Source of the DNA: a virus | Length of the DNA stretch: 45,104 bases | Reading direction: 5' to 3' (one strand) | IMG/VR virus record: IMGVR_UViG_3300031227_000099 | Span: 1 to 45,104 of that record | Shown here: in pieces, positions 1-45,104 of the stretch | How positions within the stretch are numbered: the first letter of the stretch is position 1 | Layout: every line of letters begins with the position of its first letter | Position numbers and translations under genes: made by a program | Notes under the pieces: model-generated | What the model saw: only the letters and a program-made list of their open reading frames with translations | The model's database searches: none | What the model was told of the DNA's origin: nothing

Positions 1-185
1 CCACCAACCTGCACGGGCGGTTACTCCTACACCCAAGGCCCTAAACAACACAGCCGCATCGTCATGATAGAGGGACGGACCCTCAAGGTCATCTGCCACA
101 CATGGCCCAGCGCACGGTATAACGGCTTGTTGTTTTATGGAGAGGTAGCAGCGCCCGCGACCATTCCGACCGGGACCACCCTTGT
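1..185. repeat. Terminal direct repeat, left copy (genome closure)
   Basis: These 185 bases recur at 44920-45104, differing only at base 127 (T here, G at 45046). Both copies read in the same frame of the same gene, so the window ends overlap and the genome is circular or circularly permuted, with a unit length of 44919 bp. The mismatch changes a leucine codon (TTG) to valine (GTG). An assembler overlap over a polymorphic site is the simplest reading; a true packaged terminal repeat would be expected to be identical. Confidence 0.95.
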
Positions 186-318
186 GGTTCCGAATCAGCT
201 GGTCATCAGCCCCCACGCTCAGACGCCACCAAACCCAGGCAATATATTTAGCCCGACCCAAATGACCCACGACTGGTTCGCATTGAGCGAAGACGGCGAG
301 ATGAGGCTCTACTACTGA
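1..318 (+). CDS. 3' part of a virion-module protein that wraps around the window ends
   Basis: The frame is open from base 1 and continues the gene that starts at 44428. Joined through the terminal repeat the gene encodes about 269 residues. This part supplies the C-terminal ~105 residues, ending in Leu-Tyr-Tyr with a TGA at 316-318 that overlaps the ATG of the next gene. No family is recognised; the position in the late operon next to virion genes suggests a structural or tail-associated role. The sequence from about 44690 to 490 is visibly richer in GC than its neighbours, so the C-terminal half may have been acquired by recombination. Confidence 0.8.
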   Translation, partial: PPTCTGGYSYTQGPKQHSRIVMIEGRTLKVICHTWPSARYNGLLFYGEVAAPATIPTGTTLVVPNQLVISPHAQTPPNPGNIFSPTQMTHDWFALSEDGEMRLYY

Positions 319-665
319 TGACCAACATCACACCCAAACCCGACGGCGCACGTCATTTGGTGGTCAATTCCGCCTACCTCACATGCGATGTACTGATCGA
401 CGCCTGCGCGTCTGGTGATGTTCGTATCATCGACGCAGCAGGCCATGAAGTAGGCCGTGGGCGTCTTGAAGTCATAACACCACAAGTGCTTCGGCCTAAT
501 TTTGATATGGACTCGAAAAAAAAGAATAAGCTAGAATCCAGACGCTCGATCTGCAATACATGCAGTGAAAGCAATGGGACAACTCGCTACACTGTGAAAT
601 GTAAAAACTGCGGGTGTGCGGGCCTGAGCCTGCTTAACGGCGTGTGCAAATTGGAGAAATGGTAA
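318..665 (+). CDS. Small zinc-ribbon-like late protein
   Basis: A 115-residue protein whose ATG overlaps the preceding stop (TGATG). The first ~55 residues are unremarkable. The C-terminal ~45 carry a cysteine cluster, CNTC then CKNCGC, and end in a C-x3-KW tail. This matches the general pattern of short phage zinc-ribbon proteins with two CxxC knuckles, the second as CxxCGC, and a cysteine followed by a terminal lysine-tryptophan. Zinc binding is inferred, not shown. The 5' half is GC-rich and the 3' half AT-rich with an A-run near 516, so the gene straddles a composition boundary near base 490. Its role is unknown; it lies within the late operon. Confidence 0.7.
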   Translation: MTNITPKPDGARHLVVNSAYLTCDVLIDACASGDVRIIDAAGHEVGRGRLEVITPQVLRPNFDMDSKKKNKLESRRSICNTCSESNGTTRYTVKCKNCGCAGLSLLNGVCKLEKW

Positions 666-1999
666 TGGCTAAGAAATTTACACCAGAAGAAAACAATGCG
701 ACGCGCAGGCGTCAGGTTGAGGCTCGCCGTGCTGAACAGCGTAGGGCAGAGGATGCCGCTGGCAATAAGCAGCTAGATACCCTGAAGAACAGGCGAGTTT
801 CAACAGCTGGCGAGTCTGAAACATCCAGAACTAGAATGGTCAGCGACCGCGCCATTGAGGCCGAGCGTGCCCGTCGTGCCGCCAAGACTGCACAGCAGAC
901 CAGCCTGAGCAATAATGGCTCTGCCCCTACTGGCACTGCGACTCCGCTAGTCCAGCAGAAATCACGCGGCGGCAATAGCTCCCGTTCTATCCCGATTATC
1001 CAGCGAGTGCGAAACGGTCGGCGTATTGGCTCTCCGGGCATCCAAGGGAACATACCTGTCGCTAGGCCGAGACCATCGCCGCCGCAGGAAGTGGCCCGCA
1101 ACGGCGGCCAAGCCCCTTCAGCGCCACAAGGTCCACAAGGTCCACAATCGCCTACCGAGCTTCGCCAAGACCCGTCAGAGCTTTCTCCTGAGATGTTCGA
1201 GGACGGCAAGCTGTATAAAAGCCCAGATGGCACAGTAACCAGATGGGACGACCAAGCGAAGCAGCAGACCCAGATGACTTGGGATGCTCAGAGCCGAACT
1301 TGGGCTGTGGCTACAGAGCAGCCTGACCCCATTGGCGATGCGGTTGAGATGGACAATGCTAGATACAGCGCCAAGCAGCAGCGAGAGATGGAGGAAATAA
1401 ACAACGCTGTTCAGGCGGTGCGCGGTCGCGATGACTGGTCGCAAGAGCAGAAAGACGAGGCAATTGCCAAGCTAGACGCTAAATACCTTGGAATTACGCA
1501 ATCATCAAAAGGCCAACAGCAAGAACCCGAATGGCCAAAAGAGCAGGGTGTTGGAAAAACTTGGAATGATAAGTCTGGCGCTTTGCTTACGAGAGACAGC
1601 AATGGCGATGTCAGGATGCTTGTGAAACCTGAGCCGCCACCAAAGCCCGAAGCGAGTGATAAGCAGGAAAGTATTTCCCGGTCTGATTATTCCAAGATGT
1701 ACATGAAGACCTATGAAGATATGACGGTGGAACAAAAAGATGGGTCAAAAACTTACCCCACAATGAAAGATGTTCAGCAGCGAATTTCAGATATTATGTC
1801 GGGACACCAAACCCTGTCCGGAACATCGTCTGACTCTGGGAAGTCTGGCGTAGTTGGACCGGGCGGCGAAAAGATGTCTGACATCCAGTACACTGCCAAC
1901 GCGCGAGGAATGACGGTAGATCAAGTCATCGTGCTAATAGCTAGAAAACACGGTATGATGGTGAGTCAGGTTCGTAAGCAATACGGCCTTGAGCCATAA
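665..1999 (+). CDS. Probable internal virion protein, low complexity
   Basis: A 444-residue hydrophilic protein. The start is placed at the ATG overlapping the preceding stop (TAATG), with GGAGA at 653-657 as ribosome site. The N-terminal ~110 residues are rich in Arg, Ala and Gln and look helical or coiled. A Pro-Gly-Gln stretch containing repeated QGP units follows around residues 155-165. The C-terminal ~45 residues look like a small folded helical domain. No enzymatic motif is visible. Its place just upstream of the giant 3407-residue gene, 24 bases away, suggests an internal or ejected virion protein; that is inferred from context only. Confidence 0.65.
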   Translation: MAKKFTPEENNATRRRQVEARRAEQRRAEDAAGNKQLDTLKNRRVSTAGESETSRTRMVSDRAIEAERARRAAKTAQQTSLSNNGSAPTGTATPLVQQKSRGGNSSRSIPIIQRVRNGRRIGSPGIQGNIPVARPRPSPPQEVARNGGQAPSAPQGPQGPQSPTELRQDPSELSPEMFEDGKLYKSPDGTVTRWDDQAKQQTQMTWDAQSRTWAVATEQPDPIGDAVEMDNARYSAKQQREMEEINNAVQAVRGRDDWSQEQKDEAIAKLDAKYLGITQSSKGQQQEPEWPKEQGVGKTWNDKSGALLTRDSNGDVRMLVKPEPPPKPEASDKQESISRSDYSKMYMKTYEDMTVEQKDGSKTYPTMKDVQQRISDIMSGHQTLSGTSSDSGKSGVVGPGGEKMSDIQYTANARGMTVDQVIVLIARKHGMMVSQVRKQYGLEP

Positions 2000-2023
2000 A
2001 CAACTCTAAAAACTGAGGTATAA

Positions 2024-5000
2024 ATGCCAGTTGATCTTTTTGATAATGGAACTTTACACAAGTCTTCTATCCCAAGAAAAGAAGCGGCTGCGCCAAACGG
2101 GCCGCCAAGAGATTTGCTGGCTTCAGATAGCCCTATTGCCGCGAAGCTTCAAGATAAAGACACCAAGCTTAAATTGCGTCTGGAACGTCTAGCTACAGAG
2201 CGTCCAGATATTGCCAGTAATTCTTCGTCGAATATCGCAGAAGCGCTCGCCATTCAAGAAGCTCGCCTTGACTCTAGATTCAAGGGCATGGCTCCTGCTG
2301 AGCAGGAAATTCTTGTCGAAAAGTACCGTAAAGAATTCGGCGCTATCACAGACAAGCAGAAGTTTGACCGCGAGTGGCACGAAGCTAGGAAAAACACATC
2401 TGAAACGCTGAGCAAAACTGAGCATGTGGTCAACGTCATTGCTGGCACTGCCGGGCGAATGATTCACGGGCCAATAGCGACTGCCGCTGATGCGATAAAC
2501 AATTCGCCATTGAATTACGGCTATGATTTTCCATCAATCCGCAAGATGGTTGAAGACGCTTACGATATAGGCGCTCCCATGAATCCTAAGTATTCCAATA
2601 GCATGTTGCTTACCAAGCTCCCTGCTGGCGCTACGTCGATGGCGATGTTTCTGTTGGCTGGCGGTGCTGGCGGTGCGAGTGCCGCCACGGTCATTGGCTC
2701 CGCCATCGGCGTTGACGAGGGCTATGCGACATCTCTGGAACTCGAAGACCCTTCTATACTTCAGACCGCTGGCCTTATTGCGGGCCATGGGGTGCTTGGT
2801 GCTACAGAAGGCTTGCCGTTCATGAATTTTCTGAGCAGGTTCAATAAAGGCACTGGCGGCGTGGCCGGTCGCGTCTTGGTGAGAAAGCTCACGAAGATTA
2901 ATCCGATATTTAATCCAGCTGCGAAAATTGGCGCTGGTGCAGTGCAGCAGGCTTTTGAAGAAGCGGCTCAGGAATACGGACAAAGCTTCTGGGGCCATGT
3001 TCTAGATGCCGCTGTTGACGGCGATGACAAACGCCCATTCTGGAACGTGGTGCGAGACGCAGGCAAAGAAGCTAGGGACGGAGCGACTGTCGGTGCTATT
3101 CTCGGCGGCTTAATGGGTGGTGCGGGCGGCGGCGTAGGTGGCAAGCGCGTACTAGAACGTGCCAATCGGGTCAATCATATTCGCGAGCTTCGCCAGCATA
3201 TCAATCTGCAAATGGACAATCTTGAACAAGGCGCAGTTGGCGAAGTTAAGGGCGAGTATGATGCTGTCAACCAAAGCCTTGACACTGCAGATAACCCCGA
3301 AGACTCTATTCAAGATTCTCGCACCAAAGAAGACCTTCAGACTTTCGACGGCCTTTCTGGCTGGGTGACAAATAATCCTGAAATCGCACAGCACCTAGCT
3401 GATACAGATTCGCCAAGCAGGACTGACTTTCTCGAAGTCCCCGGCAAATGGAGCGCCGAAGAGCGAGTAGAGCTAGCCGAGAACATTCGCATTATGACTT
3501 CTAGTGACGAAGAAGTTGACGCTATGCTAGAAGAAGCTGGCTTGAGCGAAGCTGAAATCGAATCGACTAGATGGCCGGTTGGCGAGCAGGCTATTGCTGG
3601 CGACGAAGAGGTTCTAGACGCTTCTCAGGTCAGCATTGACGGCGACCCTGACGAAGTGCTTGATCCTTCCGTTGTTTCGTCTGATGAAGAAGTGCTTGAG
3701 CCGCGCGACGTTACGCTTGATGGCGACGATGACATAATCGACCCGTCTGATGTGATGGTCGAAGATGATTACACTCCTGATGCTGACGGCGATGAAAAGA
3801 ATACCAAGAAAGGCAATTCCAATGAATCTGAATCAGAAAATACGAAATCAAATGGACGAAAAGACGGGAAATCTGATAGCTCAGGAACTGGAAAGGGTGG
3901 AGGCTCTTCACAAGATGGTGACGCCGGAGATGCCGGAGTACGTTCCGGTGATGAGAGCGATGACGGTGATGTACCGCCATCTGAATCTTCTTCTGGCGAC
4001 GGCGTGCGTGGAGATGGGCTATCCGCTGATTCGGACTCAGTGGAAGGACGGGGCGGCTCTGGAGGCGGTGGTGAGGGCGGTTCCGGAAGTGGTGACGGAG
4101 GCGTCGGCGTGGTATCAGACGAATCTTCAAATGATGCTGAATCATCAGATGAATCCGGAACATCTGTGGTGGAACCTGACGGGACTGGCGAGCCAAAAAC
4201 AGAAGGCCAAGTAGCCAACAATGGCAACTACGACTTGCGCGGCGTCGCGCCGATAAAGCTGACCAAGGGCGAGCGCAGGAAAGTTAACGCCCAAGTCACC
4301 GAAGCGATAGCTAGCGACAAAGGCATTGTCTCGCTGAACAAGAACGCGGCACGCCAATACACGGGCGAGGGCGGCTTATCGTCCGGAACCAAGGGCGCTC
4401 TAAATCAGCACTACACTGATTACCCCACAATTGAGTCGATGTTCAACGCTCTTGAAGATGCTGGCGTAAGAATGGAAAATTTGCTTGAGCCGTCTGTTGG
4501 CTCAGGTAACTTCGTGGGACATTTGCCTGATGCGCATTGGACCACTGTTGACATTGACAAGACTAATCACGAAGTTGTGAAGCATCTTTATCCCAACGCG
4601 ACCCATTACAACAATTCGTTTGAGGATTTCAGGTCCAAGAACTTCGATGTCATCATCTCGAACGTCCCGTTTCTTGAGACTCGCGGCGCTGGCCGTCGTA
4701 AAATCAGGAGCGACATTGGTACTATTCACGACTTTTACTTTGCTCATTCGCTTGATCTAGTGAAGCCCGATGGCGTCGTTGCGTTTATTACGTCCACTGG
4801 CACGATGGATAAGCTAGACAGCAAAATCCGCGAAGAAATCGTAAGCAAGGCCGATATTATCGGGGCTTTCAGGTTGCCGGGCGGTCACTTTGAGAAAAAC
4901 GCACACACCAGCGTAACTACCGACATCATCTTCATGCAGAAGCGACCCGAAGGCGTCGCGTCTCGCCCTGATTCGGCGGCTGTGAACGACCTGTTCATCA

Positions 5001-8000
5001 AGTCGGAAAAGACGGCTGATGATATCGCCATAAACAACATCTATACCGCTAATCCTGAATATGTTCTTGGCGAAATGAAGGCTGGGAAAAAAAAGCTGTA
5101 TGGCGGTCGCCCTGCTTACGAAGTAAGCGGCGAAGCTGACTTGAGCAAGATCAAGGTGAATTACAAGCCGTATGGCGCTATTCCTAAGAAAGAGGATGCG
5201 GGAGAGCCATCGCCCAAGACCAAGCCCAGACCTAGTGGCGGTGGCGGTGGCGGTGGCGGTGGCGGTGGCGGTGGCGGTGGCGGTGGCGGTGGCGGTACTA
5301 AAGCGCCCCGCTTGGCCCCTCAAGATTATCTGAAATTCACAGAATGGGCAGAATCCCAATCTTTGGAATGGTCATCATCCGACCAGCCGAAATACGCTGA
5401 AAGCATCAAGATAAAAGACGGCGTTGTTTACGTCGCGTCTCAGGAGCTTGAGTTTTCAGATGTCACTACAAAGGCCAAGATTTTCGAGCCGCTTGCTGGC
5501 GAGAATGCCGCGAAGATCATTGCTCTTGACAAGATTCTAAAGCTAGCTAACGAATTTCAAGAGAACCAAGACCCGGAAGTTACTCAGGCCGGTCTTGATG
5601 CAATCGCCAAATACCAAGAGGGCTACAATCTTCATCCATCAGCTGACAAATCGCTCAAAGATGTCTTTAAGAAAGCAGATGAAGATTTTTATCTAGCCGA
5701 GCTTTCTGCGCAATTCGATAAAGATTTTGTGCCTGCCGATTCCATGTCCAAAAAGGTTCGCCATTCCGGTGGCGGAAAAGTTAAAGCCAGCCGAAGTGAC
5801 GATGTGAAGCTTCGCGCCATGTCAGTCGAGAGTAACAAGGGTATTGTGACTTTCCCTGATGGCGATCTGGACGAGGAAAGAGACGCAAAAACACTTCTTT
5901 ACAATGGCTACTCTGTCTTTGGATATACCGATGACGGAAAGCTCATGCTGCAGAACGACATCTTGTATTACTCAGGGAACATCTACAACAAGATAGATAA
6001 TGTTGAAAAAAACAAATCCAAGGGTAAGTATCTAGAAGAGCTTGAGTCGCAGCAATTGAAGCTTCGCGATGTCATGCCCAAGCCCAAGAGTTTTTCAGAA
6101 ATCATAATCAAGGGTACTGAAAAATGGCTGCTGCCCGTTATCGCAAAAACACAATACAGGATTTTCGAGAGATTTGATGAGGCCAAGGGCATTACTGTAT
6201 ACGAAGGCGTCGGCCTTGCCGAACACGGAAAGGCTGCCAAGGTCGTAAAGAAGATTTGGAAGAAGCACTTGAACAATGAGGCGCTGACTTCTCACGCCGT
6301 CCTTGACAAAGGGCCGCCAGCCATCAAAGAGTCGATTCATGTCTACAAAGAGCGACTTACCAATTATGAAAAGATTGTCGATAGCATCTTGGCAAAGATC
6401 AAGCTGGAAATTTCCTCTGACCCTTCGTTGAAAAAAATGGCAGAAGATAGTTTTAATTCCAAATATCGGGCCTATGTCAAACCCGATTATGAAAAAGCGC
6501 AATACCTGATCCAGCCCGTGCTAGATGAAATCAATAAGAATTCAAAAATCAAGCTTCGGAAAAACCAAATCTCATGGACGGTTCAGGCTGTATATGAAGG
6601 CAAGGGCATTAATGCGCATGATGTTGGCGGCGGCAAAACCATGGCGGCGATAACAGTGGCCCGCGCTTTAAAACTTCGGGGACGTGCGCAAAAGCCAATG
6701 TTCGTCGTTCCAGCCAAGACGATAAAAAAATGGGTTCAGGAAACCAAAATGCTTTTCCCAAAAGCCAAGATCGTCGATCTTGGAAGCTTGGGAAAGACCG
6801 AGAGGCAGAAATCGCTTTATGATTTAGCCAACTCTGATGCTGACTATGTATTTATCTCCGTCGAAGGCTTTGGCAAGATCAAGCTGCCCGCTGAGGCCGA
6901 GGCCAAGTACATAACTGAATTGATGGACGAAAATGTTGACGATCCCGACGCGAAGGGCCGCGAAGAAGGTCTTAACGCAGAGAAGATCGAATCTTACGTT
7001 GACGCCCTGAAGAATGACGGCAGGGATACTCGGCTGACTTGGGATAAGCTTGGCGTTGACGCCATTTTTTCAGACGAGGCCCATTCTTTCAAGAACATTG
7101 GCGTTAGTGGCCAGATGGCTAAATTTGATTTAGGCAAGCCTATTACATTCAAGAAGGGCGGACAATCTTTGATGTCTAGCAGGTCTTATGATTTTAGATT
7201 TAAGACTGCCTACACGCTGGACAACAACAACAACAGCAATGTGTTTATGCTGACGGCGACGCCAACGCCAAATATGCCCATGGAAATCTATACCATGCTG
7301 CGCCATCTTGGCCGCGATGTTCTCGAAGAGTACGGAATCAAGACCGATAGGGAATTCGCGTCGATGTTTTTCAAATTGGGGAATGCTGTTCAGGCAGGAA
7401 AGTCAACGCCCAAAAGCGTTCTCAAGAGCATTGTAAATGCTGTCGAGCTTGGCGATCTGATGAATAGGTATATCGACCAGCTGAGCATGGAAGAGATGCC
7501 TTGGATTAAAATTCCAAAAGCAGTGGAGAGAAAGGTTGTCTTGGAATCATCGGCCGATCTAGATTCCGTAATGAACGATCTTCAGGATAGAAAAAAGAAT
7601 ATATCTATCCCCGCCAGAGAGGGCGGGGATGCTCTAGTTGCAATCTTTACTGACGGAAGAAGTGCGTCTAGCGATGTGAGGCTGTACGGTGCAAGTGACC
7701 ATGCCAATGTCGATATAGATGAACGAAGCTTTGACTCAGAAACGGACAAGGTTCAGTGGGTCATTGAAAATCTTCTCAAAAAATCAAAATCCGACCCTGA
7801 CGCCGGGCAGCTGGTGTTTATGGACACGCCGGGATATCAGCAGGTCAAGAAGGGTAAGATGACTGGGAATATCCATCAGGAAATCAAGTCAGCGCTCATT
7901 GCGGGCGGAATGCCTGCTAATCAAATTGCCATCATAAATGGGTCGCAAGTCACGGATGCGAACACCGGCAAAGAAACCTCATCTGGCTCTTCTGCCGAAA

Positions 8001-11000
8001 AGAAGAAGGCTGTTGCTGACGCCTACAACGATGGAAAAATCAAAGTTATTGTCGGCTCCACTCGCTCTATGGGCGAGGGCATGGACCTGCAGGTTACGAC
8101 AACAGATATTTATCATGTTGACATTCCATACACCCCCGGAGAAATTCGCCAAAGAAATGGCCGTGGTGTTCGCCCCGGCAATAGAAATGGCCATATCGAC
8201 ATCCATTATCTGATGATGTCCGGCACGTTCGACTCGCTATCCTTAAGCATCATGCAGAAAAAGGTCGGATGGAATCAGGCGCTTTGGAGCAAGGAAAGTC
8301 TGGATGAGATTTCCACCGAAGAAGAGATGCTTGCAGGTTCCGTTCCTAGCGACAAACAGATTTTGCTTGAGCTAGAAAAAGACCCTATTAAGAAGAAGAA
8401 GCTTCAAATTGAATTCGAAATAGATGGGCTAAAGAATTCGATTGATGCAATGCGACAGCAGCGCGGAACTCTAACCGCAAGAGCCGGTTTGAAAAAACTC
8501 GCAATAACTCATGCGGAAGAAAGCTTGAAGTCTAGGACTGAGAAGGTCGCTGGATTGAAGCCTGATGAGGAAATCAGCGATCTAGAGAAGCGGGCTGAAG
8601 TTTTCAAGAGCAGGAAAGACCACTGGATTAGAATGCGGGAGGTTTCTCGCGGGCAAATTTCAGAATCCAAAGAAGAGCTAGCTTCCCTGAATAAGCAGCT
8701 GGACGAGATGAATGATCTCATGGCGGCCTATGCTGACCAACTTGATGGCTTGCAGGAGCGATGGTTTGACTCTAATGGCTCCATGATTGTGACTCAGGCC
8801 GACATCGACGCCGAATCCAAAAAGAATGATGGCGACGGCGGCATGGTAACGCAAGGCTTTTCTCCGCAAAGCCAGAAGGGTACGAGCAAGAAGAAATCTA
8901 TGGGCCTAAAACCCATGGCTGGAAATATCGAATTGCCTACAGAAGCTGCTGGCGGCGCTGCTCCCATGAAGGGAAGGCCAGCACAGGCCAATGATGTTTT
9001 GAATCTAGTGCGAAAGCTCTGGAACATTCCGATTACAGGCAAGGCCACGCACCCAATGAAAAAAGCAGCGGGCTGGTACACGATGAATCTTGGGCATATT
9101 CGCATGAAAGATGTGCGAAGCATTGACACGGGGCTGCATGAGCTTGGCCATCATTGGGACAGGGAACTGGATAGATGGTCCGTGAACAATAAAAATCCAA
9201 AGGCGATCAAGGCCGAGCTTATGAGAATGGGCGAAGAGCTTTATGGCAGCAAGATTCCAGTCGGCGGCTACAAGAGCGAGGGTTTTGCTGAATTTGTTCG
9301 TGGGTTCTTTTTGACGGACAACATCGCAGAGCGTGCGCCTGAAACCTACAAGTGGTTCACTTCTGAATATCTCGTAAGCAACCCCAAAGAAGCCAAAAAA
9401 GTCAGGGAGCTTGGGCTGATGGTTATGGCGTGGCGAACGCAAGGCGCTGATGCCCGGCTAAAAGCATTCCGTTCCCCGATCAAGCAAGATTGGTCCGTAC
9501 GGGCCATCGCGGCAAGGGCAGCGTCATGGAAAGAAACCGCGTTGATGGATAAGTTCCTTCGCATTCTTCGAATAATGGAGAAGTCCGACGTCGATCTCGA
9601 TAATCTCGCACCTTCGGAAAATCCATACTCTTTGGCCACTGCATTTTCCATGTCTGCAGGCGGCAAGGCCAGACAGGGAGCATTGGTCGAAACAACCAAC
9701 ATTTGGGGCGACCGGACAGGCATTGGCCTGAGGGAGGCTCTAGAGCCGGTTTCCGCCATGGGCAACAAGGCGGTAGAAAACTGGCTCGACTATGTTGTCG
9801 CTAGCAGGGCAATCCTGCTGCACAGCAAGGGCATAAATCCGGGCGTTTCGATCAGTGATGCCAAGTTTATCGTCAACAAGCACAAGTCCGAGAAATTCGA
9901 CAAGGTGATTTCCGAAGTAACTGACTGGAGCCGCCGAAACATGAAGCTTCTTGTCACTGCTGGTTCTATGACAGAGCTAGATATGGAAAGAATCATTGAG
10001 GCAAATCCGATTTACATTCCCTTCTCTCGTCAATTTTCAAAAGACGAGCTTCGTGGTGGCGGTAGCGGTAGCATGTCCGGAAAAGTCAAGCACATGAAGG
10101 GAAGCGGTCGCGAGATTGATGACCCGATTGAGGCTCTGATTCGCCAGTCGGAAAAGATGATAACTTCCGCAATGCAGGCTCATATCGTCAAGGCATTGGT
10201 GCAGGTTTACGATGACAATCTGGGCAAAACATGGCGCTCGAAATCGAACATAGGGAGAATGATGGCCGAGGTTCCCGCGCCAAGGGAAGAAACTATTTTT
10301 GGCATGGACCAGATTAAAAAAGAGGTTTTAGAAAAAGCACTTTCTCTTGGCGCTGATCCAGACGCAGTGAAAGCCGCACTGGCTCTTGATGAATTCTGGG
10401 AAGAAAATATGTCCGTATGGACCAATTCTAGCCAGTACAAGGGTGGCGAGAAAATCATCGGACTCGAAGTGAATGGCGAAAAGCGGTGGTTCGAAATTGA
10501 AGATAAGCAATTCTTTCGAGCGCTAAACAAAATCAATGGCGAAACTGATATCAACGCTTTTGGCAAGTTTGCATCTAAAGTAACTGGCCTGCAAAGGCTT
10601 GGTGCTACCGGGCTGAATCCCGCATTTGGACTGATTAGAAATGCAAAGCGAGATTTTCTAACAGCCGGAGTGAATTCCAACTATGTAAAATACGGCCCTT
10701 TGTCTAGCTTGAAAGGCGTTGCTGACTCTATCTTGGGCGGCGAATTGCCAAATCGCTACAAGTCTATGGGTGTGGATTTGTCTGGCTGGATTGGGCAAGA
10801 CAAAGGCTCGCTCAAGGGAATTCGCGGAAAAACGCTATCTTCGACTGGCGGTCAAAAAGTAATGACCACGGTAAAGAACCCAATAGAAGCTCTTCGGGCA
10901 GTATTCGGCGTAACCGAAGCTGGCCCGCGCTTGGCTGAATTTGCAGGGGCGTATGAGTTTGGAATGGAGAAATACGGAAATTCTCGCGACGCTTCGATTC

Positions 11001-12247
11001 TTGCCACTATTGCCGGTAAAGACATTACTGTTAATTTCTCCCGATCTGGGGAGCTAACCCAGACTATTAATCGCTACATTTTGTTTTTCAATGCTGCGCT
11101 CCAGTCTATTGGGAAAACCGGCAGGACAATCAAGGCGCATCCCATCAGGACGCTTCGCCGTGGAGCGCAGTACCTGACAATGGCGGCGGTCTTGAGTTAT
11201 TACCGCAACCGCGATGAGCAGTGGTGGCAGGAGTTGCCACCGTCAGAGAAGTGGAATTACGTTCACTTCCAGATTCCAATGACGGATGTGGTTATGAGAG
11301 CGCCGCTGCCTTTCGAATTCGGTGCAATTTTCGGTGCTTTGCCAGTAGCTTTTCTGGAGAATTTCAGGAACCCCGGAACATTGGCCGAGGCTATCGAAGT
11401 GACCGGGGGCAATATGCTTCTGTCTTATATTCCAGCTTTCCTGAATCCCCTCTGGGAAGTAGCGAAAAACGAAACTTGGAATGGCAGCGACATTGTTCCT
11501 CAGCAGATTCTCGAAAACAGAGAACCTGCAGATCAATTCACATCGCGAACAGACTGGCTTTCAAAGGCTGCTGGCGATGTATTTGGCTATTCCCCCGCAC
11601 GAATCGAGCATCTTGCCAATGGCTACACAGGCAGCCTTTACGGTCGGGTAATGGGCGTTGGCGAAGCGATTTACGATCCAACTGTTTTCACCAAAGACCT
11701 TTCTAGCTTGCCAATTGTGGGGACTATGTTCCTGAGAAAAGGCACATCTAGGATTGTTGGCGATTTTTACCGTCGAATGTCGGACTTGAAGAGAAAGTCA
11801 GGCTCAAAAAGAGCTTCGGTTGAAGAAATTGGAGAGCTTGCGGCCATTCAGTCACTGAGCCGTAAGCTTAGCGATAAATGGGGCGAGTCTAGATCAATCC
11901 ATATCGACGAAGAGCTTTCTTCCAAGCAAAAGCAAGAGCTTGCGGCTGTTATTTACGAGGATGTCAAGAAATCTATTCGCGAGCATAATTCCCAATCTAA
12001 AGGCTGGGAAGATAGGGGCATTGGGAAACTGGCCATTGACGCCACGAATCCAAGCGCCGAGCCGGACGAAGTGCGGGAAGCGGTAAAAATGCTTCGCTCT
12101 AGCGGGCTTGGTTTCCATGAGTTACTAGAAACCATGGCCAGTGAATCTGTTTTGCGTGGAAGAAGCGCGCGAGTGTGGCACAACAAAAAGCTTACGAATT
12201 ACGGTATGCGTGTCATTGCGCTCAAGAAAGAATTTGGCGACAAATAG
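2024..12247 (+). CDS. Giant DarB-like polyvalent protein: methyltransferase, SF2 helicase, zincin
   Basis: A 3407-residue multidomain protein; GAGG at 2015-2018 precedes the ATG. In order: a helical N-terminus; glycine/alanine-rich hydrophobic segments near residues 194-270 and 352-373; an acidic, Ser/Gly-rich linker about 490-730; a class I N6-adenine-type methyltransferase about 740-980 (motif I LEPSVGSGN at 821-829, motif IV NVPF at 880-883); 20 consecutive glycines at 1072-1091; an SF2/SNF2 helicase about 1510-2090 (Walker A VGGGKT 1534-1539, DEAH 1684-1687, TATP 1744-1747, motif VI QRNGRGVR 2043-2050); a coiled coil about 2118-2250; a zincin with HELGHH at 2372-2377 and a likely third ligand Glu2423; and a C-terminal ~950 residues resembling large polyvalent-protein domains, with an LPD38-like part near 2860-3100. 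Methyltransferase plus helicase in one giant phage protein is the DarB arrangement of phage P1, which is packaged and protects injected DNA from type I restriction. By analogy it is probably ejected; this is inferred. Confidence 0.88.
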   Translation: MPVDLFDNGTLHKSSIPRKEAAAPNGPPRDLLASDSPIAAKLQDKDTKLKLRLERLATERPDIASNSSSNIAEALAIQEARLDSRFKGMAPAEQEILVEKYRKEFGAITDKQKFDREWHEARKNTSETLSKTEHVVNVIAGTAGRMIHGPIATAADAINNSPLNYGYDFPSIRKMVEDAYDIGAPMNPKYSNSMLLTKLPAGATSMAMFLLAGGAGGASAATVIGSAIGVDEGYATSLELEDPSILQTAGLIAGHGVLGATEGLPFMNFLSRFNKGTGGVAGRVLVRKLTKINPIFNPAAKIGAGAVQQAFEEAAQEYGQSFWGHVLDAAVDGDDKRPFWNVVRDAGKEARDGATVGAILGGLMGGAGGGVGGKRVLERANRVNHIRELRQHINLQMDNLEQGAVGEVKGEYDAVNQSLDTADNPEDSIQDSRTKEDLQTFDGLSGWVTNNPEIAQHLADTDSPSRTDFLEVPGKWSAEERVELAENIRIMTSSDEEVDAMLEEAGLSEAEIESTRWPVGEQAIAGDEEVLDASQVSIDGDPDEVLDPSVVSSDEEVLEPRDVTLDGDDDIIDPSDVMVEDDYTPDADGDEKNTKKGNSNESESENTKSNGRKDGKSDSSGTGKGGGSSQDGDAGDAGVRSGDESDDGDVPPSESSSGDGVRGDGLSADSDSVEGRGGSGGGGEGGSGSGDGGVGVVSDESSNDAESSDESGTSVVEPDGTGEPKTEGQVANNGNYDLRGVAPIKLTKGERRKVNAQVTEAIASDKGIVSLNKNAARQYTGEGGLSSGTKGALNQHYTDYPTIESMFNALEDAGVRMENLLEPSVGSGNFVGHLPDAHWTTVDIDKTNHEVVKHLYPNATHYNNSFEDFRSKNFDVIISNVPFLETRGAGRRKIRSDIGTIHDFYFAHSLDLVKPDGVVAFITSTGTMDKLDSKIREEIVSKADIIGAFRLPGGHFEKNAHTSVTTDIIFMQKRPEGVASRPDSAAVNDLFIKSEKTADDIAINNIYTANPEYVLGEMKAGKKKLYGGRPAYEVSGEADLSKIKVNYKPYGAIPKKEDAGEPSPKTKPRPSGGGGGGGGGGGGGGGGGGGGTKAPRLAPQDYLKFTEWAESQSLEWSSSDQPKYAESIKIKDGVVYVASQELEFSDVTTKAKIFEPLAGENAAKIIALDKILKLANEFQENQDPEVTQAGLDAIAKYQEGYNLHPSADKSLKDVFKKADEDFYLAELSAQFDKDFVPADSMSKKVRHSGGGKVKASRSDDVKLRAMSVESNKGIVTFPDGDLDEERDAKTLLYNGYSVFGYTDDGKLMLQNDILYYSGNIYNKIDNVEKNKSKGKYLEELESQQLKLRDVMPKPKSFSEIIIKGTEKWLLPVIAKTQYRIFERFDEAKGITVYEGVGLAEHGKAAKVVKKIWKKHLNNEALTSHAVLDKGPPAIKESIHVYKERLTNYEKIVDSILAKIKLEISSDPSLKKMAEDSFNSKYRAYVKPDYEKAQYLIQPVLDEINKNSKIKLRKNQISWTVQAVYEGKGINAHDVGGGKTMAAITVARALKLRGRAQKPMFVVPAKTIKKWVQETKMLFPKAKIVDLGSLGKTERQKSLYDLANSDADYVFISVEGFGKIKLPAEAEAKYITELMDENVDDPDAKGREEGLNAEKIESYVDALKNDGRDTRLTWDKLGVDAIFSDEAHSFKNIGVSGQMAKFDLGKPITFKKGGQSLMSSRSYDFRFKTAYTLDNNNNSNVFMLTATPTPNMPMEIYTMLRHLGRDVLEEYGIKTDREFASMFFKLGNAVQAGKSTPKSVLKSIVNAVELGDLMNRYIDQLSMEEMPWIKIPKAVERKVVLESSADLDSVMNDLQDRKKNISIPAREGGDALVAIFTDGRSASSDVRLYGASDHANVDIDERSFDSETDKVQWVIENLLKKSKSDPDAGQLVFMDTPGYQQVKKGKMTGNIHQEIKSALIAGGMPANQIAIINGSQVTDANTGKETSSGSSAEKKKAVADAYNDGKIKVIVGSTRSMGEGMDLQVTTTDIYHVDIPYTPGEIRQRNGRGVRPGNRNGHIDIHYLMMSGTFDSLSLSIMQKKVGWNQALWSKESLDEISTEEEMLAGSVPSDKQILLELEKDPIKKKKLQIEFEIDGLKNSIDAMRQQRGTLTARAGLKKLAITHAEESLKSRTEKVAGLKPDEEISDLEKRAEVFKSRKDHWIRMREVSRGQISESKEELASLNKQLDEMNDLMAAYADQLDGLQERWFDSNGSMIVTQADIDAESKKNDGDGGMVTQGFSPQSQKGTSKKKSMGLKPMAGNIELPTEAAGGAAPMKGRPAQANDVLNLVRKLWNIPITGKATHPMKKAAGWYTMNLGHIRMKDVRSIDTGLHELGHHWDRELDRWSVNNKNPKAIKAELMRMGEELYGSKIPVGGYKSEGFAEFVRGFFLTDNIAERAPETYKWFTSEYLVSNPKEAKKVRELGLMVMAWRTQGADARLKAFRSPIKQDWSVRAIAARAASWKETALMDKFLRILRIMEKSDVDLDNLAPSENPYSLATAFSMSAGGKARQGALVETTNIWGDRTGIGLREALEPVSAMGNKAVENWLDYVVASRAILLHSKGINPGVSISDAKFIVNKHKSEKFDKVISEVTDWSRRNMKLLVTAGSMTELDMERIIEANPIYIPFSRQFSKDELRGGGSGSMSGKVKHMKGSGREIDDPIEALIRQSEKMITSAMQAHIVKALVQVYDDNLGKTWRSKSNIGRMMAEVPAPREETIFGMDQIKKEVLEKALSLGADPDAVKAALALDEFWEENMSVWTNSSQYKGGEKIIGLEVNGEKRWFEIEDKQFFRALNKINGETDINAFGKFASKVTGLQRLGATGLNPAFGLIRNAKRDFLTAGVNSNYVKYGPLSSLKGVADSILGGELPNRYKSMGVDLSGWIGQDKGSLKGIRGKTLSSTGGQKVMTTVKNPIEALRAVFGVTEAGPRLAEFAGAYEFGMEKYGNSRDASILATIAGKDITVNFSRSGELTQTINRYILFFNAALQSIGKTGRTIKAHPIRTLRRGAQYLTMAAVLSYYRNRDEQWWQELPPSEKWNYVHFQIPMTDVVMRAPLPFEFGAIFGALPVAFLENFRNPGTLAEAIEVTGGNMLLSYIPAFLNPLWEVAKNETWNGSDIVPQQILENREPADQFTSRTDWLSKAAGDVFGYSPARIEHLANGYTGSLYGRVMGVGEAIYDPTVFTKDLSSLPIVGTMFLRKGTSRIVGDFYRRMSDLKRKSGSKRASVEEIGELAAIQSLSRKLSDKWGESRSIHIDEELSSKQKQELAAVIYEDVKKSIREHNSQSKGWEDRGIGKLAIDATNPSAEPDEVREAVKMLRSSGLGFHELLETMASESVLRGRSARVWHNKKLTNYGMRVIALKKEFGDK
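5237..5296 (+). repeat. (GGYGGC)n hexanucleotide microsatellite encoding 20 glycines
   Basis: Ten perfect GGC-GGT hexanucleotide units (60 bases) encode 20 consecutive glycines between the methyltransferase and the helicase half of the giant protein. Gain or loss of whole units changes only the linker length and keeps the frame. The perfection of the repeat is unusual in a gene whose neighbouring glycine codons vary, and it suggests recent slippage. Confidence 0.95.
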
Positions 12248-12277
12248 TAAAATATGCACAAAATCGACTGTTTGGCA

Positions 12278-12305
12278 TTGACATGGCTTTTTTGCACGTT
12301 AGTAT
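12278..12305 (+). promoter_or_regulatory. Candidate sigma70-type promoter for the DNA-metabolism module
   Basis: A perfect TTGACA at 12278-12283 is followed after 16 bases by TAGTAT at 12300-12305. It lies in the 101-base gap after the giant late gene and 44 bases before the helix-turn-helix gene that opens the DNA-metabolism module. The -35 element is perfect and the -10 element matches four of six positions. Confidence 0.5.
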
Positions 12306-12348
12306 TGTATTCGCACTTGGGAAATCAAATAATTATGGAGATCGAACA

Positions 12349-12561
12349 ATGTCTGAGACTGACAAAAAATATCTAACACCAAACGAAGTTGGCCACAGGC
12401 TTGGCATTCATCGCAACACTGTTACGGCCATGATAAAAGATGGGCGTTTTCCGGGTTCGTTTGTGATCGGGACCAGATGGCGCGTCCCTGAATCCGCCTA
12501 CGATTCGTTCGTCAGAAACCAAGGTTTCCCGCCAAAGAAAAACGAAGAATCTCCTGAATGA
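12349..12561 (+). CDS. Small excisionase/MerR-like helix-turn-helix protein
   Basis: A 70-residue protein; GGAG at 12337-12340 lies 8 bases before the ATG. Residues about 8-50 follow the helix-turn-helix pattern of excisionase-type (HTH_17) proteins: YLTPNEVGHRLGIH, then RNTVTAMIKDGRFPG, then a WRVPE wing strand before a closing helix. Such proteins bind DNA as transcription or recombination directionality factors. As the first gene of the module it may regulate early expression, or work with the serine recombinase encoded at 22878-23630. Which of these applies cannot be decided from sequence. Confidence 0.8.
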   Translation: MSETDKKYLTPNEVGHRLGIHRNTVTAMIKDGRFPGSFVIGTRWRVPESAYDSFVRNQGFPPKKNEESPE

Positions 12562-12701
12562 AAAACGAAGAGAAGCAGCGTAGGCATATTTTCGAATCGA
12601 CCATTGTTATCGTTGTTCTTTTCTTCGGTTTGGTATTTGCGATTGTGCCTATTATCGCAAGATTTATCTGGAATGTTTCTAAGTTAATTGAAGGTTGGTG
12701 A
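12558..12701 (+). CDS. 47-residue single-pass membrane protein
   Basis: The start ATG overlaps the stop of the helix-turn-helix gene (ATGA). The first ~13 residues are charged (KNEEKQRRH). A hydrophobic stretch of about 24 residues follows (STIVIVVLFFGLVFAIVPIIA), then a short cationic-aromatic tail ending in GW. This is a convincing single transmembrane segment. The function is unknown; small phage membrane proteins include holin-like and superinfection factors, but nothing here decides. Translational coupling on both sides supports expression. Confidence 0.65.
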   Translation: MKNEEKQRRHIFESTIVIVVLFFGLVFAIVPIIARFIWNVSKLIEGW

Positions 12702-12702
12702 A

Positions 12703-13788
12703 ATGGAAAAATCTCTAATAACGCACAGCAGTAGCGTCTGCTACAAAACATGCCCAAGAAAATACTTCTATCAATACATTATGACGATTCGAAAGTCGGT
12801 CGAATCTACCCCGTTAAGAATAGGAAAGGCGGTCCATCTTGGGCTTGACCTTTGGGCTGTCGGGACCGACCCGCAAGAGTCGATCACTCGCGCCGTTGCC
12901 AGCTATGAAGTCTTGCCGGAATGGGCAAATACAGAAGAGCTTGTCTATCAATGGATGATCGAACGGGAAAAAGTGGCTAGGCTGCTGTCGGGATACTTCT
13001 GGCGATGGGGTGAGGTTGAAGAGAAGATCATTCAATCAGAGCGAGCTTTTGAGGTTGATCTATTAAACCCCGATACAGGGCGTCCATCTTCCAATTACAA
13101 CCTAGCTGGAAGAATCGACAAGATTATCGAGACTGCAGGGAAAAGGCTTGCTATTAAAGAGCATAAGACCTGCAGCGAAGATATTTCTAACGATTCTGAC
13201 TATTGGCTCAGGCTAAGAATTGACCAGCAAATCTCTCAATACATGACTGCTGCTCGCAGGCTCGGCTATGACGTTGAGACGGTCATTTATGATGTCATAA
13301 GAAAGCCAACGATTGGCCCTCTTACGATACCGCTTCTGGACGAGGACGGACTGAAAATCGTCGTTGACGAAAGCGGCGAGCGAGTCTACTTAGACGCCAA
13401 AGGCAAATCAGAACCCAAGCCAAGGCAGTCTGGCGATTCGAAAAAAGGATGGTCACTCCAAACACGCAAGCAAACACCGCAAGAGTATGGCGAGCGACTG
13501 ACAGACGATATCGCAATTCGCCCAGAATACTATTACGCACAAAGAGAAATCCCCCGCCTTAACTCTGATCTAGAAGAGTTTGAATATGAAGCTTGGGACT
13601 TGCAAAAGCAAATTCAAGAAGCAAAAAAACATAACAGATGGTACAGAAACACAGCTGCTTGCCTAAAGCCATACAGGTGCGAGTATCTAGACATCTGCCA
13701 CAACAGCGCAGACTTGAGCCAAGGCGTCCCATCTGGTTATGTGCAGATCAACGTAGCTCACCCAGAGCTTGAAGAAGAAGAAGATTAA
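12703..13788 (+). CDS. PD-(D/E)XK exonuclease with Cas4/AddB-like Fe-S cysteines
   Basis: A 361-residue protein starting one base after the preceding stop. The N-terminus reads SxxxxCYKTCPRKYFYQY, the usual opening of RecB-family PD-(D/E)XK nucleases. The active-site series is present: His45 in GKAVHLG, Asp139 in GRIDKI and Glu153-His-Lys155 (the ExK motif). A C-terminal cluster CLKPYRCEYLDIC, together with an N-terminal Cys, matches the four-cysteine iron-sulphur site of Cas4 and AddB nucleases. The likely job is DNA end resection, feeding the Sak4-like ATPase and SSB-like protein encoded next. The domain call is firm; the exact polarity is unknown. Confidence 0.88.
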   Translation: MEKSLITHSSSVCYKTCPRKYFYQYIMTIRKSVESTPLRIGKAVHLGLDLWAVGTDPQESITRAVASYEVLPEWANTEELVYQWMIEREKVARLLSGYFWRWGEVEEKIIQSERAFEVDLLNPDTGRPSSNYNLAGRIDKIIETAGKRLAIKEHKTCSEDISNDSDYWLRLRIDQQISQYMTAARRLGYDVETVIYDVIRKPTIGPLTIPLLDEDGLKIVVDESGERVYLDAKGKSEPKPRQSGDSKKGWSLQTRKQTPQEYGERLTDDIAIRPEYYYAQREIPRLNSDLEEFEYEAWDLQKQIQEAKKHNRWYRNTAACLKPYRCEYLDICHNSADLSQGVPSGYVQINVAHPELEEEED

Positions 13789-13808
13789 AACCCGAAGGAG
13801 AATTGAAA

Positions 13809-14687
13809 GTGCCGCCAACTACACCACCACAGATGAGAAATTCTACGCCCCCGCCAAGAGTGGGCAGCCCCGCTGGACTTGGGACAGGGAAAACTTACGG
13901 AGCTAGACCGATCCAGCCGCGTCAAATCCAAAAAAGCGGTGAGAAAATTATTCTCAACGCGATTGACGGGTGGGGAAAAACAACATTCGGTGCTTTTTCG
14001 GAAGAACCCATGATCCTAATGGCGAAGGGCGAGACGGGTTACGATACGCTGCTTCGCTCTGGCATGGCCCCTTCGGTTCCAGCTGCCGTTCTCGAAGATT
14101 GGGAGGACTTGCTTGCTTGGACCGACCAGATCAACGATGATCCGCAAGGAATCAAAACACTGGTACTGGACAGCATTACTGGCATCGACAATATGATGTA
14201 CAAGTATGTCTGCGACGATCAATTTGGCGGCGATTGGTGGAAATTCAACAACTTCGACAAGGGATATCAGAACAGCACGAAAGAGCTTCTGGTTCTTCTT
14301 TCTAAGCTAGATCGCCTTTGCACAAATCACGGAATGAACATTGTCATTCTTTGCCATGCAGAAACGGTCAAATGCAAAGACCCCATGAACGAAGATTTTG
14401 ACAAATACGCTGGTGGCGTAAATCAAAAATACATCTGGCCACTGCTGCGCAGATGGTGCGACTGCCTTTTGTTTGGAAATTTCCTCGCTGTTGTGCATAA
14501 AGAAAAAGGGGCAAGCAAGGCCAAGGGCATTGGCGGCGAAGGAAGAGTGTTGTATACCGAGCGTCGCGATGCTTACGATGCGAAAAACAGGTACAACCTG
14601 CCCCCTATTTTAAATCTTGCAAAAACGCCTTATGACCAACTGTGGTCCGCCATCTGGGGCGAGATCAATACGAATTTGAATAAGTAA
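13809..14687 (+). CDS. Sak4-like RecA-fold ATPase (single-strand annealing/recombination)
   Basis: A 292-residue protein. The start is taken as GTG 13809, 8 bases after the strong GAAGGAG at 13794-13800; a TTG at 13803 is too close to that site. A proline-rich N-terminal tail of about 40 residues precedes a P-loop (IDGWGKTTF, Lys57-Thr58) and a Walker B strand (TLVLDSITG near residue 120). This is the compact AAA_24/Sak4 pattern used by phages for recombination. It sits between an exonuclease and an SSB-like gene, the usual three-gene recombination set. The Walker A motif lacks the first canonical glycine. Confidence 0.82.
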   Translation: MPPTTPPQMRNSTPPPRVGSPAGLGTGKTYGARPIQPRQIQKSGEKIILNAIDGWGKTTFGAFSEEPMILMAKGETGYDTLLRSGMAPSVPAAVLEDWEDLLAWTDQINDDPQGIKTLVLDSITGIDNMMYKYVCDDQFGGDWWKFNNFDKGYQNSTKELLVLLSKLDRLCTNHGMNIVILCHAETVKCKDPMNEDFDKYAGGVNQKYIWPLLRRWCDCLLFGNFLAVVHKEKGASKAKGIGGEGRVLYTERRDAYDAKNRYNLPPILNLAKTPYDQLWSAIWGEINTNLNK

Positions 14688-14751
14688 AAAACAAGAAAAA
14701 AAAGAAGCTGTGTTGGCGACTTATTTTTTCTAAAGAATGGAGCTATGGATT

Positions 14752-15420
14752 ATGGCAGCAGACGGTAATTATCACGCACGGCTTGTTGGCGGGCAAACTA
14801 CCAAGGCCAACAGCGGAAACCCCCAAGTGGTCCTCGAATGGGCTGTGACTCATGTTGCAAGCAGCAACGATTGGAGCGAACTGCCAGCGGAAATCAAGGC
14901 ATTCATGTACTTTTCCTGTGCGGATGGCGCATTTAAGTACACAATGAAGAAGCTTGAATCGCTTGGTTTCAATGGCGATTTTGGCACGCTAGGTTTTTCG
15001 AACGAAGCTCATACCGATGGCGTTGAAGTTGTGGCCAAAACAGAAATCGGCCACGACAACAAGCCTCGTCAGTCATGGGAGCTTGTGAATTGGGGCGGCG
15101 GTGGCGAAAGGGCAGATGACAGTATCGTTGCCGGATTGAACGCACGGTACAAAGCGGCGTCAGCGCCAGCAGCTGCAATTCCGGGCGGTCGGCCATCATC
15201 TACGCCGCCACAAGGCGGTCAGGACGCTTCCAAGGCTCGCGACGAAGCCAAGGCAGAAGCTTGGAGGATTTACTGCGATGAAGCTAAGGACGGCAAGCCA
15301 GATATGGCTAGGTGGAATCAGCTAATCGCCAAAGTCTCCACGGAAACAAGTCGCCCGATGGCAATGTTCACGCCAGACGATTGGAAGAAAGTAACCGCAG
15401 AATCTCAGATTCCGTTCTAA
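14752..15420 (+). CDS. DUF669-like single-stranded-DNA-binding protein
   Basis: A 222-residue protein. Three in-frame or nearby ATGs occur; the one at 14752 is best placed after GGAG at 14739-14742. The first ~125 residues form a beta-rich domain resembling phage DUF669 proteins (GNYHARLVGGQ opening; an alternating strand pattern ending in WELVNWGGGG). A Pro/Gly/Ala-rich linker follows, then a short helical domain, and the protein ends in QIPF, reminiscent of the hydrophobic tip of SSB proteins. It probably coats ssDNA for the neighbouring annealase and the primase. The family call is moderate because it rests on pattern and context. Confidence 0.65.
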   Translation: MAADGNYHARLVGGQTTKANSGNPQVVLEWAVTHVASSNDWSELPAEIKAFMYFSCADGAFKYTMKKLESLGFNGDFGTLGFSNEAHTDGVEVVAKTEIGHDNKPRQSWELVNWGGGGERADDSIVAGLNARYKAASAPAAAIPGGRPSSTPPQGGQDASKARDEAKAEAWRIYCDEAKDGKPDMARWNQLIAKVSTETSRPMAMFTPDDWKKVTAESQIPF

Positions 15421-15438
15421 CTTTTCTCTCTGCCAACT

Positions 15439-15470
15439 GCGCGCCAGTAAAGACTGCTGGCGTGCGGTTT
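15439..15470 (+). terminator. Candidate hairpin terminator after the recombination genes
   Basis: A 9-bp stem, GCGCGCCAG at 15439-15447 with CTGGCGTGC at 15457-15465 (one G-U pair), encloses a 9-base loop and is followed by GGTTTCTC. The stem is strong but the T tract is weak, so it may only attenuate. It separates the SSB-like gene from the tRNA-Gly and helicase. Confidence 0.5.
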
Positions 15471-15541
15471 CTCCCGGTGCGACACCATGATGAAGGTGGC
15501 GTGGGTGAATACCATTCCTGCAACCCACACACCGGGACTTT

Positions 15542-15615
15542 GCGGATGTAGCTCAATTGGATAGAGCATCTGTTTTCCAAACAGAATGTTGCAGGTTCGA
15601 ATCCTGTCTTCCGCA
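15542..15615 (+). tRNA. tRNA-Gly(TCC)
   Basis: A 74-base cloverleaf. The acceptor strands GCGGATG and CTTCCGC pair at six of seven positions (T-T mismatch at pair 6). The D stem is GCTC/GAGC, the anticodon stem TCTGT/ACAGA with loop TTTCCAA (anticodon TCC at 15576-15578), and the T arm GCAGG-TTCGAAT-CCTGT. The discriminator is A and no CCA is encoded. It would read GGA and other GGN glycine codons. Glycine is abundant in this phage's giant protein and tail proteins. Confidence 0.92.
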
Positions 15616-15654
15616 TTGTTTCTATTTTTCACTTCCAATTTTTTAAGGGCGAAG

Positions 15655-17166
15655 ATGGAAAAGAGTGATAGAGATTATCAATGCAAGTCTATCGGAAAAA
15701 CGATAGCTAGCATTCACGACAGGCCGATTCTCGTCTCGCCCACAGGCAGCGGCAAAACATATATGGCCGTGGCTATATGCAATTACTTTCAAGCAAAAAT
15801 CCTCTGGCTGGCCCATAGACAAGAGCTTGTACATCAAGCCTACGACCAGCTGACAAGTGAAGGCGCTCATGCAGGTGTGATTATGGCTGGACATGCACAG
15901 AACAAATTTGCGCCCGTTCAGGTGGCTTCTGTCCAAACCCTAGTGGGACGCGAAACGCCAGAATGCGACATCGTGGTTGTAGATGAGTGCCATCATGCCA
16001 TCAAGGGCAGCGGCTACGAACGGTTCTGTGAACTCGGCGTTCCGCTTGTTGGGCTGACAGCAACGCCGTTCAGGCACGACGGCATTGGTCTAGGTGATTT
16101 TTTCGGCAAGATCATTGTCGCCACGACGGCCAAAAAGCTTGTCGATCAGGGCTATCTTGTGATGCCGAAAATCTTTTGCCCCAACGCGATGGATTTGAAC
16201 AAAATAAAAGCTACGAAAGACAGGTCTAAATTCAGTGGGCAGCTTCGCCTTGTCGATAAACGCGCTGATGGCGTGGGTAATGTTGTCACGGAATGGATTG
16301 AAAAAGCTTACGGTTTAAAAACTGTAGTTTATTGCAAAAGCATCAAGCGGTCCAAGGAAATCACACAGGCGTTTATTGAAGCTGGCATAAAGGCAGAGCA
16401 TGTTGATGGATTTTCCAGCGATGAAGATCGAAAGGCAATACCCAAAAGGCTTAGGTCTGGCGAAACAAAAGTGGTCTGCAATTCTCAAGTTTTCCTTGAG
16501 GGATGGGATATGCCAGAGCTTGAATGTCTTGTGTTTGAGAATTTGACCGAAAGCTTAGCGGTCCATATCCAGCGTTTTGGCCGATTGGTCAGGCCCGCGC
16601 AAGGCAAAGCCCCGCCAGTGCTTCTCGATCTAGCTGGAAATTGCGTTTTGCATGGGACTATTCTGAGGCAGCTTGAGTATTCACTTGACGGAACAGTAAG
16701 AGTTAAAGAGCAAGTAGACATAGAAGAAGAGCCTGATTCGATTTGGCAGTGTATGAATTGCCACGCGATAATGAACGAGTCGCATGAAGTATGTCCAGAA
16801 TGCGGGCATAGCTCAGTCAGAGAGCAGCGTATCGTTATGGTTAACGGGAAGCTGTGCGCAATGGACGATCTTGATATCGAATTCAAGCAATCGTATCTAG
16901 ACATGGCAAAAAGATCAGCAGACAGCAGGGGCGTCGGGAGTGTCTGGGCTATGGAGAAATTCAAGAAGAGATTCGGCCACTATCCAATCGAGATTAACGG
17001 GGCGCTGGTAAATCCTCTAGACAAAAGCCGCGACAACAAGAAAAATGTTTACGAGCACTACATGCAAAGAGCAGAAGAGAAAGGATATGCAAAAGGATGG
17101 GCATCAAGAAGATACAGGGATATTTTCGGAGTCTGGCCAAAAGGCATGAGCGATTACAAGAACTAA
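15655..17166 (+). CDS. RadD-like SF2 DNA helicase with C-terminal zinc finger
   Basis: A 503-residue protein; AAGGG lies just upstream of the ATG at 15655. Motifs in order: RDYQ (Q-like motif, residues 6-9), PTGSGKT (Walker A, 29-35), VVVDECHH (motif II, DECH), GLTATPF (motif III), FLEGWDMPELE and HIQRFGRLVRP (motifs V/VI). A four-cysteine zinc finger follows (CMNC...CPEC) and then an uncharacterised ~110-residue tail. This order matches RadD (YejH)-type helicases, which act with SSB in recombinational repair. It is probably the replicative or recombination helicase for this phage, partnering the PrimPol gene at 20208. Confidence 0.87.
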   Translation: MEKSDRDYQCKSIGKTIASIHDRPILVSPTGSGKTYMAVAICNYFQAKILWLAHRQELVHQAYDQLTSEGAHAGVIMAGHAQNKFAPVQVASVQTLVGRETPECDIVVVDECHHAIKGSGYERFCELGVPLVGLTATPFRHDGIGLGDFFGKIIVATTAKKLVDQGYLVMPKIFCPNAMDLNKIKATKDRSKFSGQLRLVDKRADGVGNVVTEWIEKAYGLKTVVYCKSIKRSKEITQAFIEAGIKAEHVDGFSSDEDRKAIPKRLRSGETKVVCNSQVFLEGWDMPELECLVFENLTESLAVHIQRFGRLVRPAQGKAPPVLLDLAGNCVLHGTILRQLEYSLDGTVRVKEQVDIEEEPDSIWQCMNCHAIMNESHEVCPECGHSSVREQRIVMVNGKLCAMDDLDIEFKQSYLDMAKRSADSRGVGSVWAMEKFKKRFGHYPIEINGALVNPLDKSRDNKKNVYEHYMQRAEEKGYAKGWASRRYRDIFGVWPKGMSDYKN

Positions 17167-17251
17167 TTAACAAAGAAAGATCAGTGCATTGAGAAACAGG
17201 AAACGCAACGGTCAGTGCGTTTATGTCGGACACATTCAATAGGAATTTTAG

Positions 17252-17677
17252 ATGAACGCAAAAAAAACCAAGAAGGTCAGGCCAAGAAGAGTTTGCCCAA
17301 TCCACCATCGCCGCCTAGTCAAGCCAAAAGAAAAGCATGAATTCGAGCATTGGGATTGCCCTGTAGATGGCTGCAAAATGTCTTGTGGTCCGGGAAAAAC
17401 AAGTCGTGCAACCGACAGACCTACGCGAAAGATGAGGAATCTGGCGCACAGAAAATTTGATGTTCTTTGGAAATTTCCACTGGAAACAAAAATTCACTTC
17501 GGCCATGCTGGATACGGATTGATGAGGGAATATCAGCGCCGGGTGCTAGCGTACAGATGGGCGAGCCGAGTGATGATGCTTCCCTTTGAAAACACACACA
17601 TCGGCATGTTCTCGGCAGATCAATGCCTTGAACTTGTCAGCCACGTTGAAAACCTTTTAGATGGAGTAGAAAAATGA
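17252..17677 (+). CDS. DUF3268-like zinc-finger protein
   Basis: A 141-residue basic protein; AGGA at 17241-17244 precedes the ATG. The N-terminus holds CPIHH and CPVDGCKMSC, a likely zinc site. The C-terminal half has the pattern of phage zinc-finger DUF3268 proteins: a basic stretch, then RNLAHRKFDVLW, a helical region with YRW, and HIGMFSADQCLELV near the end. The biochemical role of this family is not established. It is co-directional with the helicase, 85 bases away. Confidence 0.65.
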   Translation: MNAKKTKKVRPRRVCPIHHRRLVKPKEKHEFEHWDCPVDGCKMSCGPGKTSRATDRPTRKMRNLAHRKFDVLWKFPLETKIHFGHAGYGLMREYQRRVLAYRWASRVMMLPFENTHIGMFSADQCLELVSHVENLLDGVEK

Positions 17678-17784
17678 GCGACGAACCCACATAACGGAGC
17701 ACTTACATCAATCTACCCCACCCACTTCAAGCCCCTCGACCCCGCCCCTCCAACAAACAAACAATAAACAGAAAGAGCAGCATC

Positions 17785-18813
17785 ATGTGGACATGGAAAG
17801 AAATTCAGACTTGGAAAGTCGAAGTCTCGAAAGTCTTTGGCGTCAAATTTAAGACGTACACGAACGGAAACGGTATGTCGGTCAGAGTGGCGACGACCGC
17901 GACTGTCAGTCTGTCTGCCAGCATCGGCGACAGGTCCAGCATCGGCTACAGTTCCAGCATCGGCTACAGTTCCAGCATCGGCGACAGGTCCAGCATCGGC
18001 GACAGGACCAGCATCGGCTCAGGGACCAGCATCGGCGACAGGACCAGCATCGGCTCAGGGTCCAGCATCGGCGACAGGACCAGCATCGGCTCAGGGGCCA
18101 GCATCGGCTACGAGGCCAGCATCGGCGACAGGGCCAGCATCAGCTCAGGGGCCAGCATCGGCGACAGGGCCAGCATCGGCTCAGGGGCCAGCATCGGCTA
18201 CAGGTCCAGCATCGGCTCAGGGTCCAGCATCGGCGACAGGACCAGCATCGACTCAGGGGCCAGCATCGGCTACAGGTCCAGCATCGGCGACAGGACCAGC
18301 ATCGGCTCAGGGACCAGCATCGGCTCAGGGGCCAGCATCGGCTACAGGTCCAGCATCGGCGACAGGACCAGCATCAGCGACAGGACCAGCATCGGCTCAG
18401 GGGCCAGCATCGGCGACAGGACCAGCATCGGCTACAGGACCAGCATCGGCGACAGGGCCAGCATCGGCTACGAGGCCAGCATCGGCTACGAGGCCAGCAT
18501 CGGCTGCGAGGCCAGCATCGGCGACAGGTCCAGCATCGGCGACAGGACCAGCATCGACAAATATGATTGGTGGATTACCACAGGGCCACAAGGCTCACGA
18601 CACGCTCCCCTGACAGCCGTGTGGTCGGCAGAACACGGCCTGCGGTGGTGGGTTGGATGCCAAGAGGGTATCAGCACCGACGATCTACGCAAGCGTGTCA
18701 AAAGCGACCATAAGGGCGAGCACTTCGACGACTACATGCACGTAATTCAGATGGTTGAGACGCACCCCGGATTGCTGCGGGCGAAGGAAGCAGGGGAGGT
18801 GGGGGATGAGTGA
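17785..18813 (+). CDS. Left-handed beta-helix hexapeptide-repeat protein (36 repeats)
   Basis: A 342-residue protein. Residues 1-44 form an N-terminal cap (MWTWKEIQTWKVEV...). Residues 45-260 are 36 uninterrupted hexapeptides of the form [AST]-S-I-G-x-x, exactly the isoleucine-glycine pattern of left-handed parallel beta-helix proteins, predicting about 12 coils. The variable pair is mostly DR, SG, YR, YS or YE. A C-terminal ~80-residue domain follows (WWITTGPQGSRHAPLTAVW..., WWVGCQEG). Unlike hexapeptide acyltransferases there is no inserted loop or catalytic His, so a structural or ligand-binding rod is more likely than an enzyme. The surrounding composition is GC-richer, without CTAG from about 17550 to 19413, suggesting acquisition. 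The function is unknown. Confidence 0.82.
   Translation: MWTWKEIQTWKVEVSKVFGVKFKTYTNGNGMSVRVATTATVSLSASIGDRSSIGYSSSIGYSSSIGDRSSIGDRTSIGSGTSIGDRTSIGSGSSIGDRTSIGSGASIGYEASIGDRASISSGASIGDRASIGSGASIGYRSSIGSGSSIGDRTSIDSGASIGYRSSIGDRTSIGSGTSIGSGASIGYRSSIGDRTSISDRTSIGSGASIGDRTSIGYRTSIGDRASIGYEASIGYEASIGCEASIGDRSSIGDRTSIDKYDWWITTGPQGSRHAPLTAVWSAEHGLRWWVGCQEGISTDDLRKRVKSDHKGEHFDDYMHVIQMVETHPGLLRAKEAGEVGDE
17917..18564 (+). repeat. Tandem array of 36 degenerate 18-bp units
   Basis: Thirty-six contiguous 18-base units with core CCAGCATCGGC, no indels and variation concentrated in the last two codons and the first base. The units fall into a few types (GACAGG, TCAGGG, TACAGG, TACGAG, TACAGT) that recur in mixed order, as expected from unequal recombination between units. 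The array lies entirely within the hexapeptide-repeat gene. Confidence 0.97.
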
Positions 18814-18988
18814 GCCATACCGACAGCTATCGCCAAAAGATTTTGACGATCTTTATGTTCTTCGCCAACAAATGCCAGACGTACCTGTTCGAGACTTCGC
18901 AGAGGAAGTGTACCGAGATTTCAACGGATACGACTTAAAGCAAATCCGAGAAGCATTACGAAAAATAGACAAGGGACATGAAGTATGA
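18806..18988 (+). CDS. 60-residue protein of unknown function
   Basis: The ATG at 18806 overlaps the end of the hexapeptide gene by 8 bases and is preceded by GGGGAGGTGGGGG. The protein is acidic and helical (SPKDFDDLYVLRQQMPDVPVRDFAEEVYRDFNGYD, broken here only for description) with no cysteines or membrane segment. Its stop overlaps the start of the PAPS-reductase-like gene (ATGA), so the three genes are translationally coupled and were probably acquired as a unit. No family is recognised. Confidence 0.65.
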   Translation: MSEPYRQLSPKDFDDLYVLRQQMPDVPVRDFAEEVYRDFNGYDLKQIREALRKIDKGHEV

Positions 18989-19824
18989 AACACATTGTGG
19001 GATTTAGCGGCGGTATTGATAGTCAGGCATGTGCCCGATGGGTGCTTAATCGTTACCCCAAAGAAGACGTCGTGCTGTTGAACAGCGACGCCGGGGGGAA
19101 TGAGCATCCCCTGACGAGTGAATTCATCGACTGGTACAGCTGCCACATTCATCCAGTCATTGTCGTGCAAGCAACGGTCGCAGACATGGCGGGCACAGCA
19201 AAGGGGAAAATCGCCGAGCTTGGCTTATCCCCTGATGACATTCTCACGTTTGACCTCATGACAATCCTCAAGGGCCGTTGGCCGTCGCCAAAAAGACAAT
19301 TTTGCACGGAACACTTGAAGCTAAGGCCAGCGCTTAGATGGATGGAGTTGGCATTTCCTGCCGGAGATTATTGCCGCTATGCGGGCGTGCGAAATGATGA
19401 AAGCCGTCGGCGTGCTAGCCGCAAGGCCGTGGAATGGGATGATTTTTTCGACTGCGATCTGTTCCATCCAATCATCGATTGGACCAAGCAAATGTGCTTT
19501 GACTATGTCAAGGCCCACGACGGGAAGATCAATGAGCTTTACACGCTTGGATTTAATCGCGTTGGGTGTGCGCCTTGCATCAATTCCAACAAAGCCGATA
19601 TCTTGGCTTGGGCGACGAGGTTTCCTGAAATGATCGACAAAGTCAGAGCATGGGAGAAAACCACCGGCCGCACTTTTTATGCACCTATGGTGCCACGCAA
19701 AAAGATCAACTGGATCGACGAGGTTGTCGAGTGGTCGAAAACCACGCGGGGCGGCAAGCAATATGGGCTTCATGTTTTACATGAGCCAGATTCATGCGAA
19801 TCAAAATTCGGACTTTGTGAGTAA
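18985..19824 (+). CDS. PAPS reductase/ATP-pyrophosphatase (PP-loop) family enzyme
   Basis: A 279-residue protein. The N-terminal PP-loop SGGIDS (residues 8-13) is the signature of the adenine-nucleotide alpha-hydrolase superfamily. YAGVRNDESRRR in the middle and a late GFNRVGCAPCINSNK segment with paired cysteines match phage-encoded phosphoadenylylsulfate-reductase-like proteins and their DndC relatives. Family enzymes adenylate a substrate or transfer sulphur; in phages the physiological substrate is unknown. It is coupled to the 60-residue gene upstream. No DndD or DndE homologue is present, so DNA phosphorothioation is not supported. Confidence 0.83.
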   Translation: MKHIVGFSGGIDSQACARWVLNRYPKEDVVLLNSDAGGNEHPLTSEFIDWYSCHIHPVIVVQATVADMAGTAKGKIAELGLSPDDILTFDLMTILKGRWPSPKRQFCTEHLKLRPALRWMELAFPAGDYCRYAGVRNDESRRRASRKAVEWDDFFDCDLFHPIIDWTKQMCFDYVKAHDGKINELYTLGFNRVGCAPCINSNKADILAWATRFPEMIDKVRAWEKTTGRTFYAPMVPRKKINWIDEVVEWSKTTRGGKQYGLHVLHEPDSCESKFGLCE

Positions 19825-19882
19825 CTGAGAAACGTAAAGAGGCGGCTGGTATAAATTTAGCGAGATTGAAAAGGTTAGCTGA

Positions 19883-20230
19883 ATGAAAAAAGTCGAACAC
19901 AAGCTGCAATCTCAAATCATGCTGGAATTCGGGAATCTTTCTTGGATCAGAATATGGAGAGCAAATACTGGCGTTGCTGTTGGCGGAGATGGTAGGGTTG
20001 TTCGGTTTGGCCTTCTTGGGCAGGCGGATATATCTGGTATCATTTCACCCCACGGCAGGCGTCTGGAAATCGAAGTAAAAACACCGACCGGCAGACAGTC
20101 GAAGCCACAGAGAGCATTTCAAGCCACCATTGAAAGGCTTGGGGGGCTGTATATTTTAGCTAGATCGCTTGATGACGTACATGATGCCTTTGAAAGAGAA
20201 GGTTATTATGACGAAATTCAGCGAGATTGA
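19883..20230 (+). CDS. VRR-NUC domain nuclease
   Basis: A 115-residue single-domain protein. Glu5 near the N-terminus, GQADISGII (Asp49), LEIEVKTPTG (Glu64-x-Lys66) and QRAFQ (Gln76 region) follow the VRR-NUC motif order for a PD-(D/E)XK-type endonuclease. Stand-alone versions occur widely in phages and may resolve branched DNA or act during packaging. Its 3' end overlaps the PrimPol gene by 23 bases, so the two are coupled. Confidence 0.88.
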   Translation: MKKVEHKLQSQIMLEFGNLSWIRIWRANTGVAVGGDGRVVRFGLLGQADISGIISPHGRRLEIEVKTPTGRQSKPQRAFQATIERLGGLYILARSLDDVHDAFEREGYYDEIQRD

Positions 20231-22856
20231 ATATCAAAACGAAAGATTGGGCAATATGACGCCAGAACAGCAAGACGATTTAAGAGTTGAATCGCTCAAG
20301 GGTCACGCTCGCGGGTGGAGCTACACGCCAGTAAAGGGAAAACGAGCATATATCTATGGATGGCAATCAGCCAAAAGGGAGACGATTGGCGAAATAGAAC
20401 AGTGGGCAAGCGAAGGAAATCTTGGAATCAGAACAGGGAGCAGCGAACTTCTTGTTCTAGATATTGATTCGGATTCCGGGCTTAATCCAGAAATGTACCC
20501 GCCAACTTCCACAGTAGAGACAGGCGGCGGTGGGTTCCATCTTTACTATACCGCGCCGCCGTTCCCTGCTGGGAACTCACACAAGGCCATGGGTCTGCCA
20601 GATCATGTCCACATCAGGGGCATTGGCGGCTATGTAGTAGCTGCAGGCAGCATTCATCCCGAAACAGGCAATCTGTACCGTTGGGCAGAGGGGAAGTCGC
20701 CAGACGAGCTTGAGCCAGCGCCGTTCCCTGTTGCAGAGCTTGTCACCAATGAAGATTTTCTGGAAAGAATCAAAGTCTGGGAAGAGTATCACGGGCGGTC
20801 CAACTGCTCGCTGGATATTACTGCTTGCGAAGTTGGCTTGACCACCAATCAAACGCGGGAGCATTTACGATGCTTTGGACTTGATTTACCCAAAAGCGAC
20901 ATCGCAAAGCCAGCAGCCAGAAGGACTCCGCCCACATACGGTCGGCTTGCCATGGCAGGGGAATGCCATGCTGTCGCAAACTGCGAGCCGGGAAACAGAA
21001 ACAATCAGCTAAACACATCAGCGTTTAACCTTGGCCAGCTTGTAGGTTCGATGGTTCTAGATCGAATGGATGTCGAATCTAACTTGAAAGCTTCAGCTGA
21101 AGAGGCAGGCATGAGGGGCGTTGAAATCTACAGGACAATTAAATCCGGCATAGACGCTGGAATTAAAAGCCCAAGAAAGATACCCGAAAAATCACTTCAA
21201 AAATCACAAAACGAAGCGATGGCTGCAGCCAATATGAATGGTGAAATGGAAGAGTCCGGCGACACAGGGGCTGGCACAAAAGCCAAAAAGCCAAAAAGCA
21301 AACCCACCACATCCATACCCATGGTCCCTACACCATCAAAAGCAGGCAAGGATGTAGTGCTTGTGCCGGGGTCACACATTGATGACATGGGCGTAATGCA
21401 CGCGGTCGGTACAAATGATTTCTCTGGTGAAGTGCTAGCTAGCTTTCCCGAAGGCTTGATGGTTCGAAAGGCTACTATTCCGGGTCAGCTTATTGGCGAA
21501 GCTGGCAAGAAAAGATTCGAGCCTGTTGGCGCGAATAACGTCAGGCTTTTGATTGACGAACATTCAGAGCTTGCAAAATGGGCAATCATCAAGACGGGAG
21601 ATCACAAGGGCGAGCCAATAAGGATGTTCGTTCACTCGTCGCGCGACCACGGCGAGCTAGTGCTTGCTGGTGCTTCACAAAGCCCATTGGTTTCCCAAAT
21701 GGAATTCATGGCAAACTACCCATTCTTCAGGCCCGATTGGGAAATCTCGTCGCCCGGATGGAATGGGGGGAGCTACTACTACGACCAGCCGAACGATCTT
21801 GAAGATATTGAACTGGAGCATGACAGGGATGTCATAACCACTGTTCTTGAAGATTTGCTTATCGACTTCCCATTCAAAACAGAATCAGACAGGCAGAACT
21901 TCATCGGGCTTCTATTCACGCCGCTAATCAGGCCAGCGATAAAATCCAATTGCCCGCTGCATCTAATCTTGTCCCCACTGGAACGCACAGGCAAGAGCCT
22001 TCTAGCTGAATCGGTGCTTGGAATTATTGTCGCGGGTAACAAAACGCCCGGCATGTTGCTTCCAGAGCATGAAGAGGAAAGAGACAAGCGAGTAACCGCC
22101 ATGCTCATGCAAGGCAAAACGATTATGCACTTAGATAATCTCAAAGAGTTTCTAGATTCTGCGTGCATCGCGTCTCTGCTCACTGCGACAACATATCAGG
22201 GTCGCCTTCTTGGAAAATCGCAGCTGCTTGAGCTTGCAAATAACACAACCATCGTCGCAACGGGTAATAATGTCCGGGCCACAGGGGAAATCGCGAAAAG
22301 AACAATACCAATCTGCTTACAGCCAAACACTTCAAGCCCAGAAACAAGACAAGACTTCGTGCATCCCGACCTGACTGATTACCTTGTCAAAAATAGAAAA
22401 CTGATCCTTGGATGTCTGCTTGGCGCTGTTGTGAATTGGGTAATCGCAGACAAACCAAAGCACAACAAAAGGCTAGGCGGTTTCGATACATGGTCCGAGA
22501 CTGTTGGCGGCATTATGGACATGCTCGGCCTAACAGAATGGCGAAAAAACGAACAGCAGTGGCGCCGTGACTCTGATCCGCTTGGCGAAGATTTGCTTGT
22601 GCTAGCTTCTGTCTGGTGGGAGCTTCACGGCCAAGCGCAGATTAAATCTGATACGGTCATGGGCATGGCTGAGGCGAACGGCGTGTTTGGCCACATCTTT
22701 ACAAGGCCATCAGAACGGGCAAAGCAGATAGCGCTTGGACGATTCTTGACATCCCAAGAAAATAAGCCAGTGGGCCGCTGGATAATTCGCAGGGCTGGCA
22801 CTGGCTCAAATCGTTGGTATTACTTGGAAGTTTCTAGGTTCGCAGAAGCAGAATAA
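20208..22856 (+). CDS. Primase-polymerase (AEP) fused to a P-loop helicase/ATPase
   Basis: An 882-residue protein; the start is the ATG at 20208, following AGAAGG. Residues about 10-190 form a bifunctional primase/polymerase domain: LVLDIDSDSG with Asp85/Asp87, GGGGFHLYYT with the catalytic-site His, and IRGIGGYVVAAGS, the usual third block. A linker rich in Lys, Pro and Thr follows near 360-385. The C-terminal half contains a P-loop (ERTGKS, 592-597), an acidic HLDN strand and VATGNNV, resembling DUF5906/VirE-like phage ATPases. This is probably the replication initiator: it primes, perhaps extends, and unwinds. It is the only polymerase-type enzyme seen in the genome. Confidence 0.87.
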   Translation: MTKFSEIEYQNERLGNMTPEQQDDLRVESLKGHARGWSYTPVKGKRAYIYGWQSAKRETIGEIEQWASEGNLGIRTGSSELLVLDIDSDSGLNPEMYPPTSTVETGGGGFHLYYTAPPFPAGNSHKAMGLPDHVHIRGIGGYVVAAGSIHPETGNLYRWAEGKSPDELEPAPFPVAELVTNEDFLERIKVWEEYHGRSNCSLDITACEVGLTTNQTREHLRCFGLDLPKSDIAKPAARRTPPTYGRLAMAGECHAVANCEPGNRNNQLNTSAFNLGQLVGSMVLDRMDVESNLKASAEEAGMRGVEIYRTIKSGIDAGIKSPRKIPEKSLQKSQNEAMAAANMNGEMEESGDTGAGTKAKKPKSKPTTSIPMVPTPSKAGKDVVLVPGSHIDDMGVMHAVGTNDFSGEVLASFPEGLMVRKATIPGQLIGEAGKKRFEPVGANNVRLLIDEHSELAKWAIIKTGDHKGEPIRMFVHSSRDHGELVLAGASQSPLVSQMEFMANYPFFRPDWEISSPGWNGGSYYYDQPNDLEDIELEHDRDVITTVLEDLLIDFPFKTESDRQNFIGLLFTPLIRPAIKSNCPLHLILSPLERTGKSLLAESVLGIIVAGNKTPGMLLPEHEEERDKRVTAMLMQGKTIMHLDNLKEFLDSACIASLLTATTYQGRLLGKSQLLELANNTTIVATGNNVRATGEIAKRTIPICLQPNTSSPETRQDFVHPDLTDYLVKNRKLILGCLLGAVVNWVIADKPKHNKRLGGFDTWSETVGGIMDMLGLTEWRKNEQQWRRDSDPLGEDLLVLASVWWELHGQAQIKSDTVMGMAEANGVFGHIFTRPSERAKQIALGRFLTSQENKPVGRWIIRRAGTGSNRWYYLEVSRFAEAE

Positions 22857-22877
22857 TTTTTCTCTCAACTCGTCTTG

Positions 22878-23630
22878 TTACGCATTGGGGTCGAATCGCC
22901 CGGCGTCAACTTCTCGCCTGAGTATTCTATTTACTGTTTGCGAATACCACTTGGCTTTTCTCGGAGCAACACCCATTGTCTCAAGCTTCTGGGCGATTTT
23001 GTAGGTGCTTTTAATTCCCTGCTTCCACTGGGCGATCATCAGCCCTATATTTTCCTGCTCTCTCAAGTCCTCGACAATTTTCGAATCGTCGTATGGGTCG
23101 CGTCGCCAGCCATACGGTGGCACTGCAGACATTCTCTTGCCGCTGGCTTGCTGTGCGATCATTGCGCCACTGGTGCGTTCGCTGATCTGTTCCCTCTCCA
23201 TGCTCGCCATCGCCGCGATGATCGTGAAGAAGAACCTGCCCATTGCTGTTGTCGTGTCTATCTGTTCGTGCAGGCTGGCGATGTTCGCGCCAGCCTGGTT
23301 CAGCTTGTCCACGTACGCGATGGCGTCTTTGGTGCATCTCGCGAAACGTGACAGGCTGTAAACCACCAGCACGGCCTTCTCGCTGCAAGCTAAATCGACC
23401 GCCGACTGGAACCCCGGCCTGTTGGCTGCATTGGCTCCAGATATCGCCTCATCGAATTGCTCGCCTATTACTTCTAGCTGGTGCATCGCACACCATTGGT
23501 GGCAATACTGTAGCTGCGTTTGAATGCTGGCGCATTGCTCTGCCCCTCGCCTTGGCGAGAAACGCGCATAAATCACCGCCCTTGTAGGCGGCGCTGTTCG
23601 GGTTAATTTGTTCTTGTTGGCTTGCGTCAT
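22878..23630 (-). CDS. Serine recombinase (resolvase/invertase type)
   Basis: A 250-residue protein; AAGGA lies 9 bases before its ATG. The catalytic domain starts YARFS with nucleophile Ser25. SLSRFAR and the MEREQISERT helix follow at the usual spacing. The C-terminal ~70 residues look like a helix-turn-helix (TYKIAQKLETMG, then WYSQTVNRILRRE). It is shorter than large serine integrases and lacks their zinc-ribbon and coiled-coil parts, so it resembles resolvases, invertases and IS607-like enzymes. It may resolve genome multimers or integrate the phage. It converges on the PrimPol gene with only 21 bases between stops. Confidence 0.88.
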   Translation of the reverse strand: MTQANKNKLTRTAPPTRAVIYARFSPRRGAEQCASIQTQLQYCHQWCAMHQLEVIGEQFDEAISGANAANRPGFQSAVDLACSEKAVLVVYSLSRFARCTKDAIAYVDKLNQAGANIASLHEQIDTTTAMGRFFFTIIAAMASMEREQISERTSGAMIAQQASGKRMSAVPPYGWRRDPYDDSKIVEDLREQENIGLMIAQWKQGIKSTYKIAQKLETMGVAPRKAKWYSQTVNRILRREVDAGRFDPNA

Positions 23631-23635
23631 CTAGA

Positions 23636-24490
23636 TCAATCCTTATTCATGTTGAATTTGCTGGCGATTTTCCCGATAAACTCTTCTGCAGTTGCCATGG
23701 ATTTAACATCCCTGTCAATAACAATATCGAAACCCTTTTTGTCTGCTTCGGGAATGCTCGAAGGCGTGCCGAAACCAGTATGGACTGTTCCCGGCACTAC
23801 GCGCGATCTTGCCATTAGTAAAAACGCCCGGCGAAAGGCTGGGCTGCAGCACATCATCGCCATGAGCGCCGTGTCAGACGGCACGCCCGCAGCCTTGACT
23901 ACTACAGTTTGCACCAACATATGCACTTCCCCTGATATAGCTTTGGAAGTGTCTAGAATCTTAACTTCCACGCCATAGCCCAATTCTTCGAATTGATCGG
24001 CAAGAAGAATCGCACAGGCTCCGCGCGGTTTAAGATTGTGGCTTTCTTCGAAAGCGCTGATGGCAGTATTAATGGCGATGGAAATGACAGGCTTAGGGCC
24101 GCGCTCTTTTACGTTTCGCGACCAACCGAATGGGTCGCGCCTTGCCCAAGCGCCTGTATCTAGATCGTCGCCATGGTCCTGGTTTCGCATGATATGGCGC
24201 ACAGGCTTGACGTTTTGCATAACGCCATCCAGTTGGTTTCGCATGGATTCAATTTCGCCCAAGTTGGCCTCTGGTGGATTGTGAACCATGTCGCGCAGTT
24301 GGCTTTGCGTCTTGCAATCCCAAAAATCATCTTTGCCTGCATATTCCTCTGTCACACGGATTAGTAGCTGCTTATTCTTTTCGTTCACAGCATTGTCATG
24401 CATGGCCATAGCCATGCATTCCTCTACACTGCCCCATTCAATCCTATGCACACCGTCTTTGTCTCTCTGGATTGGTTGAAGGTATTCCAT
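23636..24490 (-). CDS. Partner of the AAA+ ATPase; possibly a degenerate VWA-like protein
   Basis: A 284-residue protein coupled to the AAA+ gene upstream (TAATG overlap). The N-terminal ~100 residues are helical and charged. From about residue 130 a beta-strand (KPVISIAINT), a helix with a Lys-Pro-Arg-Gly turn, and a second strand (GYGVEVKIL) look like the beginning of a von Willebrand A fold, but the DxSxS metal site is absent. A later GFDIVIDRDV strand fits the same fold. MoxR-type ATPases are normally encoded next to VWA proteins, which motivates this reading. It may correspond to DUF7192. The fold call is inference; the pairing is seen directly. Confidence 0.55.
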   Translation of the reverse strand: MEYLQPIQRDKDGVHRIEWGSVEECMAMAMHDNAVNEKNKQLLIRVTEEYAGKDDFWDCKTQSQLRDMVHNPPEANLGEIESMRNQLDGVMQNVKPVRHIMRNQDHGDDLDTGAWARRDPFGWSRNVKERGPKPVISIAINTAISAFEESHNLKPRGACAILLADQFEELGYGVEVKILDTSKAISGEVHMLVQTVVVKAAGVPSDTALMAMMCCSPAFRRAFLLMARSRVVPGTVHTGFGTPSSIPEADKKGFDIVIDRDVKSMATAEEFIGKIASKFNMNKD

Positions 24491-25599
24491 TATGCACCGA
24501 CCTTTGCTTTTTCGTCATCAGACCAGTCTACAAAAAAAGCCTCAGTGATGTCTTTGAGTGTAGCGCCAAGGTTTGCCATTTTTGTTGCGTTGACAACCAG
24601 CCTTGTCGAAGCGATTCGGCGTAGTCGGCCTTTAGATATCATGCTGCGCAAGCTAGATACCCAGTCACCAATACTCTTACGCAATCCCCTGTCGCCAATG
24701 GTGGATAGAATATGCGATTCTATGGCAATGTCATAGTTGATCTCCAGCGTGGCCAACGTGAACCTATCCAGAGTAGCTGCGTCCAGAGCATTGCGGCCGA
24801 CATACAGCCTGTCAGCACCTCTGCCAAATGTATTAGCGGCTGCGATGATAAGGCACTCTGGATGCCTTGGAATTGGCTTTGCTTCTGGATTGTATGGGTT
24901 GGATAGCTGGCCATTGGCGAGCGCTGCGTTGATGCCAACCATGACGTTAGCATCGGCTGCGTCTACTTCGTCCAGTAGGAACACGCCACCATCGCGATAC
25001 ACTTTGACAAAATTAGATTCCTGAAAAACCCATTCGCCTGCAGCGCCCGGTAGCATTCGGCCCCACAAATGGGTTTCTGTGACACCGGCGCTTAGGCTCA
25101 GGAAGTTGAATGGGCGATCCATCGCGAATGCTACGTCTTCTGCGATAGTGGTCTTGCCTGTACCCGCCGGACCAACAAGCAGGATATTTTCTGCCCATCG
25201 GGCCGTCTTGAGAACATCCATCATTCTGGCGTGTGGCCTTTTATCGAAGCGAACAGACTTAGCTTTGTCGAAGTTGACGATCAAAGGTCTAGCTGCTTTC
25301 ATGTCTGTTTTTGAAACAGCTTCGTCCACTGCGTTTCTCGCCATCTGGGCGAGCATATCGGCAATGCCTCCGGCTGCTACTTCTGGTGCGCCTGGATTGT
25401 TCTTGGTAGTCACTGTAGGCTCATCACCATTAAGAAACGCAATCAAATCAGCCTTGCGTGAAATTTGAACCCAGCTAGATGGGTTTCCGTCGGCCTTGCA
25501 TTGCTCGATGCACAATTGTCGCAATTCGTTCTGCGTCATGTGCTCAAGAAGTTTGCCTTCTTGCTCCGTCGATTCTGTTCCTGTAGCTTTTACTGTCAT
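24490..25599 (-). CDS. MoxR/CobS-type AAA+ ATPase
   Basis: A 369-residue protein. The ATG at 25599 is preferred because AGGA precedes it; an upstream in-frame ATG at 25617 has no ribosome site. The N-terminal ~110 residues have a SAP-like or helical look (MTQNELRQLCIEQCKADG...). The ATPase core has Walker A GPAGTGKTT near residue 145-153, Walker B GVFLLDEVD near 205, and a sensor-1 segment IIAAANTFG. This is the CobS/MoxR branch, whose members act as chaperone-like remodelers together with a VWA partner. The neighbour encoded immediately downstream fits that role. The substrate in phages is unknown. Confidence 0.85.
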   Translation of the reverse strand: MTVKATGTESTEQEGKLLEHMTQNELRQLCIEQCKADGNPSSWVQISRKADLIAFLNGDEPTVTTKNNPGAPEVAAGGIADMLAQMARNAVDEAVSKTDMKAARPLIVNFDKAKSVRFDKRPHARMMDVLKTARWAENILLVGPAGTGKTTIAEDVAFAMDRPFNFLSLSAGVTETHLWGRMLPGAAGEWVFQESNFVKVYRDGGVFLLDEVDAADANVMVGINAALANGQLSNPYNPEAKPIPRHPECLIIAAANTFGRGADRLYVGRNALDAATLDRFTLATLEINYDIAIESHILSTIGDRGLRKSIGDWVSSLRSMISKGRLRRIASTRLVVNATKMANLGATLKDITEAFFVDWSDDEKAKVGA

Positions 25600-25665
25600 C
25601 GTATCCTGCTTTCGCATTGGCGTTTTTCAAACTAGACTGCCCGACGTGGACAGACAATTCAACCC

Positions 25666-25694
25666 ATAGTAACACGCAGATCGGCACAATGCAA
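25666..25694 (-). promoter_or_regulatory. Candidate promoter for the AAA+ operon
   Basis: Read on the minus strand, TTGCAT (25694-25689) is followed after exactly 17 bases by TACTAT (25671-25666), about 67 bases before the AAA+ start. The terminator just upstream makes a separate promoter necessary here, but the -35 element is poor. Confidence 0.35.
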
Positions 25695-25734
25695 GCACCA
25701 AATATCGCCACAGAGCATATTCGCATATAAATAG

Positions 25735-25768
25735 AAAAAACGCCCGCCACTGTCAGTGTGGCGAGCGT
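25735..25768 (-). terminator. Rho-independent terminator between the two minus-strand transcripts
   Basis: On the minus strand a stem of CGCTCGCCAC with GTGGCGGGCG (10 pairs with one mismatch, 7-base loop) is followed by six Ts. It lies downstream of the 218-residue gene and upstream of the AAA+ operon, splitting the minus block into two transcripts. On the + strand the same hairpin is followed by TCTTTAT, so weak bidirectional action is possible. Confidence 0.82.
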
Positions 25769-25796
25769 CTTTATGTCATCTAGATACAGGCTGCGT

Positions 25797-26453
25797 TCAG
25801 GCCGGTGTGCCTTTGGGCGGCGCTGGAGGCAATCCGTATTTGGCCATCCAGCTTTCCAAGTTTGTTTTGAAGGCTACTAACCCTTCGCTGAAAAACTTAT
25901 CCAATTGCTCAATGCGTTGTGCGCTTTCTTCTGAACCGTCGGAAAGCTTGAGCATCTCATCTTCATAGTCCCTCTGCCCCCAAGCACGGCTCACGACGAC
26001 CGTGGCAAGCGAATACTCTTTGAGCAGGAACGGCGAGCATTTGTTGATCTGCATGATAAATGGCTTAGCGCCAGCCTGCTGCGTAGCGTCTGCGGGGAAT
26101 GGCTCGCACAGTATGGTCAAATCTTTTCGCATTTGCCAGTGAATCTCACCTTCAATGCCTTTGATAATCAGCCTAGAACCAATTACCGGCGGCGTTCGCG
26201 TGTCTGTGTATTTTGAGTAAAGGCGATGGGCGATCAATGCCCGCAATGCGCCTGCGCTAAAATCGTCTTCTGGGTCTTTGTGATAGCCTTTGTGATATCC
26301 CTTGGCGGTGTGGTACAAGCCGGTGTATTCGACAAGCAATTCATTGTTGCTCGGCATAGGCTCGGCCGGCCCTGCGACGATATCCGGCAGGCTGTCTTTC
26401 AGGCTGCCTTTGTTTACAAATCCGCGATTGTTGTTGCTGAAACCCATTTTCAT
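25797..26453 (-). CDS. 218-residue protein of unknown function
   Basis: The ATG at 26453 has AAGGA upstream and overlaps the stop of the small membrane-protein gene (ATGA-type overlap). The protein is soluble-looking and mixed alpha/beta. Noticeable features are a duplicated KGYHKGYHK segment around residue 55, two cysteines, and a C-terminal Pro-rich tail (PPAPPKG). No catalytic motif is recognised. It is the last gene of the short regulatory transcript that ends at the terminator at 25735-25768. Expression is supported by start-site quality and gene coupling. Confidence 0.6.
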   Translation of the reverse strand: MKMGFSNNNRGFVNKGSLKDSLPDIVAGPAEPMPSNNELLVEYTGLYHTAKGYHKGYHKDPEDDFSAGALRALIAHRLYSKYTDTRTPPVIGSRLIIKGIEGEIHWQMRKDLTILCEPFPADATQQAGAKPFIMQINKCSPFLLKEYSLATVVVSRAWGQRDYEDEMLKLSDGSEESAQRIEQLDKFFSEGLVAFKTNLESWMAKYGLPPAPPKGTPA

Positions 26454-26608
26454 TGTCCTTTGCTTTTGCGCGCATGGTTGCATGCGCGCATGGTTGTGAC
26501 GATCTGTTCGCCAAAATAAACGGCCACAGCGTACACTGCTGCAGCACATAGAAACGGCAGCATGTTTACTGCCATTGCGTACCAATAAGGGATTGAGAAA
26601 CGTATCAT
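26450..26608 (-). CDS. 52-residue single-pass membrane protein
   Basis: The ATG at 26608 follows GAGG at an 8-base spacing. A hydrophobic segment of about 28 residues (WYAMAVNMLPFLCAAAVYAV) is followed by a basic C-terminal tail (RACNHARKSKG), predicting one membrane span with the tail inside the cell. It is coupled to the 218-residue gene downstream. The function is unknown; its position among early minus-strand genes makes an exclusion or host-interaction role possible. Confidence 0.6.
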   Translation of the reverse strand: MIRFSIPYWYAMAVNMLPFLCAAAVYAVAVYFGEQIVTTMRACNHARKSKGQ

Positions 26609-26691
26609 ATCATCAGCCTCACTTTCAAAACTGTAGGTCTTCGTCGGCACTGGGTGTCCGCTCCCCGTGAGGAGCGGTGACTCAAGGCGGG

Positions 26692-26940
26692 TCAGGCCGG
26701 GTGCAGTTCGGGGTTTGCTTCTACAATTTCCAAGCCTTCATCGGTTACTTCGAGGATCCAATCTTGCTGGCCGTAGGCAATGCCTGTGGTTTCATGCACT
26801 GGGCGATGGATGGCGAGCAAGCCAGCGGCTTCAAGAGCCTCCCAATGGCTGGATGTTTCGGTGAAATGCTGCCCCGCTTCGTTGCGTGTGCAGATTGTGC
26901 AGAGTTCGCGGAGCATTGCTTTGGTGGCCTTGGTTTTCAT
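26692..26940 (-). CDS. 82-residue protein, possibly winged-helix
   Basis: The ATG at 26940 has AAGGA 6 bases upstream and is the first gene leftward of the divergent regulatory region. The sequence has a helix-rich first half (KAMLRELCTICTRNE, then HWEALEAAGLLAIH) and a two-strand hairpin (WILEVTDEGLEIVE), the order seen in small winged-helix proteins. A DNA-binding role would fit its position beside the operator array at 27195-27811, but no strong motif proves it. Confidence 0.5.
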   Translation of the reverse strand: MKTKATKAMLRELCTICTRNEAGQHFTETSSHWEALEAAGLLAIHRPVHETTGIAYGQQDWILEVTDEGLEIVEANPELHPA

Positions 26941-27108
26941 GTTGTTTCCTTGCCGGTGTCCGGCGGTTGTGGAGGGTGTTCGGATCAATTTCATCGACTT
27001 CATCGACAAGCCTAACAGGCTCATCGGCACAAATCAACCACAAAATGCACAATTGAGTTATATTTGCTGTAAATTGTCTGCGTGTGCCTGTTTTGTACTG
27101 GATGAGAA

Positions 27109-27135
27109 GGGATGTCGGGGATGTCGGGGATGTTG
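27109..27135. repeat. Three tandem 9-bp GGGGATGTC-type units
   Basis: Three successive units of GGGATGTCG, the last with TTG at its end. Inverted copies occur at 27259-27277, with the promoter/operator between them. Short direct iterations of this kind are typical of initiator or repressor binding sites. Confidence 0.75.
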
Positions 27136-27162
27136 ACGATACGCTGTACCAGCCTCTATAGA
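27133..27162 (+). promoter_or_regulatory. Candidate promoter within the divergent region
   Basis: TTGACG at 27133-27138 and TATAGA at 27157-27162 are separated by 18 bases. Its -35 element overlaps the last 9-bp repeat unit. No gene lies just downstream, so it might produce a leader or an untranslated RNA. Confidence 0.35.
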
Positions 27163-27178
27163 AAATTTTTTATGGGCA

Positions 27179-27208
27179 TTGGTACTATATTGAGATGGGT
27201 ACTATAAT
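27179..27208 (+). promoter_or_regulatory. Promoter with perfect TATAAT inside an operator palindrome
   Basis: TTGGTA at 27179-27184 and a perfect TATAAT at 27203-27208 are separated by 18 bases. The -10 box is the centre of the palindrome at 27195-27217, so a bound dimer would block polymerase directly. Confidence 0.55.
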
Positions 27209-27217
27209 AGTACCCAT
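27195..27217. promoter_or_regulatory. Palindromic operator with ATGGGTACTAT arms
   Basis: Two 11-bp arms, ATGGGTACTAT and its exact complement ATAGTACCCAT, flank a single A. Related half-sites occur at 27181-27190 (GGTACTATAT) and 27914-27922 (GGGTACTAT). Perfect symmetry over a -10 box is the classic layout of a dimeric repressor operator. Confidence 0.75.
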
Positions 27218-27258
27218 AGAAACCAAAATTCTGTAGTGGCTGATACAGAGATATCGTA

Positions 27259-27277
27259 AACATCCCCAACATCCCGA
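27259..27277. repeat. Inverted copies of the 9-bp units
   Basis: AACATCCCCAACATCCCGA reads on the opposite strand as two GGGATGTT units, matching the direct units at 27109-27135. The arms are about 120 bases apart and flank the palindromic operator. Confidence 0.7.
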
Positions 27278-27604
27278 GTCGTATTCGCCCTGGGGGATTT
27301 CCTTGAGCTAGATCGGATGATTGTATTTCTCTCAAGACAGAATTAGTGCGAATATGTGTGTTGCCATGGGTACCATGGTAGCAAGTGCCGATCTAGCTAT
27401 CGGGTTCTTTGAGGGGCAAATGAGTCTGTCATGTTCAAGACAGGGCATTGGGCGAGAATGCCGCGAGAATGCAGGTGTGGCACAGACCGGCGTGAATCAC
27501 ACTGGGGTTTCAGGATGTCAAAATGGCAGGAAATGGGCGATGATGGGGGCGGGAGCTAGCTTGGCTCCTAAAGGTAACAACCCATGGATCCAATTTTAAC
27601 ACCG

Positions 27605-27622
27605 CCATCGACCCCGACCCAT
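27605..27622. repeat. 18-bp direct repeat, first copy
   Basis: CCATCGACCCCGACCCAT is repeated exactly at 27794-27811, 189 bases away. Each copy ends in one of the ACCCAT sites. Confidence 0.9.
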
Positions 27623-27793
27623 GGAACACTGGAAGCTAGATCGGCCCAAGCCTGCTTCAGTGTGGCTCATCGGCATTTCGTGATTGTGGCGGTGGGAACC
27701 CATGGAAACAGGCTTCAGACGCTCAGAATGAGGGAAACAGGGCAAAACCAAGGGAAAACCCCAAGAGAAAAGGCCAACCCGAACAAAACCTTA

Positions 27794-27811
27794 CCATCGA
27801 CCCCGACCCAT
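27794..27811. repeat. 18-bp direct repeat, second copy
   Basis: An exact copy of 27605-27622. It lies about 115 bases before the inverted repeat upstream of the late promoter. Confidence 0.9.
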
Positions 27812-27924
27812 TGATTCATCTTTTACTTAACCCCCTCGGAACACGAGCCATTTTTCAGGGATTTATTTTGATGACTCAAAAAGGAAAACCCCAAAGCCCC
27901 AAGACAGGTCCACGGGTACTATGA

Positions 27925-27953
27925 CTGGAAAAATATGCGCTATATTTTTCCAG
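27925..27953. promoter_or_regulatory. Perfect 12-bp inverted repeat upstream of the late promoter
   Basis: CTGGAAAAATAT and ATATTTTTCCAG flank the 5-base loop GCGCT. It ends 4 bases before the -35 element of the late promoter. It could be an activator or repressor site; as RNA it would form a hairpin without a following T tract, so a terminator is less likely. Confidence 0.65.
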
Positions 27954-27957
27954 CTAT

Positions 27958-27987
27958 TTGCCTGATAAGATAAAATTGGTTTATAAT
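27958..27987 (+). promoter_or_regulatory. Probable late-operon promoter
   Basis: TTGCCT at 27958-27963 and a perfect TATAAT at 27982-27987 with an 18-base spacer. Transcription would start about 25 bases before the terminase-small-like gene, the first gene of the morphogenesis operon. Confidence 0.6.
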
Positions 27988-28019
27988 CGTGTTTGATAAA
28001 GCCACACGGAACCGTATTA

Positions 28020-28586
28020 ATGCCACCTAAATCTCGCCAAGCACAAAAAGTTGAAATGGTAAAATCCGGCGAGTGGCCTGATTTCTTGAAGCGCCGTGAC
28101 TACCTGATGTCTACTGGCGTTCCTGAAGGTGCTGCATGGACAACGGCCCTGCTTGAAATAACCAAGACGCCTGCTCTTCCGACTGGAACTAGAAATCCGG
28201 CTTATACGCCAGCTGCCAATCGAAAAAGCAATGAACGGGCTGAGTTACTAAAGCAGGCTGAGAGTGATCGTGTACCCGGCACGACGTTTTCGGGAAAGAC
28301 GGCTAGCTCTATTGAAGTGATAGAATGGGTTGCGGCCAATATCGCAATTACTGACCCAGACCCCAAGAAAGCACCGAATAGCGAAGCTTGGGGCTTGCTG
28401 CAGTGGGTTCGTCGCGACCAGCAAAACGAAGGTGAATTTTGGCGACAGATTTACCCGAAGCTGATGCCAACCAAGTCTGAAATGAAGAAAAGCCAAGGCG
28501 AAAAAGAAAATGAAAGCGACGTTATCGACCTCATCGGGCGTGTCAAAGCCGCAATTATCAGCGACGAAGGTGCGGCCGAAGGTTGA
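28020..28586 (+). CDS. Probable terminase small subunit
   Basis: A 188-residue protein; ACGGAA upstream is a weak ribosome site for the ATG at 28020. It lies directly before, and overlaps, the terminase large-subunit gene and directly after the late promoter, the standard place for the DNA-recognition subunit. The first ~60 residues are basic and helical (SRQAQKVEMVKSGEW, then RRDYLMSTG), compatible with a helix-turn-helix. The C-terminus is charged. The assignment rests mainly on position; the sequence itself is not diagnostic. Confidence 0.6.
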   Translation: MPPKSRQAQKVEMVKSGEWPDFLKRRDYLMSTGVPEGAAWTTALLEITKTPALPTGTRNPAYTPAANRKSNERAELLKQAESDRVPGTTFSGKTASSIEVIEWVAANIAITDPDPKKAPNSEAWGLLQWVRRDQQNEGEFWRQIYPKLMPTKSEMKKSQGEKENESDVIDLIGRVKAAIISDEGAAEG

Positions 28587-30360
28587 GAAAAGCAAGCCCA
28601 AGACAGCCTGCCTGATTCGCCGTAGGACTCCGCATGTGTGGGAGAACGGCGTTCGTCCTTACAGCATCGTTCCCAAGGGGGTTCTGGAAAATCTTGAGTT
28701 TCGTCGCAAGCTGATTGAGGTTTGTAACGCAGATTCGTCAGTGGCCAGTGATGTTATTGAGATGTGCCGCCGAGACAGGTTGTTTTACATCAACTCTTTT
28801 TGCTGGACGTATGACCCGCGTAAAGACGATCAGCCTATCATTCCGTTCATAACGTATGACTTTCAAGATAACGCGATTGACGATATTGGCGAAGCGATTG
28901 GCAGCCATGATATTCTCGCTGAAAAGTCTCGCGACATGGGTGCTAGCTGGATGTTTCTTACAGTCCTTCACCATGAGTGGATGTTTAAGTCCATGCGTTC
29001 TTTTCTGGTGGTCAGTCGTAATGAGGATTATGTAGACAAGCCTGAAAACCCGAAAGCTCTGTTCTGGAAGCTTGATTTTCTTCTGAAAAAGCTCCCGACG
29101 TTCATGGTCCCCAACTTCACCCGTGTCAACATGAACATTACGAACAAAGACAACGGCTCTGTGATTGATGGCGAATCGACCACGGCAGACGTGGGACGCG
29201 GTGACAGGCGAACTGCTGTGCTTATGGATGAATTTTCAGCGTTCAAGAAAGATGACGGATATCGTGCGCTGAGTAGTACCCGCGACGTTACGAAGTGCCG
29301 AATGTTTAACTTCACGCCACAGGGAACAAACAACGCTGCCTATGACATGGCCCAGCGTAATATCTCGAAGCTTCGAATGCACTGGTCTGTTCATCCTGAG
29401 AAGAATATCGGCCTTTACCACAAAGAAGGAAAGGCTAGATCGCCATGGTATGACGAGCAATGCGAACGTGCTGCGCATCCAATGGAAATCGCCCAAGAGC
29501 TTGATATTGACTACTTGGGTTCTGACTTTCAATTCTTCGACAGCCAGAGCATTGACAAGGTTCAGAAAGAGAATTGCGTCAAAGAGTATTTTCAGGGCGA
29601 GCTTTCATTTGACAGCGATTCGCTTCGGCCTATGGGGTTTACCCGTGTAGCTGGTGGCCGATGGCGACTTTGGATAAACCACGAACAGCTAGACCCGATG
29701 GATTTGTTTGCGGTGAGTGCTGATATCGCGACAGGTACTGGAGCTAGCAATAGCGTTATCTCCATTGGAAGTATGCGGACCAGTCAGAAGATTGCTGAAT
29801 TTGCCAATCCAATGGTCAAGCCGCATGAGCTTGCCAAGATCGCGGTCGCTGCAGCTAAATTCTTCAAAAACGCTACGATGATATGGGAAGCCAACGGGCC
29901 GGGAAGAATCTTTGGTGACGGTGTAATTGACGCTGGCTATAGGGAAGTGTATTACAGGACGAACGATAAGCAGTTGGGTGCGAAGGAATCGACCGTTCCG
30001 GGTTGGTATTCCACCAGAGAAAACAAGCTTGGCGTTTTGGGTGAGTATCGCCGGGCGCTGGCCAGTGGTGATTTCATCAACAGGTCGCTTGAGGCCGTCC
30101 AAGAATGCCGCGAGTATGTGTTTTTGGCCACGGGAAGTGTAGAACACGGAAAGAGTATTTCCAACATAGACCCTTCCGGAGCTAGAGCTAATCACGGTGA
30201 CAGGGTTATTGCTGATGCCTTGTTGTGGAAAATGATGAAGCAACGTGGTAGTCTAGGGACAATTGAGAAATCATACGTCCCACCAAACAGCTTTGCCGGT
30301 AGACGTAAGAGATTTTCAGATTCAGAGAAGAATAAAAAGCTAGAGGCCGCGAGATGGTGA
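28510..30360 (+). CDS. terL: Terminase large subunit (packaging ATPase/nuclease)
   Basis: A 616-residue protein; the ATG at 28510 lies within the preceding gene (77-base overlap), and a later alternative start cannot be excluded. The ATPase domain has the variant Walker A EKSRDMGASW (138-147), in which Arg-x3-Gly-x-Ser replaces GKT, and Walker B VLMDEF with Asp240-Glu241. The nuclease domain begins FAVSADIATGTG with Asp405 and ends with HGDRVIADALLW. This variant Walker A is typical of a branch of podovirus-like terminases. The enzyme pumps DNA into the capsid through the portal encoded next. Its last codons overlap the tRNA-Met gene. Confidence 0.93.
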   Translation: MKATLSTSSGVSKPQLSATKVRPKVEKSKPKTACLIRRRTPHVWENGVRPYSIVPKGVLENLEFRRKLIEVCNADSSVASDVIEMCRRDRLFYINSFCWTYDPRKDDQPIIPFITYDFQDNAIDDIGEAIGSHDILAEKSRDMGASWMFLTVLHHEWMFKSMRSFLVVSRNEDYVDKPENPKALFWKLDFLLKKLPTFMVPNFTRVNMNITNKDNGSVIDGESTTADVGRGDRRTAVLMDEFSAFKKDDGYRALSSTRDVTKCRMFNFTPQGTNNAAYDMAQRNISKLRMHWSVHPEKNIGLYHKEGKARSPWYDEQCERAAHPMEIAQELDIDYLGSDFQFFDSQSIDKVQKENCVKEYFQGELSFDSDSLRPMGFTRVAGGRWRLWINHEQLDPMDLFAVSADIATGTGASNSVISIGSMRTSQKIAEFANPMVKPHELAKIAVAAAKFFKNATMIWEANGPGRIFGDGVIDAGYREVYYRTNDKQLGAKESTVPGWYSTRENKLGVLGEYRRALASGDFINRSLEAVQECREYVFLATGSVEHGKSISNIDPSGARANHGDRVIADALLWKMMKQRGSLGTIEKSYVPPNSFAGRRKRFSDSEKNKKLEAARW

Positions 30361-30419
30361 AGCGGTATCACGCTGGGTTCATTGCCCGGAGGTCACAGGT
30401 TCGAATCCTGTTCTCGCTA
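30348..30419 (+). tRNA. tRNA-Met(CAT), initiator-like
   Basis: A 72-base cloverleaf. The acceptor strands CGCGAGA/TCTCGCT leave pair 1-72 unpaired (C-U), the D stem is GTGA/TCAC, the anticodon stem CTGGG/CCCGG, the loop TTCATTG (anticodon CAT at 30380-30382), the T arm ACAGG-TTCGAAT-CCTGT, and the discriminator A. An unpaired first position and three consecutive G-C pairs at the base of the anticodon stem are both hallmarks of initiator tRNA. Against this, the D stem has the elongator-type 11-24 pair. Its first 13 bases encode the end of the terminase gene. An Ile(CAU) tRNA is a less likely alternative. Confidence 0.85.
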
Positions 30420-30435
30420 TTTAAAGGTAGTAGTT

Positions 30436-30654
30436 ATGTATGGAATGTGCTTCATTGTTTTTCTTGTAATCACGGCCATTTACATTGCCGGAATGATCGA
30501 GAATGGCTTTGGCTACGTTTCCTTGTTTTTTTGGATGGCCTACAGTGCGTTTTTCCTTTACCCAATCGTCGATGATTTTTGGGATAGGTGGAGATTTCGC
30601 AAATTGCCTGAGTGGCAGAAGTACAGACCTTTGAAATTCTGGAAGAAACGGTAA
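30436..30654 (+). CDS. 72-residue membrane protein, two spans
   Basis: AAAGG precedes the ATG at 30436 by 8 bases. Two hydrophobic segments (about residues 3-20 and 26-46) are joined by a short loop. A strongly basic and aromatic tail follows (WDRWRFRKLPEWQKYRPLKFWKKR, split here: WDRWRFRK and then KFWKKR at the end). Two spans with a cationic tail is a class II holin-like layout, but the same holds for many small membrane proteins. It is located between terminase and portal. Confidence 0.65.
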   Translation: MYGMCFIVFLVITAIYIAGMIENGFGYVSLFFWMAYSAFFLYPIVDDFWDRWRFRKLPEWQKYRPLKFWKKR

Positions 30655-30664
30655 AGGAATTACC

Positions 30665-32449
30665 TTGGACACAAGCAATCGCAAATCAATGATGATGCTC
30701 AAATCCGCTATGGAGTGGAGCAGTCGGTCTATCGCACCTTATCGCGAGAACTACAATCACGCATTGAAGCAGTTTGTTGGCGCTCACTATTCAGAGAACG
30801 GTGCGACTGATCGCGTTCCGGTGAATATGCTGGAAATGGCGACTTCGATTTACGTCCAGCAATTTGTTTCTGCAATTCCGCAGGTCATGTGTTCAACGCG
30901 ATACGCCTCATACAAGCCAATGGCCGCAGATTTTTCGATTGTGATGAACTATGAGCTTCGCCGTATGGGTATTGACCGGACGCTCCAAGAGGCATTGGTG
31001 ACTGCGTTGTTCGCTCCCTTTGCCGTCTTGAAGGTTGGGGAATGTTCAGGGCCGATGGTTGAGTTTGAAGGCATCAATCACGCAACGGGCAGCACCTTTG
31101 TTGACTTGATTGATTTTGATGACTTTATTATCGACATGACGGCGAAACGGTGGGAATCAGCTAGATACATGGGAGACAGGTATCGCGTTCCGCTTAGTGC
31201 CGTGCATAGCAATGAAGAGTTTGTTGCCAAGTACCGAAAGAAGGTTGAATCTGTCAGCCGCGCAGCCCGCAGTGATGCTGATGACGAGCAGACCGAACAC
31301 GCTTCTTCTATTGGCCGTGGCGAGGACTCGACCGATGACGGCGAGATTGAACCGTATACAGAGCTTTGGGATATCTGGCTGCCTGCAGAGGGCAAGATTA
31401 TTACCATGCCTGCTTCGGGAGAGCCTTACCCGCTTCGTGAAATTGAGTGGGATGGCCCAGACATCGGCCCTTATGACCGCCTTACATTTCAGCATGTCCC
31501 CGGAAACATCATGGGACTTCCGCCTGTAGCGAACTGGATGGACCTGCATGAGATGAACAACATGATCTTCAACAAGATGGCCCGCCAATCGCAGAGGCAG
31601 AAAACTGTTTACGGCGTCCGTGCGGGCCAGATTAAGGACGGCGAAAGAACCATTCAGGCCAATGATGGCGATGTAATAAAGATGGACGGCGACGGCGTTA
31701 ATTCAATGAATTTCCCCGGCGCTGATGCTTCTAGCATGGCAATGTTTCTTCAAGGCAAGGATTTATTCAGCTATGCAAATGGCAATCTTGATCTTCTTGG
31801 CGGTCTTAGCCCGCAATCCCAGACGGTTGGACAAGACCAGATGCTTTCGGCCAGCGCGTCACAGCGTGTTGTTCGAATGCAGAATGAGGTAGTGGGCTTT
31901 ACGACACGAATCATTCGTTCGTTGGCTTACTATGTTTGGGAAAACCCACTGGCTGATTATGATCTAGACAAGCCGGTTCCGGGTTTTGAAAGCGTTTCCG
32001 TGCCGATTGATTTTAATTATGACCGAAGGCTTGGTAAGTTTCCGGATTATGATATCGAAATCCAACCATATTCAATGCAGCACCAAACCCCAAGCATGAA
32101 GCTGCAGTCGTTGACTCAAGCGTTCGGCACTTTCATTGCCCCCTACATGGAGCAGATGAGGGAGCAGGGCATATCTGTCAACTTTGAAAAGACTGTCAGG
32201 ACCGTTTCTCAGTTGGCTAACTTGCCTGAGCTAGATGATTTGATTACATTTGTAGAGCCAGCGGAAAACCCTACTCCTATCTCGCAAAGATCGGGAGTCG
32301 GAAAGCCTGCTGAGACAAAGAGGACTTACGAGCGAATAAACCGTCCGGGCGGCACTAGAGCAGGCAGAGATGCCGCTTTAACCAAGTCCCTTATGGGCGG
32401 AACAATAAACGACAGTGAAGCAGCTTCACTTGATGGGGGCATACGTTGA
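30665..32449 (+). CDS. Portal protein
   Basis: A 594-residue protein that apparently starts with TTG at 30665, following AAAGGA at 30653-30658; the first ATG is 24 bases further on and less well placed. It is identified by length, by position between terminase and scaffold/capsid genes, and by the mixed fold typical of podovirus portals (VNMLEMATSIYVQQFV near residue 60; YVPL-type barrel segments; a central NNMIFNKMARQSQRQKTVYG region; a Gln/Asn-rich stem-like helix). It forms the dodecameric channel through which DNA enters. There is no direct catalytic motif to check. Confidence 0.82.
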   Translation: MDTSNRKSMMMLKSAMEWSSRSIAPYRENYNHALKQFVGAHYSENGATDRVPVNMLEMATSIYVQQFVSAIPQVMCSTRYASYKPMAADFSIVMNYELRRMGIDRTLQEALVTALFAPFAVLKVGECSGPMVEFEGINHATGSTFVDLIDFDDFIIDMTAKRWESARYMGDRYRVPLSAVHSNEEFVAKYRKKVESVSRAARSDADDEQTEHASSIGRGEDSTDDGEIEPYTELWDIWLPAEGKIITMPASGEPYPLREIEWDGPDIGPYDRLTFQHVPGNIMGLPPVANWMDLHEMNNMIFNKMARQSQRQKTVYGVRAGQIKDGERTIQANDGDVIKMDGDGVNSMNFPGADASSMAMFLQGKDLFSYANGNLDLLGGLSPQSQTVGQDQMLSASASQRVVRMQNEVVGFTTRIIRSLAYYVWENPLADYDLDKPVPGFESVSVPIDFNYDRRLGKFPDYDIEIQPYSMQHQTPSMKLQSLTQAFGTFIAPYMEQMREQGISVNFEKTVRTVSQLANLPELDDLITFVEPAENPTPISQRSGVGKPAETKRTYERINRPGGTRAGRDAALTKSLMGGTINDSEAASLDGGIR

Positions 32450-32757
32450 ACATACCCGACACTGCTTGGTGGATCATTGGAATCATTGTGATACAGGCTC
32501 TTTTTGGAACTGTATTGCTGATAGTTAGTACGCTAGCTACTTGGGCCTTAGCTCGCGTCCACAGCTTGTCTGTTAGGGTTGCTGAGCTGAGTGTTCATAC
32601 TAACATGCAGACAACGCACGTTGACCAGAAGCTTAAATCGCTCAACGACTGGATGAAGGGTATTGACAGAAAGCTAGATCGTGCGTTAGAAAGAAGTGCC
32701 AGAGCTGGTAATTTAAGTACCCACGACGGCTTTGACCCAAGAACTGACGAAGATTAA
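32446..32757 (+). CDS. 103-residue membrane-anchored coiled protein
   Basis: It starts with TTG overlapping the portal stop (TTGA). An N-terminal membrane span (WWIIGIIVIQALFGTVLLIV) is followed by an amphipathic coil (VRVAELSVHTNMQTTHVDQKL, then DRKLDRALERS) and a polar tail. The layout resembles phage holin/spanin-adjacent membrane proteins or Rz-like factors, but no family is certain. Coupling to the portal gene supports translation. Confidence 0.6.
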   Translation: MNIPDTAWWIIGIIVIQALFGTVLLIVSTLATWALARVHSLSVRVAELSVHTNMQTTHVDQKLKSLNDWMKGIDRKLDRALERSARAGNLSTHDGFDPRTDED

Positions 32758-32759
32758 TT

Positions 32760-33131
32760 ATGCCAACTTACTGTTACACAAATGAAGACGGCGAGACGAT
32801 TGAGCGCCGTATGTCCATGAAGAAGGTTCGCAAGAGCATTCGCGTCAAAGGTGTTAAATTCACACGCGACATTGCTGCTGAGAATGCCGGATACACGGAT
32901 ACTCCGGGCGCTTGGCCCATGAAGTCCGACGCTGCGGGCGTTCACCCTTCGCAGATTGGCGAAGCTAGAGAACACGCTGCTAAGGTTGGTGTTCCTACTG
33001 ACTTCACGCCAGACGGAAGAGCAATTTTCACAAGCCGGTTGCATCGCAAGTCGTATTGCGAAGCGCACGGTCTGTATGATCGTAATGGCGGTTATGGCGA
33101 TCCTAGACGAAGAGGTATTATTGATGGCTAA
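32760..33131 (+). CDS. Conserved-looking small late protein with FmdB-like N-terminus
   Basis: A 123-residue basic protein. It opens MPTYCYTNEDGE, the beta-hairpin start seen in FmdB-type zinc-ribbon proteins, though the paired cysteines are not complete. The C-terminal part TPDGRAIFTSRLHRKSYCE followed by GGYGDPRRRG is a pattern I recognise from podovirus-like genomes in this same place, between portal and scaffold. Its function is not established; an assembly role is plausible. Confidence 0.65.
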   Translation: MPTYCYTNEDGETIERRMSMKKVRKSIRVKGVKFTRDIAAENAGYTDTPGAWPMKSDAAGVHPSQIGEAREHAAKVGVPTDFTPDGRAIFTSRLHRKSYCEAHGLYDRNGGYGDPRRRGIIDG

Positions 33132-34176
33132 GGCAACTAACAAACTTGATTCCAGCGCAAACACTACCAACACAGGCATTGAGCCAGCTTTTTCCGATGA
33201 GGATTATGATGATGCTCGCGAAGATGGTTTTGATGGTGATGGTTCTGGCGAAGAGGGTTCCGCATGGGATGAGGGCGATGATGATATTGATGACGGCTCT
33301 GAATCGGGTTCTGATGACGATTCTGGCGATGACGATGAGGGGGATGAACTCGATAGCGACGATGACGAATCGGAAGGAGATGGCGAAGAAGCCGATCCGG
33401 ACGATAGCCCAGATGTCGCCCGCGCCAAAGAGCTTGGATTTACTGAAAAAGAAATCAAAGCCATGCGCGGCGAGAAAAATCTCACTGCCGTCATCGTCGC
33501 GATGGATAGAAAAATTGCTGAATTCGGTCGCACTGGTGGAGACGCGACGAATACCGCCGACAAGTCAAAGACTGTTGGCGAAACTTCCACGGGCAAGACC
33601 AAAGAATCTGAACCTGCGGCCACAGGTGACGAAGCTGATTTGGAACTCGACCCAGAGCTTTTTGACGACCGTTTAATCAAGGCATTTAAATCGCAAGGCA
33701 AGAAGTATTCTGCAGCGATTGAAGGCATGAAGCAACAGGTCGCCGTCCTTCAGGACGCTCTTTCAGACCGAGTGTTTGATGAGCAGGTCAATGGTCTTGG
33801 CAAGGGGTTCGATTCTATTCTGGGTGCTGGTTCTACCAGTGCGCAGCCTGAAAATTCGAAATTCGCCAAGAATCGTTCTGCAGTCAAGGATGAAATGAAA
33901 GCCTTGTCTGCCGGGTACAAAGCCATTGGCAAGAACGCGCCTAGTGAAAGCCAGTTGTTTTCGCGGGCAGTCCAATCATTGTTTTCCGATAAAATTCAAG
34001 GAATGGCCAAGAAAGGCATTACCGATCAACTTCGCGGCAAGTCCAAGAGATTCATTTCTAGACCAGCTAGCCGTCGCCAATCAACTGACGGGAGATCGCC
34101 CACACAACGGGCAGTCGATAACGTCAAAGAGAAGCTTCGTCAATCTGGTGGACACTCCAGCGATTTTGAAGAGTAA
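33124..34176 (+). CDS. Scaffold-like capsid assembly protein
   Basis: A 350-residue protein; the ATG at 33124 overlaps the preceding gene by 8 bases. The first ~110 residues are extremely acidic (runs of Asp, Glu, Ser and Gly). The middle is helical and charged, and the C-terminal ~50 residues are basic (KSKRFISRPASRRQ). Acidic N-terminus, helical core and basic capsid-binding C-terminus, placed immediately before the major capsid gene, is the usual scaffold arrangement. No protease motif is visible. Confidence 0.75.
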   Translation: MAKATNKLDSSANTTNTGIEPAFSDEDYDDAREDGFDGDGSGEEGSAWDEGDDDIDDGSESGSDDDSGDDDEGDELDSDDDESEGDGEEADPDDSPDVARAKELGFTEKEIKAMRGEKNLTAVIVAMDRKIAEFGRTGGDATNTADKSKTVGETSTGKTKESEPAATGDEADLELDPELFDDRLIKAFKSQGKKYSAAIEGMKQQVAVLQDALSDRVFDEQVNGLGKGFDSILGAGSTSAQPENSKFAKNRSAVKDEMKALSAGYKAIGKNAPSESQLFSRAVQSLFSDKIQGMAKKGITDQLRGKSKRFISRPASRRQSTDGRSPTQRAVDNVKEKLRQSGGHSSDFEE

Positions 34177-34221
34177 ATGATCTACCTTGGCTTTTATAAA
34201 ATAAGAAAGTGAAGGCTTCCT

Positions 34222-35265
34222 ATGGCTCTGTCTGATGACCAAATTGCTGATCTTGTTGCCGGTACTCTCAAAGACCTCGGAAGGGGTCGATATACTGAGC
34301 TTGCTACCGACCTCCAAGGCTTCGAAGTCCTCCCCCGCGTGCTTAAAAAGGGCAAGATTAACTTCATTGCCAATGGCACAGGGGTACAACGTAACATCAT
34401 GATTGATGACGGCGGCGCTGCGAAGCACGTTGGCCTGTTCTCGGAAGATGTTACCAGTGCGCCTGACCATCTGGCGCAGTACACTGTGCCTTGGCGTCAC
34501 TCCCAGACCCATTGGGTCTTTGATCGTCGCGAAACACAGATGAACTCTGGCCCAAGCGCCATTGTGGACATGGTGAAAATGCGCCGCGCCGGTGCTATGA
34601 TCTCTCTTGCCAAGCTGATGGAGCAATCTTTCTTCGGCAAGCCAGTTGATTCGAGTGATAACATCACTCCTTTCGGCTTGGATTATTGGATCACGCCAAG
34701 CCAGACTCAAGGTTTTAATGGCGGCAACCCATCTGGTTTTGCCGCAGGCGCCGGTGGCATTGACTCGGCGGCTTACCCCCGTTGGGCCAATTACACCGAT
34801 GGCTATACGACTGTCAATAAGGCTGATTTGATTACCAAGATGCGTAAGGCTCATCGCCTTACCAATTTTGTCAGTCCAATCTCCATTCCCGACTATCGCA
34901 AGGGTGCTGGCCAAAACTTCCGTATCTATGTGAATGAAGTCACTATTGCCGCGCTTGAAACTCTGGGCGAAGCTCAGAACGAAAATCTCGGTCGCGACCT
35001 CGCCAGCATGGACGGAATGATTACGTTCCGCAAAAACCCACTCGTCTACGTCCCCTATCTCGACGCAGATACAACCGATCCTGTCAGAATGATTAACTGG
35101 AACTCGTTCCACATTAATTTCCTGAAGGGTGAGTATCTTCGCCAAGACGGACCTCAGAAGAAGGCTGACGCTCACAACGTGTTCGAAGCTCATATTGACC
35201 TGACTTGGAACACCGACTGCGACAACCGCAGGCTTCACGCTGATATCCGTAAATCTTCCAGCTGA
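34222..35265 (+). CDS. Major capsid protein (HK97-like fold expected)
   Basis: A 347-residue protein with GAAGG ahead of the ATG. Length, position after the scaffold, and strong regular composition fit the major capsid subunit. It has an N-terminal helix (ALSDDQIADLVAGTLKDL), extended strands (RNIMIDDGG; YTVPWRHSQTHWVFDRRE), a long central helix, and a C-terminal strand region that ends in a charged tail. A loop rich in Gly and Ala near residues 160-180 may be the E-loop or an insertion. I see no N-terminal propeptide signal. Confidence 0.82.
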   Translation: MALSDDQIADLVAGTLKDLGRGRYTELATDLQGFEVLPRVLKKGKINFIANGTGVQRNIMIDDGGAAKHVGLFSEDVTSAPDHLAQYTVPWRHSQTHWVFDRRETQMNSGPSAIVDMVKMRRAGAMISLAKLMEQSFFGKPVDSSDNITPFGLDYWITPSQTQGFNGGNPSGFAAGAGGIDSAAYPRWANYTDGYTTVNKADLITKMRKAHRLTNFVSPISIPDYRKGAGQNFRIYVNEVTIAALETLGEAQNENLGRDLASMDGMITFRKNPLVYVPYLDADTTDPVRMINWNSFHINFLKGEYLRQDGPQKKADAHNVFEAHIDLTWNTDCDNRRLHADIRKSSS

Positions 35266-35331
35266 TCTAGCTTGCATCTGGTCTTTTTGTTTGTTTTTTG
35301 GTTTGACGTTTTAATTTAAGGAATTTGAGCT

Positions 35332-36111
35332 ATGTCTCAGAATCAGACTCAATATGTAAATCAGGCCCGTGCGCATGTTCGCCGGGTCTGGTACACGGGC
35401 AGCGATGCCCTTTCTAATGGCGTGGCTCTTTGTTATGCTCGCGACTATGGCGTTGCCACTGTCGTTGAACCTCGCCGCGACAAGAACGTGGCACGCCCTG
35501 CAGTTGGCAACAACACGGCTTTTGCCGGTGTTGCTACACGGGCTTATCCCGCCAATACAGGGGGCCAGTTTATTGAAGTGTTCGAACCCGGCTCGATCTG
35601 CCGCGTTCTCATCAATATCTCTGGGGCCATTGGCGGTTTCGTCACGGCACAGACAACCTCTGGCGAATTCGGCACTGCTGGCTTTGGCGGTCGTGGCTCA
35701 GCTAAACTGCTCCAGACTGTTGACGGTAGTGGCACTGCTGCACTTTGCCTTGTCGAGCTTCTTGATGGCGAAGAATCTGGCCTCGTCCAGATTCTTCAGC
35801 CTGACGAAGCTGGCGGCGCTGTGATTCTTACAGCAGGCGGCATTACGCAGATTACGGGCGGCATTACGCTCACTGCTAATGCTACTGCCACTCTCGCAGA
35901 TGGCGTCCTTCAAGGCATGCGCAAGGGCGTTCGTCTTGTTGGCGCAATGACCACTAGCGATGTGGTTGTGACCGTCACGAATGGCGTTCAGCTTGACGGC
36001 TCAACGGCTTTGGCCACTATCACGCTTGACGGCGCTGCAGATATCAGTATCTTGGAGTTTCTTGGCGTTGACTGGCAATTGATTGCCAACAGCGGCTCCG
36101 CACTAGCGTAA
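35332..36111 (+). CDS. Capsid decoration / head fibre protein
   Basis: A 259-residue protein with AAGGAA upstream of the ATG. The first ~150 residues are beta-rich and resemble DUF2190-like decoration proteins (TGSDALSNGVALCYARDYG; AFAGVATRAYP; GSICRVLI). A Gly/Thr/Ala-rich region with TITLDGAAD-type strands closes the protein. It directly follows the major capsid gene, where decoration or cement proteins are usual. The protein should coat the mature head. Confidence 0.68.
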   Translation: MSQNQTQYVNQARAHVRRVWYTGSDALSNGVALCYARDYGVATVVEPRRDKNVARPAVGNNTAFAGVATRAYPANTGGQFIEVFEPGSICRVLINISGAIGGFVTAQTTSGEFGTAGFGGRGSAKLLQTVDGSGTAALCLVELLDGEESGLVQILQPDEAGGAVILTAGGITQITGGITLTANATATLADGVLQGMRKGVRLVGAMTTSDVVVTVTNGVQLDGSTALATITLDGAADISILEFLGVDWQLIANSGSALA

Positions 36112-36146
36112 GCTAGTTTCAATTTGCCTCCTATCGGGAACAGGCC

Positions 36147-36743
36147 ATGCGTTTCATACAAATTATGCTCTTGTGTGGAACCATGGCCTGTCTTGTTGGG
36201 TGCAAGTCTAAGGGCGGCCAGATAGATTATTTGCGTGAAAAAGTAAATGAGTTTGGCCAAGTAATCCGAGATAAGTTTCGGGTTATACAGCCAGACAATC
36301 CAGCCGATGCAGCTAGCTTAGAGGTTGATGCAGAGGGTAATATCAAAGTAACATCTCCCGCGTCTCAAAGGCCGCCAGACCCATTAAAGCCAGAAACGTC
36401 AACCAGCAGGAGCTTGGGAAAGTTAGTGATAGGTGGCGGGATTACTTTGGTCGCTGGCGTGATTCTTTTAGCTATGCGCATGAGTGGTTCTTTGTGGATT
36501 AAAAGTGCGCCAAAAGGGCTTGGGCAAGGTCTGGTATTCTCTGGAATTGGTCTAATTGCAGTGGCAGTGGCTTTTGACAGTAATGAGCTGTATGCTGTTG
36601 GTGTTGTCGTTATTGGCCTTCTGATTATGGCTGTCGTGGCTTGGAAGAGCAACGCCGATCAGGAAAAAGAGAAGCAAAAATCTGTCTCTGAAGCTGTTAT
36701 CAATAACCTGCCAAGCAGCATTATCATAGATAGTCAATCTTGA
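36147..36743 (+). CDS. Predicted lipoprotein with membrane spans
   Basis: A 198-residue protein. The N-terminus is a lipoprotein signal peptide: a basic start (MRF), a hydrophobic core and the lipobox LVGC with Cys19. A periplasmic linker rich in Pro and Ser follows, then three hydrophobic segments (LVIGGGITLVAGVILL; LVFSGIGLIAVAVAF; YAVGVVVIGLLIMAVV) and a charged tail. A lipobox implies a diderm host's lipoprotein pathway or a superinfection/lysis role. It might be a holin-like or exclusion protein; sequence does not decide. Confidence 0.7.
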   Translation: MRFIQIMLLCGTMACLVGCKSKGGQIDYLREKVNEFGQVIRDKFRVIQPDNPADAASLEVDAEGNIKVTSPASQRPPDPLKPETSTSRSLGKLVIGGGITLVAGVILLAMRMSGSLWIKSAPKGLGQGLVFSGIGLIAVAVAFDSNELYAVGVVVIGLLIMAVVAWKSNADQEKEKQKSVSEAVINNLPSSIIIDSQS

Positions 36744-36825
36744 ATGGATTTTTCATGAGCATGGAATTTTTCTGTTTCCTGATGATAACTGCTGTTGGCC
36801 TTCAAATACTGAATAGGAGTACGGG

Positions 36826-37545
36826 ATGGCTCACGCAAAAATGGAAGTGATTGCTTCCGGCAAAAAATGGATAGGCTTTTGCGTAAGGATAAGTGATGAT
36901 GATAATTTTAGTGATTTGGAGTTTGACGATTATCAAAGATCATGCTCGCTCGCTTATGACGTAATCAATCGAGTTATCGAAGTAAAAGGATGGTCAGCCC
37001 CACCGCAGAAAAGGGGACTTATTCTCCGTTTTTTGGCCAGTATTGGCTTTTTCGTTGCGGATGAGCATGGTATAACTTCGGCACATTGGTCTTCTTTGGA
37101 GTCTGCATTTTTAAGTTGGGGAATTTTTCGATACAAATTCTCAAGAGTGCGTGGCGAAAAAGGTAATCGTTCGCTACACTGGTGTTGCCGTAAGTGGAAC
37201 GGCAAGAAATGGATCAAAGATAAAAACATTGGCGATGTTGCCAATGAGCAAGAGATTCTTGGCTCTTTCCAAGAAAAAAGCCCAATTAGGGTAGGAGACT
37301 CAGCTATGAGCGTTACTATTACCAAAACCGTTGTTGCAGATGGTGGCTTCAGCCACGAAGAAAAAACCGTTTACGGTGCTTCTGTCAGCCCGTCAGACCT
37401 CAAGATTCTGACTGTCCTTGAAGCTGGCGACGCTTCAGGTCGCACCACCATGGCCAATATCTCGCTTCAAAGCATGTCTGCACAAGAAGCAGCCAACGAA
37501 GTCAAAGGCAATGCTGCTTACGACAACGAAGAAGATCAAGACTGA
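36826..37545 (+). CDS. 239-residue protein of unknown function with possible internal start
   Basis: AGGAG precedes the ATG at 36826. The first ~160 residues are AT-rich, basic and aromatic, with paired cysteines (WCCRKW). The last 79 residues are more GC-rich and acidic, start at an in-frame ATG (37306) preceded by GGAG at a 9-base spacing, and look like a separate small beta-rich domain (MSVTITKTVVADGGF). The frame stays open between them. Either this is a two-domain protein, or a short C-terminal product is also made. No family is recognised. The gene ends just before a strong terminator. Confidence 0.6.
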   Translation: MAHAKMEVIASGKKWIGFCVRISDDDNFSDLEFDDYQRSCSLAYDVINRVIEVKGWSAPPQKRGLILRFLASIGFFVADEHGITSAHWSSLESAFLSWGIFRYKFSRVRGEKGNRSLHWCCRKWNGKKWIKDKNIGDVANEQEILGSFQEKSPIRVGDSAMSVTITKTVVADGGFSHEEKTVYGASVSPSDLKILTVLEAGDASGRTTMANISLQSMSAQEAANEVKGNAAYDNEEDQD

Positions 37546-37578
37546 TTTCGTCAGCTAGCCTGATACGGCAAAATCACT

Positions 37579-37611
37579 CACGCCGCGCTTGACGGCACGG
37601 CGTGTTTTTTT
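37579..37611 (+). terminator. Strong rho-independent terminator in the late operon
   Basis: A perfect 7-bp stem, CACGCCG/CGGCGTG, with a 12-base loop is followed by seven Ts (37605-37611). It lies 33 bases after the 239-residue gene and just before the tRNA-Arg-like gene, separating head genes from the tail gene set. Confidence 0.9.
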
Positions 37612-37613
37612 AA

Positions 37614-37687
37614 TGGCAAGTAGCTCAATTGGATAGAGCAGTGGACTACGAATCCACAGGTCGCAGGTTCGAGTCCTGCCCATGACT
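37614..37687 (+). tRNA. tRNA-Arg(ACG)-like gene with defective acceptor stem
   Basis: The D arm (GCTC/GAGC), anticodon arm (GTGGA-CTACGAA-TCCAC, anticodon ACG at 37648-37650) and T arm (GCAGG-TTCGAGT-CCTGC) are all perfect. The 5' acceptor strand TGGCAAG has no full partner: after the T arm the sequence is CCATGAC. A 3' strand CTTGCCA would be expected, so about four bases (CTTG) look deleted. It may be a decayed tRNA, or one repaired after transcription. End coordinates are therefore approximate. Confidence 0.65.
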
Positions 37688-37732
37688 GCTTTGAATCGGA
37701 TAATAATCGGCGAATAATTGGAGAATATCCCT

Positions 37733-37927
37733 TTGTCAGATAACAACAAAGCCACCATCACCGTGACCGGCAAGATGATTGAACTGATTGTTCCAAGTCA
37801 AGGCATCAGCTTTGGCGCACGCGACATTGACACTCTGATTAAACAGGCTGAAAACTTCCATCGCAAAAGCAATGCGCTTGACGCTGCAATTGAACAACTC
37901 AAGCAATACAAGGCTGACAACGCATGA
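37733..37927 (+). CDS. 64-residue protein, unknown
   Basis: The best start is TTG 37733, 8 bases after GGAGA at 37720-37724; no ATG is suitably placed. The protein begins with a beta-rich half (ATITVTGKMIELIVPSQGIS) and ends in a helix rich in Lys, Ala and Gln. It is coupled to the next gene through an ATGA overlap. It is the first of a chain of very small overlapping genes. The function is unknown. Confidence 0.55.
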   Translation: MSDNNKATITVTGKMIELIVPSQGISFGARDIDTLIKQAENFHRKSNALDAAIEQLKQYKADNA

Positions 37928-38067
37928 CCTACCTGAAAACTGCAGGGACGTTTATCAAAACTTGGTTCGCCAAGGCTGTCGTGGCAACAGCTACTTATCC
38001 TGTTGCTGCTGTCGGTATTTTCCTAGCGGTGATCGTGTTGATGTTTGCAGTGTGGGTGGTATTTTGA
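37924..38067 (+). CDS. 47-residue single-pass membrane protein
   Basis: It starts at ATG 37924 overlapping the preceding stop. After a polar start, residues about 18-47 are almost entirely hydrophobic (VVATATYPVAAVGIFLAVIV) and run to the C-terminus, predicting one or a long re-entrant membrane span with no tail. It is coupled to the next gene. A lysis-related or assembly role is possible, but there is no direct evidence. Confidence 0.55.
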   Translation: MTYLKTAGTFIKTWFAKAVVATATYPVAAVGIFLAVIVLMFAVWVVF

Positions 38068-38201
38068 GTCAATGGCAATACTACGCAATCACGTTTGGCC
38101 AAGACGCCAACGGTATATTTTGGACCGGCAATTGGGTGTCGTGTGACGCATCGTTTGCGGCACGAATGTACTCACCCGCTGTACCTGTGAGGCTCGCATG
38201 A
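38064..38201 (+). CDS. 45-residue protein, unknown
   Basis: It apparently starts with TTG 38064, sharing bases with the preceding stop (TTGA). The sequence is aromatic-rich (QWQYYAITFG; IFWTGNW) with one cysteine and no membrane segment. Couplings on both sides are the main support for it being translated. Confidence 0.45.
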   Translation: MSQWQYYAITFGQDANGIFWTGNWVSCDASFAARMYSPAVPVRLA

Positions 38202-38329
38202 ACCACCTCTACGCGGTCGTCATCGGCTTGATAATCGGCGTGCTGTTGATCGTGGCCATGAATCTGCTGGCATGGCACACCATGGGCATGAGCTGGCGGG
38301 ATGTATGGCGATGGATTGTTGGCCCATAA
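38198..38329 (+). CDS. 43-residue single-pass membrane protein
   Basis: The ATG overlaps the preceding stop (ATGA). A hydrophobic span (YAVVIGLIIGVLLIVAMNLL) starts near residue 4, followed by a tryptophan-rich amphipathic end (SWRDVWRWIVGP). It has the form of a small phage membrane peptide. The function is unknown. Confidence 0.5.
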   Translation: MNHLYAVVIGLIIGVLLIVAMNLLAWHTMGMSWRDVWRWIVGP

Positions 38330-38352
38330 TTAATCAATGAAAGCGAAAACAA

Positions 38353-38499
38353 ATGACATTACTAGACCAAATCAAAACACACGCACGCGACGACGCGACG
38401 CTCAAGGCACTGCTTGAGCTCACCAACGACGACCTAAACGCGATGGCTGCGGGCGCCGAACCACAGACACCAACCAACAAACCCAAGGAGCCAAAGTAA
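38353..38499 (+). CDS. 48-residue hydrophilic protein
   Basis: A helical N-terminal half (TLLDQIKTHARDDATLKALLE) is followed by a Pro/Lys-rich tail ending in KPKEPK. The stop overlaps the next start (TAATG). No family is recognised. Tight coupling supports translation, and the helical/charged pattern suggests a small assembly or chaperone-type partner for the tail genes. Confidence 0.5.
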   Translation: MTLLDQIKTHARDDATLKALLELTNDDLNAMAAGAEPQTPTNKPKEPK

Positions 38500-38795
38500 T
38501 GGCAACGACATTTTCTCAGACCAAAACCGCGTTGGATGAAATCTCGCAGCGGATCAACACCAACCGAAACCGGATTGCCCAAGCCCGCCAAACCATCGGT
38601 ACGGCCGAAGCAGACTTAAACAGCCTTGCCTCGCAGTACAGCGAGATCATCAGCGATCTTGCAGCTACCGCAGAAGCCAACCCCAAAAACGCTGCCATTC
38701 AGTCCGCTAAAGCCGAGGCTGATTTATTGGTGGCTGAATTTGGGGTACTCAAAGCCGAAGCCACCGCTAAGAAAACAGCCTACGACGGAGTTTGA
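38499..38795 (+). CDS. 98-residue coiled-coil late protein
   Basis: It starts in the TAATG overlap with a GGAG just upstream. Almost the whole chain is predicted helix with heptad-like spacing (ALDEISQRINTNRNRIAQAR; LASQYSEIISDLAATAEA), strongly Ala, Glu, Lys and Gln-rich, without cysteine. It is probably a trimeric or dimeric structural element associated with the fibre gene that follows. From about 38366 to 40517 I find no CTAG, setting this tail block apart from its surroundings. Confidence 0.6.
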   Translation: MATTFSQTKTALDEISQRINTNRNRIAQARQTIGTAEADLNSLASQYSEIISDLAATAEANPKNAAIQSAKAEADLLVAEFGVLKAEATAKKTAYDGV

Positions 38796-38798
38796 TGA

Positions 38799-39914
38799 GT
38801 GACGTTGCCTGCAACTGGTTATGATTCTGCGATTGGAGCCAAGCCAACAACTGGCTACAGCGATGCCGTGTTAGTCATCGACCTGTCGTTGCTGTCATCT
38901 GACTGGTGGAACACGATTGACACAGCAGACACGACCAAGGGCAGGTTTGCAATTGATGGCACTGAAGTGGCTGGCTGGATTGACTCTGGAACGTTCGTTG
39001 ATAACGCTGACGGGACGGGCGAAGGCTGGGCGCATGTCTACTACTCAAGCGTGTCATCGTCTGTAGATCAGGCTGTGCAGGTTTATCCGCCCGTGGCAGC
39101 AAACAGCAGCTACGCGGCAGGCGACACCTATGGCCGCAACAACGTCTGGCCATCGTTCGCCGAGATGGTGTACACCATGTCCAGCGATCCGGCGGTCGAT
39201 GTCACGGGCAACGGCAATACAGGCACAGCCAGCGGCGGCCTGACGATTGGCGGCGGCTCTGATTCATTTGGGCCATTGACGGATTTCGGCGGCAACGAAA
39301 ACGGCTACAAGATTACGTCTGCCCTTGACCCCGCGATATTCAATGCGGTTGACGCCAAGTTTTCTATTGAGGTGCGGGCATCCGTCAACTTCAATGCTGA
39401 TACATATTTCGCTCAATTCACATCAGACGCCAGCGGCGACAATGTGTTGATATTTTTCTGCTATCAGAACAAGGTGTATTTTGACGGCTACTCATCTGAC
39501 GGAAAATATCTTGAATGGTCCACATCAAGCACCTATTCTGGCCAACGCGAAATCGCCCTGACTTACGACGGCTCTCTCACGCAGTCATCGCGTGGGAAAA
39601 TATACATTGACGGGCAATCTGTCTCTGTTAACTACGCTTCAAACGGAACAGTTGCTTCACTCAAGACCAACACCACTGACGTTACCATCGGGAATGTGAT
39701 TGGCCATGATTCTTACGCATACGGTGGCAACATGGGCCGCGTGGCGGTTCACAGCGACGTGCTTTCTGCCAACTACCTTGAACACAAAAACGACAACGAG
39801 TCCGACCCCGACACCTTCTGGGGTACATGGTCGTGGAACGCCTACGTTCCGCCCGCGCCCACTGGCAGTTCATTCTACTTCCGAAAATTCATCCTCAGCC
39901 GGAGGGCTTCATGA
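38799..39914 (+). CDS. Tail fibre/receptor-binding protein with DUF2341-like and LamG domains
   Basis: A 371-residue protein starting with GTG 38799, 8 bases after GGAG. Residues about 25-130 follow a DUF2341-like pattern (TTKGRFAIDGTEVAGWID; VQVYPPVAANSSYAA; DTYGRNNVWPS). The remaining residues form a concanavalin-type LamG lectin fold (FGPLTDFGGNENGYK; FSIEVRASVNF; GQREIALTYDGS; GKIYIDGQSV; TDVTIGNVIG). The two-domain pattern is common in phage fibres that touch surface sugars. The gene is coupled to the next by ATGA. Confidence 0.75.
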   Translation: MTLPATGYDSAIGAKPTTGYSDAVLVIDLSLLSSDWWNTIDTADTTKGRFAIDGTEVAGWIDSGTFVDNADGTGEGWAHVYYSSVSSSVDQAVQVYPPVAANSSYAAGDTYGRNNVWPSFAEMVYTMSSDPAVDVTGNGNTGTASGGLTIGGGSDSFGPLTDFGGNENGYKITSALDPAIFNAVDAKFSIEVRASVNFNADTYFAQFTSDASGDNVLIFFCYQNKVYFDGYSSDGKYLEWSTSSTYSGQREIALTYDGSLTQSSRGKIYIDGQSVSVNYASNGTVASLKTNTTDVTIGNVIGHDSYAYGGNMGRVAVHSDVLSANYLEHKNDNESDPDTFWGTWSWNAYVPPAPTGSSFYFRKFILSRRAS

Positions 39915-41518
39915 TACTTACCTATGCCAACGAATCGACTGCAACCAAACGACGCGTGTTTTTTCAACTCGTGGATGCCACCGATGGTATCACCCCTGAA
40001 ACTGGCGAGGATGGCGGACAGCCACAAGTAAGTACCAACGGCGGCGCATGGACTGACACAGGTATCGGTACGCTTGTCGCTATTGGTAACGGCAGGTATT
40101 ACGCCGTAGTGACACAAACGCTGATTGCCACGGCTGGCGTGGTAATTGAAACACGCTACAAGAGCGCGGCCACAGCAGAATGTCCCGGCGATTCTATGCA
40201 GGTCGTGGCGTTTGATCCGTATGACGCCGTAAGGCTCGGACTCACTGCACTGCCCAACGCAGCAGCCGACGCGGCAGGTGGTCTGCCTGTGAGCGACACA
40301 GGCGGGCTTGACCTTGACGCACAGCGAACAGACGTTGCGGCAGTTCTGGTTGATACGGCAGTCATTGGCGCGGCTGGCGCTGGCTTAACAGCCCTACCAT
40401 GGAACGCAGCTTGGGATTCTGAGGTTCAAAGCGAAGTTGGTGATGCCCTGACTATTTACGCAGTGCCAACTTTCATCGAGATGACTGCTGCTTTCACAGA
40501 AATCAAAGGTGCGGGCTGGTCTAGCGGTACTGACACACTGGAAGACTTGGCGGTTGGCACTCCGCCTTCTGCTGCCGATGTTGCAGATGCGGTTCTAGAT
40601 GAACTCATGGCAGGCCATTTGACCGCAGGTACAGTCGGCAGGGCTATTTCCGACGCAGGCGCACTCGGCACGCCGCTTGACGCAGCTGGTGTTCGCTCTG
40701 CAATTGGCATGGCTTCTGCAAATCTAGACACCCAGATTGGAACGCTGTCTACCTACGATGGCAGTGATAGCTCTGGTGTTACAACCCTACTCACTCGCGT
40801 ACCAGAAGTGGTATCGCTGGCCGCAATCAATGGCCAATTAGACGCTGCACTTTCTGATTATGACGCGCCAACAAAAGCAGAGTTAGATTCCGCTGTTTCT
40901 TCTATAGAGTCTTATGGCGATAGCAATTGGCTGACGGCCACTGGCTTCTCTACCTTTGCGGGAACACCGCCAACCAAGATCGAGATGGAAGCTGCTTTCA
41001 CGGAAATTAAAGGCGCAGGCTGGTCTAGCTCAACAGACACGCTGGAAGAACTCGCTGATGCAGTTATCGTTGTCACGACTGGCGGCGATGCGACTCAGGC
41101 TAATCAGACCATCATTACTAACGCAATCGCGGCACTGCCAACAGCTATTGAAATTGGAACTGAAATACTTGATCGTTCCTTGTCTGCCCATGACACAGCA
41201 GGTACAGTAGGCGCATCCTTGAATGATATAACGCCGACTGGCGCAGGCTCAACGCAGGTAGATCACAACTTCGGCGGAACGGACGCATTGGTTTACTCTG
41301 ATGACGGCGACCCAATTGACAATGCTGAAATCCTGATTTACCTCAAGGTGGATTATGACGCAGGCAGGACAGCTAGAAGCTATGTTGTTGGAATCTCGAC
41401 AACAACCGTGACCGGCAGATGGTCTGTCCCTGTGATGCTTGACCCAGAAGAATATGTCGTGCAGTTTTCTAAGCAGAATTTCTATGGCCCAGATACGGTC
41501 GAAATCGAAGTAACCTAA
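39911..41518 (+). CDS. Tail/fibre structural protein with internal repeat
   Basis: A 535-residue protein; the ATG at 39911 has GGAGGG upstream and overlaps the preceding stop. The N-terminal ~100 residues are beta-rich. Then comes the block GLTALPNAAADAAGGLP and DTGGLDLDAQR, which I recognise as a recurring element of environmental phage tail proteins. The helical middle contains two copies of an EMxAAFTEIKGAGWSS segment about 170 residues apart (near 40480 and 40984). The C-terminal ~90 residues are beta-rich (YSDDGDPIDNAEILIYLKVD) and resemble a carbohydrate- or Ig-like domain. It is probably a trimeric fibre stem. Confidence 0.7.
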   Translation: MILTYANESTATKRRVFFQLVDATDGITPETGEDGGQPQVSTNGGAWTDTGIGTLVAIGNGRYYAVVTQTLIATAGVVIETRYKSAATAECPGDSMQVVAFDPYDAVRLGLTALPNAAADAAGGLPVSDTGGLDLDAQRTDVAAVLVDTAVIGAAGAGLTALPWNAAWDSEVQSEVGDALTIYAVPTFIEMTAAFTEIKGAGWSSGTDTLEDLAVGTPPSAADVADAVLDELMAGHLTAGTVGRAISDAGALGTPLDAAGVRSAIGMASANLDTQIGTLSTYDGSDSSGVTTLLTRVPEVVSLAAINGQLDAALSDYDAPTKAELDSAVSSIESYGDSNWLTATGFSTFAGTPPTKIEMEAAFTEIKGAGWSSSTDTLEELADAVIVVTTGGDATQANQTIITNAIAALPTAIEIGTEILDRSLSAHDTAGTVGASLNDITPTGAGSTQVDHNFGGTDALVYSDDGDPIDNAEILIYLKVDYDAGRTARSYVVGISTTTVTGRWSVPVMLDPEEYVVQFSKQNFYGPDTVEIEVT

Positions 41519-41533
41519 GAATCGAGCTAGACA

Positions 41534-42358
41534 ATGACTGTTGAAGGAACACCAATCAATCCGTTCTCCGGGGTGGAGTCAACGCTTTCTGTTGACTTTA
41601 ACGCTCTTCGGTCATCTGTCGGCGAGATTATGGGTTATGGCCGTGACTATACAGTCTGGTCTACAGCCAACTCTGAAAATGTGACCCAGATCGTGCAGCG
41701 CGGCGTGAGGCAGTTTTACTATCCGCCTATTCTAAGGGGCGAGCGATCTGCCCATAGCTGGACTTTTTTGAAGCCAACGACAACGCTGGCAACAGTTGCC
41801 GGTCAAGGCGACTATGACTTGAATGACAATTTTGGCGGGCTGATAGGCGAGATTACCTATCCTGAAAATCAGGGCAAGAAGGCGATTAAGATTGTCTCTG
41901 AAAATGCAATCAGGAATATGAGGCAGAAGCCAGATACGGGCCTTACATCTAGCGGCAAGGCTGTTTACGCTGCGGTGCGCCCGCTGAACATCACTACGTC
42001 TTCGCCCCCAGCTGGACAACGGTTCCAGCTGGCTCTTTTCCCAACACCGACATCTGTTGCCACTCTTGCATATCAATACGCTATTTTGTCAGACAAAATT
42101 TCAGCTAGCAACCCATATCCTTTTGGCGGAATGGCTCACGGCGAAACAATTCTGGCAAGCTGCTTGAGTGTTGCAGAGCAGACGCTAGACAACCAGCAGT
42201 CACGCCATTTCGCTGGATGGATGTCCAGATTGTCGGCTAGCGTTAGCCATGACAGGCGGATTAGCGAGCCTGATTATTTAGGCTACAATGGAAACGACAA
42301 CAGCGGCTCGCTTCTTGGCCTTAGCCGCAGGCAGCGATACAACCTTGGAGAATGGTAA
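41534..42358 (+). CDS. Head-to-tail adaptor protein
   Basis: A 274-residue protein. The pattern VTQIVQRGVRQFYYPPILRGE, then HSWTFLKPTTTLAT, is typical of the podovirus-like phage adaptor family that binds beneath the portal. It is helical at both ends with a beta-rich middle (AGQGDYDLNDNFGGLIGEI). The adaptor ring would connect portal and tail and help keep DNA in the head. Unusually, it is encoded after the fibre genes. The stop overlaps the next ATG (TAATG). Confidence 0.75.
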   Translation: MTVEGTPINPFSGVESTLSVDFNALRSSVGEIMGYGRDYTVWSTANSENVTQIVQRGVRQFYYPPILRGERSAHSWTFLKPTTTLATVAGQGDYDLNDNFGGLIGEITYPENQGKKAIKIVSENAIRNMRQKPDTGLTSSGKAVYAAVRPLNITTSSPPAGQRFQLALFPTPTSVATLAYQYAILSDKISASNPYPFGGMAHGETILASCLSVAEQTLDNQQSRHFAGWMSRLSASVSHDRRISEPDYLGYNGNDNSGSLLGLSRRQRYNLGEW

Positions 42359-42795
42359 TGGCTATTGAAAAACCCTCATCGTCTGCAGCTTTGGGCGCAA
42401 CGCTCCGTGGCGAAAAAATGGGCCTGACTGGCACTGATTTCTTTATCAAGTACCACGAAGGCGGCATTGCGTTTGGAAGCCCGCTGCATGAGTCTACGGG
42501 CGACGGCGACGGCGGCTTGGCGCAGTTTGAGAACAATGGCATTTTGTACGGCGACTTCAATTTTCGCGGCGCGATGATTTCCTCGCAGGCACTCGGCCTT
42601 GCGAATATCGTTGATCCTGAAAAAAACCCATGCTCGCTTATCATTTTTCTCGGCGGAACAAGAAAGCTCTCCATCACTGCAAAAATCGAAAGAATTGCCG
42701 TGCAGAAGTCGGAAAGAGGCCCGTGGGTCGGCGTTTCGATTTCTGGCAAGGGACACAATACGACACCAGCTAACATCGAATCAGCAGCTTCATGA
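42358..42795 (+). CDS. 145-residue virion-module protein, unknown
   Basis: It starts in the TAATG overlap, with GGAG at 42347-42350. Beta-rich (GTDFFIKYHEGGIAFGSP; LSITAKIERIAVQKS; GPWVGVSISGKG) with few charged runs, similar in feel to a tail-tube or stopper subunit. No family is recognised with confidence. The gene is coupled to the next by ATGA. Confidence 0.6.
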   Translation: MAIEKPSSSAALGATLRGEKMGLTGTDFFIKYHEGGIAFGSPLHESTGDGDGGLAQFENNGILYGDFNFRGAMISSQALGLANIVDPEKNPCSLIIFLGGTRKLSITAKIERIAVQKSERGPWVGVSISGKGHNTTPANIESAAS

Positions 42796-43172
42796 ACGAC
42801 TACAAGCCATCTGGCCAAGAATCTGACGCGGGCAAGCCAACAGAGGACGAACTAAGCGACCTTGTTGAGAAGCTTTCCAATCTTGGCGATGAAGACATGC
42901 CAGACATGCCTGATGGTTTTTCTAGCTCGCATGATTCTTATGAAGAAGAAGAATCTCTGGGCGAAGAACCTGCACCCCCGGATGGTACGCAGGGAAGCGA
43001 ACCGCCCAGCGGGGAAGAAGGGCAGGGCAAGCCAAGCGGGGAAAAAGCGTTGACTTCTGAAGAGCTGCAAGCTGCCTTGGCAAAAATGCCGATAGGGGAG
43101 AAGGTCGAGCTGTTGATTCAAATGGTCGCAGAACTTCCGGACAGAATCTCTGAAAATTTAAGGCTTGGATAA
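42792..43172 (+). CDS. 126-residue acidic protein, unknown
   Basis: The ATG overlaps the preceding stop. It is strongly acidic, with runs of Glu, Asp, Ser, Pro and Gly (YEEEESLGEEPAPPDG; PPSGEEGQGKPSGE). The last ~40 residues form an amphipathic helix (LTSEELQAALAKM; VELLIQMVAELPDRI). It looks like a disordered linker with a short helical anchor and may be a chaperone or scaffold-type late protein. The TAA at 43170-43172 is followed immediately by the next ATG. Confidence 0.6.
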   Translation: MNDYKPSGQESDAGKPTEDELSDLVEKLSNLGDEDMPDMPDGFSSSHDSYEEEESLGEEPAPPDGTQGSEPPSGEEGQGKPSGEKALTSEELQAALAKMPIGEKVELLIQMVAELPDRISENLRLG

Positions 43173-43967
43173 ATGGCTGTAAGCATTACATCATCTGACG
43201 TTTGGGGAATGCGCACTGGTCTAACCAAGGGCTATGGCGATGTTCGTGCTGATAGCGCGATCCGTGGTTTTATAGTCAATGGCCTTGAGGATGACAACGA
43301 AAGCTATCTAGAAGCTATCAATGCAGTCAAGACTGATGTTGGAGACTTTCATCAAAGTGTCGTGACGCTGCCTGTTTTTAGCATTTCGGCAAGCAAATTT
43401 GGCCCAAACAAGGCCCGTGTATCTGTTTCATATCGCAGGAATCAAGCGTCTATTCCAACACAGATCGCCGATCTTCTTTGCCAGCGCAGAAGCGGATTCG
43501 ATACTGTCGAGTGGTGGCGCGACGAGTCTAGCTACGATGCTGATGACCGGCCTAGCGGCGATATCAGGCTTGTGCCTGCCGATAATCTCGGCGGTATGCT
43601 GCCAAGGTCTTATAGATGGCGATTCGGTATCCTAGTGATGAACATGCAGACCGTTCTGGACACACAACCGGCGGCTAGTTATCTGGCCTATGTCGGCAAG
43701 GTGAACAGCAACGACACCGGCCAATGGACCGCTGTTGGCGCATTTCCCGCAGGGACACTGTATTTCGCTGGTTGGCAGTCAACGCCGATTGAGGTTGATG
43801 GCGGCGTGAAGTATTTAGTAAACTGGCAGGCGATCTATAATAAGCACAAGTGGAAGAAGCAGCTTATCTCATGGGATTCAGACGGCGAAGAATATGTCAC
43901 AGCGCTCGCTGATGCTCACCCTACCGTGACATTCCCGACATTCCCTGTTCATACCGTGGTGATTTGA
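43173..43967 (+). CDS. 264-residue virion-module protein, unknown
   Basis: A mixed alpha/beta protein with beta-rich stretches in the second half (RWRFGILVMNMQTVLDTQP; GTLYFAGWQSTPIEVDGG). It contains one cysteine and no membrane or signal segment. It sits between the adaptor-associated genes and the wrap-around gene. A tail, plug or minor structural role is suggested by location. No family is recognised. Confidence 0.6.
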   Translation: MAVSITSSDVWGMRTGLTKGYGDVRADSAIRGFIVNGLEDDNESYLEAINAVKTDVGDFHQSVVTLPVFSISASKFGPNKARVSVSYRRNQASIPTQIADLLCQRRSGFDTVEWWRDESSYDADDRPSGDIRLVPADNLGGMLPRSYRWRFGILVMNMQTVLDTQPAASYLAYVGKVNSNDTGQWTAVGAFPAGTLYFAGWQSTPIEVDGGVKYLVNWQAIYNKHKWKKQLISWDSDGEEYVTALADAHPTVTFPTFPVHTVVI

Positions 43968-44428
43968 TGGGCCTGAAAAGCGTCGAAAACTTCATGAACG
44001 GCGAATCTCCTTTTTCGCCTGATTTCAGGGCCAAGCTCAACGCTATGGCCGAGCTTTGCAATACCTTGCAGGCGTTTCTGGATTCTCACGCTAGTACGCA
44101 CTTTCCGGGTATTGGTTTTGATATTGAAATCCCTGAGCAGATAGGCGGAGCAGCTTCATTGCCCGGCGTTTTTCCGGTCCTAGTATCAAAAGATGGCGGG
44201 CTAAATGGCACTGATTCCACACCGGCGACTTTCACTTACACTGTTTCGCTGATAGACGGCACAGAGCTAGCTACAAACGTAGTAGTCACGCGACCTAGAT
44301 TTAGCGGCGCTGTCACGTTTCAAGATGACGCTCCTAATTACGGCATTGCCTTTTACGACGCTTCGGAGGCATTGATTCTCTGGGATGCAGGCGAAATTCC
44401 AGACACTACAGAAGAGTGTGATGACTGA
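43967..44428 (+). CDS. 153-residue virion-module protein, unknown
   Basis: The ATG at 43967 overlaps the preceding stop (TGATG); an adjacent TTG at 43964 is an alternative. The N-terminal ~45 residues are helical (SVENFMNGESPFSPDFRAKL). The rest is beta-rich with an Ig-like pattern (ATFTYTVSLIDGTELATNVV; GIAFYDASEALILW). It ends in a TGATG overlap with the next gene. A minor structural role is likely. Confidence 0.6.
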   Translation: MGLKSVENFMNGESPFSPDFRAKLNAMAELCNTLQAFLDSHASTHFPGIGFDIEIPEQIGGAASLPGVFPVLVSKDGGLNGTDSTPATFTYTVSLIDGTELATNVVVTRPRFSGAVTFQDDAPNYGIAFYDASEALILWDAGEIPDTTEECDD

Positions 44429-45104
44429 TGGGAATTTACCTCTCACCATCTGGGAAGCGCAGGCTGAGTCCGAGTGGCAAGTTGATTCTTGGCAGTTCTG
44501 GCGGTGGCGGTTGCTGTGGCGATTTGTATCAAATAAAAGTTTGCGCGATTACGACTACTTCTTTTGGTGTAACTGAAATACCTGATGCTGGCCGATGGTT
44601 TTGGGGCAACAATTACATAGCCCAAGGACTGATGGCTGATGTTTTGTATTATATTTCAGATGTCGAAACCAGCGGGCTTTCGCAGGTAACGATGGACCCA
44701 TCAGACACCTTCCCCGCGATCATGCCGTCAGCATCCGAGGGCGTGGGGGTCACGATCAACAACGGGTGCAACTATTCGGCCACCGTGGGGGTCACGGGTT
44801 ACTGGAAATACAGCTCGCCCGACCTTGTCGTCAACACCTACATGACCGGCTCGAGTTTTTTTTGTCAAAACCCGTACCGCATCGTCGCGTACGTTCACGA
44901 CTTCGAGCACACCCACAGACCACCAACCTGCACGGGCGGTTACTCCTACACCCAAGGCCCTAAACAACACAGCCGCATCGTCATGATAGAGGGACGGACC
45001 CTCAAGGTCATCTGCCACACATGGCCCAGCGCACGGTATAACGGCGTGTTGTTTTATGGAGAGGTAGCAGCGCCCGCGACCATTCCGACCGGGACCACCC
45101 TTGT
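44428..45104 (+). CDS. 5' part of the wrap-around late gene
   Basis: It starts in the TGATG overlap at 44428 and runs off the window end; its continuation is the segment 1-318. The N-terminal ~25 residues are basic and Gly/Ser-rich (GIYLSPSGKRRLSP; SSGGGGCCGDLYQI). The rest is aromatic and beta-rich (VGVTGYWKYSSPDLVVNTY). From about 44690 on the base composition shifts sharply to higher GC. The function is unknown; a tail or fibre-associated role is plausible. Confidence 0.75.
   Translation, partial: MGIYLSPSGKRRLSPSGKLILGSSGGGGCCGDLYQIKVCAITTTSFGVTEIPDAGRWFWGNNYIAQGLMADVLYYISDVETSGLSQVTMDPSDTFPAIMPSASEGVGVTINNGCNYSATVGVTGYWKYSSPDLVVNTYMTGSSFFCQNPYRIVAYVHDFEHTHRPPTCTGGYSYTQGPKQHSRIVMIEGRTLKVICHTWPSARYNGVLFYGEVAAPATIPTGTTL
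44920..45104. repeat. Terminal direct repeat, right copy
   Basis: The match to 1-185, with G at 45046 in place of T at 127. It supports circular closure of the genome and shows a population variant or assembly error at that base. Confidence 0.95.

Follow-up and report, generated by a model that had tools for sequence, protein, structure and literature searches.

Polyvalent proteins, DarB and the N4 virion RNA polymerase

Large phage proteins in which a DNA methylase-helicase dyad, a zincin and LPDs share one chain have been described as polyvalent proteins (Iyer et al. 2017, PMC5512222), and the same paper predicts that the translocase assists in methylating the injected DNA. DarB of phage P1 is an injected antirestriction protein with a methyltransferase-SF2 pair; how it counteracts restriction is undefined, and tests with plasmid-borne darB suffer from a confounding DNA effect (PMC11109961). 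JC1 gp69, a DarB-like giant of a Bcep22-like phage, has been detected through 51 unique peptides in virions purified on CsCl (PMC9144972). Among the open-access papers containing the terms, LPD38 is named solely in the 2017 class description (PMC5512222), and neither that paper nor the other open-access papers searched mention LPD38 as the carrier of an ejection protein or a link between LPD38 and the N4 polymerase.

The virion RNA polymerase (vRNAP) of phage N4, gp50, is a second kind of giant ejected protein. A low-complexity linker of 100 aa separates its membrane-type N-terminus from the polymerase, which is followed by C1, a domain with an HExxH motif, and by C2, a large domain that is all-alpha; in the cryo-EM study, C2 is described as a new fold whose role is unknown (PMC12633501). 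The encapsidation of this polymerase needs its C-terminal region (PMC5512222).

Genome setting of the giant gene

The window, i.e., the whole 45,104-nt stretch of viral DNA analyzed here, ends in a 185-nt direct terminal repeat (99% identical; positions 1-185 and 44920-45104), which suggests a complete genome or true terminal redundancy. The earlier note had assigned the virus to the short-tailed phages, and this assignment is strengthened by matches to an SU10-type portal and adaptor, with no tape-measure or sheath gene recognized in the structural region. The relevant features are as follows.

30665-32449, plus strand: SU10-like portal protein (Pfam SU10_portal, 1.7e-6, just below cut-off)
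41534-42358, plus strand: SU10-like adaptor (Pfam SU10_adaptor, 2.3e-6, above cut-off)
318-665, plus strand: small 115-aa ORF, which may be the first of an ejection-type trio (gene order alone)
644-1999, plus strand: low-complexity protein of 451 aa directly 5' of the giant gene, possible second ejection protein (gene order alone)

The virion block, comprising the terminase, the SU10-like portal, a capsid candidate and the SU10-like adaptor, reaches the end of the contig and, via the terminal repeat, continues into positions 64-1999, after which the giant gene begins. Its position, following the structural block across the contig ends, fits that of the last gene of an ejection trio; no homologs of the two upstream ORFs were found, nor any similarity to known ejection proteins, and the trio is therefore proposed from position only. 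Directly 3' of the giant gene lies an HTH/excisionase-like gene, followed by genes for an exonuclease, Sak4, a helicase and a primase-polymerase. Such a gene order is in keeping with a short-tailed phage whose virion block ends with the giant gene.

Several other features of the window are recorded here in their own right. A tRNA-Gly gene is located at 15541. A tRNA-like sequence at 37615-37690 is 76% identical to it over 59 nt, and ARAGORN does not call it; this sequence may be what is left of a tRNA or, given the serine recombinase at 22878-23630, may serve as an attachment site. A 342-aa protein encoded at 17785-18813 (plus strand) contains about 30 tandem 18-nt units that encode hexapeptide (left-handed beta-helix) repeats (Pfam Hexapep, 7.8e-32); at 23636-25617 (minus strand), a CobS-like AAA ATPase adjoins a DUF7192 protein. 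The ORF at 39827-41518, which is possibly a tail-fibre gene, holds a 92-nt direct repeat (77% identical; 40465-40556 and 40969-41060).

A PAPS-reductase-family protein is encoded at 18985-19824 (plus strand), with PADLOC matches to SspD-like (2.7e-15) and BrxP (1.6e-13) profiles. Genes of this family are common in phages, Bcep22-like phages included, and the protein may act in the sulfur modification of DNA or in evading it; the SspD-like match puts in question the claim that no other antirestriction gene is visible in the window.

Domain architecture and conservation

The giant gene (2024-12247, plus strand) is a single open frame with an ATG start and a GAGG box just 5' of it; it encodes 3407 aa and occupies 22.7% of the 45,104-nt virus record. 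The previously described one-frame ORF of about 23% of the genome is thus intact, and every motif named for it is present. Its parts are listed below.

2024-12247, plus strand: whole ORF, giant polyvalent protein (residues 590-3401 align with contig L104 at 46% identity)
2024-3463, plus strand: fast-evolving N-terminal region, residues 1-480, with hydrophobic Gly/Ala segments
3464-4228, plus strand: acidic Ser/Gly low-complexity linker, residues 481-735 (by composition)
4259-5137, plus strand: gamma-class N6-adenine-type methyltransferase domain, residues 746-1038 (Eco57I; 61% identity to L104)
4484-4510, plus strand: methyltransferase motif I, LEPSVGSGN
4658-4672, plus strand: methyltransferase motif IV, SNVPF
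5235-5300, plus strand: poly-glycine linker at the methyltransferase/helicase boundary, residues ~1070-1095 (GTGGCG repeat)
6431-8296, plus strand: SF2/SNF2 translocase, residues 1470-2091 (SNF2-rel, ResIII, Helicase_C; motifs I, II, III, V and VI)
8987-9463, plus strand: zincin metallopeptidase-like domain, residues 2322-2480 (Pfam ATLF, 5.3e-4, below cut-off)
9137-9151, plus strand: HELGH zinc-binding motif, residues 2372-2376, conserved in relatives
9278-9292, plus strand: downstream glutamates EGFAE, residues 2419-2423, conserved in relatives
9542-11941, plus strand: all-alpha carrier core, residues 2507-3306 (alignment A1; AlphaFold2 model)
11219-11665, plus strand: LPD38 inside the carrier core, residues 3066-3214 (Pfam PF18857, 1.5e-24, above cut-off)

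The motifs begin at residues 821 (LEPSVGSGN) and 879 (SNVPF) in the methyltransferase, at 1534 (VGGGKT), 1683 (SDEAH), 1744 (TATP) and 2043 (QRNGRGVR) in the SF2 part, and at 2372 (HELGHH) and 2419 (EGFAE, to 2423) in the zincin. The segment-wise profile search suggested in the earlier note is borne out for the SF2 families (SNF2-rel, ResIII, Helicase_C) and for LPD38, all above the Pfam cut-off; Eco57I falls just below it (9.3e-5 with the whole protein and 2.4e-5 with the segment alone), as does, more weakly, the lethal-factor-type ATLF match of the zincin segment. In PHROGs, the protein matches 'DNA methyltransferase' (3e-133) and 'DarB-like antirestriction' (2.9e-126), and neither the nuclease domain nor the target-recognition domain of type I/III/ISP restriction-modification enzymes was recognized by Pfam in the stretches scanned, although a missing profile match does not exclude one.

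The decisive residues are retained in relatives. In the methyltransferase, E822, G828, N880, P882 and F883 occur in 100% of 89 relatives, while position 881 of motif IV is V in 32% of them, as it is in P1 DarB. In the translocase (82 sequences), the Walker A G-K-T is found in 98%, D1684 in 100%, E1685 in 98%, H1687 in 89%, and R2047 and R2050 in 100%; in the zincin, H2372, E2373, H2376, E2419 and E2423 (HExxH plus E-x-x-x-E) are present in 100% of 25 relatives. Therefore, these are domains under selection and not chance motifs. Moreover, the array from the methyltransferase to the C-terminus stands in one chain on contig L104, and two relatives in Campylobacterales MAGs (L188, L189) carry the full architecture. 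P0001 as a lone query against viral_contigs returned no relative, and relatives were retrieved through domain alignments alone; at the DNA level, the first 8 kb matched nothing among phage records. For the N-terminal region (residues 1-480), phage records yielded no relative and other sources only marginal matches.

A gamma-class adenine methyltransferase joined to an SF2/SNF2 translocase, both with intact motifs, makes the protein DarB-like, in agreement with the earlier reading of the pair, which the PHROGs matches and the conserved active sites also favor. The unrelated enzymatic domains (methyltransferase, SF2, zincin) together with LPD38 in one large protein place it among the polyvalent proteins, and its C-terminal homology to LPD38 (1.5e-24) among the LPD38 carriers. 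The polyvalent architecture described earlier is thereby borne out, but the LPD38 carrier at the C-terminus, which makes up roughly a quarter of the chain, had been overlooked.

Comparison with described relatives refines this placement. VvAW1 gp01 of a Vibrio phage (annotated DarB-like antirestriction, 3640 aa) has the methyltransferase, SF2 translocase, zincin and LPD38-type core in the same order and an ejection-gene position; BA3_0002 of a Thalassomonas phage shares the methyltransferase, zincin and core, but its SF2 domain is not recognized. Both are just 22-32% identical to the giant protein, and their N-terminal regions are not alignable with it. The Bcep22-like proteins BcepIL02 gp70 and JC1 gp69 likewise combine methyltransferase, helicase and LPD38 core in a podovirus, but they measure 4.5-4.7 thousand aa, have another N-terminus and contain an HExxH that the zincin profile does not match. 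P1 DarB has the methyltransferase-SF2 pair, the NVPF motif IV and the QRNGRGxR motif VI, with segments 22-36% identical to the giant protein; it differs in having no zincin or carrier match (the P1 zincin lies in a separate protein, DdrB) and in belonging to a myovirus, where packaging depends on DarA/Hdf (PMC12810830).

The earlier note had also proposed that hydrophobic parts carry the protein across the envelope. Hydrophobic Gly/Ala segments are found at residues 194-224 and 353-371, and another at 3089-3111 in the C-terminus; the number of N-terminal segments is reached by 8.8% of composition-shuffled controls and is not clearly above chance, and the hydrophobic helix of some other cores is not hydrophobic in the core of this protein. 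The signal for envelope crossing by these parts is accordingly weak here.

The proposed C-terminal carrier core and its relatives

The C-terminal region of about 800 aa also occurs as a stand-alone protein in Pelagibacter phages, at the position of T7 gp16. The core is homologous to HTVC034P gp44 (26% identity) and Lederberg_8 of Pelagibacter podophages, stand-alone proteins of 1,229-1,254 aa that have the size of T7 gp16 and whose genes follow, by one position, that of an 'internal virion protein', in the gp14-15-16 order of T7. It is also homologous to VvAW1 gp01 and BA3_0002, which are encoded next but one after a P22 gp7-type 'DNA ejection' gene, and the LPD38 core is further present in an annotated virion structural protein. 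The AlphaFold2 model of the zincin and core (residues 2322-3330) has a pLDDT of 78 and a pTM of 0.73; a PDB fold search with it gave nothing below E 1e-3, its weak matches to PPEP-1/PPEP-3 and lethal factor fit the zincin, and the core profile found no convincing match among PDB sequences.

Other ejection proteins were also considered as homologs of the core. For T7 gp16 and P22 gp16/gp20, hhalign P values of 0.11-0.6 correspond to no detectable sequence similarity, and homology to T7 gp15, P22 gp7, N4 gp51 or gp53 is not supported. The giant protein may work like T7 gp16 or P22 gp16-gp20 without being a member of their families.

These gene positions, together with the detection of JC1 gp69 in virions by mass spectrometry (PMC9144972), support the earlier proposal that the protein is packaged and ejected, which is considered likely; JC1 gp69 is of the BcepIL02 type, and BcepIL02 gp70 carries LPD38. 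The same evidence bears on the idea that the protein is made in the cell and stays unpackaged, as an intracellular methyltransferase-helicase or a superinfection defence. The HTH/excisionase-like and replication genes that directly follow the giant gene would suit such a protein, as would helicase profile matches to DISARM and BREX proteins, but the presence of the LPD38 core in ejection-position genes and in a virion structural protein, and the abundance of a relative in virions (PMC9144972), make it very improbable.

The core is combined with varied partners. Among the 91 core-bearing proteins listed, some of which lie on incomplete contigs, 72 showed no match to either the cargo profiles or the zincin, 12 carried the zincin only, and others add a methyltransferase with or without a translocase; these counts hold for the matches listed and show variety and not frequency. 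In all 28 proteins with both parts, the zincin immediately precedes the core on its N-terminal side, whatever lies upstream, with a gap of 22-149 aa (median 29.5), compared with a helicase-zincin spacing of 212-517 aa. Conversely, relatives of the cargo with a methyltransferase identity of 47-58% (most 52-58%) end in or neighbor LPD39, LPD1 or PBECR3, and on contig L142 the carrier is encoded by a separate gene. Cargo and carrier have therefore been exchanged independently, and the zincin has moved with the carrier.

Some of these loci deserve a separate description. On L142, the methyltransferase-helicase giant occupies positions 2-8980 and the LPD38 carrier 9447-12953, with a frame start about 470 nt downstream, a layout that may represent a natural gene fission of cargo and carrier. 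In a Sulfurospirillum MAG (L184, 8042-17016), a gene for a 2137-aa methyltransferase-helicase is overlapped by a gene for an 859-aa protein with a PBECR3 RNase-like domain, an alternative carrier partner. NVP1232O_28 of Vibrio phage 1.232.O (L010, 1775-11653) has the same core; its SF2 helicase precedes the methyltransferase, and a GNAT-like domain is added.

Relation of the core to C2 of the N4 polymerase

N4 gp50 resembles the giant protein in general layout, with its membrane-type N-terminus, linker, enzyme, HExxH and all-alpha C2 (PMC12633501); its cargo is an RNA polymerase instead, and the sequence similarity of C2 is marginal. In both proteins, an HExxH zincin directly precedes the large all-alpha region. 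In hhalign, the core and C2 (alignments A1 and A4) matched with P = 3.5e-4; a larger N4 alignment gave 5e-4 and 0.018, and the addition of 77 core sequences weakened the score to 0.02. Because the score fell as sequences were added, the N4 link rests on several moderate lines taken jointly. An iterated core HMM found two N4-like C-termini at 2.5e-4 and 1.7e-3, where the best reversed decoy scored 0.41. Moreover, a model of N4 C2 (pLDDT 80.6, pTM 0.78), searched without the zincin by Foldseek against viral models, gave N4-type polymerases as its top matches, after which polyvalent proteins predominated (E from 3.6e-5; prob 0.94-1.00 at ranks 18-27).

A shared helix-rich composition, with no homology and with the LPD38 core as an unrelated packaging domain, would account for part of these results, namely the TM-scores of just 0.17-0.26 between N4 C2 and LPD-type proteins and the hhalign probability of 2-37%. 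It is harder to reconcile with an alignment register that is identical in every sequence comparison, with contig L157, where the core and N4 profiles both match at one place, and with the Foldseek ranking, in which 10 of the matches at ranks 18-50 recur in the top 50 of the core itself and tape-measure proteins reach a prob of only 0.06. A purely compositional resemblance is thus rather unlikely, and the carrier core is probably homologous to C2 of the N4 vRNAP; as the TM-scores are low (about 0.2), the homology is called probable and not proven.

Proposed role of the giant protein

It appears fairly likely that the giant protein is a cargo-carrier ejection protein. Its C-terminal module, made up of the zincin and the all-alpha LPD38 core, would be the delivery part, which would bring about packaging of the protein in the head and passage of the chain down the short tail, either together with the DNA or immediately ahead of it, a role comparable to that of T7 gp16 and of the C-terminal region of the N4 vRNAP. 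The N-terminal region would anchor at the envelope or pass it. The cargo, a gamma-class adenine methyltransferase and an SNF2-type translocase on flexible linkers, would act on the entering phage DNA and most likely shield it against type I-like restriction, a function proposed by analogy with P1 DarB. That methylation provides this protection is plausible; no target-recognition domain was identified in the giant protein.

The translocase might instead serve mainly in genome entry, with the ejected protein pulling or ratcheting the DNA in, as the host or N4 RNA polymerase does, and with a secondary methyltransferase. An SNF2-type motor is indeed fused to an ejection-type carrier, and T7 and N4 are thought to draw in their genomes by a DNA-tracking enzyme (PMC12633501), but the same pair occurs in plasmids and in P1 DarB, where the known phenotype is antirestriction, and many carriers have no recognized motor; such a use is quite improbable.

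The earlier note had further proposed that the ejected protein is cut by its own zincin, whereupon the freed methyltransferase-helicase modifies the DNA. The fully conserved active site would agree with such a cut, as would the constant place of the zincin between cargo and carrier, a sensible spot for a releasing cleavage, and the processing of P1 DdrB, with its C-terminal zincin, before packaging (PMC5512222). However, the N4 vRNAP, whose C-terminus shares the zincin-plus-alpha layout, enters the virion without being processed (PMC5512222), and the recombinant full-length N4 enzyme purifies without signs of degradation (PMC12633501); the zincin-core proteins with no recognized cargo have nothing obvious to release, and no cleavage site could be identified in the giant protein. 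Self-cleavage is left unsupported by these comparisons and is unlikely.

Implications for the class and for N4

The class of DarB-like polyvalent podovirus proteins is known and common, and the giant protein itself adds one more large phage-injected antirestriction candidate to it. What is added here is the carrier, an exchangeable ejection module that LPD38 proteins and the N4 polymerase probably share. We lean towards the view that the zincin with the LPD38 core and C1-C2 of N4 represent a single, exchangeable module by which short-tailed phages deliver proteins: Pelagibacter phages have it without cargo at the gp16 position, and elsewhere it is loaded with a methyltransferase-translocase, an RNA polymerase or some other cargo. 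If this is true, the N4 C-terminal domain, described as a 'new fold' without an assigned role, would be the general ejection carrier. The carrier result would thus give LPD38 and this N4 domain a likely function in packaging and ejection, and it predicts which giant phage proteins enter cells, and by which part.
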